In this document: positions 1-42,081 of the stretch, in pieces
How positions within the stretch are numbered: the first letter of the stretch is position 1
Layout of the letters: each line of letters starts with the position of its first letter
Virus record (IMG/VR): IMGVR_UViG_3300031578_004878
Span: 1-42,081 of that record
Strand: one strand, 5' to 3'
DNA: 42,081 bases
From: a virus
The notes under the pieces: model-generated
What the model saw: only the letters and a program-made list of their open reading frames with translations
What the model was told of the DNA's origin: nothing
The model's database searches: none
Translations under genes and position numbers: made by a program

Positions 1-72
1 TAGTGCTGGTCGTCGTAGTAGTGCTGGTCGTCGTAGTAGTGCTGGTCGTCGTAGTAGTGCTGGTCGTCGTAG
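1..72. repeat. 18-bp tandem repeat at left contig end
   Basis: Four exact head-to-tail copies of tagtgctggtcgtcgtag are followed by one degenerate copy. Read on the minus strand in the frame of the overlapping adhesin gene, each unit encodes Thr-Thr-Thr-Thr-Thr-Ser. The array is therefore coding, and it runs off the end of the window, so the true copy number is unknown. Confidence 0.95.
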
Positions 73-1354
73 TAGTGGTCGTTGTGGCTTCGGGTACATA
101 GAGTATCGTCAGGTATGGGTCTTGGGAGCCGTTCTCTTTGGTGTAGAGCTGGATATATTCGCTACCTGATGGCTGGTCAGCGTTTAGGTCACGGCTGCTT
201 CGCAGCGAATAGTAGGTTGTGCCCTCTGGCTCTATCCAAGTCACATCCAGATTGCCACTGACATAGTTCGTGTTTATGGCTATGCCATTAGTGTTGCGCC
301 AAATATTATCATCCAGCGTTCCTGCTAGACAGTTATCATAGGCGGCCTCACGATTGCCCGCAGCGAGTGGGTCTTGGACTGACCAGTCTTGCTTCACAAT
401 CTGCACATCGAAATCTGTGTCACTGACATTCAGCTTCACAGTCATGTTCAGATTGTTCTGGAGGATAGTCTGTCCAGCACCGATGCCAGATGTATCGAAC
501 TTCAGAAACCCACGATAGACAAGATAACCAGTGGCCTGGCCACAGATGAGATACTTGAGGATCGTGTCATAACCATATGAAGTGCTCCTCGCAGTGGCGT
601 AAGTAGCATCGTACCCATAGATTTCCCCATCCGCCGTGCTGCCCGTGAAATCGGGGTCTATGGTTATCGGATAGACGGCGTGGGCCAGTTCACTCACGGG
701 GATGCCAGTGTAGAGCACTCCGTCTCGCCAGTATCGGCGGCACGTCAGCGGCTCGTTGTTCGCATCCCAGGCCACTGGCATAGGCGACCAGTGCTCAGAG
801 ATAGCGTACTCGCCCTCTACCCAGCCGTTCGGCAGGGAAACGCCGCCTATCACCGTCTCCAGAACCAGGAAGTCGCCCACCTTGGCCTGCGGAATGCTTG
901 GCTGTTCCTTCAGGGTCAATATCTCGCGGTATCCCGTGGGGGTGATGCGCCGCTCCACGCGCCATTCGTCGCGTTCAGCAATGAGCGCGTCGCCCTCTCT
1001 CTGTCCCAGGGGCACGTTGCGCGTCGCCAGCAACTCCATCGTGCTTGGCCTGAACAGCCCGATGCGCCTGGTGTGCTGGCTGTAGTCGCCCAGGCGCACC
1101 GCGCCTTCGCTGGTGATGACTACGTTCAGGCCAGGGCAGTACCAGATGCCACGCCCCACATCGTACAAGGGCATGGTGTCCAGGGCCTGCCACTCACCGC
1201 CCTCGTCCTGATAGTGACAAGGCGCGCCCGTGAACAGGCCCAGAATCTTGCCGTCGGGACGGCGCAAGTGCAGGCTGCGACGCGCCCGCTTCACGACGGG
1301 CAACGCCGCCAGATCAGGATTCGCTTCCAGGATTTCTCGAACCCAGTTAGCCAT
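1..1354 (-). CDS. Partial DNRLRE-like adhesin or fibre with Thr-rich tail
   Basis: The frame is open from ATG at 1354 to the left edge (451 codons) with no stop, so the C-terminus is missing. The start overlaps the stop of the upstream methyltransferase by 8 nt. Residues 1 to about 235 form a GC-rich segment that I do not recognise. The segment ending in YPITIDPDF leads into a beta-rich domain (about 245-445) with a closing SEYIQLYTKENGSQDPYLTI-type motif, which is typical of DNRLRE carbohydrate-binding domains of surface proteins. A (TTTTTS)n linker follows. DNRLRE domains are usually extracellular, so I infer a virion-borne or secreted glycan-binding protein at the end of the late operon. 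What follows the linker, probably another domain, is not visible. The domain call rests on motif resemblance only. Confidence 0.75.
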   Translation of the reverse strand, partial: MANWVREILEANPDLAALPVVKRARRSLHLRRPDGKILGLFTGAPCHYQDEGGEWQALDTMPLYDVGRGIWYCPGLNVVITSEGAVRLGDYSQHTRRIGLFRPSTMELLATRNVPLGQREGDALIAERDEWRVERRITPTGYREILTLKEQPSIPQAKVGDFLVLETVIGGVSLPNGWVEGEYAISEHWSPMPVAWDANNEPLTCRRYWRDGVLYTGIPVSELAHAVYPITIDPDFTGSTADGEIYGYDATYATARSTSYGYDTILKYLICGQATGYLVYRGFLKFDTSGIGAGQTILQNNLNMTVKLNVSDTDFDVQIVKQDWSVQDPLAAGNREAAYDNCLAGTLDDNIWRNTNGIAINTNYVSGNLDVTWIEPEGTTYYSLRSSRDLNADQPSGSEYIQLYTKENGSQDPYLTILYVPEATTTTTTTTSTTTTTSTTTTTSTTTTTST

Positions 1355-1790
1355 CAACTACATCCATATCATCAGGCTTCAACGTAACCCACAAATAATC
1401 TGGAGACGATTTCTGAGAAATAATTGTCCATGGCTCGATGCCATAGTTGAAGTAAGCCAATCGCTGCGTAAAGTAGTCAAAAGTTCCGTCTGCGAATGCC
1501 CTTACGTGCGTGGGATCGACGAAACAGGTAAAGGACGGATACTTGGGCACTTCGATCTCCATCAATCCATCCTGCTTGAGAACTCGCTTACAGTCGTTCA
1601 TCAATGGAATAAGATTACTGATGTGTTCCAAGATGTGATGTGCCCTGATCTCATCAATAGAATCGTCGAGGAACGGAAGTGCCCCCTCTTCCAAATCGAC
1701 TAGAATATGCCCCCCATGTTTGTCAAGTCCAACGTAGCCTTGGGGACAATTCAGGCCACCACCAAGATCGATTTTCATTTCTTGATCCAT
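1347..1790 (-). CDS. Small class I SAM-dependent methyltransferase
   Basis: 147 aa. Near the N-terminus, IDLGGGLNCPQGYVGLD matches the glycine-rich SAM-binding motif I. An acidic segment (LVDLEEGALPFLDDSIDEI) and a HHILEHI motif follow, as in type 11 methyltransferases. The C-terminal part with DPTHVRAF and IEPWT resembles small methyltransferases found in polysaccharide and phage sugar clusters. The substrate is unknown; a sugar or glycosylated virion component is an inference from the adjacent glycosyltransferases. The start overlaps the end of the upstream gene by 16 nt and the stop overlaps the adhesin start by 8 nt, so translation is probably coupled. Confidence 0.8.
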   Translation of the reverse strand: MDQEMKIDLGGGLNCPQGYVGLDKHGGHILVDLEEGALPFLDDSIDEIRAHHILEHISNLIPLMNDCKRVLKQDGLMEIEVPKYPSFTCFVDPTHVRAFADGTFDYFTQRLAYFNYGIEPWTIISQKSSPDYLWVTLKPDDMDVVDG

Positions 1791-2332
1791 TTCCAGGCCA
1801 ACAAATTGCTTCCCCCTCGATTCTTTGGCCCCAGTGCCGCGACCTCATAGCGCAACCGCGCATAGTCCTCATAGTACAGATAGCTACGGTGGCGATTCGC
1901 GTCATTACCGTAGGCTATTCCTCCTGGCGCAATTCCCCACGGAGAACCCATAACCACAAGTTGCGTCGTGATGCTCTCCAATCCCTGAACAGTATCAGGA
2001 AACTCGGAGCAATCTATGTGCTCTGGGCCATGCCACCAGAAAATGTAGTCATACTTTGCATAAGGCAATTCAATCTCGGCAACCTTGCGTACATCTCCAC
2101 AAATCACATACTCGAAGTTTCCCCACCAACGAGTTTTTCGCAAACCCTCAACTGCCTCTGGCCATATCTCCAGGACGGTGATTTTGTGCCCAATTTTGTA
2201 TAATTCCGTGCTATAATGACAACGCTGTGGACAAGCACCCACATACAAGAGAGTCCCAGCATTTTTCGGATCGAAAAGTTCTGGTATCAATGCCATTAGC
2301 TGTCTATATCGTCTCAGAAGTACTAGGGACAT
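1775..2332 (-). CDS. SAM-dependent methyltransferase-like protein
   Basis: 185 aa. LLYVGACPQRCHYSTEL is a motif I-like SAM-binding loop; TVLEIWPEAVEGLR, GDVRKV and YDYIFWWHGPEHI occupy the following Rossmann positions. The C-terminal half has SPWGIAPGGIAYGN followed by HRSYL. The same order (LEIHPPNV, GDVRFI, CWIHGIEHL, FPVGKEKQGPIDGN, HRYF) occurs in the protein at 23121-23684, so the two are paralogues shared by the two sugar blocks. The start forms a TAATG overlap with the upstream glycosyltransferase stop. The substrate is unknown, with sugar methylation the best guess. Confidence 0.75.
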   Translation of the reverse strand: MSLVLLRRYRQLMALIPELFDPKNAGTLLYVGACPQRCHYSTELYKIGHKITVLEIWPEAVEGLRKTRWWGNFEYVICGDVRKVAEIELPYAKYDYIFWWHGPEHIDCSEFPDTVQGLESITTQLVVMGSPWGIAPGGIAYGNDANRHRSYLYYEDYARLRYEVAALGPKNRGGSNLLAWKWIKK

Positions 2333-3042
2333 TATTCACGCCACTTTTCAGGAGGCGCAAGGGTCTTGAGATCGACTGGCTCTATCGTTATCTTGGAGTA
2401 ATTTCGCTCGGTGAGGATCGAAGCAACTCCAATGTGTTGACAGTAAGTTTCCCGAAGATAGCCGATTTCATATCCCATATTTCGTGTCGCTAGGCAACGT
2501 ATCATAGCTGGGGTAGTTCCGAAGTCATAACGACGCTTTGGCAATGTTCCTTCTTCAGCCAATTTTCTACGCACAAAGGCAAACGTCCCGCCTACGGCCA
2601 TACAATATATGACCTCTTTATCCTTGGGATGTTGAAGTTCTGGAAGGGCTACGCGCCTGGCTCCTGGATGATTGAGTACCAAGAGACCCAATTGTGGTCG
2701 TGCTTGCATTGCTCTCACCCCGCGTGCCAACCAGTCGGGTTCTACGTCTGGACAGAGTATATCATCATCTGTCACCACGAACGGGTCGGAGAAACTAATC
2801 CAAGTCGCAGCAATTATGTTAGGTAACAATCCGTGTCTCTCACCACGCAATAGCAAACTCTCGATTCGTCCCATACGCCACTGCTCTAAGAGCCATTCGA
2901 CGTTTCCTGACTTCGAGGCATCGTCTATTACGTGCAGTTTGTATGGAGACCTGGTACGCTCCCAGATATGCTGAAGAGTCTGTTTCAGATAGTCAAGTCT
3001 ATTGTGGGTGGTAACTATGATGTCGGTTATACTTTGCTCCAT
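2332..3042 (-). CDS. Family 2-type (GT-A) glycosyltransferase
   Basis: 236 aa. The N-terminal IIVTTHNRLDYLKQTLQHI and VIDDAS are the nucleotide-sugar-binding start of a GT-A fold. VVTDDDI (about residue 93) is the metal-binding DXD-type motif, and GGTFAFVRR lies in the acceptor region. It probably transfers a sugar from a nucleotide donor in the cytoplasm. An SD (GAGG, 4-nt spacing) precedes the ATG, and the start overlaps the upstream GT2 gene by 16 nt. It belongs to the distal sugar block of three glycosyltransferases and two methyltransferases. Donor and acceptor cannot be read from the sequence. Confidence 0.85.
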   Translation of the reverse strand: MEQSITDIIVTTHNRLDYLKQTLQHIWERTRSPYKLHVIDDASKSGNVEWLLEQWRMGRIESLLLRGERHGLLPNIIAATWISFSDPFVVTDDDILCPDVEPDWLARGVRAMQARPQLGLLVLNHPGARRVALPELQHPKDKEVIYCMAVGGTFAFVRRKLAEEGTLPKRRYDFGTTPAMIRCLATRNMGYEIGYLRETYCQHIGVASILTERNYSKITIEPVDLKTLAPPEKWRE

Positions 3043-3713
3043 TTTGCCTCGAATCGTTCCTTGTTACGCAGATAGATTTCTTTCTGGTTGGGAAGTTTGC
3101 CCCAGGTGGCATTGCCAACGTGGGTGCAATGTCCGACCTTCACCATCTCGCGGCCCGTCTGCATAATGCGTAGTACGAAATCGCGATCTTCAAACATACC
3201 ACGTTCATAGCCTTCATCGAGATAGCCCACTTCATCGACGATCTCTCGTCTGGTCATCCAAAGAGCGCCGAAGAAGTGCCCCCAAGGAGCGGTCATACGT
3301 CCAACCTTGCACTCAGGATCGTGAGCAAGCAGGTGAGAACAGACAATTCCAGTCGTCTCTTTCCACGCTTCCCTCGCCATCGCTAACCAGTTGTCGATCA
3401 ATTCTATGTCATCATTCATAACTACCAGCCACTCACCTCGTGCCAATTTGAGTCCTTGATTCACTGCTGGAGCGAAGCCCAAATTGCTCTGGTTGCGTAC
3501 ATAGACATCGGCCTCATCCCTCATGTATTCACCGCCGATTGGCGAGCCATTATCCACTAAGATCAACTCGTAGTCCTCAGTGTGTAGTCGAATTGATTCG
3601 ATACACCGCTGTAGGAATGTCAACAACTCCGCATCCTTATCAGGCAGGATATAACACGGGATGATGATGCTAGTCAGTTCGCTTCTATCGCTGGCCACAA
3701 GTGTTTCTCCCAT
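3027..3713 (-). CDS. Family 2 glycosyltransferase
   Basis: 228 aa. SIIIPCY and LILVDNGS mark the GT-A nucleotide-binding half. SNLGFAPAVNQGLKLARGEWLVVMNDDIEL is interrupted here only by the usual family variation and carries the NDD metal-binding motif. GYLDEGYERGMFEDRDF contains the ED catalytic region seen in rhamnosyltransferase-like GT2 proteins. An SD (AAGG) lies 4-5 nt before the ATG. The start sits 40 nt inside the upstream GT-B gene, so the two are probably translated together. The sugar specificity is unknown. Confidence 0.87.
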   Translation of the reverse strand: MGETLVASDRSELTSIIIPCYILPDKDAELLTFLQRCIESIRLHTEDYELILVDNGSPIGGEYMRDEADVYVRNQSNLGFAPAVNQGLKLARGEWLVVMNDDIELIDNWLAMAREAWKETTGIVCSHLLAHDPECKVGRMTAPWGHFFGALWMTRREIVDEVGYLDEGYERGMFEDRDFVLRIMQTGREMVKVGHCTHVGNATWGKLPNQKEIYLRNKERFEAKWSKV

Positions 3714-4909
3714 ACTGCCTTCAGACTCTTTTCCTTACGCATCCGAGCGTGATTCAACAACACGGGGTCATTACCCATCATATAAGCGATGCCACCAGCT
3801 ACATGGCGCATATAAGCTTGCCTATCACCATAATTAGTCGTCGTATCGCCAGGCATTCCAGTAGCTACGTCCACATTCGATGAGAACTTGTAGAGCAGTG
3901 CGCGATTCTGCCACAGTCGAAACATCGGAAGGTCGAAGTTTAGCACCAAGCCACACCGTGCCCAAGCCGCCTCTGGAACGATTAATGGATCGCTCTCCGA
4001 ACGCGACGGATGCACGAGGATGTCAGCAAAGTCAAATAGGTCTACAACCGCTTTATGCGGAATGTGATACGCCGCATCTCCTCCCAAGTCAGAGGTGAAC
4101 ACTATTGGCACGCCAGCCACACTTGCTTGATTTTTCATCTCCTCACGATACACAGCCTTGTCGCCCGCCGTCGAATGAAAGTCAATAATAACTACCCGTG
4201 CATCCCAGCCCATATTCCGCAATCCAGCGAATGCTTCAATGATGATATGTGGCTGCTTGCCACGGTCGAGTCGGGAAGGATAGACGGCAACGATGTCTGC
4301 ATCCCAAAGGCCGCCTAACTCGATGGCTTTCAGTGCCGCTTGGTGATAATTCTCAGTGAAGTCGATAGGATTTGGGATAATCACCGTCTCGTACATCTCG
4401 TAGCCAAAGGCTGTACGCTTTCGCATAGCCTCTTCTTCGTGGAACACTACCAAGTGCGAATTAGGAAACTTGCCCCGCAAATCTCCTTGAAATCGCCCCG
4501 TCTGACCAGAGATATCTCCTGAACTGCCAGAGTGTACCCAGTGAAGCCAGCGAAGATCAGGCCGCTCTTTGGCGATTCGGCGTGCTGCAACGTGAAATTT
4601 CCATAAATTAGATTGACATAACAAGTCGTGAGTGAGAACCACATCTATGCCGACTAGGGCCGAACGCAACTGCTCAGTCAACGAATCGATTTCGCTAGCA
4701 GATTTACTGGTTATATTGACCACATTACTACCAGTCTCGCCAGGATCGAGAACTTGCATCTCATATGGGGCTGCGAACTCTGCGCGTGTCAATACCTTGA
4801 ATTCATATCCCCCCGTATGCAACATCTTCGCTTGATTCGCTACAACGGCACATAGACTATACGCTGGATCGTGACTTACGAAATCAGTCAGAATCGCTAC
4901 TCGCCTCAC
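3674..4909 (-). CDS. GT-B fold glycosyltransferase (GT4-like)
   Basis: About 411 aa. The N-terminal half begins RRVAILTDFVSHDPAY. The C-terminal half has VAVYPSRLDRGKQPHIIIEAF and FADILVHPSRSESDPLIVPEA, the phosphate- and sugar-binding loop with two acidic residues typical of GT4 enzymes. I chose GTG at 4909 because GGAGG lies 8 nt upstream; a TTG at 4915 is too close to that SD. The stop of the upstream lysin is 12 nt away. Retaining transfer from a nucleotide sugar is expected for the family; the acceptor is unknown. Confidence 0.85.
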   Translation of the reverse strand: MRRVAILTDFVSHDPAYSLCAVVANQAKMLHTGGYEFKVLTRAEFAAPYEMQVLDPGETGSNVVNITSKSASEIDSLTEQLRSALVGIDVVLTHDLLCQSNLWKFHVAARRIAKERPDLRWLHWVHSGSSGDISGQTGRFQGDLRGKFPNSHLVVFHEEEAMRKRTAFGYEMYETVIIPNPIDFTENYHQAALKAIELGGLWDADIVAVYPSRLDRGKQPHIIIEAFAGLRNMGWDARVVIIDFHSTAGDKAVYREEMKNQASVAGVPIVFTSDLGGDAAYHIPHKAVVDLFDFADILVHPSRSESDPLIVPEAAWARCGLVLNFDLPMFRLWQNRALLYKFSSNVDVATGMPGDTTTNYGDRQAYMRHVAGGIAYMMGNDPVLLNHARMRKEKSLKAVWEKHLWPAIEAN

Positions 4910-4921
4910 TATCAAACCCTC

Positions 4922-6481
4922 CTATAAGTCAATCGAAGCTACGACTTGCCAACGCGAAGTTTCCAACTTTAGAGCCTTGTATCGTTTCGTCGAGGAATCA
5001 TACACCAAAGCGAAGGCAAAGGTATCGCCAGCTTTGTATAATTCCTTCAACCAGACATAATTTCTCTCAACCGATGCCTTTATCGTAGCTGGAACTATGT
5101 TCAATTCTGTTCGACATCGAGATACTTCAGATTCAATGAATTCCATGCTTCCTCCATCAGGTTTATACGCACCCTTACTCTTGATATGCCATACCATGCG
5201 AGTAGATAGACTCTCTGGTATGGTAAACGATGGCCAATTGAAGTCGTGACAAACAAAAGGAGTCACTATTTGGATGAGTGGATCGGCAGCATACTCAACA
5301 TCTCTAAATGCTAGTTGGCGCATATACTCAACTTCATTGCCTCCCAATTTCACCCGCCATCCATCTGTCGTCGCACCACCTCCACGGTCGATACCGTGCT
5401 CTGTGATCCAGATTGGTGGCACACGAAATCCAGCATCTCGCAAAGCCGCTACCCCCCGTTTGTAATGACCGATGTGCCACCCATTTTCTGGGGTAGGATT
5501 AAGTGTATCCATCCCATACTCGTGAACCACTAAAGCGTCGGCCTCTACACAGGCTGGGCCAAAGATTTGCCACTTCTTGTTGATCGTGGGCAGAGGATTA
5601 GCCCTTGGGCCTGCTGGCACTCCAGTAGAAAAGACACCAACGCCCATCTTTTTATCCCTTTGGTGGGCTAATCGCACGAGTTCGACATAGAATTCGGCTA
5701 ACCACTTCATAGGATCGAGATCGTTAGGGTCTTCTGGATTTCCTGTGTACGGTTCATTCGGCCCATGCCAAATCGCTATCCAAGGGCAAGTCGCCCAACG
5801 CAGAGCACACAGGGCTACATATTCTCGTGCCCCCTGCACTCCTTTACGAATCAAAGCGTGGTCAGGATCGCCCTTGAACCATAGTCGCCCCATACATTGC
5901 ACGCCAGGAAATGGATTAGAATTTCCAAGTACGTCGGGGTCGATGAGCATCGCCGCCCATACTCCTGAATCTTTGACGTGACGTACTACGAAATCATTTG
6001 GATCACGCAGAAAAGTGCAATTTTGGGATTGCCATGACAATTTGCTCGGCATAATGAGATTTTCCTTTATCAAGTAGTCTTTAGGATCAAGCCAATTCTT
6101 ATATCCAGGATTGTATTTACCATTTATGCGAATCCCCCAGTGGAGATGCGGCCCTGTGCTCCTGCCAGTGTTACCTGTTTCTCCAATGATTTGACCAGCC
6201 ACTACTGTTTTACCATATACTCCTATGGTCTTACTTAGATGAGCATGAAGAGTGAAAGAGCCTTCCCCATTATACACTTGCACGGAATCACCATATTCAC
6301 CTCTCCATCGAGGGTCTAACCAGCCATCGTGGGTGGCAAAAGTAGGCGTTCCCACAGGGCAAGGGAGATCCCAACCTTCATGCCCATCCAATTTATGGGG
6401 TGCATAGTCCGCAGGATTTTCACCAAATCGTTGACTGATATAGGTAAATTCAGGCGGCAAAGGCCAGGATTTTAGAATCAA
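4922..6481 (-). CDS. Two-domain lysin: M23 peptidase plus glycosidase-like barrel
   Basis: 519 aa. Residues about 20-138 form an M23 (LytM) zinc endopeptidase: H34-GW-D38 and H112-L-H114 are the zinc and catalytic motifs, with HAH at 79-81. Residues about 150-460 resemble a clan GH-A (beta/alpha)8 hydrolase: E243 in HGPNEP and E361 in ITEHGID fit the acid/base and nucleophile of that clan. M23 domains cut peptidoglycan peptide cross-links; the second domain probably cuts a glycan. No signal peptide or membrane segment is seen and no adjacent holin was found. TTG at 6481 follows directly after the fibre stop, with an upstream GGAGA. The position after the tail fibre fits an endolysin or a tail-tip lysin. 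Confidence 0.85.
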   Translation of the reverse strand: MILKSWPLPPEFTYISQRFGENPADYAPHKLDGHEGWDLPCPVGTPTFATHDGWLDPRWRGEYGDSVQVYNGEGSFTLHAHLSKTIGVYGKTVVAGQIIGETGNTGRSTGPHLHWGIRINGKYNPGYKNWLDPKDYLIKENLIMPSKLSWQSQNCTFLRDPNDFVVRHVKDSGVWAAMLIDPDVLGNSNPFPGVQCMGRLWFKGDPDHALIRKGVQGAREYVALCALRWATCPWIAIWHGPNEPYTGNPEDPNDLDPMKWLAEFYVELVRLAHQRDKKMGVGVFSTGVPAGPRANPLPTINKKWQIFGPACVEADALVVHEYGMDTLNPTPENGWHIGHYKRGVAALRDAGFRVPPIWITEHGIDRGGGATTDGWRVKLGGNEVEYMRQLAFRDVEYAADPLIQIVTPFVCHDFNWPSFTIPESLSTRMVWHIKSKGAYKPDGGSMEFIESEVSRCRTELNIVPATIKASVERNYVWLKELYKAGDTFAFALVYDSSTKRYKALKLETSRWQVVASIDL

Positions 6482-7450
6482 TTAAACTTCTCTCCAGAAC
6501 TCAGCAATAGTATAGATTTCCTCAGTAAAGTGACACGCTGAACCAAATCCAGCACCTGCTACAGTCTGTGAACATTGATGTTGCACTTCTAAGACGTGTG
6601 CGCCAGCTAAAGTGAACCGTCCAGCAATAAATGATCGATTGCTGGTATAAGCCGAATCTCGTGACTGTTCTGGTGTACCCGATAATAAAGTGCCCGCAGT
6701 CGTCGTATTTTGGAGACGAGTTTGATGCTGATCAACTTGATAGGCGGGTGCGGAAATCATACAGCGATACGTTCCAGCGGCGAGCGTAATTTGATTGCCA
6801 GCAATAGTGCAAATCCCCGCTGTATCTGCTTGCTCATGATTGATCACTCGCGTTCGCCAAGCTCCTGCTGTGAAGGTTCCACCATCTACACCTTGAGCTT
6901 TTAAATCGCGCACACAAACATAAGCATCGTAGAGTCCAGCAGCACCTGCAGCCTCTAAGAGGAACTCTCTGTCATCCGAAATAATAGATACTGTACCAGC
7001 AACATTAGTTTCAATTACATAAAGTGGTATTTCCCAAAGAACACCGTCAGTTGTAGTCACGGCAGGTGCATTGATGAGTCGAATCAATCTGATCGTCTGC
7101 GCAACTTGAATCGCTGGATCTCTCGTGGCATCATTTATATCATTCCAAGAACAGGATAAGACAATTCTATCTTGACGCACACCAGCACCTGGAGGAGCTG
7201 GTGCAAAATCTACATTGGCATTATTATTATACCATCTACCTCTGACTAGGGCTGCTCCAGAGGCCATCCTGAATTGAGTGACGCCAAGAACTGCGCCTGC
7301 TAGTTCTCCTCCACGATTTCGCAAAACGCCTCTATTAAGATCCGAATTGAACATATCCCGAAACATCTCAGTCCACTCATCGGCGTCATAACGCGCTCGT
7401 GAAGCATCACCTCCAGCGGTTCCTGGCCAAGGTTGTGAAATTTGTGTCAT
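6482..7450 (-). CDS. Tail fibre or receptor-binding protein
   Basis: 322 aa. The N-terminal region (about 1-150; MFRDMFNSDLNRGVL, GAALVRGRWYNN) resembles the base of phage fibres that attach to the tail tip. The C-terminal region (about 195-322) has YRCMISAPAYQVDQHQTRL and SRSFIAGRFTL-like beta-strand text (here NRSFIAGRFTLAGAHVLEVQ), similar to C1q/TNF-like or head-fibre knobs common at phage fibre ends. It probably binds the host surface. GGAGA precedes the ATG. The gene lies between Dit and the lysin, the usual position for receptor-binding proteins. Confidence 0.75.
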   Translation of the reverse strand: MTQISQPWPGTAGGDASRARYDADEWTEMFRDMFNSDLNRGVLRNRGGELAGAVLGVTQFRMASGAALVRGRWYNNNANVDFAPAPPGAGVRQDRIVLSCSWNDINDATRDPAIQVAQTIRLIRLINAPAVTTTDGVLWEIPLYVIETNVAGTVSIISDDREFLLEAAGAAGLYDAYVCVRDLKAQGVDGGTFTAGAWRTRVINHEQADTAGICTIAGNQITLAAGTYRCMISAPAYQVDQHQTRLQNTTTAGTLLSGTPEQSRDSAYTSNRSFIAGRFTLAGAHVLEVQHQCSQTVAGAGFGSACHFTEEIYTIAEFWREV

Positions 7451-7461
7451 ATATTACTCTC

Positions 7462-8367
7462 CTATATCCCCAAGTATCTATTGTACCATTCTATTCTAAT
7501 TTGTCCCACTCCACCCAAGTTTACTCCAGAAACATATAATTGATTCACTCCCGATGACGCTAATGGAGAAGGGTTTAGATGAAATGTTCCTAAATCTGAA
7601 TCGCTGCTCAAATAGCCAAGTAAGTTATCTCCTGAATCATTAGTTACAGTTTTTATTCCTGGAGCAGTATCTATTGTGACTATTTCTCCAGCACTTATGG
7701 CATATTTTAATTCTAACTTTTCATCTGTAGTAAGATTTTCTACGATAGGGCCTTCCATCGGTCCCTGGAAAATAATGGTGGGATGGGATACCCAGTTTCC
7801 AGAATTTAATACATCTACTATTTCAGATAAGGAATCTGCTACACCAAACATGATTGGAAATGCCATAGGAAAGACCAACCAGGGTTCTAATTCTCCACCA
7901 GATATTTCCACTATCTGCTGTGGACTATACCACACAGGATCATAGGCAATAAGACGAAGAGAAATCCTCTGTGTCTCTGGCTGAATCTGATCGACGGTTC
8001 CCGCATCAAAACCAGCGTCGAAAACGACGTTCCATAATTCATAGATATTTCCGTCATCGAAGAGCACCTGAAACTTGAATTGCCCCAATAAGGGATTTAA
8101 TAACTCGATCACTTGAGTTCGCAACGCCCACATCTGTGGCCTATCACAGCCCCTCAAGTGCATACTTATTTGCACTACCCTCGGCCTAAGCACTGTGCCC
8201 AATAGAGTCTCCCCATGTTGAAACGGAGAACGAGAAGTCCTGTGTTCCAGAGGAGGCATAGCCAAGCCGCTAATCTCAGTAAGAGCCATAGGCCAATCTA
8301 ACCAAGTTTTTCCGTCACAGGCTGTGACGATGCGAAAAGTCTCACCTTTTTGATGTCTAATGCGCAT
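7462..8367 (-). CDS. Distal tail protein (Dit-like)
   Basis: 301 aa. The N-terminal region contains the beta-sandwich signature of siphovirus Dit proteins: a conserved LEHRTSRSPFQHGETLLG loop, then LRPRVVQISMHLRG, and further on RISLRLIAYDPVWY. The C-terminal 130 residues are beta-rich and glycine/serine-rich and could be a galectin-like domain. Dit proteins form the hexameric hub joining tail tube to tail tip. Its start is 11 nt inside the tape measure 3' end, the order expected for siphoviruses. Confidence 0.85.
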   Translation of the reverse strand: MRIRHQKGETFRIVTACDGKTWLDWPMALTEISGLAMPPLEHRTSRSPFQHGETLLGTVLRPRVVQISMHLRGCDRPQMWALRTQVIELLNPLLGQFKFQVLFDDGNIYELWNVVFDAGFDAGTVDQIQPETQRISLRLIAYDPVWYSPQQIVEISGGELEPWLVFPMAFPIMFGVADSLSEIVDVLNSGNWVSHPTIIFQGPMEGPIVENLTTDEKLELKYAISAGEIVTIDTAPGIKTVTNDSGDNLLGYLSSDSDLGTFHLNPSPLASSGVNQLYVSGVNLGGVGQIRIEWYNRYLGI

Positions 8368-11300
8368 AGGATAACATTAACTCCACATCGTCCTTTATAG
8401 TCGCTATAGACTGCACTTTACCATAATGCGCTACCAATTGAATCGTTGGTCCAACTACACTAGATTGACTTGTTATCGACGGTGTAGGCACTGGTGATGG
8501 CATTGGAACGGTGGGAATTGCAGTCGCAGAGGGAATTGCAGTTGCATCACCAGTTGCACCACTCTTCATTATAAGCGGAAGTTCTTGGATCTCCTTTAAT
8601 GTTGATAAATATTTCTTTCTTGTTTCAAGTTGATCCTTTTCCAACTTCAGGGTAGCATCTACCGCATCTCTTATTAGGCTAATTATCTTGAGTTCATCTT
8701 CTCTTGCGGTTATAAGAATTCCCACAGCGTCCAACTCATTTTTTAAACCCTCAAGTATAGTATCATAAGTTTCCTTAACTATATCAAAATGTATTTGAGC
8801 TGTATCGCGTATATCTTCCCACAGAAGAATTGCATTTTCGAGTGCTATTCTGGTCTCAGTTTGTCGCGCACGCTCCAATTCCAGTGCATCGCGTGCAAGC
8901 TGTACTTTTTCTTCTTCACGAGCGATTAGGTCTCCTATGGCTGTAAGGTCATCTCTCAACGCCTGAGTTCGCGCTATAGTTAATTCATCAAAGTCTTCGA
9001 GTCTACGCCGTGCTTGCTCTACCTCTTCCTCGGCCAGTCGTCTTTGCTGCTCTAAAGTTATTCTAGATGCTGTCTGTCTCGCCTCCTCCAAGCGAAGTTC
9101 TTCTTGAGCGAAGAGCACTCTTTCTTCTTCAGGAGCGATGGCATCAAGGATTAGCTGCAGACGCTTTTTTAGAGGTTCAAGTTGTTCCTCAAGAGTATCT
9201 TTTACATCTTGTAATCTCTCGCGTTCGTCTTTAGTCTGCTCATTCAGGGCCTTCATCTGTTCTTGTCGAAGGTCGAGTTGGTCTTGTAGAACTGCTGATT
9301 GAGATTGCATCGTAAGGAGTCCAGCAGAAGTAACTCGCTGAAGGATTCTATTACGTAACTGCTCCATAAAGATTTCGTGATTGATTAGCTCAAGACGATC
9401 TCTATCAACGTCGATGATCTCTTGTAAAGCGTCTCTCTGCTGCTCCAAAGCACGAAGATGTCTCTCGATTCGTTCTTGTTCTATTTCGGAGAGACGAGTC
9501 ATAGAATCGATCTGTCGTTCGATAGCCCTCTGCTGTCTGCGAAGTGGAATCAATATCAAATCGGCATCAGCACGAATCTGAGTAAAGGCGTCCTGCAAAG
9601 GCCACAGAGCTTTATCAAGGGCATATACTTGATCTTCGATTCCACGTAAAGACAATTCTGCTACTCTAAGAGCATTCTCTAAAGAGACACGTTCGAGAGC
9701 GATTCTCCGTTCTAGCAAATCAAGTTGTCGTTGCAGAGACCTTTCTTGTGCTCGCAGAGGAATGAGTATTTCAGCAGCAGCGGCTTCTGTTCGTTTCAGA
9801 GCATGTTCATAAGGTAGTAGTGCTCTATCTAAATCTTTGGAGATGTCGCCAAGTAGTTTAAGTTGAGCCTGTGCATTCTTTAGTGGGCCTTCGGCTAGTT
9901 CTTCTGCTGCATCAGCCAATCGTTGCGTTTTGTCAATGTTTCTTTGAATCTGTAATTCTTGCAATCGCAAAGGAACGAGAACTACTGTTGCCTTTGCTTG
10001 TTCGAGTTCAAATGCTTCTGCTAAACGAGTTGCCTCAATGTCTACTTGGCGAAGTTGTGCATTTATTTCTTCGACCATAGCATCTATGAAGGCTCGTCCT
10101 ACATCCCGTCCCGCTTTTTCAGCTTCGTCTGTAACTATATCAAAAAGTTCCCTAAGTTTGCGTACTATCCATTCAGCAATTGGACGAGGAACAAGAGGTA
10201 TTTTTAGAATTCCAGAAAAGATTCTCTCCATAGATTGAATGGCATCCTCTAAAGGAGCCGTTTTCAAGTCTTTGATCGCTTTAGTGACTCGACTAATCCC
10301 TATGGTAAGAGCACCCAAAGCCAAAACAGCTATACCAACTGCAGGAGTAATTGCAGTAGCAATAGTTCCTATTTTAGCAAGGAGCGCGTCAAGTCCAGCT
10401 ATTCTAAGAAGACCTACAAACATAAGGGTGCTCGTTGTTACACCAGCAATCGCCCCAGCGAGAAGTGCTAATATAGCTATGGCATCTGTAGCAGCTTTAG
10501 GAAGTTTATTTAACCATCCTAGAAAATCATTAGCAACTTTCAAGACATCGATGAGAGAAGGAAGCAAACCTTTTCCAAGAGTCTCTTGCAGATCTTTAAC
10601 TTCTTTATGATATTCTTCAAGTAATGCCGTTCCAGTTTCCCTATATTTGTTTTCTATGCCCACTAAAAGATTAGTTCGTTCTAAAACTGCATTAAAAATC
10701 GCTTGACTACGTTCGCCTTCCGTCATATTTTTGGTGACTATTTCCAAATTTTCAGCGAATTTGTCGAATGTTTCATTAGTGAGCATTAGCAAATCGATGT
10801 CTTTCAGCCCTCTGGTAGTCCTATTTATAATAGCATCAGTCATACGTTCAATGACTTCTGTTGCCGTCAAATCAGTAAGTATCGATTGACGTGTACCAGC
10901 CAATGCAATGTCAGAGGCTTTAGTATAATCAAACTCAGCAGCCATCAATCTAGCGACCATCCGAATAGCATCGCCTCTAGTCATATTACGGCTTTCAAGC
11001 TCTGCTATTTCGGCTGCAACAGCATCTGTATTAGCACCTGTATATTCAGTGAGTACATCGAGAGCGATGTAATACTTTTCAACGGATAGGGCAGCTTTTA
11101 GATTGACTTGACTGATTTTTAAGAGAGCAGCACTCGCTATTCCTGCTGCAAAACTAACCGTATAAAGATTACGTGCGAACTTTCCAGCTTCAGCAGTATT
11201 TGAAACCATCTCAGCACGACCAGTACGCATTTCTGCATAAAGCAGTTTTAGTGCTCTTTTCTCTTTCTCGATGGCTACTAAAATGGCAGGGTGGACGGTC

Positions 11301-11497
11301 AAATTTTTATCTTGCGCTTCTTTTACTTTATTAATTGCTATAGCGAGGGTTTGTTGTCGCTGGGCATAACTCAGCGATGTTTTCGCAGCATCAACAAATC
11401 CCTGACTTCCCTTTTTTACAGCGGATTCAGCAGTAGTCAACACCCGCATAAAACGGGAAATACCTACTGCGACGAATTCTATACCAATTGCAGCCAT
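8357..11497 (-). CDS. Tail tape measure protein
   Basis: 1046 aa, the longest ORF. The N-terminal region (1-335) is mixed helical; residues about 338-402 contain hydrophobic, glycine/alanine-rich membrane-active segments; residues about 470-975 are predicted to be almost continuous charged alpha-helix or coiled coil. An Ala/Thr/Pro-rich stretch (978-1010) precedes the C-terminus. Tape measures set tail length and help deliver DNA. A repeat with a 70-71-residue period is visible: PLR motifs at about 509, 580 and 650, and EEE-ARQT-TRI blocks at 790 and 861. The start overlaps the upstream chaperone stop as TAATG with an AGGA site. Confidence 0.93.
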   Translation of the reverse strand: MAAIGIEFVAVGISRFMRVLTTAESAVKKGSQGFVDAAKTSLSYAQRQQTLAIAINKVKEAQDKNLTVHPAILVAIEKEKRALKLLYAEMRTGRAEMVSNTAEAGKFARNLYTVSFAAGIASAALLKISQVNLKAALSVEKYYIALDVLTEYTGANTDAVAAEIAELESRNMTRGDAIRMVARLMAAEFDYTKASDIALAGTRQSILTDLTATEVIERMTDAIINRTTRGLKDIDLLMLTNETFDKFAENLEIVTKNMTEGERSQAIFNAVLERTNLLVGIENKYRETGTALLEEYHKEVKDLQETLGKGLLPSLIDVLKVANDFLGWLNKLPKAATDAIAILALLAGAIAGVTTSTLMFVGLLRIAGLDALLAKIGTIATAITPAVGIAVLALGALTIGISRVTKAIKDLKTAPLEDAIQSMERIFSGILKIPLVPRPIAEWIVRKLRELFDIVTDEAEKAGRDVGRAFIDAMVEEINAQLRQVDIEATRLAEAFELEQAKATVVLVPLRLQELQIQRNIDKTQRLADAAEELAEGPLKNAQAQLKLLGDISKDLDRALLPYEHALKRTEAAAAEILIPLRAQERSLQRQLDLLERRIALERVSLENALRVAELSLRGIEDQVYALDKALWPLQDAFTQIRADADLILIPLRRQQRAIERQIDSMTRLSEIEQERIERHLRALEQQRDALQEIIDVDRDRLELINHEIFMEQLRNRILQRVTSAGLLTMQSQSAVLQDQLDLRQEQMKALNEQTKDERERLQDVKDTLEEQLEPLKKRLQLILDAIAPEEERVLFAQEELRLEEARQTASRITLEQQRRLAEEEVEQARRRLEDFDELTIARTQALRDDLTAIGDLIAREEEKVQLARDALELERARQTETRIALENAILLWEDIRDTAQIHFDIVKETYDTILEGLKNELDAVGILITAREDELKIISLIRDAVDATLKLEKDQLETRKKYLSTLKEIQELPLIMKSGATGDATAIPSATAIPTVPMPSPVPTPSITSQSSVVGPTIQLVAHYGKVQSIATIKDDVELMLSYAH

Positions 11498-11766
11498 TAT
11501 TTCCTACTCAGAATTGCTGTGTCTATCATATTTTTCAGCCTAAAATGCGCCAAAGTCTGCGCTTTCTCCACTTGTGAAAGTCGCTGAAATTCATGCCAAG
11601 GAATTACCGCAAATCTGGCGGCTTCCCTACACTCGAAATCTCTACTGTACCTGATCTCTGGTCCCTTCTGAGTCGCTTGCTGAAGGTGCTGTATCGGCAT
11701 CCCGTCCACGGTCACGCTGAAACCGTTGCATGGCGACTTGGATTTCCTCCTCGGAAGTACCCGCAA
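11497..11766 (-). CDS. Tail assembly chaperone, downstream frame (probable frameshift extension)
   Basis: This frame overlaps the end of the 201-aa chaperone by 125 nt and stops where the tape measure starts. Its conserved-looking part, EAARFAVIPWHEFQRLSQVEKAQTLAHFRLKN without its start, is typical of the second tail-chaperone reading frame (PW, then a helix with AQ..A.FR). The only candidate own start is TTG at 11766, without a clear SD. It is therefore more likely made as a C-terminal extension by +1 (or -2) frameshifting. A candidate slip site is CGG TTT CAG at 11725-11717, where tRNA-Phe could move from TTT to TTC. The exact shift position is inference. Confidence 0.65.
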   Translation of the reverse strand: MRVLPRRKSKSPCNGFSVTVDGMPIQHLQQATQKGPEIRYSRDFECREAARFAVIPWHEFQRLSQVEKAQTLAHFRLKNMIDTAILSRK

Positions 11767-12247
11767 GCCTCATGCTCTCCTGTTGAAGTTTTACCAAGTC
11801 TCCTGTAGAAACGGCTACATAGTATCGCATCCAAAGAAGTTTTCGTAGAGTCTTTTTTTCTGGGATTTCGATGCCAATATCAGAAAGCTCTTCTATCCAC
11901 GAATCATCTTCGCCATACTCAGGCAAATCTGGAGGCAACTGTAAAATCTTCAAACCGCGAAGGAGCGTTAGATTGAGTACGGCATCACTGAGCACTCCAT
12001 TTCTCTTTGCTACTGCTGCGAGATAATCTGGATCGCTAAGGTTCGCTTCCCTGATCATTTTTCCACGTACTTCTGTCTCCAAGATAGGCGGTTGTGGTTC
12101 TGGATATTGTAAGAATAGTGATTGAAGCACCATATCTGGTACAGGCCGCGCCTCTACGACTGCTCCACTTGCAAGAATAAGCGTAGATTTTTGTGCTCCC
12201 TCTTTTTCGAGGGCCTTTCCAGCCAATTCATCAGCAACAAGACTCAT
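11642..12247 (-). CDS. Tail assembly chaperone, upstream frame
   Basis: 201 aa. ATG at 12247 has GGAGG with 4-nt spacing. The text contains LILASGAVVEARPVPDMVL and VLNLTLLRGLKI, resembling the gpG/gp13-type chaperones found before the tape measure. The last 30 residues are charged and low-complexity, as usual around the frameshift window. The chaperone binds tape measure protein during tail assembly and is not expected in the virion. The position directly before an overlapping second frame and then the tape measure supports the call more strongly than the sequence itself. Confidence 0.75.
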   Translation of the reverse strand: MSLVADELAGKALEKEGAQKSTLILASGAVVEARPVPDMVLQSLFLQYPEPQPPILETEVRGKMIREANLSDPDYLAAVAKRNGVLSDAVLNLTLLRGLKILQLPPDLPEYGEDDSWIEELSDIGIEIPEKKTLRKLLWMRYYVAVSTGDLVKLQQESMRLAGTSEEEIQVAMQRFQRDRGRDADTAPSASDSEGTRDQVQ

Positions 12248-12268
12248 TTTTCCTCCATCTTTCTTGAA

Positions 12269-12922
12269 TTAAGAGACTGCTATCAACTCTGGGAAGTCGG
12301 GAACATATACCATCATAAATAAGTTTTCCCAATATTCACGGTCGTCATTAGTCTTGCGGTGACAGTCTGAACAGAGAGTCACTAAATTTTCGAGACAAAG
12401 ATCCCCCTTGACGTAGTTTATATGATGTATGGAATGTCGTCTTTTGCCTTGTGGCTTTCCACACAGTATGCAGGTATAATTATCCCGTTTCCGAATTGTT
12501 TCTCGAAAATGTTTTGTCCAATTTATTGGATATGGCTCAAAGGATACGCCACCATGCCAATTTGGATGATTTGAACCACACAAGTTTGGCACTGGTTTAC
12601 CCTTCTTAGCTGCAGAGATTTTCTGCCCAGTTTCTTCAGAAACCAACTTGCCCTTATTGCCAATAGAGATTTTTTGCTTTGTTTCCTCAGAATGATGCTT
12701 GCCCATATGGGCCGCAGAAAGTTTCTTCTTAGTCTCATCAGAACGTGGTTTGCCCCTCAAGTCCAGTCTCGGTCGGCCCTTATGAGCTACAGATAGATTC
12801 CGCTTGTGTTTCTCGGAAAAGGGTTTGCCCTTGCGAGCCATAGATATTCGTTCACGCCACAGGTCATATTCAGGTGTTCCCCTCCATAAATCATATTCAG
12901 ATGTCCCCTTTTTATACATCAT
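12269..12922 (-). CDS. HNH homing endonuclease with NUMOD3 repeats
   Basis: About 217 aa from ATG 12922 (AGGA, 7-nt spacing). Residues about 30-110 hold four to five NUMOD3-type DNA-binding repeats of the form SEETKQKIS..NKGK. The C-terminal HNH nuclease has CILCGK, HSIHHINYVKGD and LCSDCH, giving the paired cysteines and the HH-N-H catalytic residues. At the N-terminus a 9-residue unit is duplicated (GTSEYDLWR, GTPEYDLWR). It is free-standing between a tail gene and the tail chaperone and has no obvious structural role, so it is probably a selfish endonuclease gene. Confidence 0.92.
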   Translation of the reverse strand: MMYKKGTSEYDLWRGTPEYDLWRERISMARKGKPFSEKHKRNLSVAHKGRPRLDLRGKPRSDETKKKLSAAHMGKHHSEETKQKISIGNKGKLVSEETGQKISAAKKGKPVPNLCGSNHPNWHGGVSFEPYPINWTKHFRETIRKRDNYTCILCGKPQGKRRHSIHHINYVKGDLCLENLVTLCSDCHRKTNDDREYWENLFMMVYVPDFPELIAVS

Positions 12923-12960
12923 TCGCACGTCCTTTATACAAATTCTTCCTCCTTATATTT

Positions 12961-13033
12961 GGGGCGAGGTTGGTGCTCCCAGAACTCCATGGATAGAACC
13001 CAAGACTCGCATCTCTATATTTGACCTCGCCCC
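12961..13033. repeat. 10-bp inverted repeat upstream of the HNH gene
   Basis: GGGGCGAGGT at 12961-12970 and ACCTCGCCCC at 13024-13033 are perfect inverted repeats separated by 53 nt. They sit in the 119-nt gap between the beta-propeller gene and the HNH endonuclease gene. No U-run follows on the minus strand, so it is not a standard terminator. It could form an RNA stem that insulates or regulates the endonuclease, or mark an insertion edge. Confidence 0.7.
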
Positions 13034-13041
13034 TTTTAAAC

Positions 13042-14550
13042 TCAGCCTTCTCCAACAACAACTATTCCATCTGCAAGTGTACGGTATCCACCAGCCAAAA
13101 CGAAGTTTGGATCTCTACATACTGCCAACTCAGTTAGTGCAAGATTGTCTGGAACAGACGATGCCTCCTCTTCAGGCACAACATACCAGGAGTTGCCATT
13201 GTCCAAAGTCCGAAGAATTCGTCCATCACTCGTCGCGCTCGGAGGAGTTCCTGTCGGATCATAGGCATAAACCATATAACCTACCGAGGAATTTGTGTAT
13301 CCATAGAAGACCAAATCTAGGACATGCCCACTTCCATCATCAGGGAACTCCTTTTGCACCCACGCTACAGCAGCATTAAGAGTGTAGTAGAGGTTCCCAT
13401 CTGCGCTCCCCACGAGCCAATGATACGGAGTCCTCATCCAGATACAATGTATATCCGAGGCAGTAGGCGATGAAGCCGCCACAGCCCAAGTCAATCCTCC
13501 GTTAGTTGTCACAACTACCGTACCGAGTTCGCCGACTGCCACCACATTACGACTGGTCGCAGCGTGAACATCCAAAAGATCGTCCCCAGCAGCAGCCGCA
13601 CCAGCATCCTGAACTTCGTAAGCCGCAGCAGAAGTTATATCATCTGTGAAGTATACGTAGCCATTCTGTCCAACGATCCAGATTTGTGTTGGAGAGAACG
13701 CAAAGATCGCCAAAGGCAGTGCGCCAACTTGGAACACATTCGGAACTTCCGTCCACGAGTCCAAGTCAGACAAACTTGCATAGTGCAATCCTGTAGAACC
13801 AGCAGAGACTACGGCTACGCGACTTCCAACACAAGCCATTCCAGATACGTCAGCGTCGTGGAGCGTATCGATGTCCCACTCATTCCAGTTTAAGCCCTTA
13901 TCCAAGGATTCGAGTAGCTCAGGAAGATCGTAAGGAGATCCCGCAACTGCTGCTGTAGCAGCCAACAGTCTTCGACAACCTCCAGACTCCCAACCGCATT
14001 CCCCGCAAGACAAATCATCGCAAATAGCCACAGCCAAAACTGGAGTATCGGTCTCACTAGCGGCTCGTTCGGCGTAAGTCATTCTTTCGATGAAGATGCG
14101 CGTCCAAGAAGTGATGCTTGCAGTGAGCATAATCAAGGCTTCATCGGTAGGCTCCAAAGAGGAAAGTTCATCTGAAGATTCCTCTGTGATTCCAGACCTC
14201 TCAAACTTGATTATTTTCTCCCAACCCCTATTGAAATCTGTGGGATCGGCACACCTTCCATAATGCACATCCAGATCGAAGTCGCATTCTTGTTCGAGAA
14301 TTTCGTTGACCAAACCAAACCTAGCATCGACCGATGTAGTCGGAAGTCCGCCTTCTCCTCTGATGACATCTACCACTTCATATTGTCCATACCTTTCGGG
14401 AGAAGGACAATATACTGGTGTGAGATCACCGCGAGATTTGGTGTAACCCCCAACTCTAGCACAGCCGAGATAAACATTATTGTGGGAAGGATTTCGATAA
14501 GGCTGTATGAAAGCCCTTCCTTGCCCACGTTTCCAAAAGATGTCAGTCAT
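13042..14550 (-). CDS. Virion protein with beta-propeller; candidate major tail protein
   Basis: 502 aa. Residues 1-200 form an unrecognised N-terminal domain (FIQPYRNPSHNNVYLG; then LMLTAS-like helices and a Cys-rich DDLSCGECGWESGGC). Residues about 200-500 look like a Ycf48/BNR-type propeller with Asp-box-like turns (TTNGGLTW, TLDNGNSW) and repeated aromatic strands. The gene occupies the major-tail-protein position just upstream of the tail chaperones. Its translation start shares a 16-nt identical RBS context (taggaggttaaaatg core) with the major capsid gene, which suggests equally high output. I infer a tail tube protein with a surface-exposed propeller, or an abundant decoration protein. 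Confidence 0.6.
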   Translation of the reverse strand: MTDIFWKRGQGRAFIQPYRNPSHNNVYLGCARVGGYTKSRGDLTPVYCPSPERYGQYEVVDVIRGEGGLPTTSVDARFGLVNEILEQECDFDLDVHYGRCADPTDFNRGWEKIIKFERSGITEESSDELSSLEPTDEALIMLTASITSWTRIFIERMTYAERAASETDTPVLAVAICDDLSCGECGWESGGCRRLLAATAAVAGSPYDLPELLESLDKGLNWNEWDIDTLHDADVSGMACVGSRVAVVSAGSTGLHYASLSDLDSWTEVPNVFQVGALPLAIFAFSPTQIWIVGQNGYVYFTDDITSAAAYEVQDAGAAAAGDDLLDVHAATSRNVVAVGELGTVVVTTNGGLTWAVAASSPTASDIHCIWMRTPYHWLVGSADGNLYYTLNAAVAWVQKEFPDDGSGHVLDLVFYGYTNSSVGYMVYAYDPTGTPPSATSDGRILRTLDNGNSWYVVPEEEASSVPDNLALTELAVCRDPNFVLAGGYRTLADGIVVVGEG

Positions 14551-14559
14551 TTTAACCTC

Positions 14560-15750
14560 CTAAGTCAAGGCGTATCCTACGCCCAAGTATTGTGAAATTA
14601 TCAACCACGCTTCCCAAGCTCCATTTTTAGGCCCAAATGGAGCTGTCAACTGTTCAAAAGCTACAGGACTTGTTGGCCTAGATTGCCATTCCTGTGCCAA
14701 CTTCTCAGACCCGCCGCAACCACAGATTGGCTCAGTGAGTAGAGAAGTAGCGAGAGCTGCCACGGCTCTATCGAAGGGCGCAGCCATTCTTCCCTGATAA
14801 TTCACAGGAAATCCAGCCCTATAATAGAGATTGGCGTAGTAAGGTTCATCTGTGATATTGAAATATGCAGCTAACCATGTTGATGTAGCACTATCCCAAA
14901 CCGCTGGAACCAATGTTACGATTCCAAGATTTGGATTTCGCGCCCGCAGTACTCCAGATGCTGTTACGAAGTTTATTACAGTGCTTCTTTCCCACTCGAA
15001 GACTGTGGGAGCAAAACTCGTTCCTTGTTCAGATGTATGAATATCATAAACGAATACTTCATCCAAATAAACAGTTACGTCGTCACCATTTATAGCAGCA
15101 TCTATTTGCCAATTGATGGGATGCACAAACTGTGAACTTTGTCCTTCAATTATTACTTGAGTATTCGTAAGTCCTATCTTAAGTCCTCGAATACGCTTGG
15201 TTTCATCTGTATCAGTCGATGGAAAAACACCGATTCTCTCTTTAGTCAAAGCTGTATTTGCATTGACATAAGGTACGGTTACTCTGGCGATTTCATTGAA
15301 ACCATCGCCATCTAAGTCGATATATTGAACTGGTCGATTGCTTCCAATCGCATCGATCTTTTTTCTTCCACCTTCTATGAAATAACCATATCGTGTCGTA
15401 ACCGTCTTTCGCCTATCCTGATTCTGGGCTGGATAATAGATTGTTCCATAATTAGTCAATACTCGATCTTGCCTTGGATAAGTATGCTTCTCAGCCTCGA
15501 ACCATCTTGGAGCTGGTGAGAACTCTAGTTCATTCATTATCATCTGCTCGGCTTGAGCGATGGCCCGCGCTAACCCCTCCCGTGAAGCCTTGCCCTTATC
15601 CATCCAATCGTATTGATACCAGATAGATTCACAGGTCGATACTACAGGGAAAGCATTACACCTCATTTGATTGAAATGCCGAGGATCGAGGCCGAGAATC
15701 TCTGAATAATGATCCAAGCTTAACAACGTGGGAGTATCGGCTCTAGCCAT
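14560..15750 (-). CDS. Virion structural protein, probable head-tail connector
   Basis: 396 aa. An N-terminal helical region (1-95) contains LDPRHFNQMRCNAF, CESIWYQYDW and a helix with EQMIMNELEF, similar in style to gp6-like head-tail adaptors. The rest is beta-rich with a calcium-loop-like DLDGDGFNE (about residue 147). It lies between two small connector-like genes and the probable tail protein gene, where head completion and connector proteins normally sit. No family-specific motif allows a firmer name; a tail terminator or baseplate-type protein is possible. Confidence 0.55.
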   Translation of the reverse strand: MARADTPTLLSLDHYSEILGLDPRHFNQMRCNAFPVVSTCESIWYQYDWMDKGKASREGLARAIAQAEQMIMNELEFSPAPRWFEAEKHTYPRQDRVLTNYGTIYYPAQNQDRRKTVTTRYGYFIEGGRKKIDAIGSNRPVQYIDLDGDGFNEIARVTVPYVNANTALTKERIGVFPSTDTDETKRIRGLKIGLTNTQVIIEGQSSQFVHPINWQIDAAINGDDVTVYLDEVFVYDIHTSEQGTSFAPTVFEWERSTVINFVTASGVLRARNPNLGIVTLVPAVWDSATSTWLAAYFNITDEPYYANLYYRAGFPVNYQGRMAAPFDRAVAALATSLLTEPICGCGGSEKLAQEWQSRPTSPVAFEQLTAPFGPKNGAWEAWLIISQYLGVGYALT

Positions 15751-15972
15751 TTATCCCTCCACCGCAAAGTCAGGTAAGGCACTAAAATAGTCTCTATCAC
15801 GAAGATTGACCAACTTGGTTGAATTTGCTCCAGTACCAAATCGATAGACGCTCCCCGTGGGAGTCTTGAAGTTTCTCGAACCCTGATAAATTCCCAGGTA
15901 TGTAACAGTTATCAATCCATCGAGATTCCTAGATTTTAATGAGTCTAATTTTTTCCTGCACCTGCAACCCAT
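15751..15972 (-). CDS. Small connector-region protein, module copy 3
   Basis: 73 aa starting MGCRCRKK, with AGGA 8 nt before the ATG. It overlaps the upstream paralogue by 28 nt in another frame. The core YLGIYQGSRNFKTPTGSVYRF aligns with the neighbouring 83-aa protein and with the C-terminus of the glycosyltransferase at 16197-18779: an aromatic-x-G start, GSR, TP-G, Y-F and a C-terminal D-F. The function is unknown. Such small beta-rich proteins are often found among head completion genes. The N-terminal MGCxC might bind metal or form disulfides. Confidence 0.7.
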   Translation of the reverse strand: MGCRCRKKLDSLKSRNLDGLITVTYLGIYQGSRNFKTPTGSVYRFGTGANSTKLVNLRDRDYFSALPDFAVEG

Positions 15973-16196
15973 TTGAATTGTCCTAGTTGTTGTGTGAAGA
16001 AGAATACGTCGCCACTCAAAACAGTGAATCTCTTATGATTTACCCCATCAAATTTGTATAGACTTCCAAGGGGAGTATTCACCGTCCTCGATCCTTTGTT
16101 GTCTCCAGTATATTCAAGAATCACAGTAGGATGTCCCCTCAAATCTGGAGGACGGCTCTTTATATTAACGATGTTCCTGCTACACCCACAGCCCAT
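15945..16196 (-). CDS. Small connector-region protein, module copy 2
   Basis: 83 aa starting MGCGCSRN. ATG follows immediately after the TAG of the fused glycosyltransferase. The core EYTGDNKGSRTVNTPLGSLY is closely similar to the YTGDNMGARTFRTPLGNRY in the C-terminal tail of the upstream gene, and less so to the 73-aa downstream paralogue. The three copies in a row argue for local duplication. A role as a small head-tail or decoration component is inferred from position only. Confidence 0.7.
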   Translation of the reverse strand: MGCGCSRNIVNIKSRPPDLRGHPTVILEYTGDNKGSRTVNTPLGSLYKFDGVNHKRFTVLSGDVFFFTQQLGQFKWVAGAGKN

Positions 16197-16376
16197 CTAT
16201 TGTGTCTCAACAACTTGAAAGTCGAGCATCCGCTCGAAAAAGTGTACGTCTTTTATCGGAACCCAAGATTGCCGTTGACCACGACCATCGAATCTATAAC
16301 GGTTTCCTAAAGGAGTCCTAAAAGTCCGCGCTCCCATATTGTCACCTGTGTACTTGATTAGTGCTTTCGTTGCCAT
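16197..16376 (-). CDS. Possible internal start: stand-alone module copy 1
   Basis: Met802 of the fused glycosyltransferase (ATG at 16376) is preceded by AAGGA with 7-nt spacing. Initiation there would yield a 59-aa protein, starting MATKALIKYTGDN, that matches the two downstream small proteins. The structural module could therefore be made separately, with the fusion arising only from loss of a stop codon between adjacent genes. The same DNA would also encode the C-terminus of the 860-aa product. Confidence 0.5.
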   Translation of the reverse strand: MATKALIKYTGDNMGARTFRTPLGNRYRFDGRGQRQSWVPIKDVHFFERMLDFQVVETQ

Positions 16377-18779
16377 CGCTTCATCCTTTTTGATTGACTT
16401 CTTAATTAAGGGATCTTCAGATAATATCACTAATCCCAGTTCTTTAGGAGGTAGGGCTTCTAAAGTTAAATATCTCTGCCTAAATCCCTTCATTAGTTCT
16501 TCGGCGTTATCGAGACACTCTTCCCTTCTCTTGCCGCTTTCATAATGATAAGAGAATAGTGGTTCAGGAACCCTTATTCCATGATAACCTTTATGCGCTA
16601 GTTGTACAGTATAGTCCCAATCCTCCCAAACAGGAATCTCTTCATTGAATCCGCCGACTTCATCGAAGGCTTCTTTTGGGTGTAAAAAAGTAACGACGAA
16701 GAGAGCCTGATTCTTTAGTCGCTCAAAGTTCCATTCTTCGGCGTGATGAACTTTTCCTTCTGGAAGTGAGATCCAATCAGTATAGATGATCGATTTTGGC
16801 CTGACGGCTGCAACTTTTAATGTCTGCCTAAGAAAGTGCTTGTCTAACTCATCATCTGCATCCAAGAAGAGCAGGAATCTCCCCTTCGCAGAATTCGCCC
16901 CCAGATTTCTAGCAGCACTGACGTTTCCGTACTTTCGCTTCCTCTTCCAGTTTATAAGTGGGTATCGAACACTATAGGGAAGTATACCACAATTTTTGAT
17001 TTTGCCAAACTTTGTATCGTCTACTACAATTAATTCCCATCGTCCGTCGGTCTGTGCTTTTACTGACTCTATTGCATTCTCTAAGATCGCCTCATGTCCA
17101 TCGCCGACAGGAATGATGATGGAGACCAACGGTTGATCGTAACTGAACACAGGGTGAGAATAGTGTTCTGGAGTTGCGATGCTGGCGAACGGCTGTGGGC
17201 CACCATTGGCGGCGGGAATAAAGTCTAACCAGTTGGGTTCTTTTACCTTTTCTTTCCTTGCTTTGTTGGTGATGCTATTCTCATGGACTCGATAAATCAT
17301 CACAGGGGTTTGAGTTGTATGAATCGCACTGAAACCTGCTAAACCAATGTTAGTCCAGAGTTCAGCGTCTTCTCCAAGCGTGAAATGATTTTTATATCCA
17401 CCAGCTCTGAAAAAAGCGTCTCTACGAAGAAGATTACAAGAAGGTACTTGATTCTGCTTCTTCAACTGAGCATCGAAATTGAAACCATTCGGCCAACTTC
17501 CAGCGACAGGCCCACGGGGGGTGTGAAGCTCAAGACTACCAAAAGAGATTCCGATAGATCGATCCTCTAGCAAGGGCGGTAGGAGTGTCTCCATGAAGCG
17601 TTCTTTTAAAGTATCATCAGCATCGAGGAAACACAGAAATTCGCCTTTGGCCTCCATCGCGCCTCGATTTCGTGCGCTTGCTACACCACGGTTGGATTGG
17701 ACTAAGACTTTGAACTTTGGATTGTTATTCACGGCCTTATTAATTTCCACTAGCGAGTCGTCTTCCGAGCCATCGTCGACTACGAGGCACTCCCAGTCCA
17801 AGAAGGTCTGCGATTTTACAGATCGAATGGCATCAGCAACGAAATCAGCGTAGTTATAACAAGGGATTATTACCGAGACCTGTGGGCCTTGATGTTTCTC
17901 TAAGGCCGATTCATAGACTTCGACGTATTTGGGGATGATGTCTTTCCAATCATGTTTTAGGGCTTCTTGTCGAGCGGCTTTCGATAATTTATCGAAATTG
18001 TCGATGCAATATCGTAAACCCTTCACAGTATCTTCATAATCTCCTGGTTTAGCGAGGTATCCAGTTTTCTTGTGGACTATTAGCTCAGGCGCATTACCCC
18101 AATTCCAGGCTAATGTCACCATTCCTGCGGCCATAGCTTCGAGGATGCCTATCCCATAAGTCTCCTTGGTTGGGGCAAAGTAGATGCCACTTTTGTAAAG
18201 GATTTCCTGCATTCTGTCGTAGGGTTGCAATCCAACTATATCCAAGTTCTTGGAAGAAGGCACACCAAAAGTGGAGATAAACTTCATGTCAGGACACAGG
18301 ACAGCGAGTTGTTGCATTGGTTCAGGAGTACAGACGGCATCGACTCGATTTTTATTGAAAATTACATCCATTTCCCTTGCTGTAGAAGGCTCTGGCCATT
18401 CTTCAAGACGGATGCCATGAGGTACGATAATTGGAGCGAAGCCCATATCGCGCACGAAGATCTCGGCGATCCACGGAGATGGGACTGTAATCCTCTTGAC
18501 TTTCCGAATGGTATCAATAATATTCCGATTTGAGCGCCACATCCATGCTGGCAGCGGAAACTCTCCCGACGGATAAAGTCCATGACAGTGAAGGATGTCT
18601 GGCAAGGTATCGGCAAAGGGCACAACATGAGCTGCGAGCACATCTGCATCTAAGGGGCTGTCAGTAAACTCCAGATAATCAATCAAGTAACGTCTTTGCT
18701 CAATTATTACGCGCTCGACACCTGTGATGGACTTTTGCGAAGGATCAATAGTTGGTGTGGGACTAAGAAAGAGTTTCAT
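16197..18779 (-). CDS. Triple-domain glycosyltransferase (GT4 + GT2 + GT2) fused to a connector-type module
   Basis: 860 aa. Residues 1-295: a GT-B domain with SPWIAEIF, a VPHGI switch and the E206-x7-E214 motif in KETYGIGILEAMAAG. Residues 298-515: a GT2 domain with VSVIIPCYNY, VVDDGSEDD, FLDADDT and GEDAEL. Residues 550-775: a second GT2 domain with VSIIIPVGDG, VVDDTK, FLDADDE and WEDWD. Residues 802-860: a small module repeated in the next two genes. All three catalytic domains look intact, so it could build a short oligosaccharide alone. The start lies 17 nt inside the upstream HNH gene. It is the last gene of the 12-kb sugar block. Confidence 0.88.
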   Translation of the reverse strand: MKLFLSPTPTIDPSQKSITGVERVIIEQRRYLIDYLEFTDSPLDADVLAAHVVPFADTLPDILHCHGLYPSGEFPLPAWMWRSNRNIIDTIRKVKRITVPSPWIAEIFVRDMGFAPIIVPHGIRLEEWPEPSTAREMDVIFNKNRVDAVCTPEPMQQLAVLCPDMKFISTFGVPSSKNLDIVGLQPYDRMQEILYKSGIYFAPTKETYGIGILEAMAAGMVTLAWNWGNAPELIVHKKTGYLAKPGDYEDTVKGLRYCIDNFDKLSKAARQEALKHDWKDIIPKYVEVYESALEKHQGPQVSVIIPCYNYADFVADAIRSVKSQTFLDWECLVVDDGSEDDSLVEINKAVNNNPKFKVLVQSNRGVASARNRGAMEAKGEFLCFLDADDTLKERFMETLLPPLLEDRSIGISFGSLELHTPRGPVAGSWPNGFNFDAQLKKQNQVPSCNLLRRDAFFRAGGYKNHFTLGEDAELWTNIGLAGFSAIHTTQTPVMIYRVHENSITNKARKEKVKEPNWLDFIPAANGGPQPFASIATPEHYSHPVFSYDQPLVSIIIPVGDGHEAILENAIESVKAQTDGRWELIVVDDTKFGKIKNCGILPYSVRYPLINWKRKRKYGNVSAARNLGANSAKGRFLLFLDADDELDKHFLRQTLKVAAVRPKSIIYTDWISLPEGKVHHAEEWNFERLKNQALFVVTFLHPKEAFDEVGGFNEEIPVWEDWDYTVQLAHKGYHGIRVPEPLFSYHYESGKRREECLDNAEELMKGFRQRYLTLEALPPKELGLVILSEDPLIKKSIKKDEAMATKALIKYTGDNMGARTFRTPLGNRYRFDGRGQRQSWVPIKDVHFFERMLDFQVVETQ

Positions 18780-19524
18780 TTTCTTTACTCGCAGAATGGT
18801 TATAGACTCGTGAGATCCAGGCTAAGAATTCATCTTGAGTCATCTTTCTTTTTGCATAATTACAGTCCTTACAACATGATACCACATTATCAATTTCGTA
18901 TCCGCACTCATTATCAATACGATCAAGGCCATTAAAAAGGTATACTCCATTGAAATGAGAATGAACCAAACTTCTTCCCCGTTGAGAAGGTTCCTTGCCA
19001 CAATAGTAGCACACTTGAGAGGTTAATCGTCGAATCTGTTCTACTGTTAGATTCCAAGAATATCCTCTTTGTTTAGCCGAATATTTCAGAGTACTAACCA
19101 ATTGATTGAATGCCGCTTCTCCAAAAGGCAAACTTTGTCTTTTGCGCACTCCTTCACTCCTTAAGCAACCGCAACTTTGGGTATGACCGTTTTGAAGACA
19201 CTCTCCGCGTACCTCGACTTCTTTGCCACAATCACAGTGGCAGAGCCACGCGATTTGTCTTCCTTTGGATTCTGCTTGACATAAAACGATTAGTCTTCCA
19301 AATCGACGACCAGTTCTATCGATGAGTTGTGCCTTCGCTCTATCTCTCTGAAGGCAACCACAACTTTGAGTGCGGCCACTTTGGAGGCTTTCTCCAAGTA
19401 CTTCGACTTCTTTTCCACAGTCGCAATGGCATATCCATATAATGTCCCCATTTCTATTTTCTGCTCGACTTAGTACAAGTAATCTTCCGTATCGGTGGCC
19501 TGTTCTGTCAATGAGTCGTGTCAA
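18763..19524 (-). CDS. HNH endonuclease with two Cys-rich DNA-binding modules
   Basis: 253 aa from TTG 19524, with AAGGAG 6 nt upstream. Two tandem modules (about 1-60 and 65-125) share LIDRTG.R.GRL, CHCDCGKEVEV and QSCGCL, each a likely four-Cys zinc site. The C-terminal nuclease has CYYCGKEP, NGLDRIDNECGYEIDNVVSC and CCKDCNYAK. The architecture is repeated by the gene at 34755-35480. It is free-standing between two glycosyltransferase genes and overlaps the next one by 17 nt. Probably a homing endonuclease. Confidence 0.9.
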   Translation of the reverse strand: MTRLIDRTGHRYGRLLVLSRAENRNGDIIWICHCDCGKEVEVLGESLQSGRTQSCGCLQRDRAKAQLIDRTGRRFGRLIVLCQAESKGRQIAWLCHCDCGKEVEVRGECLQNGHTQSCGCLRSEGVRKRQSLPFGEAAFNQLVSTLKYSAKQRGYSWNLTVEQIRRLTSQVCYYCGKEPSQRGRSLVHSHFNGVYLFNGLDRIDNECGYEIDNVVSCCKDCNYAKRKMTQDEFLAWISRVYNHSASKENETLS

Positions 19525-19539
19525 CTGAGTCTCCTTTTC

Positions 19540-20793
19540 TCAGATCGGATAATGTTCATCAGATCGCCACGCCCGTGCTTTCGCGGTCGCACCAGGCCGC
19601 CAATTTCCCTGGAACATCCTCCGCGTTCCAGCAATAAGATGCTTGACATAATTCTGCACAGGGAAATCTTGCAGTTCAAAGCCCTGTGCCAAAGCCGATC
19701 TCATATTTCCCACGCAAGGAGCACCTGAATTTTCCATCGGCGTTAACTGAAGGAACTTTTCCCTATCGATCATCGCAGCATGGGGGTGAATATAAGAAAT
19801 AACATTCCCTCCCTTCTTACCTGTGGGCACTCCCGACCATTTGTCTACGCTTCTCAACCACCCTGTCACGTATAGTTGTTTTGGATTCCTCTCGAACTCA
19901 GCGATCATTGCCTCCAAAAGTCCTGCACACTTTAAAGAGGCATCAGAATCATAAAGGAATACATAAGGTGTCTTTGCCAGTGCAATCCCCTGATTGATAG
20001 CGGGGCCATGCCCAATATTCTTCTCATTCAAAACGGCTGTGATATTCTCGTGCATCTCCCCGACTGTCTTTACATAAAGCGTCGATTCGTCGCCAGATCC
20101 GTTGTCGATGAGCACTAGAGGAATCTTTGGATAATACAACATCATAGTGCGCCGTGCCTCGTTCGTCAATTTTTTCGTCTTGTGATTAATTAGTATCACC
20201 GTAACATTCTCGTAAACTTTTCCCACATCTGGCGACACTACGACCTTTCTAGGCAATCCTTTTCCTCCGATTTTATCCACCATTATCATCGTTCTATTGA
20301 TCCAATAGGTACTGCACCCTGCATCAAAGAGTGCCTTTATGAAATAATAGTCCCCGTGCCTCGATTTTGCAAACATAAAAATGTGCTGTTTCCAGATCTC
20401 TCTTTTCACGATGAAACAGCAAGACCCGATCTCCCCCAGCACAGGGGGCTTCCCCCAAGTTCTCTTTGATGGTAGAAAGTCACTGAACGGTTTGCGATAT
20501 GCCTTGAAAAGAATGATGTCAACAGGATGTTGTGCGGCTACATTCTTTAAATGCTTGATGAAACTTCTATCGCTAATGTAATCGTCGTCGTCCAAAATCA
20601 GAACATATTGCCCATTCACCCTGTGTTTATTTTGATTCAGACTTTTATTGGCTTCGTGCAGTCCTTTATGCTCATTATCAGTAATTATTATATGTTCATA
20701 ATCGGGATCAATCTGCGTTGCCAACGACCTCCTATTTCTTGCAAGCAATCGAGTCCTTCCGCAAGATCGAGTTACCACAGATAAAAAAGTCAC
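19540..20793 (-). CDS. Two-domain family 2 glycosyltransferase
   Basis: 417 aa. The first GT-A domain (1-195) has FLSVVTRSCGR, IITDNE and a metal-binding LDDDDY. The second (about 195-400) has VTVILINHKTK, VLIDNGSGDES, NEKNIGHGPAINQGI and YDSDAS. GTG at 20793 overlaps the stop of the methyltransferase gene as GTGA, so translation is coupled. Each domain could add one sugar. Substrates are unknown. Confidence 0.85.
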   Translation of the reverse strand: MTFLSVVTRSCGRTRLLARNRRSLATQIDPDYEHIIITDNEHKGLHEANKSLNQNKHRVNGQYVLILDDDDYISDRSFIKHLKNVAAQHPVDIILFKAYRKPFSDFLPSKRTWGKPPVLGEIGSCCFIVKREIWKQHIFMFAKSRHGDYYFIKALFDAGCSTYWINRTMIMVDKIGGKGLPRKVVVSPDVGKVYENVTVILINHKTKKLTNEARRTMMLYYPKIPLVLIDNGSGDESTLYVKTVGEMHENITAVLNEKNIGHGPAINQGIALAKTPYVFLYDSDASLKCAGLLEAMIAEFERNPKQLYVTGWLRSVDKWSGVPTGKKGGNVISYIHPHAAMIDREKFLQLTPMENSGAPCVGNMRSALAQGFELQDFPVQNYVKHLIAGTRRMFQGNWRPGATAKARAWRSDEHYPI

Positions 20794-21278
20794 TTTATAG
20801 CCTCACAAAGTATGTCGCCATCTGGCATATGTCCCGACCTAGTTGGGTAAGCAGTGCATTTCTTTATCTTGAAACCAGAATCTTTAACAATCTGGTGCAT
20901 CCTATCCGCCGTGAAAAAGTTCCTATTGATGTGCCCTTCTCCTCTTGAGACCGATCCCAAAAGCCAGGTCAACCCCTCTCCCCAACGCAACTTAGAATCA
21001 CCTGCCAACCATCTCTTTAGATAAGCCTCAATATTTGGGCAACGAATCATCAATACTCCACCAAACCTTAGAACCCTCCTCCATTCTTTCAGCATTATCT
21101 GAAACTCTTGTAATGTGGCGTGTTCTACCATATGCGATGTGTAAATCTTGTCCACAGTATCATTAGCGTAAGGCAACTCAGAGGCGTCCACATTTAGATC
21201 CGCTTCTTTAGAATATTTATCGATATTTACGAAGTCCTTCATTCGAGTAGTCCCACTACCCAAATTGAGTTGTAGCAT
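20790..21278 (-). CDS. Class I SAM-dependent methyltransferase
   Basis: 162 aa. LQLNLGSGTTRMKDFVNID is the SAM-binding motif I; LNVDASELPYANDTVDKIY and SHMVEHATL follow, with WRRVLRFGGVLMI as motif post-I/III, as in predicted sugar-cluster type 11 methyltransferases. GAGGA lies 5 nt before the ATG. The start is inside the last codons of the CgeB-like gene. It resembles the 147-aa methyltransferase at 1347-1790 in layout. Confidence 0.85.
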   Translation of the reverse strand: MLQLNLGSGTTRMKDFVNIDKYSKEADLNVDASELPYANDTVDKIYTSHMVEHATLQEFQIMLKEWRRVLRFGGVLMIRCPNIEAYLKRWLAGDSKLRWGEGLTWLLGSVSRGEGHINRNFFTADRMHQIVKDSGFKIKKCTAYPTRSGHMPDGDILCEAIK

Positions 21279-22188
21279 GGCATTCCTCGATTATCTTTTT
21301 TGTGTAGTGAGTAAAAGTATATCGTGCCAGTATTTCCCTTTGTCCATTTATAGCAATTTCTGTACGCTCTTTTGGGTGTTTCAAATAATAATCTATCATA
21401 GCAAAGAGTTCCTGATCTGACTTGTACCAAACCAGATGCTTGTGGTTAGTAAACAAATCCTCGATGCCTTCAGAATAAGTCTGAATAAGGAAGCAACGGG
21501 AACTTAAAACATTGGGCAATCGATTCGAAAAGTATCCCTCCAAATATCGCCATTCGTCTCCGATCAGACTGAGCATAATCTTCGTCTGCCCGCACAATTT
21601 AGCAAAGTCTCCACCGAAAGCAGGACTGAGAGATTTAAATTGTGTCCCTGTCCAATTTGGGCCAGCCACATAGAGATTGAATCTCTTGTGCAACTCATTC
21701 AAAGTTCTACGTCTGGAAACATCGTTATTCCAACCAGGAAAAACTACATTGTAAATCTGCTTCGATGGACGATACTTGAAAATACTAGGCTCTGTAGGAC
21801 AAGGAAGATAAGTACAGTTGAAAACTCCCTTTTCAATATTCTGTTTTATGTGTGTCTTGTTAGAGATATAAACATAATCTGCTGCAACTCTAGCAAGTCG
21901 CAGATGATACTCAGAGTAAGGACGGTCGCCGTAGAAAGCAGAGATACCACAATTCAATTCGTCCTTGACTCTTCGTAACATTCGAGCATCGACGCTTCTC
22001 CCAGACTTTACACTACCGCCAAGATGAATGTGTGTAGGTCGAAAATCGAGAAGAATCTGCTCAAGGCGATCTTTTTTATTCCGAGCATCAAAGTGCTGAA
22101 CTATACCAAGTTTTCGGAAAGCATTGAGCCAATAAAAGTTAGAGTTTGTTTTCTCAAATAAATCTACATAAAAGATTCGTTCAGCCAC
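21256..22188 (-). CDS. CgeB-like (GT-B) glycosyltransferase
   Basis: 310 aa. The C-terminal half carries the CgeB/Glyco_trans_1_2 signature: YFSNRLPNVLSSRCFLI, then HLVWYKSDQELFAMIDYYL, then IAINGQREILARYTF with a terminal H. The N-terminal half has HIHLGGSVKSGRSVDARML and FYGDRPYS. Such proteins are probable glycosyltransferases acting on surface or spore polysaccharide. GTG at 22188 has GAGGA upstream and overlaps the preceding related gene by 8 nt. Confidence 0.83.
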   Translation of the reverse strand: MAERIFYVDLFEKTNSNFYWLNAFRKLGIVQHFDARNKKDRLEQILLDFRPTHIHLGGSVKSGRSVDARMLRRVKDELNCGISAFYGDRPYSEYHLRLARVAADYVYISNKTHIKQNIEKGVFNCTYLPCPTEPSIFKYRPSKQIYNVVFPGWNNDVSRRRTLNELHKRFNLYVAGPNWTGTQFKSLSPAFGGDFAKLCGQTKIMLSLIGDEWRYLEGYFSNRLPNVLSSRCFLIQTYSEGIEDLFTNHKHLVWYKSDQELFAMIDYYLKHPKERTEIAINGQREILARYTFTHYTKKIIEECHATTQFG

Positions 22189-23131
22189 GAAGTTCCTCCA
22201 CGAATAAAGCTGCTCGTTTTTCCCAAGTACAAGCGAAGGCAGTCTTCTGACCCAGTTTGATTAAACGCTCTCGCTCCTGTGGATCATTGATGTAGCGATC
22301 TAACAATTGTCTAAGATGTTGAGCTGATTTATACTGTGGTACAGCACCCTTGAAAATTCCTTGCAAACCAATATTCTTATCTGAGATAGCAAGACTTCCA
22401 CTAGCTAAAATATCAAAGATTTTTACCGAAACGAAACCCTCTCTGGACATTTCGGGCCTATGATCTTGAAGACACATTTTTGCCGATGCGTAAAGATTCT
22501 GGATTTCTGGATAGGGATAGTAACGACCGCCATACCACGAATCTGGAATCTTTCCTTTCCAATTATTTCCAAAAATGGCAATTCTATAAGGAAGATTCCC
22601 TAAAGATTTCAAATGGTTGATTATTGCTCGACCATCCATTCCATGAGGGCCTCTATTATTTCCTACAAAGACCATATCATACTTATTAGCTATATTCACA
22701 GGTCTTTTAGAAGTTGCGCCTAACATCACCTGTGCATCGTAACCCATCTGTCGCAATTTTGCAGTGAAAAATGTCGAACAGCAAAAGATTTTATCATAGC
22801 CACGCAAATTTGTAGAATTTGGTTTCTCAGGATGGGAATAAACCCAAGCGATCTTGTAAATGCTGCTTGGAAGTTGTTCGATTTTCTTTTTATAAATATA
22901 TTCTATCTCACCACCAGAAAGATGAATTAGTACATCGGGTGGATTTATGTCTGGTCTACTAACTGAGATACGATGTCCGAGATTCTTCAAAGCTGTAGAT
23001 AATTCTTCCTTTGCCCAGTTATCCCCCCATAAATTTCTACCGAGTCCTGGAGGACTTATATCAGAGGGAGCAGCTACGTGAATTATCAAACTTTTCTTTT
23101 CTTTTAGTTGTAGTAGTCTTTCATTTCTCAT
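22181..23131 (-). CDS. CgeB-like (GT-B) glycosyltransferase
   Basis: 316 aa. DMVFVGNNRGPHGMDGRAII, PEIQNLYASAKMCLQDHRPE and GFVSVKIFDILASGSLAISD form the C-terminal donor-binding half of CgeB-type proteins, followed by SAQHLRQLLDRYINDP and the closing helix. The N-terminus has a GxGRNLWGDNWAKEEL motif. It is adjacent to and distantly related to the 310-aa protein downstream, so the two probably act in sequence. It overlaps both neighbours by 8-11 nt. Confidence 0.83.
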   Translation of the reverse strand: MRNERLLQLKEKKSLIIHVAAPSDISPPGLGRNLWGDNWAKEELSTALKNLGHRISVSRPDINPPDVLIHLSGGEIEYIYKKKIEQLPSSIYKIAWVYSHPEKPNSTNLRGYDKIFCCSTFFTAKLRQMGYDAQVMLGATSKRPVNIANKYDMVFVGNNRGPHGMDGRAIINHLKSLGNLPYRIAIFGNNWKGKIPDSWYGGRYYPYPEIQNLYASAKMCLQDHRPEMSREGFVSVKIFDILASGSLAISDKNIGLQGIFKGAVPQYKSAQHLRQLLDRYINDPQERERLIKLGQKTAFACTWEKRAALFVEELRG

Positions 23132-23684
23132 AAAGAATTACCGCATTTGGCCAAAATTTTGTTTTCCCTTTTGGTCTAGGATATACAATCGAATGAACAA
23201 TATCCTGTCTTTCAAAGCAACTTAAAATCTTCCTTACATCCATAATGAAATATCGATGCTCTTCATAAGGATTGCCATCTATCGGGCCTTGTTTTTCCTT
23301 GCCGACTGGAAAAGAGAGCATAAGGAACTTTCGTGTGATTCGACAAAGTTTCTTTATTGTCAAATAGATTTCTGCAAAATTATTGAGATGCTCGATGCCA
23401 TGAATCCAACAAACTACATCGAAAGAATTTGCGGGAAAAATATAGTTAATGAATCGAACATCTCCAGAGATTGCATTATAACCACGTTCTCGTAATTCCC
23501 TGACATTTGGAGGATGAATCTCCAAAATAGTATAATCTTTGACACCAAATCTCTGCAAGCCCTTGAAAAGACCAGCACCATATTCAGGAAGATAACGAGC
23601 ACCAATATCTAAGGCAGATTCACCATGAAAATGATACTTTGTTAAGAATTCTATCGTAGACTCATCGAAGTCCCTGCTTTTCAC
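23121..23684 (-). CDS. SAM-dependent methyltransferase
   Basis: 187 aa. ALDIGARYLPEYGAGLF is motif I; YTILEIHPPNVREL, AISGDVRFI and FDVVCWIHGIEHLNN follow in Rossmann order, with FPVGKEKQGPIDGN and HRYF in the C-terminal half. Those C-terminal motifs are shared with the 185-aa protein at 1775-2332. GTG at 23684 overlaps the stop of the acetyltransferase gene as GTGA. The substrate is probably a sugar of the cluster product (inference). Confidence 0.8.
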   Translation of the reverse strand: MKSRDFDESTIEFLTKYHFHGESALDIGARYLPEYGAGLFKGLQRFGVKDYTILEIHPPNVRELRERGYNAISGDVRFINYIFPANSFDVVCWIHGIEHLNNFAEIYLTIKKLCRITRKFLMLSFPVGKEKQGPIDGNPYEEHRYFIMDVRKILSCFERQDIVHSIVYPRPKGKTKFWPNAVILYEK

Positions 23685-24241
23685 AAATCCAACTCTTTAA
23701 TTAGTGTTTCTCTCAACGCATTGAAAGCATCCCTCAGTAAACCATGAATATAGACATCGATGTATTTCCCATTCTTGAACTTCTGCTCTCTAAGAATGCC
23801 CTCTTCTTGAAAGCCCATCTTTTGATAAACCGCCCTAGCACCCTCATTTAGAGCCATAGTCTCTAACCAAATCTTGTTGAGATTGAGGTGATTGAAAGCA
23901 TAATCAAGGAGCAAGAATACAGCTTCCATACCATAGCCCCATCCACGGTATTTAGCCTCTCCGATAAGAAATCGACCAAACTCCGCTGTGCGATTGCGCC
24001 AATCTATGTTGCTCAGTCCAATAGCACCAATAGTTGTATCATCGATAGTCTGAATCATATAATATCGAGCATTGGGATCACATAAGACTTTATCAATCCA
24101 TTCCGAATGTGAATCAAAAGAAAGAGGCTCCTCTTCGAAGAAGAAGGCTTTCACCTGTGGATCATTCCGCCATCGCACAAGACAATCATCATCTAAATAA
24201 TTACCATAAGCTCGTAAAATCACCTTCTTACCTATGAACAT
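23681..24241 (-). CDS. GNAT-family N-acetyltransferase (PseH/RimJ-like)
   Basis: 186 aa. KVILRAYGNYLDDDCLVRWRNDP is the usual start of RimJ/PseH-type enzymes. IGEAKYRGWGYGMEAV (about residues 93-108) is the acetyl-CoA pyrophosphate loop. IWLETMALNEGARAVYQKMGF is the conserved closing region. AGGA precedes the ATG, which lies 10 nt inside the DegT gene. Next to a sugar aminotransferase, N-acetylation of a 4-amino sugar nucleotide is the most likely role. Confidence 0.87.
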   Translation of the reverse strand: MFIGKKVILRAYGNYLDDDCLVRWRNDPQVKAFFFEEEPLSFDSHSEWIDKVLCDPNARYYMIQTIDDTTIGAIGLSNIDWRNRTAEFGRFLIGEAKYRGWGYGMEAVFLLLDYAFNHLNLNKIWLETMALNEGARAVYQKMGFQEEGILREQKFKNGKYIDVYIHGLLRDAFNALRETLIKELDL

Positions 24242-25401
24242 TCATTCATCCTCCCAAAATCCAAGATAGAATCGATGATATAAGAAACCTCATCATCTGT
24301 GAGAGCAGGATACATTGGAAGCGTCAACAACTTTGGCCATACTCGCTCTGCGACAGGAAGAATCATAGAACCCAACCTGCGACGATAATAAGGCTGCAAA
24401 TGAATCGGGTAGTAATGTACCCCTGTGGCGATCCCCTTTTCCTTGAGGAAAGCGTTCAAGGCGTCTCTGTGGGAAGTTTTTATCACATAATTGTGCCAAG
24501 AACTTTTCGCATATGGTTTCTCTATAGGAGTTTCTATCCAAGGGGCACTCTCCTGAAAGGCAGCAGTGTAAGTGCTTGCGATCTCACGTCGTCTGGCGTT
24601 AGCTGTGTCTAGTTTTGCAAGTTGACATAAGCCAATGACGGCGGCAATATCGTTCATATGATATTTGTATCCCAATTCTGCAACTTCGTAATACCAAGAA
24701 TATTGCTTATACGCAGCCTCCTCGGTTCGATCCCAAGTGCTCTTGTCAATTCCGCACCATCGAAGTCGTCGTAGTCTTTCAGCCAGTTCTAGGCGATTTG
24801 TGGTAATCATTCCTCCATCGCCACAGGGGAGATTTTTTACTGCATGAAAGCTGAAGCAAGCGGCCATACTGCGTTCAAGACTACCGATTTTTTGCCCCTT
24901 ATACTCACTCCCACAGGCATGTGCAGCGTCTTCGATGACATGGAGACCATATTTGTCGGCGATATTCCAAATGGCGTCCATCTGGCAGGGATGACCACCA
25001 TAATGTACGGGGATTATGGCCTTCACACTAGGATGGCCTAACTTCGCTGCCGTCCTTAGTTTTTGTGCCAGATCTTTGAGCTGGATATTCAAAACATCTG
25101 GCACGATGTCGATGAAAAGGGGGAGCGCGCCACAATAGGTCGGAGCGTGGGCTGTGGAAACGAAAGTCATCGTAGGAACAGCTACCATATCCCATTCACC
25201 GAGATCTAAAGCCAAGCAACATAAGTGAAGGGCCGCCGTGCAACTATTAGTGGCAATAGTGTACTTCGCACCGACATACTCTGCGAATCGTTCCTCAAAC
25301 TCTTCCGTCTTCGGGCCGAGTCCTATCCAGCCAGTCTGAAATATTTCCCAAAGGGCTTTGAGTTCTTCTTCACCAAGAGATGGCCGAAAGACTGGGATCA
25401 T
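24232..25401 (-). CDS. DegT/DnrJ/EryC1 PLP-dependent sugar aminotransferase
   Basis: 389 aa. ATG at 25401 is chosen because AAGGAAG lies 8 nt upstream and ATGA overlaps the upstream stop; the frame also extends to 25446. IPVFRPSLGEEEL, GWIGLGPKTEEFE and NSCTAALHL open the fold. D158 (VIEDAAHACG) and K189 (SFHAVKNLPCGDGGM) are the PLP-binding residues. Family members aminate keto-sugar nucleotides, for example to 4-amino-4,6-dideoxy sugars. No dehydratase or nucleotidyltransferase is present in the window, so the keto sugar would have to come from the host. Confidence 0.93.
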   Translation of the reverse strand: MIPVFRPSLGEEELKALWEIFQTGWIGLGPKTEEFEERFAEYVGAKYTIATNSCTAALHLCCLALDLGEWDMVAVPTMTFVSTAHAPTYCGALPLFIDIVPDVLNIQLKDLAQKLRTAAKLGHPSVKAIIPVHYGGHPCQMDAIWNIADKYGLHVIEDAAHACGSEYKGQKIGSLERSMAACFSFHAVKNLPCGDGGMITTNRLELAERLRRLRWCGIDKSTWDRTEEAAYKQYSWYYEVAELGYKYHMNDIAAVIGLCQLAKLDTANARRREIASTYTAAFQESAPWIETPIEKPYAKSSWHNYVIKTSHRDALNAFLKEKGIATGVHYYPIHLQPYYRRRLGSMILPVAERVWPKLLTLPMYPALTDDEVSYIIDSILDFGRMNECS

Positions 25402-26054
25402 TTTTTCATCTTCCTTGCGTTGATGCGCCGCGTCGATTCTACCCATCCTGGATAGTCTAAGGGAACCTGGCGCAACTTGACTGGTAAGGGATCGGAATCA
25501 AGATTGATCTTCTCCTGCGCTTTCCAATCTTTCACTTTCGTCGCTGTAATCCACACTCCCCTGGCTTGTGTCGCAGAGTGCCCCTCAGCAGTCACATCTA
25601 AGATTTGAAAACGACGAAATAACTGCACCATCCCCCGTGGAGTGAAACGCCAGTAATCTCGCATTGTATTAGGGCCAGAAGGTCGATAAACATGGTAAAA
25701 ATCGGTGGTTAGAATACAGACTCCATCAAATTTGCACACCTTCCACAACACATCTATGGCTTTTTGAGGATCATAAATTCGAGAAAGAGATTCCATATTC
25801 AAGATGAAATCAGCATATTCCGCGCCAACAATATTGTCTAATGCACAAATATCACAGATATAATCCATCGATGGGGGTGTGGTGTCAGAGACATCATGCT
25901 TGAAATAAACAGCACCTTTGAATAAAGACTCATACCAAGTAGTCCAACTAAGGATGAATCCTGCGCAAGTGTCCAAAATGATCTTACCCTGTGTAGACCA
26001 ATGAAAGCGATTAAGCATATCTTCTATGTAACCGCGAGTGCGTTGCGCTGGCAT
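25398..26054 (-). CDS. Probable methyltransferase-like protein
   Basis: 218 aa. GKIILDTCAGFILSWTTWYES stands in for motif I but is not canonical. YICDICALDNIVGAEYADFI, ILNMESLSRIYDP and AIDVLWKVCKFDGVCIL follow the type 11 order, and YRPSGPNTMRDYWRFTPRGM is the typical C-terminal signature of this methyltransferase group. The start forms TAATG with the upstream stop and the end forms ATGA with the DegT start. The role is inferred from context and C-terminal motifs. Confidence 0.72.
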   Translation of the reverse strand: MPAQRTRGYIEDMLNRFHWSTQGKIILDTCAGFILSWTTWYESLFKGAVYFKHDVSDTTPPSMDYICDICALDNIVGAEYADFILNMESLSRIYDPQKAIDVLWKVCKFDGVCILTTDFYHVYRPSGPNTMRDYWRFTPRGMVQLFRRFQILDVTAEGHSATQARGVWITATKVKDWKAQEKINLDSDPLPVKLRQVPLDYPGWVESTRRINARKMKK

Positions 26055-26797
26055 TAGAGTCTCTGAAGACCTTTCTCTTGCATCATGGTCGCCAATTCAC
26101 TTAAGAATACAAATCGTGCAGGAGCCAAACTGTGAATCGTTTGCAGAATCTTATTTACGATTATGGGCGTAAGATTATTCTTTAGTTTGCTAACGCAATG
26201 CCCTCTATGTAGATAATACTTGGTAATATCTGGAATCTTTCCCTTGTTGTAAAATAAGAAACTCTTTTGATCAGTGTTATAATAAATATCACTGTTTGGA
26301 AAGATTAATGGAAGGTCAGTTTCTTCGTAATCGTCTATGTAAAATGGATGCCCCGCCAGATAGAGATAATTCTGCTTCTCCAATGCTTTGACGCATCCCT
26401 TACTAATTATCCAACGCGGAGGACGGAAACCTTTAGTAAAAGATAATCCGACTTCATCCGCAGTGCGTTCACAAAGTTGCAAAAGCTCCATAGATTGCTC
26501 TTCACTTAATAATGAAAACTCAGGAATCATTTTAGCATCTACCAGATGATGTTTGTAACCATGATAGGCTAGTTCTACATTCTTGGTGGGCAATGCCCGA
26601 ACCTGCGAACACCACTGAGGATTATCATGAAGATCGTTGCCTTTGGCCACGGCGGTGTTTATGGAAACGAAGAGAGTCATCTTGATATTTGGGCATTTCC
26701 TAACTAATTCCCTCAATAGAGCAAAATTTGTGAAGGCTGGAATGAAGTCATCTAAACTTAAATTATAAAGAATCGGTTCAGAATTGGACTGTTGCAA
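26054..26797 (-). CDS. Polysaccharide deacetylase-like protein
   Basis: 247 aa. NLSLDDFIPAFT supplies a DD metal/catalytic motif, YHGYKHHL a histidine motif and FRPPRW the third NodB-type motif, in that order. VFLSELATMM closes the barrel-like domain. These enzymes remove N-acetyl groups from glycans or sugars. TTG at 26797 follows AAGGAG at a 10-nt distance and overlaps the methyltransferase gene by 20 nt. It could alternatively be an inactive or N-formyl-type relative. Confidence 0.7.
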   Translation of the reverse strand: MQQSNSEPILYNLSLDDFIPAFTNFALLRELVRKCPNIKMTLFVSINTAVAKGNDLHDNPQWCSQVRALPTKNVELAYHGYKHHLVDAKMIPEFSLLSEEQSMELLQLCERTADEVGLSFTKGFRPPRWIISKGCVKALEKQNYLYLAGHPFYIDDYEETDLPLIFPNSDIYYNTDQKSFLFYNKGKIPDITKYYLHRGHCVSKLKNNLTPIIVNKILQTIHSLAPARFVFLSELATMMQEKGLQRL

Positions 26798-27317
26798 AAA
26801 TTATATGCTCCTTAATATAATTTTGTAAGACCACAAAAGGTCTGAAAACAGAAGTCAAAGATGCTCTCGTAAATTTATGCACATGACTGATATGTCCATG
26901 ATAATTGCCACACGTTACAGATACAAAGAGTTTCCCCAAAGGCTTAAGAATCCTCGAAATCTCAGAAATCAAAGTTTTCAAATCTTTGATGTGCTCTATC
27001 GTAGCTAACATAAAGGCATTATCAAACATTTGGTCTTCAAAAGGCATCATCAAAGCATTTGCGACGCAAAATTTAGAACCAAAATGCTTGGTTGCATAAT
27101 CAACCGCAACCCATGAAAAGTCAATGCCGATAATTTCGCAATTCTTTGTTGCTAAAAATGTCCTAATTCCTAATCCACAGCCTATATCTAAAACTAAACC
27201 ATGAAGAATATCGCTTTTGAGCAATTCTTTAGTTATCAGATGATTCTTATACCAGTCTAAAGTAAATGAGTGCCCCTTCTTGGAGATTTCTATTATCTCA
27301 GCCCAAATTGCATCCAT
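26778..27317 (-). CDS. SAM-dependent methyltransferase
   Basis: 179 aa. I chose ATG at 27317, one base after the stop of the upstream glycosyltransferase, over an in-frame start at 27419 that would overlap it by 100 nt. VLDIGCGLGIRTFLA is a clear motif I, followed by IGIDFSWVAVDYA, VANALMMPFEDQMFDNA and SRILKPLGKLFVSV. It is the most canonical methyltransferase in the window. Its target is unknown. Confidence 0.87.
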   Translation of the reverse strand: MDAIWAEIIEISKKGHSFTLDWYKNHLITKELLKSDILHGLVLDIGCGLGIRTFLATKNCEIIGIDFSWVAVDYATKHFGSKFCVANALMMPFEDQMFDNAFMLATIEHIKDLKTLISEISRILKPLGKLFVSVTCGNYHGHISHVHKFTRASLTSVFRPFVVLQNYIKEHIIFATVQF

Positions 27318-27318
27318 A

Positions 27319-28020
27319 TCATTTGAATTTCCGATCAAGTTCTGTACCTTGACGCGATTTACCGATATGGTTAAAAGCTCTAGTAATTCCAGTCTCCAAG
27401 GTAACGAGCTTCGGCCCACTTTCGAGCTTATCCTTCACTCTATGCGCGAAGGAACTTTCCGTCTCTCCAAGTGGCTTTCCCATTGCATATTCACCATAAG
27501 CCCGATGAAATTTCTTATGTTTCAAATGTGGACGGTTGCTATAAACGTTCAATCCTCGACTATTTTTGAGGATTTCCAAGTATTGTAGTACACCTAAAGA
27601 GGTATCAACTTCTTCTATCGCCAGATTGAGCCTGTGTCCAGCCAGACCATCATAGCGGACTAAACCAATGTTTGCTTTAGAATCAAGAAGAGCAACACCC
27701 TTATTTATGTCAAGAGGATAAAGCGCAACGTAATCATCTTCACAGAGGAAGATATGTTTTTCACCTATCATCTGCATACATTTATTGACGTTTGCACCCC
27801 AACCAAGTCTTTTAGTGATAGAAACCCTAAAATTCAACTTAGGAAAATCGTGTTGAATATCCAAAACATATTTGCCTGGACTGCCATCGTCGGCCAAGTA
27901 CCAGATAATCCTTCCTTCATATTTTAGATATTTTTCCAATGCTACGATGACGCGACGAATCTCGTCTGGTCGGTCGTAAGTCACGACCATTATTCCCACC
28001 ACAGGCCAAACGTCGCTCAT
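27319..28020 (-). CDS. Family 2-type glycosyltransferase
   Basis: 233 aa. VGIMVVTYDRPDEIRRVI and YLADDGSPG form the nucleotide-binding half. KRLGWGANVNKCM and LCEDDYVAL supply the metal-binding acidic motif. The C-terminal GETESSFAHRVKDKL region may hold the catalytic base. It is the first gene of the 12-kb sugar block after the capsid gene and is separated from it by a stable stem-loop. Confidence 0.82.
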   Translation of the reverse strand: MSDVWPVVGIMVVTYDRPDEIRRVIVALEKYLKYEGRIIWYLADDGSPGKYVLDIQHDFPKLNFRVSITKRLGWGANVNKCMQMIGEKHIFLCEDDYVALYPLDINKGVALLDSKANIGLVRYDGLAGHRLNLAIEEVDTSLGVLQYLEILKNSRGLNVYSNRPHLKHKKFHRAYGEYAMGKPLGETESSFAHRVKDKLESGPKLVTLETGITRAFNHIGKSRQGTELDRKFK

Positions 28021-28039
28021 AAAGTCCTCTTTTACTTAG

Positions 28040-28071
28040 ACGAGCCAAGAAATCAATCTTGGCTCGTTTTT
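28040..28071. terminator. 11-bp stem-loop between major capsid gene and sugar block
   Basis: Perfect 11-bp arms at 28040-28050 and 28057-28067 enclose a 6-nt loop. A run of five T follows only on the plus strand, so as a rho-independent terminator it faces plus-strand (antisense) transcripts. On the minus-strand mRNA it sits 7 nt after the capsid stop without a U-run and could instead protect the capsid message 3' end or partially attenuate sugar-block expression. Confidence 0.75.
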
Positions 28072-28073
28072 AA

Positions 28074-29522
28074 CTATCGAGTCTCCCAGCCCTTGTACCA
28101 GTTAGCGTCGATAAGCGGCATTTCGTCGATGCCACCCTTCAACCTATAAGGACTGTCAGGATTCCAATCTCTCAAGTGCTGCAGAGGCTCATAAGATACA
28201 TTCTCGATTCGGCCAGACAGATGCGGCGTCCGCAAGATAAGCCGAGGCTCGATCTTTGCGCGGAAGAGGAAGCAGTAGGACTGATCCTCCATCGTCCACA
28301 TATATCGACCACCATCCGTCACCCAGTAGCGATGCTTGTTCTTGAGCACTTCGAGTTCTGGAGCAGTGAGTGTATAGTCCATAAACTCAAAGTAAGACAC
28401 TCGCATTCCGCGTGCGCGGAGAGGGATGTAGTAAATATCAGAGGCAAACTCGCCTGGTTGCAAGTTAGCGTTGTTTACTACGTTAGCCTCGAAAATACCA
28501 TCATCCGTCACCACAGGTACTTGGCGACCGTTGACCCAGAGGAACATCCCATTACGCATTTCATCGCGCATTCGGACATTTCCTTCATCATTGATCACCA
28601 AAGTCGGGTTGACCTGACCAGGCATTACGCTAGTCTGGCAACGATTGGTCAGATACCGACATGGCCAGCAAGCTGTAAGCTCGATCCACAGTTCTGGTCG
28701 CATAGCGATAACCCAATCCACAGGGGCTAGTCCAGCGCGATCTGCTACGTGGCGCAGATAGATGTCCAGATAGGAGATGTACTGTACGATGTCCCTATCA
28801 CCAGCCGCCGTTCCGCAGACGTTATCGTAGTTGAAGTCTTTGATGTCTGGCTCTATGGCTTGGCAGCGAACGTTGGTGAACAGGTCTACCTTTGGCTGAG
28901 AAATGAGAATATCGAATCCAGGGAATTCCATATATCCACCACCAGCGGTATTATTCACGGGGTTTCCTTGCCAGACCATAGGATAAAACGCGGATTGCAG
29001 TTGTGTGCCAACGATGACCATTTGAGCCTTTGTGACCAAGTTCAACCAGTCACGAACGCTCGTAACGTCTTGTGGCATCATCGGGGCGGGTCCAAGCACG
29101 TCACCAAGTACACGAAGATCGGTGGTTTCTCCTCGATTCACCTTTCGGATTAGCTCATTGATTTCCATCTCTTGACTTTCGCGGCAGATTCTGCCAAACT
29201 GGGCTGTCTGATGACATACCTCGATGATTCCACCAGGACAGTCCTCGCAGACACCTACTGGCTCTGCGCTTCCATCAGGATCGAAACCAGTGATGAAAGG
29301 ATAAATCGGATTACGAAAAGTTGTGCCAAATGCGGGAAGTATCGAAGCAATGCCACGAGGAGTCGTTGCAGCATTTACGACGGTATCCTCCAAACCAAGA
29401 GCACTGAAAATTCCACCAGGAGCATAGATCATCTGTGCAGTTGGCGTTCCAGTGATATTCTTGGTCTCTAGCGTCTTCTCAGAGAGAAGCGCCTGCGCAA
29501 GTTTCCTATAATCAATGTCCAT
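28074..29522 (-). CDS. Major capsid protein
   Basis: 482 aa. It sits directly after the protease/scaffold gene with a strong RBS (taggaggttaaa before ATG). Text such as TPTAQMIYAPGGIFSALGLEDTVV, RDWLNLVTKAQMVIVGTQLQ, DWVIAMRPELWIELTACWPC and MFLWVNGRQVPVVTDDGI fits an HK97-fold capsid with an N-terminal arm and a long insertion. Several Cys pairs (CEDCPGG, CWPCRY) might stabilise the shell. The assignment rests mainly on gene order, size and RBS strength. Confidence 0.82.
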   Translation of the reverse strand: MDIDYRKLAQALLSEKTLETKNITGTPTAQMIYAPGGIFSALGLEDTVVNAATTPRGIASILPAFGTTFRNPIYPFITGFDPDGSAEPVGVCEDCPGGIIEVCHQTAQFGRICRESQEMEINELIRKVNRGETTDLRVLGDVLGPAPMMPQDVTSVRDWLNLVTKAQMVIVGTQLQSAFYPMVWQGNPVNNTAGGGYMEFPGFDILISQPKVDLFTNVRCQAIEPDIKDFNYDNVCGTAAGDRDIVQYISYLDIYLRHVADRAGLAPVDWVIAMRPELWIELTACWPCRYLTNRCQTSVMPGQVNPTLVINDEGNVRMRDEMRNGMFLWVNGRQVPVVTDDGIFEANVVNNANLQPGEFASDIYYIPLRARGMRVSYFEFMDYTLTAPELEVLKNKHRYWVTDGGRYMWTMEDQSYCFLFRAKIEPRLILRTPHLSGRIENVSYEPLQHLRDWNPDSPYRLKGGIDEMPLIDANWYKGWETR

Positions 29523-29531
29523 TTTAACCTC

Positions 29532-31020
29532 CTAAATATTTCCAAGCATGGTATCGACGATTTCTTCGATAGCCTTAAGCTCCGTTGGGCCGACCATCTT
29601 CTCAGCCTCAGCAGCAGATACAGAAGTACCTACATCATCAGAGGCTCTCAAGACCGTTGCCTTTGGAGCGACGTCATCCTTCAATCTCTGCAAATCCTCT
29701 TCAAACTTCTTGAACCTATCAGGCAAAGATTTAATCTCCTTTAGAATTGCTACTAGATCCTCTTTGGTGATCACTTCCTCTGGCACTGGTGCTGGCGCAA
29801 CTACTGGTTCGGGAGTAGGTTCCTCCTGTCCCTTTACCACAGCGTCATCTTCCAAAGCCTTTTTGTTTAGTTCATCTACGTTGCTGATCACCTGAGTGGC
29901 GAGATCGATGCCCAAAAGTTCTTCAAGAACTTTTTCCTTCTTCTTATCCACGGTAGTACCTCCTTCAGTTACTATACAAGCGAATTTGTTGGCTGCATAT
30001 TTCTTCGGTAACACAGACCGCTCTTTGATTTGTATGGCATCCCATACTTTCTTAACCGTTGTGCTCTTGATGAGCACATTCTTCGATGCTTCTTGTAAAG
30101 GAACGAATCCTATACTCACCTTCCAATCCTTTGGATTCTCGTCGATGGCCTTTCGGATAGGATTGGCGATTTCGTTATCATCCCACAGGCCAGATTCCAC
30201 TAAGCAAACACCATCTGGCATCTGGAAATCGCAGTTTCCAAGTTTTACTGGCGGTACGTGCCAGAAACGAAGTTCTCCATAGTCTTTTTCGGCTAATGGT
30301 TGATTATCGGCCAACGCCTTGGTAGATACGATCTCTTCCTCACCGTCCAGAAAAGCAGTCGAGGAAATCGTCACCCACCTGAATCTGCCATCTTCCTGTT
30401 GCTTTGTGACGAAGAGTGGCAGCGATTCTGGAGGGAATACTTTCTCCCAAAGTTGCTTCACTTTATCGACGAGGGAATCCTTTACTTCTGGAGTTGGCTC
30501 CACAGGTGGTCGTTCTTTTTCTGTATATTCTACTTCTTGCCAGCTTTCTTTTTCAGCTACTGAGAATTCACCCTCCTCATCAACAGAATAAGATGCTTTA
30601 TATTGCATCCCTTCAGAATCTTCAAGGATTAGATAATCCTCCATAGCCTGCCTAACTTCGTAATCCTCAAGTTCCTTCTTGCCGCTATTTGCCGCTAGGA
30701 GTTTTCGTGCTCTGGCTTGGATACTACTGACCAACGCTGCGCTCAAGGGTTTGCCATTCTTGTCCTTTGTTTGCGGAGCGCGGGCTATAGCATTACGTAG
30801 ATGTGCTAAATCCACTTTTCCACTTGCATCTTTATAGGGAAGATGCCGTAAACTGCGAGGCTTTTTCTTCCCATCTTCTGTTTCTCCAGCCTCAACATAG
30901 AGAAAACAAGAATCTGGTAAATCGTTGGCTTCTTCAAACGTATGCCACAGTCCAAACGGCTTTTACTTCGTCTGGAACGGCATACGTTTGACCACCTCCT
31001 TCATTCATTGTATTTGACAT
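29532..31020 (-). CDS. Prohead protease/scaffold, apparently needing a +1 frameshift
   Basis: The main frame (29532 to about 30960) has no good start; GTG 30815 lacks an SD and lies inside a conserved-looking domain (NDLPDSCFLYV, PRSLRHLPYKDASGKVDLAHLRNAIA). A 28-codon ORF with a good SD (AGGAG, ATG at 31020) ends VWTVAYV then TGA at 30936-30934. Moving +1 at GTT TGA gives WTVAYVEEANDLPDSCF, which restores the expected domain. The centre resembles a serine prohead protease: TISSTAFLDGEEEIVSTKAL, H in FWHV, S in WKVSIGFVP. The C-terminal 130 residues are a charged scaffold-like coiled coil. The shift could be programmed, a real mutation or a sequencing error. Confidence 0.72.
30935..30990. repeat. 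12-bp inverted repeat spanning the protease frameshift site
   Basis: CAAACGTATGCC (30935-30946) and GGCATACGTTTG (30979-30990) are exact inverted repeats with a 32-nt loop; a shorter inner TCCA/TGGA pairing is also possible. On the minus-strand mRNA the 3' arm contains the GTT TGA frameshift site itself. An RNA hairpin here could affect decoding or initiation. Confidence 0.8.
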
Positions 31021-31042
31021 TTTCATTCTCCTGTGATATTAT
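31014..31042 (+). promoter_or_regulatory. Sigma70-type promoter for the plus-strand HNH gene
   Basis: TTGACA at 31014-31019, a 17-bp spacer and TATTAT at 31037-31042 lie on the plus strand. The expected start near 31049 leaves an 18-nt leader that contains GGAGG just before ATG 31067. It overlaps the beginning of the divergent protease gene. Confidence 0.75.
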
Positions 31043-31066
31043 AGAAAAACTCAGATTGGAGGATCT

Positions 31067-31636
31067 ATGGGAACAAAAGATCGAAAAAAGGGCATCTACA
31101 CTATTCTGCAAAAAACTTGTGAATATTGTAATGAGATTTTCGATGTTTATCCTCCCTCAAGATATTCAAAAGCTCGTTTCTGTTCCATGTCTTGCGCTAC
31201 CAGATGGCAACATAAATACAAACCCCAACCCCGAAAAGGAAGAAGACTTTTAACTTGTGCCCATTGTAATAAGAAATTTTACGCTTGGCGACATGAAGTT
31301 AATAGAAAATTCTGCAACCGCGAATGTAAATATGCCTATCAACGAGCACATACAAAAGATATTAATAAACTACGAGATATAGTCTATGAACGAGATAAAG
31401 GACGTTGCCAAGATTGTGGTAGTAAACGTTTCATCGAAACACATCACATCGATGGAAATCCACAAAATAATTCTTTAGACAATCTAATAATCTTATGCAA
31501 AAAGTGTCACACTCATAGACATATTATACTCTCAAATGGAATCAACTTCAACAAAACACAATCTAAATGGTTTATAGATCAATTAAAGCACGCTCAACTA
31601 GATCGTAATAAATGTCCAACTTTTCTTGATTACTAA
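31067..31636 (+). CDS. HNH endonuclease with two zinc-finger-like modules (opposite strand)
   Basis: 189 aa and the only convincing plus-strand gene. Two modules, CEYCNEIFDVYPPSRYS..FCSMSC and CAHCNKKFYAWRHEVN..FCNREC, each have CxxC plus CxxxC. The HNH domain follows: RDKGRCQDCGSKRF, THHIDGNPQNNSLDNLIILC, KKCHTH. GGAGG lies 4 nt before the ATG and a consensus promoter lies upstream. The 3' end overlaps the converging 79-aa gene by 65 nt. It is probably a self-contained mobile endonuclease gene inserted against the direction of late transcription. Confidence 0.92.
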   Translation: MGTKDRKKGIYTILQKTCEYCNEIFDVYPPSRYSKARFCSMSCATRWQHKYKPQPRKGRRLLTCAHCNKKFYAWRHEVNRKFCNRECKYAYQRAHTKDINKLRDIVYERDKGRCQDCGSKRFIETHHIDGNPQNNSLDNLIILCKKCHTHRHIILSNGINFNKTQSKWFIDQLKHAQLDRNKCPTFLDY

Positions 31637-31811
31637 GACTATCAAAAGCCTTCTTCGTTAGTCCCTTTTTGCTTTCTTCCAAATACAGCTTCGCCATGAA
31701 CTTCTTGGCCATTGCTTCTGTTGCAGAGCAACCTTTCTTTGCTTTAGTGATTTTATTGAAAACGCACCAGGGTTTACTCTTTGGTCCAGTCTTTCTAATT
31801 TCATAAGGCAT
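31572..31811 (-). CDS. Small conserved-looking phage protein
   Basis: 79 aa from ATG 31811 (AGGAG, 8-nt spacing); an in-frame extension to 31880 would overlap the upstream gene. MPYEIRKTGPKSKPWCVFNKIT followed by KKGCSATEAMAKKFMAKLYLEE resembles short phage proteins with a PY-x-I start and a C-terminal AxxxxxALY helix, often found near protease and capsid genes. The function is unknown. Its last 65 nt also encode, antisense, the C-terminus of the HNH protein. Confidence 0.7.
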   Translation of the reverse strand: MPYEIRKTGPKSKPWCVFNKITKAKKGCSATEAMAKKFMAKLYLEESKKGLTKKAFDSLSNQEKLDIYYDLVERALIDL

Positions 31812-31821
31812 AATAGATCTC

Positions 31822-32388
31822 CTAACAACCATGTCCTGGCCGGAAACACGCCGATTCTGGTGGTCGAGCTGGACGAGCACCGATTTCTAGTTGTCGCGTG
31901 AATTTGTTCAATGCTATCGTGAACATCGATGGCGCAACTTTTTCAAGATTTGCTTGAACGAGCTCGCTAAAGTTTCTAGCTGTAATCCCTGGATGAGTCA
32001 CCGAAGGTACTACAGCCCATTCTGCTCTTCGTCTTATTTGACCAGAACCTAAACTTCCAGGATAAGTTCTAGTTCCTATAAGTTTCTCAGTAGGCTGAAA
32101 ATGCAACATACCATCCTTAGATTTACGAGCGATGATTTCATGCTCTTTGGTTCCTGCATCTATCCAATGCCAAATTACACTATCAGTCCCTATGGAGATA
32201 ACCCAATCCTGTCCCTTTTTACGTGGACCATCTACTTTGAACTCAACTGGTGTCGCCCAATTCGTAGTAGTTATCTTAAAGTCCTCCAACGCCTGCTTCG
32301 CTAAAGTCTTAAGAGTCTTCTTCACTACGTTGGCAGTGAACTTGGTAGTATCAAATTGCTTAGGAACGATAGCCTTGAAACTAATCAT
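31822..32388 (-). CDS. HK97 gp10-like tail completion protein
   Basis: 188 aa. FTANVVKKTLKTLAKQALEDFKITT is the N-terminal helix, and WVISIGTDSVIWHWIDAGTKEHEI followed by a basic/hydrophobic turn (KSKDGMLHFQP) is the characteristic core of the gp10/neck family. THPGITARNF matches the usual PGxxxxxF loop. These proteins help join tail to head. ATG overlaps the portal stop as ATGA. Its position before the capsid gene, rather than after it, is unusual. Confidence 0.8.
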   Translation of the reverse strand: MISFKAIVPKQFDTTKFTANVVKKTLKTLAKQALEDFKITTTNWATPVEFKVDGPRKKGQDWVISIGTDSVIWHWIDAGTKEHEIIARKSKDGMLHFQPTEKLIGTRTYPGSLGSGQIRRRAEWAVVPSVTHPGITARNFSELVQANLEKVAPSMFTIALNKFTRQLEIGARPARPPESACFRPGHGC

Positions 32389-33719
32389 CTTAAACGGCCT
32401 AATATTCTTTCCACCTTATTATACGAGTTTTTTATATCTTGCAAACTCTTTACGAGCATATCCACACGGTCTTCAGTAGCTTCTTCTCCTCCTGGCAAGA
32501 AATCTTCTGGAGCATCGCCTTCTTGGATTGCAATTCTCAATGCTTGCTCTCCAGTAATTTCACCAGACTTTACCATTTCACCGCGTCTTCGAGCACGCCA
32601 GACGCCTAGTTCCACACGCTCACGCTCTGCGGTCGGATCTGTGCTGGCGAACTGAAATTCCACAGTAGAGGGAAGAACGTACCAATTGAAACCAAATTCA
32701 AATTGCTGAAGAATAAGTCCAGGCCCTTTTCCACGAGACCGCGAAGACATCTCGGTAGTCTGTTGGGCAGAGCCAAGGTTGCCTCCAGGCATGGGAAAGA
32801 ATTCGATGTAATCAGTGCCCATTCCAAGGGCTAGAACACCGATATACCACTTCATCAATTCGTCGTATTTGAAGCCGTCTGGAAGTCCTGCTAATTCGAC
32901 TAATTGTACCCGCAACGGCCTTTGTGAGTCGTGGGAAGAGATGACGATTGGAGTTATATAAAGACTTCTTCCTGAAGCTCTAGTCTCTTCTCTAGCCTTT
33001 TCTATCGCATCGGCGATGGCGTTACTTCGCATTCCTTGAACGAATAAAAGCGCGGGTATTCTTTGTCCGCTCAATTTCTGCGACTGATAAGTCTGCACAG
33101 CCCTAAGGAGCTTCGCAAACTCCAAGACACGACTTACGGCACAATAACCTCTGCCCTTATCCTCTTCCCTCGGACTCGGCTGGTCGGTAAGGGCCAATAC
33201 TTGATACCATTTCAATTTGTGCCAAGCATTGTCTTTATTTGAGAAATAAAGATAGGGGATTTCTGGATTTCCTGTGCGTTGAATACGTTGCGAATCTAAA
33301 TGAGCGATTCCACGCACAGGTGATTGTGGAGATGCGCCTTTAGGCCGCAGGAGTTCAACGAAAGCGCCATTATCCTGTGTCAGAATATCTTGCACGACCC
33401 GTTGAATAAAATTTACCCAACCAGCGCCAAAGTCAGCGGCTTGAAAGACGTTCGCGTATCTCGCCACAGCCTTAGTACGACCTTTTAATCTGAAATCGAG
33501 TGCGGCTACTTTGGCGCACATAGAGTAGATTGCCCCAGCAAGCACAGATTCAGTAGGCCAGAACTTATCTAGGGCTTTATCTCTAGAAAGTCCACGCTTG
33601 ATAGGGATTTCGTCGGCAAGTTGGGCGAGATAAAAAATAAGTGGAGACTCCTCTTCTATCTTTAAATCCGCCCTATCCTGAATCGATAGGATAGCCTGTT
33701 CCTTTGGATTATCAGTCAT
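32385..33719 (-). CDS. Portal protein
   Basis: 444 aa. SVLAGAIYSMCAKVAALDFRL is the clip/wing start. FIQRVVQDILTQDNGAFVELL, IAHLDSQRIQRTGNPEIPYLY and RGYCAVSRVLEFAKLLRAV match the order seen in phage portals. LALGMGTDYIEFFPMPGGNLGSAQQTTEM and a late EQALRIAIQEGDAPEDF region support it. The portal ring is the DNA entry/exit channel and terminase docking site. GGTGG lies before the ATG, which overlaps the previous gene by 8 nt. Confidence 0.9.
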   Translation of the reverse strand: MTDNPKEQAILSIQDRADLKIEEESPLIFYLAQLADEIPIKRGLSRDKALDKFWPTESVLAGAIYSMCAKVAALDFRLKGRTKAVARYANVFQAADFGAGWVNFIQRVVQDILTQDNGAFVELLRPKGASPQSPVRGIAHLDSQRIQRTGNPEIPYLYFSNKDNAWHKLKWYQVLALTDQPSPREEDKGRGYCAVSRVLEFAKLLRAVQTYQSQKLSGQRIPALLFVQGMRSNAIADAIEKAREETRASGRSLYITPIVISSHDSQRPLRVQLVELAGLPDGFKYDELMKWYIGVLALGMGTDYIEFFPMPGGNLGSAQQTTEMSSRSRGKGPGLILQQFEFGFNWYVLPSTVEFQFASTDPTAERERVELGVWRARRRGEMVKSGEITGEQALRIAIQEGDAPEDFLPGGEEATEDRVDMLVKSLQDIKNSYNKVERILGRLR

Positions 33720-33891
33720 AATCTGTCCACCAGTTTTCCATATATCTAACGCGATGTGAATTCCTTAGTGCTTCTCTCCACTTCCTTCTAGTTCTCTGGT
33801 TAATTATTCGTTTATCCGTAAATCTCAATCGTCTTGGTTCGAGCAAATCCATGTCATTTCGCCCGATCTCCAATTCTCTGTCCTTCCCCAT
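33712..33891 (-). CDS. Small basic protein of unknown function
   Basis: 59 aa if started at ATG 33891, one base after the metallophosphoesterase stop. The sequence is rich in Arg and Lys (LLEPRRLRFTDKRI, RTRRKWREALRNSHRVRYM) and ends WWTDYD, with an 8-nt overlap into the portal gene. It has no recognised motif. A nucleic-acid or terminase/portal accessory role is possible but only suggested by charge and position. Confidence 0.6.
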   Translation of the reverse strand: MGKDRELEIGRNDMDLLEPRRLRFTDKRIINQRTRRKWREALRNSHRVRYMENWWTDYD

Positions 33892-33892
33892 T

Positions 33893-34744
33893 TTACCAAA
33901 TGCCTTCGACTCTCCCCCAAGCCGCAACGTCGCTTAACGCCCTTCCAGCGGCTTCCATATTTCGATAGTGCAACGCAATATTTTTATTCTCTGACAACAA
34001 CAAGTCTCGATTGGCCTCAATTGCTTTGATAGTCAGCGGCGGTTGTGCACCCGCATTATGTAGATATAGTAGGACTCCCGTGGTCTGCACGGAGAATTCC
34101 AGGGAAATTCGTTCTTGTTTGTGCCAGCCTCCCGACGTATCAATTTGACAATTGAGGCCAATCTCTTGGCCCAGATTAAGTTTGTGGACGTGCGCTCGAA
34201 TGAAACGATCTATGTGAATTCCATCAATCTGCGCTATTTCGATAAACTTTTTCCAGGCAGCCCTGATTTCAGAATACGAGTTAGCATAATAACTACTATA
34301 TCCAAAACCGTGGCTCATATGAAAAGCAGCCTCTTTGTCGCCAAAATACCCAATGAATTCTCGATCTGCATATCTGGCATTGATACCTAGTAAACGTAAG
34401 AACAGAACTAACTGTCTAGCTAGGTTTTCTCTGTTAGAATGATCGTGATTACCAAGTATTATATACCATTCTGCTTTATTGTCAAGTCGTCTATCCCATT
34501 GTCTAATTTCCCACCCAGCCCAGTAGATTTGCTCTGGACCTAACTGTACGATGTTCTGCGCTTCCTGCAACCTAAAGATACCCCTACCCGCTGCTGCGTC
34601 GCCGTTGAGTGCTACTTGAGTTACATCTGGTTTGAAGTTATTGATTTCTATTATAGCCCTGTCCATACATTCCATCAGAGATTTATAAAACTGCCCTGCG
34701 TCGCCAAAGTGCAGGTCACTCAGCACTAAAGTCGCTTTCTTCAT
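33893..34744 (-). CDS. Calcineurin-like metallophosphoesterase
   Basis: 283 aa. All metal-binding motifs are in order: D10-x-H12 (SDLHFGD), GD at 48-49 (NGDAAAGRG), G-N99-H100-D (LGNHDHSN), H145 in HMSHGFG and H185-x-H187 (RAHVHKL). The enzyme could hydrolyse phosphodiesters or nucleotides, or process DNA. GGAG lies 4 nt before the ATG. Its place between terminase and portal hints at a packaging or DNA-end role, but that is inference. Confidence 0.9.
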   Translation of the reverse strand: MKKATLVLSDLHFGDAGQFYKSLMECMDRAIIEINNFKPDVTQVALNGDAAAGRGIFRLQEAQNIVQLGPEQIYWAGWEIRQWDRRLDNKAEWYIILGNHDHSNRENLARQLVLFLRLLGINARYADREFIGYFGDKEAAFHMSHGFGYSSYYANSYSEIRAAWKKFIEIAQIDGIHIDRFIRAHVHKLNLGQEIGLNCQIDTSGGWHKQERISLEFSVQTTGVLLYLHNAGAQPPLTIKAIEANRDLLLSENKNIALHYRNMEAAGRALSDVAAWGRVEGIW

Positions 34745-34754
34745 ATTGCTCCAT

Positions 34755-35480
34755 CTATGTAGAAGTTCGAACTAGAAAACGCTCATTTACAGCATGAATC
34801 CAAGCCTTAAATTGTTCGACGGTTTGTGAATTTTTGGCTTTGTTACAAATTCCACAACAAGGAACGATATTATTAAAGGTATATCCTTTTGAATTATCAA
34901 CACGATCAATTCCGTTGTAAAGATACACTCCATTACATATTGAGGAAAGGTTACTGCCTTGATTTGGTTCTGCACCACAATAATAACATGGCTGCTGTAT
35001 TGAAGTTTGCACTTGTTCTTTAGTGAGTTGCCATTTATATCCTCGACTTTTAGCATTCCGCTTTATACAATTTAATATCCTATTGAATGCCGCCTCTCCA
35101 GAAGGCAATTTATGAGACTCACTCATTCTTTCCTTGTGAAGACAACCACAACTCCTCGTATTACCTGACCTCAACTTTGTACCTATTACTACAACTTGAT
35201 TGCCACAGGAGCACTCACAAAACCAAGTTGATTCTCCCCGTTTATTAGTACCCTCTCTCTGAATAACCATAAGTCGACCAAATTTTTGACCTTTCATTTC
35301 TGGCAAGCAACGACAACTCTGAGAAGCTCCACGACGTAGTGATCCTCCCTGAATTGCACGTTCAGTGCCACAATCACAACGACATAACCAATATGCTCCA
35401 TAATTTCGTGAATTTTCAACCCGTCTTATCACTACCCACTTACCATAACGATTGCCTGTTTCATCAATTAACTTTCCCAT
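34755..35480 (-). CDS. HNH endonuclease, paralogue of the gene at 18763-19524
   Basis: 241 aa. Two N-terminal modules (LIDETGNRYGKW and KGQKFGRLMVI starts; CRCDCGTERAI..SCRCL and CECSCGNQVVV..SCGCL cysteine sets) precede an HNH domain with CYYCGAEP, YNGIDRVDNSKGYTFNNIVPC and CCGICNKAK. The shared SGEAAFN/FGEAAFN linker shows common descent with the 253-aa copy. It is free-standing between large terminase and metallophosphoesterase. Homing function is inferred. Confidence 0.9.
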   Translation of the reverse strand: MGKLIDETGNRYGKWVVIRRVENSRNYGAYWLCRCDCGTERAIQGGSLRRGASQSCRCLPEMKGQKFGRLMVIQREGTNKRGESTWFCECSCGNQVVVIGTKLRSGNTRSCGCLHKERMSESHKLPSGEAAFNRILNCIKRNAKSRGYKWQLTKEQVQTSIQQPCYYCGAEPNQGSNLSSICNGVYLYNGIDRVDNSKGYTFNNIVPCCGICNKAKNSQTVEQFKAWIHAVNERFLVRTST

Positions 35481-35494
35481 TATCTAAACTGCCC

Positions 35495-36817
35495 CTAGAA
35501 GAATTGACTCATATGTGGTTGTGCATCAACAACCTGTGCTTTTCGTTCCTCTAATTTCTTCCGATATTTTCCTTCCTCGATTATGTCAAGCACATCCTTG
35601 TACCACAGGCCGTATCGCACGGTATCTGGCACGTCATCACCCAATTGTTGTGGCTTATTTGTATTGACATCTCTATTGTACGAGGCCATACTCGTCGGAC
35701 TGTACGTGCATCGTGGATGGAATCGTAGATGTCGCACTCCTTCGCCACTGAGAATGAATGGGGCAGTATGCTTTATCCCCTCTTCGATAGGGTGAGTCGC
35801 CCCTACGGTATCTACATCTTGTTCCTCCAAACGGCCCCGAAGCTCCGCCGCAGATGAGTCAATATAAGCGACTTTCGCCTTCGGCCAGCCTTTGTCCAGG
35901 ACATTAGCTATTGAAACCTCAGCCTTTACATAAATTTCTATAAGCTCATCGAAGACATTCACAAAAGGTGGAATTTCTTGTGCAAGTAAGATTACGCGGG
36001 GGTGTGCCCTAGTGTAGCCATCATCCACCCACCACTCTACTGGAACTTCCGAAACATAGTCAGCTTCCTCAGTGACATTGAGTTCCTCAGAGAAATCTTC
36101 CCAGACAAGACCCTCCAAACTGACGAACATTCCTCCAACTTCTTGCTCTCGAAATTTTCCTTGATAAGTGGTTAATAGGCTGGTGTAATAGAGTGCGTCA
36201 TTATGTACGTTCTCTGAGGTATCACAATGGAATTTTTCCACCAATTTTCCGCCATAGATGTCCGCCCGCTTCTTGAAGACATCCAAAAATTGCTTATCAA
36301 AATTCTGTTTAACGAATACGTCGTAGAGCCAGTGATTCACTCCAGATGGCGTCGTAGTTACCCAGCCCTGCGGCTTAGTGCCAGTGCGAATACGGCCACA
36401 GAGGACATCGAAAGCATCTCTTTGAGGACACATACCACCCTCATCAAACCAAAACCAATTTACTGTTGGGCCTCGCCAGGATTTGGGTGCATCTATGCCG
36501 CCATAGAGTACTCTGACTTCTTTTCCATTTACATCAAATATCAACTCTTGAATCGATGAATGTGGATGTTTGAGATGAGCATTCTTCACCCTTGACCAAG
36601 GAATCCACTTAGAAAATTCTGGCCAGGTAGACCTGACGAAGTGTGGAAAATTTGGTGCAACGACAATACCACTTTCTCCCTGACCGATCTTTTCGATAGC
36701 TTTTACAGCCCCAATCGCCGTCTTTCCAGCACCGAGGCCAGCACCGAATAAAATAAGTCTTGCTTGACTGCGTAAAAATCGTGCTTGTGTTTCACTGGCT
36801 ACGAATTCAACGGGCAT
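35495..36817 (-). CDS. terL: Terminase large subunit
   Basis: 440 aa. ATPase: Walker A GAGLGAGKT (25-33), Walker B WFWFDEGG (121-128) and coupling motif TTTPSG (154-159). Nuclease (RNase H-like): D265/D266 in EWWVDDGYT, D320 in AYIDSSA and the Asp cluster near 397-402 in LGDDVPDTV. The motor pumps DNA into proheads through the portal and cuts it. The start overlaps the previous stop as TAATG. Confidence 0.95.
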   Translation of the reverse strand: MPVEFVASETQARFLRSQARLILFGAGLGAGKTAIGAVKAIEKIGQGESGIVVAPNFPHFVRSTWPEFSKWIPWSRVKNAHLKHPHSSIQELIFDVNGKEVRVLYGGIDAPKSWRGPTVNWFWFDEGGMCPQRDAFDVLCGRIRTGTKPQGWVTTTPSGVNHWLYDVFVKQNFDKQFLDVFKKRADIYGGKLVEKFHCDTSENVHNDALYYTSLLTTYQGKFREQEVGGMFVSLEGLVWEDFSEELNVTEEADYVSEVPVEWWVDDGYTRAHPRVILLAQEIPPFVNVFDELIEIYVKAEVSIANVLDKGWPKAKVAYIDSSAAELRGRLEEQDVDTVGATHPIEEGIKHTAPFILSGEGVRHLRFHPRCTYSPTSMASYNRDVNTNKPQQLGDDVPDTVRYGLWYKDVLDIIEEGKYRKKLEERKAQVVDAQPHMSQFF

Positions 36818-37287
36818 TATAGTACGATCACCAATTCATCTTCCACAGGTTTAGATTCCAGCACTTTACCTTCTATGACATCCTCAAAAGCGGGGGCCTC
36901 CAACAGAGGGCGAATAATTGGAGGCCCCTTTTCAGCAGGAAGGAAGACGACGAGACGATCATCTTCGTAGTGTTTTACGTTAAGAGTGAGTTCTCTATTT
37001 TCTAAGCCAAGTACGGATAAGCAGAATTTTGCCGCCTGCACAGAACCCGTCAATGCCTGCTTGACCATCGCCTCATAGATTTCAGTGAGATGTTCCCCGA
37101 TGTAGGTGCTGGCGATGTCGGAGACGGCTTCCCACCAGCCAGGTGTCAATCGCCAGCCTTTTAGTGTATTGAGGGCGACGCCAAGGGATTTCGCAATCGT
37201 CTCATCGGTTTGAAGACCCTCTGGTCGGCTCTCCGCTGGAATTGTGAGCAACTCTTGGAAACGACGCTGCCTATACGACCAGTGCAT
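36817..37287 (-). CDS. Probable terminase small subunit
   Basis: 156 aa from ATG 37287; a TTG start at 37320 would overlap the GIY-YIG gene. The N-terminal half contains a likely helix-turn-helix (DETIAKSLGVALNTLKGWRLTPGWW) and the middle a helical region (IYEAMVKQALTGSVQAAKFCLSVLG), the latter typical of small terminase or terminase-associated proteins. Position directly upstream of the large terminase supports the call. Confidence 0.75.
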   Translation of the reverse strand: MHWSYRQRRFQELLTIPAESRPEGLQTDETIAKSLGVALNTLKGWRLTPGWWEAVSDIASTYIGEHLTEIYEAMVKQALTGSVQAAKFCLSVLGLENRELTLNVKHYEDDRLVVFLPAEKGPPIIRPLLEAPAFEDVIEGKVLESKPVEDELVIVL

Positions 37288-37289
37288 TT

Positions 37290-38081
37290 TTACTGATCCT
37301 CTGCACGCTTTCTGCGCCAATATGCTTTCTGTGCGGCACTAATTTTTGCGCGGGTTGTTGCACTATGATATTTGCCATACATAGGATTTCGTTCATCGTT
37401 CATCGGCCTGCCCATTTTCGCGCGTGTCTCAGCACTAGGATGCCTGCCAATCATTGCTTTACTTTGCCTCGTGCGTGTCTCTGCACTAGGAGATTTGCCA
37501 TAATTGGGATGTCGCTCGCCACTATTTGCTGCACTGATTTTCGCGCATGTCTCCGCACTACGATGCTTTCCATAATTGGGATTTCGCTCACCAGTCCTTC
37601 CATACATGGGATTTCGCTCACCAGTTGTTGCTGCACTCATTTTCGTGAGTGTTTTTGCGTTGGGATGCTTGCCAGTCAGTGCTGCACTCTGCCTCGCGCG
37701 GGTTTCCTCGCTGTGATGCCTCCCATAAAAGGGATTTCGCTCACCCATTTTCGCTGCACTCTGTCTCGCGCGTGCCTCTGCACTGCATGGAACTCCAAAT
37801 GTACTTCCCGCTGTTGGTGAGATATTATATTCAGGATTCAGCGTATCAAAGTAATACTGCTCACGCTTGATCAGATTTTCAGGTTCAACATCCTCTAAGA
37901 CTTCAAATATGAATGCTTCCTCATCATCTTTGTCAAAAGCTCTCTGGAGATAAATATTATAATGATTTCTATGACGTAGCATACTTAGATGCGTTGCCAA
38001 CCTTTGCTGAAGATTCACAGCACTACCGATGTAGCACTTCCCGTTTATAGTATTTTTGATTTGGTAGATGCCACTGTTCAT
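37290..38081 (-). CDS. GIY-YIG homing endonuclease with NUMOD3 repeats
   Basis: About 263 aa. GIYQIKNTINGKCYIGSA is the GIY-YIG catalytic start, with R in LQQRLATH and E in LIKREQYYFDTLNPEYNI. The rest is about seven tandem NUMOD3-like units (SAETRAKIS.A..GERNPNYGK), many nearly identical. The frame extends to 38117, but the -10 box of a promoter lies at 38089-38094 and the likely transcript start is near 38082, so ATG 38081 may be read as a leaderless message. It is the first gene of the late operon. Confidence 0.9.
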   Translation of the reverse strand: MNSGIYQIKNTINGKCYIGSAVNLQQRLATHLSMLRHRNHYNIYLQRAFDKDDEEAFIFEVLEDVEPENLIKREQYYFDTLNPEYNISPTAGSTFGVPCSAEARARQSAAKMGERNPFYGRHHSEETRARQSAALTGKHPNAKTLTKMSAATTGERNPMYGRTGERNPNYGKHRSAETCAKISAANSGERHPNYGKSPSAETRTRQSKAMIGRHPSAETRAKMGRPMNDERNPMYGKYHSATTRAKISAAQKAYWRRKRAEDQ

Positions 38082-38088
38082 GTTAACC

Positions 38089-38117
38089 ATTATAGCATAA
38101 TTCTTTATAAAATGCAA
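38089..38117 (-). promoter_or_regulatory. Extended -10 promoter for the late operon
   Basis: On the minus strand TTGCAT (38117-38112), a 17-bp spacer ending in TGC, and TATAAT (38094-38089) form an extended -10 sigma70 promoter with a weak -35. It overlaps the U-tract of the preceding terminator and points into the GIY-YIG and terminase genes. Confidence 0.65.
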
Positions 38118-38141
38118 ACAAAGAAACCACCGAATGGTGGT
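38114..38141 (-). terminator. Rho-independent terminator ending the early operon
   Basis: On the minus strand ACCACC (38141-38136), loop ATTC, GGTGGT (38131-38126) is followed by TTTCTTTGTTTG. It lies about 60 nt after the DUF3307-like gene. A plain 6-bp stem gives moderate strength. Confidence 0.75.
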
Positions 38142-38199
38142 CTCAGGCGAGGAGGACAGGGGAAGTTGTTTATAAAATCGTGGAAATTGTCAAGTAGTT

Positions 38200-38526
38200 T
38201 CAGTCACGACTTACCGCCACTGCAATGAACATCGTGACAAGGTGTAGCACCTGATCTATCCAAAGTGCGCATCCGAGGGTCGGCAGTTTTGTGTACCGTG
38301 CCTTCCAAGCATCAATGCCGAAGTGACTCACTGCCAAGAACGGTATGATCCACCACTGCGGCTCGCTAATATGTAGTAGCACGCCTCCGAGAAGTAGTGC
38401 CCACGTTAACGAATGTACTCCGAGTAGGAACCAGCTCTTACCCTTCATTTCGGCAATGAACGCGCCCTGCCAGTGAAAGTCATAGAGTAGGTGTGCCAAC
38501 AATAGTCCACAAAAACCAACTAGCAT
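38200..38526 (-). CDS. DUF3307-like membrane protein
   Basis: 108 aa from ATG 38526 (AAGGA upstream; one base after the stop of the small membrane peptide). Three to four hydrophobic segments are seen. LLLAHLLYDFHWQGAF, GVHSLTWALLLGGVLL, SHFGIDAWKARY and LWIDQVLHLV carry the conserved H, D and DQ-x-x-H polar residues of DUF3307 proteins, which recur in phages and bacteria with unknown function. It is the last gene before the terminator. A holin-like role cannot be excluded. Confidence 0.8.
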   Translation of the reverse strand: MLVGFCGLLLAHLLYDFHWQGAFIAEMKGKSWFLLGVHSLTWALLLGGVLLHISEPQWWIIPFLAVSHFGIDAWKARYTKLPTLGCALWIDQVLHLVTMFIAVAVSRD

Positions 38527-38527
38527 C

Positions 38528-38611
38528 CTAATGTATCCTTCCCTCCGCCACACACGTCCCTATCCAAGCACTTATAAGTGCCACTAGGATCAACCATGCC
38601 CAGTGGATCAT
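38528..38611 (-). CDS. 27-residue single-pass membrane peptide
   Basis: ATG 38611 has AAGGTG with 8-nt spacing. The product MIHWAWLILVALISAWIGTC plus seven more residues is almost entirely one hydrophobic segment, and the stop is one base before the DUF3307 start. An in-frame ATG at 38653 would add 14 residues. Stop-start spacing matches the surrounding operon. The function is unknown. Confidence 0.6.
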   Translation of the reverse strand: MIHWAWLILVALISAWIGTCVAEGRIH

Positions 38612-38620
38612 TCTACATTC

Positions 38621-38643
38621 ACCTTTTCTGAGTTGTCGGCCAA
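38621..38643. repeat. 23-bp direct repeat, copy 1
   Basis: accttttctgagttgtc-G-gccaa matches the sequence at 39134-39156 with one mismatch (38638). The two copies lie 513 bp apart and flank the PD-(D/E)XK-like nuclease gene. On the minus strand both encode LADNSEKV in the frame of the small RHH-like gene. Confidence 0.9.
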
Positions 38644-38654
38644 GATAAAGCATC

Positions 38655-39122
38655 TCAAATGGAAGATTCTTGTTTGATTCTTCTTGCCAATGAAGCTACA
38701 AAATCTTGTGACATTTCTCCTATCTTTCGTCTAGCCGCTCGATGAATTACCTTAATATGTTCCTTCCTCACTTCTAGGATTCCACAGTTGTCATCAATCG
38801 AGTCTTCCTTATAGATGTTAGGTGCTAAGACAAAGTAAAATCGATGACTAAGAGACATTGCCTTTACCCGCTTTTTAGGATCTGCGAGTTCTTTTAGCCA
38901 ATCGTTTCTATTGATTTTTATCTCATAGGCAATTCGTTCATAGTGTAGAGATGGCCACAAGGCCATAGCAAATACATCAATAACGCGCAACGCCTCCAGC
39001 GGTCTAAAGCGAGCTGCTGGTGGATAGCCAGTAGTCGTAGGAAGCTCGGTAACGCAGATCCAACGAGGAAGTTGATGTCGTTCTTTCAGAATTTCTTTGA
39101 TTTCGTCGGCACTAATACTCAA
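38655..39122 (-). CDS. PD-(D/E)XK-like nuclease (MmcB-type)
   Basis: 155 aa from TTG 39122; the frame also reaches TTG 39164, which would overlap the RHH gene by 53 nt. RVIDVFAMALWPSLHYERIAYEIKINRNDWLKEL contains the D-(15-20)-E-x-K nuclease core, written here across DVFAMALW and YEIKINRNDW. FYFVLAPNIY and NCGILEV follow as in MmcB/phage nuclease relatives. It may cut DNA during repair or homing. It is bracketed by a 23-bp direct repeat. Confidence 0.72.
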   Translation of the reverse strand: MSISADEIKEILKERHQLPRWICVTELPTTTGYPPAARFRPLEALRVIDVFAMALWPSLHYERIAYEIKINRNDWLKELADPKKRVKAMSLSHRFYFVLAPNIYKEDSIDDNCGILEVRKEHIKVIHRAARRKIGEMSQDFVASLARRIKQESSI

Positions 39123-39291
39123 ATGCCTTAATAACCTTTTCTGAGTTGTCAGCCAAAAAATCAAGCAACCTTGAAATACTTGGCTTTCCTACTTTTTGAC
39201 TTCTCTGTGAAAGCAAGTGCAATCTTTCAGCTAGTCTTTCTAATTTTTCAGGAGTCTCTGAGTTCACGCGCAGGGTAATTGATTTTCTCAT
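39112..39291 (-). CDS. Small ribbon-helix-helix-like protein
   Basis: 59 aa from ATG 39291, which forms ATGA with the upstream stop. MRKSITLRVNSETPEKLERLAERL has the beta strand followed by helix of RHH or coiled DNA-binding proteins; KPSISRLLDFLADNSEKV would be the second helix. It could be a small regulator. Its last residues differ from what an intact repeat copy at 38621 would encode, as described in the findings. Confidence 0.62.
   Translation of the reverse strand: MRKSITLRVNSETPEKLERLAERLHLLSQRSQKVGKPSISRLLDFLADNSEKVIKAFEY
39134..39156. repeat. 23-bp direct repeat, copy 2
   Basis: accttttctgagttgtc-A-gccaa, inside the 3' end of the RHH-like gene, repeats 38621-38643 with one mismatch. 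Confidence 0.9.
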
Positions 39292-39596
39292 AAATCGATG
39301 ATCTCCTTTCTTGCCATCCCCCATTCCTTTCGATAACCAGTTAGCACAGCCCTAGAAGTCTCGTGAATATCGAGCATTGGGCGTACCTTTACCCAAGGCA
39401 TATCGCTAGCCCAGGCGATCAAATCTTCTGGATGATGCAAGTAATAATTTAGTTCGGCATCGAAAATCTCATCATAGGTTCTTTCGCTAGGAAAGTATCT
39501 TGGATTAGCGAAAAACTTAGCGATGTCCTCTGCTAGGGCAAGCACAGGAATTGTGTATTTCTTGCCATCTGAGAAGGTTATGAGTAGGTAGTTCAT
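39288..39596 (-). CDS. Protein of unknown function
   Basis: 102 aa. It begins NYLLITFSDGKKYTIPVLALAEDIAKFFA and continues YFPSERTYDEIFDAEL, HHPEDLIAWASDMPW. A short beta start then helices rich in aromatic and acidic residues; no recognised motif. ATGA overlaps link it to both neighbours in the early operon. Confidence 0.7.
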   Translation of the reverse strand: MNYLLITFSDGKKYTIPVLALAEDIAKFFANPRYFPSERTYDEIFDAELNYYLHHPEDLIAWASDMPWVKVRPMLDIHETSRAVLTGYRKEWGMARKEIIDL

Positions 39597-40003
39597 CCCA
39601 TTTCCCTCACCGTATCTGGATTGAATTTAATAGTCAATAGGAGAGTCAGTCTAGCTACCTGGTAGGCGGGCTCCAGTTCCTCGGCGGCAGCACGGAACTC
39701 TGGGTCGCGCATTTTCTCGGCTTCCCAGTCCTCGAAGCGGATGTTGGCTTGCTTACGAGCATTGCTCAGAGATTCGTAAACCTCGATGCTGTGAGCAGCT
39801 CGTTCTTCTGGAGTTCCTCTTTCAGAGAAATCCAACCTGTGAACTTGAATTTGTCTATCCTTCAACATCATCCTTCCAACGCCCCAACCATGCTTCACAG
39901 ACCAGCGCAAATACCTTCGTAAGCTCTTGCGCCAATAGTTGGGCGCAATGCACCGCGCTGACCGCAGTATCCTCAACCATAACCGCCAAAGACTACGCTT
40001 CAT
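39593..40003 (-). CDS. Protein with basic N-terminus and HigA-like helix
   Basis: 136 aa from ATG 40003, which overlaps the end of the 28-residue ORF. Residues 1-45 are very basic and aromatic (KRSLWRLWLRILRSARCI). The C-terminal part WEAEKMRDPEFRAAAEELEPAYQVARLTLLL resembles the helix that precedes the HTH in HigA-type antitoxins (DPEFxxxxxxLxPxYxxAR), but the HTH itself is absent. A shorter start at 39869 is possible. The function is unknown. Confidence 0.6.
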   Translation of the reverse strand: MKRSLWRLWLRILRSARCIAPNYWRKSLRRYLRWSVKHGWGVGRMMLKDRQIQVHRLDFSERGTPEERAAHSIEVYESLSNARKQANIRFEDWEAEKMRDPEFRAAAEELEPAYQVARLTLLLTIKFNPDTVREMG

Positions 40004-40079
40004 ATTGTACGATACACTCCACATGAATAAAGGGTGCTGGCACACAATCAAACACTGGTTCTGACTTCGCGTCGTTCAT
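39993..40079 (-). CDS. 28-residue small ORF
   Basis: ATG 40079 forms ATGA with the upstream stop, and the stop TAG overlaps the next gene start by 11 nt. The peptide starts MNDAKSEPVFDCVPAPFIHV and is otherwise unremarkable. Only the tight coupling on both sides supports it. Confidence 0.45.
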   Translation of the reverse strand: MNDAKSEPVFDCVPAPFIHVECIVQYEA

Positions 40080-40354
40080 TTGGTTTCTATCAATAGTTCT
40101 ACGGTATTTTCTGGTAATTTACTGAGGACAAGGGTGTAGCTTGGTGAATCGGTATCGGCAAGGCAGAATTGCAGTAGTGTATCTGGATGAAGTATAACGC
40201 CGAAAGGTACACCGCCCCTCAACTCGTCTAAAAGGCGAGGAATAGTTAAAGTTGGTACTTCGTCCTTTAACATTCCATACTTTCGTAAAAGACAATAAAT
40301 CGTCACATAGTCGCGTTCTTTTTCGGTCAGTATTCTGTAGCCTGTGATATGCAC
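40076..40354 (-). CDS. Protein of unknown function
   Basis: 92 aa from GTG 40354 with GGAGG 5 nt upstream. TEKERDYVTIYCLLRKYGML and PTLTIPRLLDELRGGVPFGVI suggest helices then a beta-rich end. Not recognised. It is coupled by ATGA to the small ORF downstream. Confidence 0.7.
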   Translation of the reverse strand: MHITGYRILTEKERDYVTIYCLLRKYGMLKDEVPTLTIPRLLDELRGGVPFGVILHPDTLLQFCLADTDSPSYTLVLSKLPENTVELLIETK

Positions 40355-40623
40355 TAAGTCCTCCTTGTAGCCACCATATAGGATTCAATCATCCTTCGAA
40401 AATCTTGTGCGGTGTAAGAGGATAAGAGGCTTTCCCAAAAATGAGCACAACGGATTTCTGCACAGTCTGGCGCGATGCAAGCACAGGAGGATCGCTCGTC
40501 ATAAGGATTCATAGCGTGAAAGTGTGCGGCCAATAAGCGGACTAGGATTTTCTTTCTCTTTTCTTGCGCGGTTTCCAATATTATTCTCCCTTTTTCCACG
40601 GCCTCACTTAGTCTCATGTTCAT
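40354..40623 (-). CDS. Protein of unknown function
   Basis: 89 aa. ATG 40623; MNMRLSEAVEKGRIILETAQEKR then Cys/His-containing SSCACIAPDCAEIRCAHFW and a helix DFRRMIESYM. The Cys/His set could bind zinc, but spacing is irregular. Upstream lies a GC-rich region with a degenerate copy of its first 25 nt. Confidence 0.65.
   Translation of the reverse strand: MNMRLSEAVEKGRIILETAQEKRKKILVRLLAAHFHAMNPYDERSSCACIAPDCAEIRCAHFWESLLSSYTAQDFRRMIESYMVATRRT
40599..40623. repeat. 25-bp imperfect direct repeat, copy 1
   Basis: The first codons of the 89-aa gene (cggcctcacttagtctcatg and five more bases on the plus strand) recur at 40785-40809 with three differences, all transitions. Confidence 0.85.
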
Positions 40624-40855
40624 ACCGTGCCCCCAACCAACGCACTGGCCCCCACCCGTGTCATAGGAATATTAACCTCAACGAGATTCTCGCCGTGCGT
40701 TCGCCGTAGCCCATCTGCGCTGCGGCCCCCTCGTGCTTTGGCTGCGGACTCGCATGCAAGCTACCCGCACCGACAGCACTACATCGGCCCCACTTAGTCT
40801 CGTGTTCGTGAGGCCATACCCAGCCTGCGATCCTTGGGCCAGATTCGAGCCTGGG
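40624..40855. other. GC-rich intergenic segment in early operon
   Basis: 232 nt without a convincing gene. It is markedly GC-richer than its neighbours. Tiny minus-strand ORFs (40661-40714, 17 aa; 40620-40664, 14 aa) are chained by ATGA overlaps leading to the 89-aa gene. A 67-codon frame (40678-40881) has a composition unlike neighbouring genes and probably is not real. A 25-bp repeat copy lies at 40785-40809. No tRNA could be folded. Confidence 0.6.
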
Positions 40856-41080
40856 TTATTCCTTGACGAGCCAGCTATCACCTGTAGTGATAATTATTGC
40901 CCCTCGTGGAGCTTCCTTTATACATAGTGTGTAAAAAAGACTGCGATAATATTGGCGTGAATCAAACGTCATAGTACTCACTTCCGCTGTGAGTTCAAAC
41001 GGTAAATTAAGGGCTGCCGCGCTCTTCACTTTCTCTAGTATCTTATCAAGATCGGTACTCTCGATTTCCTGCACCATCAT
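40856..41080 (-). CDS. Protein of unknown function
   Basis: 74 aa. ATG 41080 has AAGGAGG 5 nt upstream, so I prefer it to an upstream start at 41284 in the same frame. MMVQEIESTDLDKILEKVKSA is helical, followed by beta-like FELTAEVSTMTF and GAIIITTGDSWLV. Not recognised. Confidence 0.7.
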   Translation of the reverse strand: MMVQEIESTDLDKILEKVKSAAALNLPFELTAEVSTMTFDSRQYYRSLFYTLCIKEAPRGAIIITTGDSWLVKE

Positions 41081-41090
41081 CAAATCCTCC

Positions 41091-41345
41091 TTATTCACCA
41101 CATCTGGATACATCGCTCCATTGATCATCCTGCCATATCTGGATAGTGTAGCGGCCATCACCAGCGGGCTTTGATAAATCCCTTGAAATATTATAACCAT
41201 CCTTAAGAAGGTCGTCTTCGAATTCACTACGTCCGAGGCTGTAAAACCCAAAGATGCCAAGTAGGAGAAGCGATACCAAGACAATAGTGCCCAACTCTAC
41301 CTCATGTTTAGATTCCCATCGTTGCCACCGAGTCTTTAATCTCAT
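41091..41345 (-). CDS. Small single-pass membrane protein
   Basis: 84 aa. ATG 41345 with AGGAG 7-8 nt upstream. ELGTIVLVSLLLLGIFGFYSL is a transmembrane segment (about residues 17-37) after a basic N-terminus, with a charged C-terminal domain (FEDDLLKDGYNISRDL, YTIQIWQDDQWS). It is transcribed from the consensus promoter just upstream. Function unknown. Confidence 0.75.
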   Translation of the reverse strand: MRLKTRWQRWESKHEVELGTIVLVSLLLLGIFGFYSLGRSEFEDDLLKDGYNISRDLSKPAGDGRYTIQIWQDDQWSDVSRCGE

Positions 41346-41362
41346 TATTTATCTCCTTTTAG

Positions 41363-41391
41363 ATTATACCACAAAGACGTGCTTTTGTCAA
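41363..41391 (-). promoter_or_regulatory. Consensus sigma70 promoter, copy 3
   Basis: Minus strand: TTGACA (41391-41386), 17-bp spacer AAAGCACGTCTTTGTGG, TATAAT (41368-41363), a perfect consensus. The spacer is nearly identical in the other two copies and contains a short inverted repeat (ACAAA-TTTGT), which suggests a regulator site. The leader to ATG 41345 is about 11 nt. Confidence 0.9.
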
Positions 41392-41448
41392 ATACAAAGA
41401 AATCGCCGAAAACGACGACTTCTTTGCGGCGAAATGGCATACTCTTGA

Positions 41449-41477
41449 ATGATAACATAAAGATGTGCTTTTGTCAA
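41449..41477 (-). promoter_or_regulatory. Sigma70 promoter, copy 2
   Basis: Minus strand: TTGACA (41477-41472), 17-bp spacer, TATCAT (41454-41449). Two differences from the other copies over the 24-bp shared segment. It is preceded by two copies of a motif containing ATTTATTGCACGC. Confidence 0.85.
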
Positions 41478-41490
41478 ATTGCTGTTTTGG

Positions 41491-41546
41491 GCGTGCAATA
41501 AATACTTTTTGGTTTTTGTTTTTGCGCGTGCAATAAATCATCGAGC
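41491..41546. repeat. Repeated upstream motif (partial and full copy)
   Basis: gcgtgcaataaat at 41491-41503 and the full 21-bp gcgtgcaataaat-catcgagc at 41526-41546. The full motif recurs exactly at 41879-41899, upstream of promoter copy 1. It may be an operator or activator site. Confidence 0.85.
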
Positions 41547-41551
41547 ACTTT

Positions 41552-41800
41552 TCACTCCATAAGAAGTTTTAATTGCAGTTGGATACCTTGATTCAACTCA
41601 TTAGCGCAAGACTTATTATGAAGGACTACCCAACAGCCCAAACATTCCCAAGAACAAAAGTCTCCTGAGAACGACGAGTTATCTATCAATCTCGTTGCGG
41701 GTAGCATATTTCCTGAGATATGTAGTAAAGCAACCTCACCACCTGACCATTGTCTAAAGCAATCTGGCCCATCACATTTTATTACGGTTTTTCTAGTCAC
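41552..41800 (-). CDS. Small Cys-rich protein, possible zinc ribbon
   Basis: 82 aa from GTG 41800 (AAGGAGG, 7-nt spacing). KCDGPDCFRQW and FCSWECLGCW give CxxxxC and CxxxCxxC clusters that could bind one zinc. No other motif. First gene after promoter copy 1 and probably among the first transcribed; a regulatory or host-takeover role is only a guess. Confidence 0.7.
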   Translation of the reverse strand: MTRKTVIKCDGPDCFRQWSGGEVALLHISGNMLPATRLIDNSSFSGDFCSWECLGCWVVLHNKSCANELNQGIQLQLKLLME

Positions 41801-41828
41801 CACTCTGCCTCCTTTTTCATTTGATCGT

Positions 41829-41857
41829 ATCATAGCACAAAGACGTGCTTTTGTCAA
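41829..41857 (-). promoter_or_regulatory. Sigma70 promoter, copy 1
   Basis: Minus strand: TTGACA (41857-41852), 17-bp spacer AAAGCACGTCTTTGTGC, TATGAT (41834-41829). It drives the 82-aa gene with a leader of about 22 nt carrying AAGGAGG. Confidence 0.88.
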
Positions 41858-41878
41858 ATTTGGATTTCGTAGGTTTGG

Positions 41879-41899
41879 GCGTGCAATAAATCATCGAGC
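41879..41899. repeat. Upstream motif, full copy
   Basis: gcgtgcaataaat-catcgagc, identical to 41526-41546, located about 20 bp upstream of the -35 box of promoter copy 1. Confidence 0.85.
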
Positions 41900-41959
41900 G
41901 ATGAAAACGACACTATTTTAGTGGTCTGGGCGACCTTCGAGCGGAGAGGACCCATCCTG

Positions 41960-42081
41960 CCACCACCCGCACCTGCCACCACCCGCACCTGCCACCACCC
42001 GCACCTGCCACCACCCGCACCTGCCACCACCCGCACCTGCCACCACCCGCACCTGCCACCACCCGCACCTGCCACCACCCG
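41960..42081. repeat. 16-bp tandem repeat at right contig end
   Basis: About 7.6 exact copies of ccaccacccgcacctg run off the window. A period of 16 is not a multiple of three, so it is unlikely to be coding. The minus strand has regularly spaced GG and GGG runs that could form G-quadruplexes. It could be an origin iteron array, a packaging or protein-binding region, or a minisatellite. Confidence 0.95.

Follow-up and report, generated by a model that had tools for sequence, protein, structure and literature searches.

What does a tailed virus make with a run of sugar-modifying genes set among the genes for its own particle, and on which molecule would the product be placed? The question is raised by a fragment of a tailed-virus genome, 42,081 bases in length (the window, record G000), which carries a siphovirus-like structural operon on its minus strand and, within it at positions 16197-28020, genes that a preliminary description had grouped as a glycan-modification block. 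The present analysis confirms a glycan-modification block at these coordinates. It is probable that the block is a virus-encoded glycosylation locus of the late structural operon, with virion protein as the acceptor that we infer to be most likely.

The block and its borders

In order of transcription, the operon passes from the small and large terminase subunits through a portal-like gene and two further genes to the capsid gene and the glycan block, and continues beyond the block with two small genes, the gene for a 396-aa protein, and those for a BNR/YCF48-repeat protein, the tape measure protein, the distal tail protein and an M23-peptidase protein (Table 1). Another record, G001, encodes the genes of the window from 35495 to the window end with a protein identity of 100 %, and it probably represents the missing half of this genome. 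The terminase finds its best matches in viruses of haloarchaea and Methanofastidiosa (25-26 %), and cellular genomes yield few matches to the capsid protein, on short MAG contigs from an Altiarchaeales archaeon, a Desulfuromonadales and an Ardenticatenales bacterium; the M23 peptidase would fit a bacterial host.

Table 1. Features of the structural operon and the glycan block in the window, in order of transcription
Feature	Coordinates	Strand	Evidence or remark
Terminase small subunit	36817-37320	-	
Terminase large subunit	35495-36817	-	
Portal-like protein	32385-33719	-	weak match
Operon genes between portal-like and capsid genes	31822-32388, 29532-30815	-	
Major capsid protein, 482 aa, HK97 fold (predicted); upstream border	28074-29522	-	AlphaFold + Foldseek
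GT2 glycosyltransferase, first block gene	27319-28020	-	PF00535, E=1.4e-5
SAM methyltransferase	26778-27419	-	PF08241, 2.6e-18
DUF2334 polysaccharide-deacetylase-like protein	26054-26797	-	PF10096, 3.2e-12
Probable methyltransferase, weak	25398-26054	-	PF13489, 0.012, under cut-off
PseC-like DegT sugar aminotransferase	24232-25446	-	PF01041, 4.4e-111
PseH-type GNAT N-acetyltransferase	23681-24241	-	9.3e-23; NCBIfam PseH
SAM methyltransferase	23121-23684	-	PF08241, 7.7e-5, 23.7 bits vs cut-off 21.2
GT-B glycosyltransferase	22181-23131	-	PF13524, 9.2e-17
GT-B glycosyltransferase	21256-22188	-	PF13524, 4e-21
SAM methyltransferase	20790-21278	-	PF08241, 1.5e-7
Two-domain GT2 glycosyltransferase	19540-20793	-	PF00535, 1.9e-21, two stretches
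HNH endonuclease inserted in block	18763-19524	-	PHROG 374, 1.4e-38
Three-domain glycosyltransferase, GT4+GT2+GT2	16197-18779	-	PF00535, 6.6e-49, two stretches; PF00534, 1.1e-16
C-terminal small domain of three-domain glycosyltransferase	16200-16394	-	homologous to two stand-alone genes downstream
Stand-alone copy 1 of small domain, 83 aa	15945-16196	-	starts MGCGC
Stand-alone copy 2 of small domain, 73 aa	15751-15972	-	starts MGCRC
Conserved 396-aa structural-operon protein; downstream border	14560-15750	-	order, conservation
Protein with BNR/YCF48 repeat region	13042-14550	-	
Tape measure protein	8357-11497	-	
Distal tail protein	7462-8367	-	
M23-peptidase protein	4922-6481	-	

Five genes of the block encode glycosyltransferases (GTs) and three encode clear methyltransferases, with a weak candidate for a fourth; the others encode a PseC-like aminotransferase, a PseH-type N-acetyltransferase, a DUF2334 protein and an HNH endonuclease, and every gene is on the minus strand. 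The gene families and the shared orientation given in the preliminary description are thus borne out by Pfam, PHROG and NCBIfam matches, with some changes of detail. The four methyltransferases that it counted become three clear ones and, at 25398-26054, a probable and weak one; a gene of a relative (L084:19376-19969) matches both this sequence and the methyltransferase at 26778-27419. The CgeB-like GT is present, but there are two such genes, at 21256-22188 and 22181-23131. The coupling of genes by ATGA/GTGA overlaps applies to only some junctions: overlaps of exactly 4 bases occur at 20790/20793 and at 23681/23684, with another at 25398 if the DegT gene starts, as it possibly does, at 25401, while the remaining junctions consist of one 1-base overlap, longer overlaps and gaps of 15 and 53 bases. 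Start codons indicate that the methyltransferase at 26778-27419 probably begins nearer 27317-27338. Against the NCBIfam model for GlcNAc-PG deacetylase, the DUF2334 protein scores 3.8e-8, which is under the cut-off. Two kinds of gene had gone unmentioned, namely the HNH endonuclease within the block and two small genes that repeat a GT C-terminal domain. The former, which is 46 % identical to 34755-35480, is by its PHROG 374 match an endonuclease gene and no sugar gene.

No PHROG or PDB sequence profile names the product of 28074-29522, and it has zero matches among 50,697 records of cultured phages; its assignment comes from structure. An AlphaFold model built from 41 sequences reached a pLDDT of 79.0 and a pTM of 0.78 (an earlier model with six sequences only had given a pLDDT of 34), and the best 50 Foldseek matches in the PDB are HK97-fold shells (best E=1.1e-9), all being phage capsids except one gene-transfer-agent capsid and one encapsulin, which have the same fold. 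A viral structure library concurs on an HK97-type fold. The modelled structure therefore identifies the protein as an HK97-fold major capsid protein, which sets the start of the block directly after the capsid gene. Of the earlier placement between major capsid and connector genes, it is the capsid side that stands. For the gene on the other side, at 14560-15750, the 396-aa product has no PHROG or PDB sequence match, PHROG searches with 22 homologues gave no name either, and it is gene order that points to a connector. PDB profile searches with the capsid protein, the 396-aa protein and the small domain returned chance matches only.

A fixed core and an exchangeable island among relatives

A profile of the capsid protein retrieved 43 viral contigs, and 32 contigs were examined. 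In 30 of the 32, the capsid gene, a variable island and the three-domain GT follow one another on a single strand, so that the position proposed for the window, within the structural operon, is kept. Wherever it was found together with the three-domain GT, which is in 28 contigs, the 396-aa protein is encoded next after it on the same strand. Island length ranges from 1.6 to 21.8 kb, and 25 lineages have the island and GT core after capsids are merged at 70 % identity. Eleven capsid-bearing viral records lack a full match to the three-domain GT. Only G045 is counted as an exception, as its contig is long enough and has other GT2 genes adjoining the capsid gene, with no three-domain GT; the remaining such records break off no more than about 2.6 kb from the capsid gene and were counted neither way. 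In G016, the capsid module is distant and on the opposite strand, yet the three-domain GT and the 396-aa protein are still grouped with island-type genes and tail genes. Separation of the block from the structural operon is thus seen only in part and only in G016, whose layout does not force a capsid-specific role and suggests that the link to the tail side is at least as strong as that to the capsid.

The islands are also distinct in content. Outside the core GT, the islands have 28 GT2 domains over 198 kb and the remaining 1525 kb have 13; with one record per lineage, the counts are 21 over 167 kb and 7 over 1355 kb, respectively (Wilcoxon p=1.2e-4), i.e. an enrichment of about 17-24 times over the rest of the genomes. 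Pfam matches in 147 island ORFs include 17 GT2, 13 epimerase, 8 DegT and 8 Polysacc_synt_2, along with several methyltransferase families, 6+4 sulfotransferase, 3 GT10 and 6 HNH_3. The control set, 142 ORFs from upstream of the capsid gene, has 25 families listed; none is a GT or sugar-nucleotide family, and there is a single generic methyltransferase match. The annotation of the block is not a product of chance, given its strong E-values, the recurrence of its layout in divergent relatives and the lack of GT and sugar-nucleotide families in the control genes.

Between close relatives, the borders hold and the interior changes. In comparison with G005, identity is 99 % for the capsid protein of the window and 97 % for its 396-aa protein, vs 64-91 % for island genes, and one HNH gene stands in G005 in place of the three genes at 25398-27419. 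G004 retains the first, the two-domain and the three-domain GTs (71-79 %) with the middle swapped for different genes; the first GT is 79-80 % identical to the genes at the same position in G004 and G005. HNH genes recur across islands, and they may help island exchange. These same observations, i.e. the HNH genes (6 of 147 ORFs; 18763-19524 in the window) and the turnover of gene content between close relatives, are also what would be expected if the island were simply a permissive insertion site, filled with unrelated accessory genes through homing endonucleases, and if only the three-domain GT were related to the virion. That explanation is improbable, as the island is strongly biased to sugar enzymes when set against the control ORFs, with GT2 enriched about 24-fold by lineage. 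These sequences are best read as a locus whose GT core is fixed and whose tailoring genes can be exchanged.

For the core enzyme, an alignment of 28 homologues shows EX7E in the GT4 module, and LDADD and ED in each of the two GT2 modules, with hardly any exception (in G032 the GT4 part sits on a separate reading frame and was left out of the alignment), which indicates that all three GT modules are probably active. The small domain that ends the enzyme is about 55 aa in size and is preceded in most homologues by a cysteine knuckle. It was found in 28 of 28 modules, being fused to the GT in 23, encoded by a stand-alone gene adjoining the GT in five, and present in both forms in four; it has no Pfam match above noise and no counterpart among cultured phages. 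Such fusion and fission suggest that enzyme and domain cooperate, most simply with the domain as a docking part.

Predicted sugar chemistry and acceptor

The GNAT passes the NCBIfam cut-off for PseH (102.3 vs 93.1 bits). For the DegT protein, the best NCBIfam model is PseC at 367.4 bits, under the cut-off of 423.5, and the best PDB match is ArnB (4.1e-83). The earlier proposal that DegT and GNAT together yield an N-acylated 4-amino sugar is supported by these scores. PseB-like 4,6-dehydratases lie in the same interval of relatives, whose islands also contain a nucleotide-sugar dehydrogenase, and the common chemistry of the islands looks like 4-amino-4,6-dideoxy sugars plus other unusual hexoses. 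PseB (PF02719) is absent from G000 and G001, i.e. from two contigs of the virus, and a 4-keto sugar substrate would thus come from the host. In comparison with the pseudaminic acid pathway (PseB-C-H-G-I-F), the block has a PseC-like aminotransferase and a PseH-type acetyltransferase, and relatives have PseB-like enzymes. The NeuB/PseI synthase (PF03102), however, was not found in 32 records, G001 included, many of which are fragments, and without that enzyme the route would stop at a di-N-acetylated UDP-hexose. Full synthesis of a nonulosonic acid was accordingly rejected, and a 4-amino-sugar nucleotide is the likelier product, considering the PseB-like enzymes of relatives together with the missing NeuB/PseI.

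As to mechanism, the core three-domain GT would transfer up to three sugars one after another, and the genes between it and the capsid gene would make and decorate unusual sugars. The PseC-like aminotransferase would generate a UDP-linked 4-amino-4,6-dideoxy-sugar that the PseH-type enzyme would N-acetylate, with the extra GTs transferring this 4-amino sugar and the methyltransferases methylating. The glycan would be attached in the cytoplasm to a virion protein of the same operon, candidate acceptors being the capsid protein, the 396-aa protein or the small-domain proteins, and the small domain probably docks the GT to its target or to a partner. The identity of the sugars, the order of transfer, the acceptor and the docking role are all things that we infer.

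Whether the glycan is destined for the virion or for the host surface had been left as alternatives. Under the latter, the block would act late in infection to remodel a surface glycan of the host (O-antigen, capsule, teichoic acid or S-layer), in favour of progeny release or superinfection exclusion. Bacterial surface-polysaccharide clusters also hold GTs, methyltransferases and deacetylases, and most of the PHROG families that match the GTs of the block are filed as morons, with several being GtrB-like families of O-antigen conversion. Nevertheless, a simple hydropathy scan finds no transmembrane segment in any block protein, only one of 169 island ORFs has at least three hydrophobic segments, and no GtrA-like flippase or GtrC-like enzyme was recognized, which makes gtr-type conversion unlikely and favours the virion; moreover, the core GT is fixed beside structural genes in 30 of the 32 contigs. 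Compared with Gtr O-antigen conversion cassettes, the block shares phage-borne GT2 enzymes, as its matches to GtrB-like PHROGs attest, and differs in its genomic position and in having no membrane GtrA/GtrC-like proteins. Overall, remodelling of the host surface is unlikely.

Far less probable still is that the enzymes glycosylate virion DNA, through hypermodified bases, and not protein. GTs, GNATs and aminotransferases are known from phage base-modification pathways too, and among distant homologues of the core GT, many have an additional tail at the end that, read by eye, is helix-hairpin-helix-like, a motif that often binds nucleic acid. Yet nucleotide hydroxymethylases derive from the thymidylate-synthase family, and an enzyme of that family (PF00303) is absent from 11 records, including the probable other half of the genome. 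The block is also located among late structural genes, and sugar-nucleotide enzymes, sulfotransferases and GT2/GT4 folds suit glycans better. Glycosylation of virion protein remains the preferred reading.

Relation to known systems and implications

Glycosylation of phage virions is already known, and the specific product and target proposed here are putative. To our knowledge, it has been reported in tailed prokaryotic viruses for only a few isolates. In mycobacteriophages, the capsid and the tail tube are glycosylated by GTs that the phages themselves encode (PMC12363180, citing Freeman 2023). As in Che8, Corndog and Myrna, whose phage-encoded GTs are said there to modify capsid and tail proteins, the locus would serve the virion; for those phages only one or two essential GTs are described (PMC12363180), whereas here an island of many genes for sugar synthesis and tailoring, together with a three-domain GT, is fixed between the capsid gene and the tail-side genes throughout an uncultured virus group, and the virion glycan is a predicted one. 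In design, the core enzyme resembles A111/114R of chlorovirus PBCV-1, a three-domain GT that acts on capsid glycans and is conserved across all chloroviruses (PMC7826918), in that three GT domains are joined in one protein found group-wide. PBCV-1 is nonetheless a eukaryotic giant virus of an unrelated group, and the enzyme described here has a GT4-GT2-GT2 arrangement and a small domain. By analogy only, given that it concerns a eukaryotic virus and different genes, the hypervariable host-interaction region of Ostreococcus viruses (PMC12906663) is likewise a faster-evolving stretch between conserved syntenic parts.

What is new is a lineage-wide, positionally fixed locus, in an uncultured virus group, that combines a conserved three-domain GT with an exchangeable tailoring island. 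On a more speculative and rather doubtful level, the three-in-one GT, linked physically or genetically to a small domain of the virion operon, might build a core oligosaccharide on virion proteins during assembly, with the island being swapped continually so that each virus has its own coat (amino-sugars with methyl or sulfate caps) for antigen variation or receptor mimicry; particle glycosylation would then be core to head-tail construction. More broadly, the findings suggest that a sugar coat is built, and often altered, by the viruses of this group, with the virus particle as its most likely site. If this is true, one could test what benefit a fast-changing coat brings to a prokaryotic virus, be it in host binding, environmental persistence or avoiding surface defences, and how a virus brings multi-step glycosylation to its own assembling particle. 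The locus would further offer a supply of GTs, sulfotransferases and methyltransferases with activity on protein glycans.

Other genes of the structural region

In the protein encoded just after the 396-aa one (13042-14550), the C-terminal portion matches BNR/YCF48-like repeats (PF14870, 3.6e-8); it may be a propeller-decorated tail protein. A calcineurin-like phosphoesterase (33893-34744; PF00149, 2.3e-6), with the terminase and portal genes on either side, is 82-96% identical across close relatives. The region also holds four HNH or HNH-related genes, two of which (18763-19524 and 34755-35480) are 46% identical, while the other two (12269-12928 and 37290-38117) have a segment in common at 37% identity.

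The three-domain glycosyltransferase in distant relatives

Between the three-domain glycosyltransferase and the 396-aa protein, the more distant relatives encode a short hydrophobic protein of approximately 105 aa; its residue pattern in the four loci tabulated is LATWRxSSL...CxWCxSVW, and by eye it appears to resemble DUF1360. As also judged by eye, a helix-hairpin-helix-like tail ends the glycosyltransferase in the distant relatives' loci L106, L108, L110, L112, L113, L114, L116, L118, L120, L121 and L122, and in L119 such a tail terminates the stand-alone small protein.

A second glycan cluster

Past the tail genes lies a further glycan cluster (1347-4915), in which one methyltransferase, lacking a Pfam match of its own, was assigned by similarity to the methyltransferase at 23121-23684.

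Coordinates of the second glycan cluster and of the small hydrophobic protein
Feature	Coordinates	Basis
GT1-type glycosyltransferase	3674-4915	
GT2 glycosyltransferase	3027-3713	
GT2 glycosyltransferase	2332-3042	
Methyltransferase	1347-1790	
Methyltransferase	1775-2332	similarity
Small hydrophobic protein	L105:3783-4106	
Small hydrophobic protein	L108:1512-1820	
Small hydrophobic protein	L109:3889-4191	
Small hydrophobic protein	L112:3633-3968	

Since it is 94-99% identical in the close relative G005, this cluster is better conserved than the capsid-side island of sugar genes.

Follow-up and report, generated by a model that had tools for sequence, protein, structure and literature searches.

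A glycosyltransferase gene in a 42,081-base virus record (the window, by which we mean the whole stretch analyzed) ends in a small module that is encoded twice more immediately downstream, raising the question of whether enzyme and module were joined by accident or whether the virus makes use of their union. The terminase, portal, tape-measure, and distal-tail genes all lie on the minus strand of the window, and a block of sugar genes, including glycosyltransferases, methyltransferases, an aminotransferase, and an acetyltransferase-like protein, sits between the tail genes and the gene at 28074–29522, a putative major capsid protein gene by position alone. The fused ORF, P0001 (16197–18779, minus strand, 860 aa, ATG start), is the final member of this block. 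Between the putative capsid gene and the putative connector gene, a large sugar-modification cluster (19540–28020) encodes GT2 enzymes, methyltransferases, a DegT-type aminotransferase, and acetyltransferase-like and deacetylase-like proteins; its gene content in the related contigs L005 and L007 differs from that of the window. HNH or GIY-YIG/NUMOD-like endonuclease genes are scattered among the late genes (18763–19524, 34755–35480, 12269–12928, and 37290–38117), one of them immediately upstream of the glycosyltransferase. Ahead of the tape-measure gene, two overlapping ORFs of 201 and 89 aa (11497–12247) resemble a tail-assembly chaperone pair and may make use of a frameshift.

P0001 proved to be the triple-domain glycosyltransferase described in the first-pass annotation. 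An N-terminal GT4-like (GT-B) domain (residues 1–295; 17895–18779; PF00534/PF13692 and AF2 model) is followed by two GT2 domains at residues 296–545 (17145–17894) and 546–775 (16455–17144), which correspond to two stretches of PF00535 matched above the curated cut-off (166.5 bits); all features of the ORF lie on the minus strand. In a 31-sequence alignment, E206 and E214 of the GT4-like domain (E-x7-E), D386-A-D-D389 of the first GT2 domain, and D640-A-D-D643 together with E719 of the second are invariant, the DADD stretches at 386–389 and 640–643 representing the DxD-type metal motif of GT2 enzymes. An AF2 model of the entire protein (mean pLDDT 89.8) places the three enzyme domains and the C-terminal module (Met802–Gln860; 16200–16376) on either side of a disordered, flexible linker (residues 776–803; 16371–16454), with pLDDT below 50 at residues 786–800. 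Two GT2 domains per chain are likewise found in the tandem GT2 polymerases K4CP and heparosan synthase 2, the best PDB matches by both sequence and fold, and the chondroitin synthase K4CP is the closest solved sequence to the first GT2 domain. Unlike these polymerases, P0001 adds the N-terminal GT4-like domain and the C-terminal module, and global TM values are low, with the domains arranged differently.

The match between the last 59 residues of P0001 and two adjacent downstream proteins reflects homology, with a module of ~57 residues. The first standalone copy, P0002 (15945–16196, minus strand, 83 aa, MGCGC leader), begins with an ATG directly after the TAG of the fused gene, and its end is overlapped by the second copy, P0003 (15751–15972, minus strand, 73 aa, MGCRC leader). 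P0001 residues 802–860 match P0002 at 47% over 47 aa (pairwise E 2e-14) and P0003 at 35% over 49 aa (E 3e-10), whereas P0002 and P0003 match each other with a pairwise E of 2e-10.

The fusion is whole in IMG/VR contigs L005/L006 (87% identical, 860 aa) and L007 (78%, 858 aa), which also retain both standalone copies, and it persists at about 31–48% identity. A sequencing error or missed stop was rejected because the fusion is intact in relatives at 87%, 78%, and lower identity. Comparison of the window with L007 yielded a dN/dS of 0.073 for the fused module, the lowest of the three module copies (P0002, 0.144; P0003, 0.13) and similar to that of the second GT2 domain (0.069), whereas the linker is relaxed (0.32–0.37). 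Low values in the module next to a relaxed linker indicate that the module is under selection as an integral part of the enzyme. Since purifying selection on the fused module is strong even in comparison with L007, where Met802 and its start are missing (...KKDVPKPTKVLIKY...), the fusion protein itself appears to matter, and we consider it likely to be functional.

To place the fusion in a wider context, alignment-based scans of viral contigs were performed, yielding about 80 further loci and, after removal at ≥80% identity, a set of 74. Enzyme and module share the long ORF expected of a nested gene in 67 of the 74 loci (window included): 62 are fused with an internal start and a Cys motif, a tally that takes in the ATG seen in L042, one is fused with the Cys motif but without a start (L026, which has no other copy), and four are fused, lack the Cys start, and carry a standalone copy. 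The remaining seven are unfused. A separate module gene follows the enzyme stop in L011, L025, L087, and L108, the module gene lies in a different frame in L103 and L113 (recognized in the latter by position and its MACCG leader, without a profile match), and an HNH-type gene separates enzyme and module in L119. Further variation includes one extra module copy beside the nested start in L085, and L132 (6000–9380), in which the GT4-like domain is an ORF of its own while GT2-GT2-module remains fused with a MACSGCGGG nested start. Whole-record searches of six nested relatives identified the fused copy only, except for a 143-kb contig with two complete fused ORFs (IMGVR_UViG_3300031566_000001). 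The two nested glycosyltransferase regions of this contig, L075 and L078, lie ~75 kb apart, possibly because two related phages are joined or the assembly is chimeric. A bacterial genome collection contained just two family members, both in MAG bins (L132 and L140). Among 50,697 phage records, no relatives of the module, P0002, the L034 nested protein, or the downstream gene were found; enzyme matches were generic GT2 only, and the L052 nested protein matched only HhH segments of haloarchaeal viruses.

An accidental fusion, by recent stop loss or assembly error, with only the separate module of importance, would fit the presence of module homologues directly downstream and the separate enzyme and module genes of L011, L025, L087, and L108. 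Yet the 67 fused loci are independent and spread across the tree, the split forms are limited to the window's clade and three isolated cases, and dN/dS is lower in the fused module than in either standalone copy, making an accident extremely improbable. Recent loss of a stop codon, which had been proposed for the window, is excluded, as the fused state spans the entire enzyme tree. On the simplest reading, the fused state would be ancestral, and we are nearly certain that the fusion is an old, selected, and conserved architecture of this family.

The joint itself carries a second signal. In all 62 nested loci, a Cys-x(0-3)-Cys motif lies no more than six codons from an ATG, GTG, or TTG in the enzyme frame, the two together forming a leader of the Met-x-Cys-x-x-Cys type (for example MGCGCG, MACTGC, MPCCGG, or MACKSC). 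Of 63 Cys motifs, 62 have a start-type codon among the six codons that precede them, whereas the chance of one in such a stretch is 0.29. Shine-Dalgarno (SD) duplexes at the joint average −8.1 kcal/mol (61 loci), compared with −1.7 at 975 control in-frame ATGs of the same ORFs (Mann–Whitney p 1.8e-36), and energies at or below −5 are reached by 98% of joints but 10% of control ATGs; the joint SD is even stronger than that at the starts of the putative connector gene downstream (−5.8). This result is not circular, because the sites were chosen without use of the SD. A conserved internal start with SD, as expected of a nested gene, is thus present in 62 of the 74 relatives, and a search with an alignment of the downstream gene added L225, a further fused enzyme in which an LPCGGC leader accompanies a TTG start, as well as L222, a locus without such an enzyme directly upstream. 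Many of the nested proteins combine P/A/S/T-rich linkers with the conserved Cys-rich leader, and many carry an extra tail beyond the module with HHH_5 or E3_binding domains. We judge the nested start very probably genuine in the family. A fused frame with a Cys-led start and SD at 62 loci suggests that the ancestral state was a nested gene, and because the module of most relatives has a strong SD and a start of its own in the enzyme frame, these phages are predicted to make two products from one frame, the enzyme–module fusion and the free module.

These signals would also suit selection for the free protein only, with an inert read-through product and an open frame that merely reflects compact packing with translational coupling. 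The internal start and its SD are the strongest conserved signals, and the module gene almost invariably neighbors the enzyme gene. However, phase and a stop-free joint are kept in 67 of 74 loci, although coupling needs neither, and the window, L007, L023, and L104 keep the fused copy despite free copies elsewhere, at a dN/dS of 0.07 where measured. We therefore regard this explanation as unlikely and retain a fusion that matters in its own right beside the free module.

The window departs from the family pattern. Its fused copy no longer has a Cys leader but keeps Met802, preceded by an AAGGA motif 7 nt upstream (16384–16388, minus strand) with an anti-SD duplex of −5.4 kcal/mol, a value bettered or equalled by 7% of the remaining in-frame ATGs of the P0001 ORF. 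The SD before Met802, initially called good, is thus present but decent rather than strong, and the absence of Met802 from L007 indicates a lack of conservation of this start even among close relatives. Separate production of the module from this site, also suggested earlier, is possible and in line with the wide conservation of the internal start in the family, but in the window's clade the start is decaying, as the standalone copies now bear the Cys-led start.

The tree built from 71 enzymes shows the nested state in 59 rows, distributed over all its parts. The window falls in an eight-row clade (support 100) with L007, L023, L026, and four split forms. A fused copy without the Cys leader is combined with a Cys-led standalone copy in the window, L007, L023, and L104; since L104 lies outside the window's clade, this pattern arose at least twice. 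These distributions indicate that nesting has been resolved in the window's clade, either by splitting of the genes or by standalone copies taking over the Cys-led start.

The likely role of the module was approached through its fold, its profile matches, and its neighbors. Modeled alone by AF2, it forms five strands and one helix (pLDDT 93.9), but in a fold search the top PDB hits (Z 5.2, to a GINS subunit domain) do not exceed the chance range and viral hits are weak; this failure to find a confident relative carries no evidential weight. No meaningful Pfam or PHROG family match was obtained for P0002, P0003, or the fused module. Three relatives weakly match phrog_748, annotated as "head-tail connector" (E 0.003–0.01). 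The L034 module aligns over most of two short profiles, DUF7302 (PF23976; E 1.3e-4, though at 22.7 bits below the Pfam cut-off of 24.9) and phrog_748 (E 0.0041), whereas the window copies match neither. Downstream lies a conserved gene for a 396-aa protein, in the window at 14560–15750 (minus strand), a putative head-tail connector by position; it is present in 66 of 74 loci at a median of 392 bases past the enzyme stop, and searches with the protein gave no family match and no annotated homologue. Many nested relatives have a small membrane-type ORF (for example LAVWRLSSLLVVEEGPW...) between their module and this gene; it is missing from the window's clade. After the putative connector, a 502-aa protein with BNR/Asp-box, YCF48-like repeats (13042–14550), kept in relatives, is possibly a tail or decoration propeller. 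Gene order and the weak profile matches suggest that the small module protein belongs to the head-tail region. The description of the module as virion-type thus remains tentative: it agrees with the conserved late, structural-type neighbor, but the window copies match no family at a meaningful level.

GT2 family enzymes are known to carry C-terminal accessory domains. The module could accordingly serve the enzyme by binding the acceptor or glycan, or by being the acceptor, with the free form acting as regulator, adaptor, or substrate. The P/A/S/T-rich linkers and Cys-rich leader of many nested proteins would suit such a role, and the virion location of the module is itself deduced from sequence. 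Its place next to the structural-type gene, seen at 66 of 74 loci, the weak matches to a head-tail connector PHROG, and the HHH_5 or E3_binding tails of several relatives, which are atypical of glycan binding, speak against it, and we consider an accessory role rather improbable, if somewhat less so than selection for the free protein only.

With the module placed in the head-tail region, docking is the simplest purpose that sharing a domain could serve. The module would act as an assembly or docking domain of this region, and the fused copy would co-assemble with free copies or bind the same partner. The flexible linker would hold the glycosyltransferase at the assembling particle, where the enzyme would add sugars, made by the neighboring sugar-gene cluster, to virion proteins. 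We give docking of the enzyme at the virion via its module slightly better than even chances; the tethering proposed at the outset is thus the best functional reading, with a virion location that depends on gene order and weak matches. The overall account that we favor with modest confidence is that of an old nested enzyme/module gene, resolved in the window's clade, whose module would dock the enzyme. More tentatively, and with rather less than an even chance, the enzyme may, in a large group of uncultivated tailed phages, be a minor particle subunit that glycosylates virions, the nested frame yielding a neck-region protein with or without a three-domain glycosyltransferase, and the conflict between these roles having been solved by duplication in the window's clade.

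Sugar-modification genes within a virion structural operon are also found in mycobacteriophage Corndog (cluster O), where glycosyltransferase and methyltransferase genes lie between portal and protease and capsid modification was proposed (PMC4351075). Unlike the gene described here, those of Corndog are separate, and none is reported fused to a structural module. As Corndog-type glycosyltransferases, although encoded among virion genes, were not found in virions (PMC4351075), any tether may act during assembly only.

For the nested arrangement, the closest parallel is provided by phage lambda. Its protease gpC shares its C-terminal part with the nested in-frame scaffold Nu3, and this Nu3-like C-terminus places the protease. 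C, Nu3, and the portal form a complex, with C–Nu3 and Nu3–Nu3 interactions (PMC3224144). In both cases one frame encodes a long enzyme together with a small protein equal to its C-terminal part, which is made (here by prediction) from a start inside the frame. The likeness drawn is one of gene arrangement, and there are differences: the enzyme here is a glycosyltransferase, gene order puts the small protein in the neck/connector region, and nesting in the window has been resolved by duplication. Open-literature searches returned no report of a nested glycosyltransferase/module arrangement, which is no proof of novelty. Nested enzyme/morphogenetic genes as such are known; what is new, as far as these searches reached, is a form with a glycosyltransferase, the breadth of its distribution, and the way duplication resolved it.

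In all these genomes, the small protein would escape gene callers that annotate only the long ORF. The family offers a clear natural example of a nested gene with two predicted products, which has persisted in highly divergent phages and was later resolved, by splitting in some and by duplication in others. A domain shared in frame with a probable structural protein would also give phage glycosyltransferases a direct means of reaching virion proteins.
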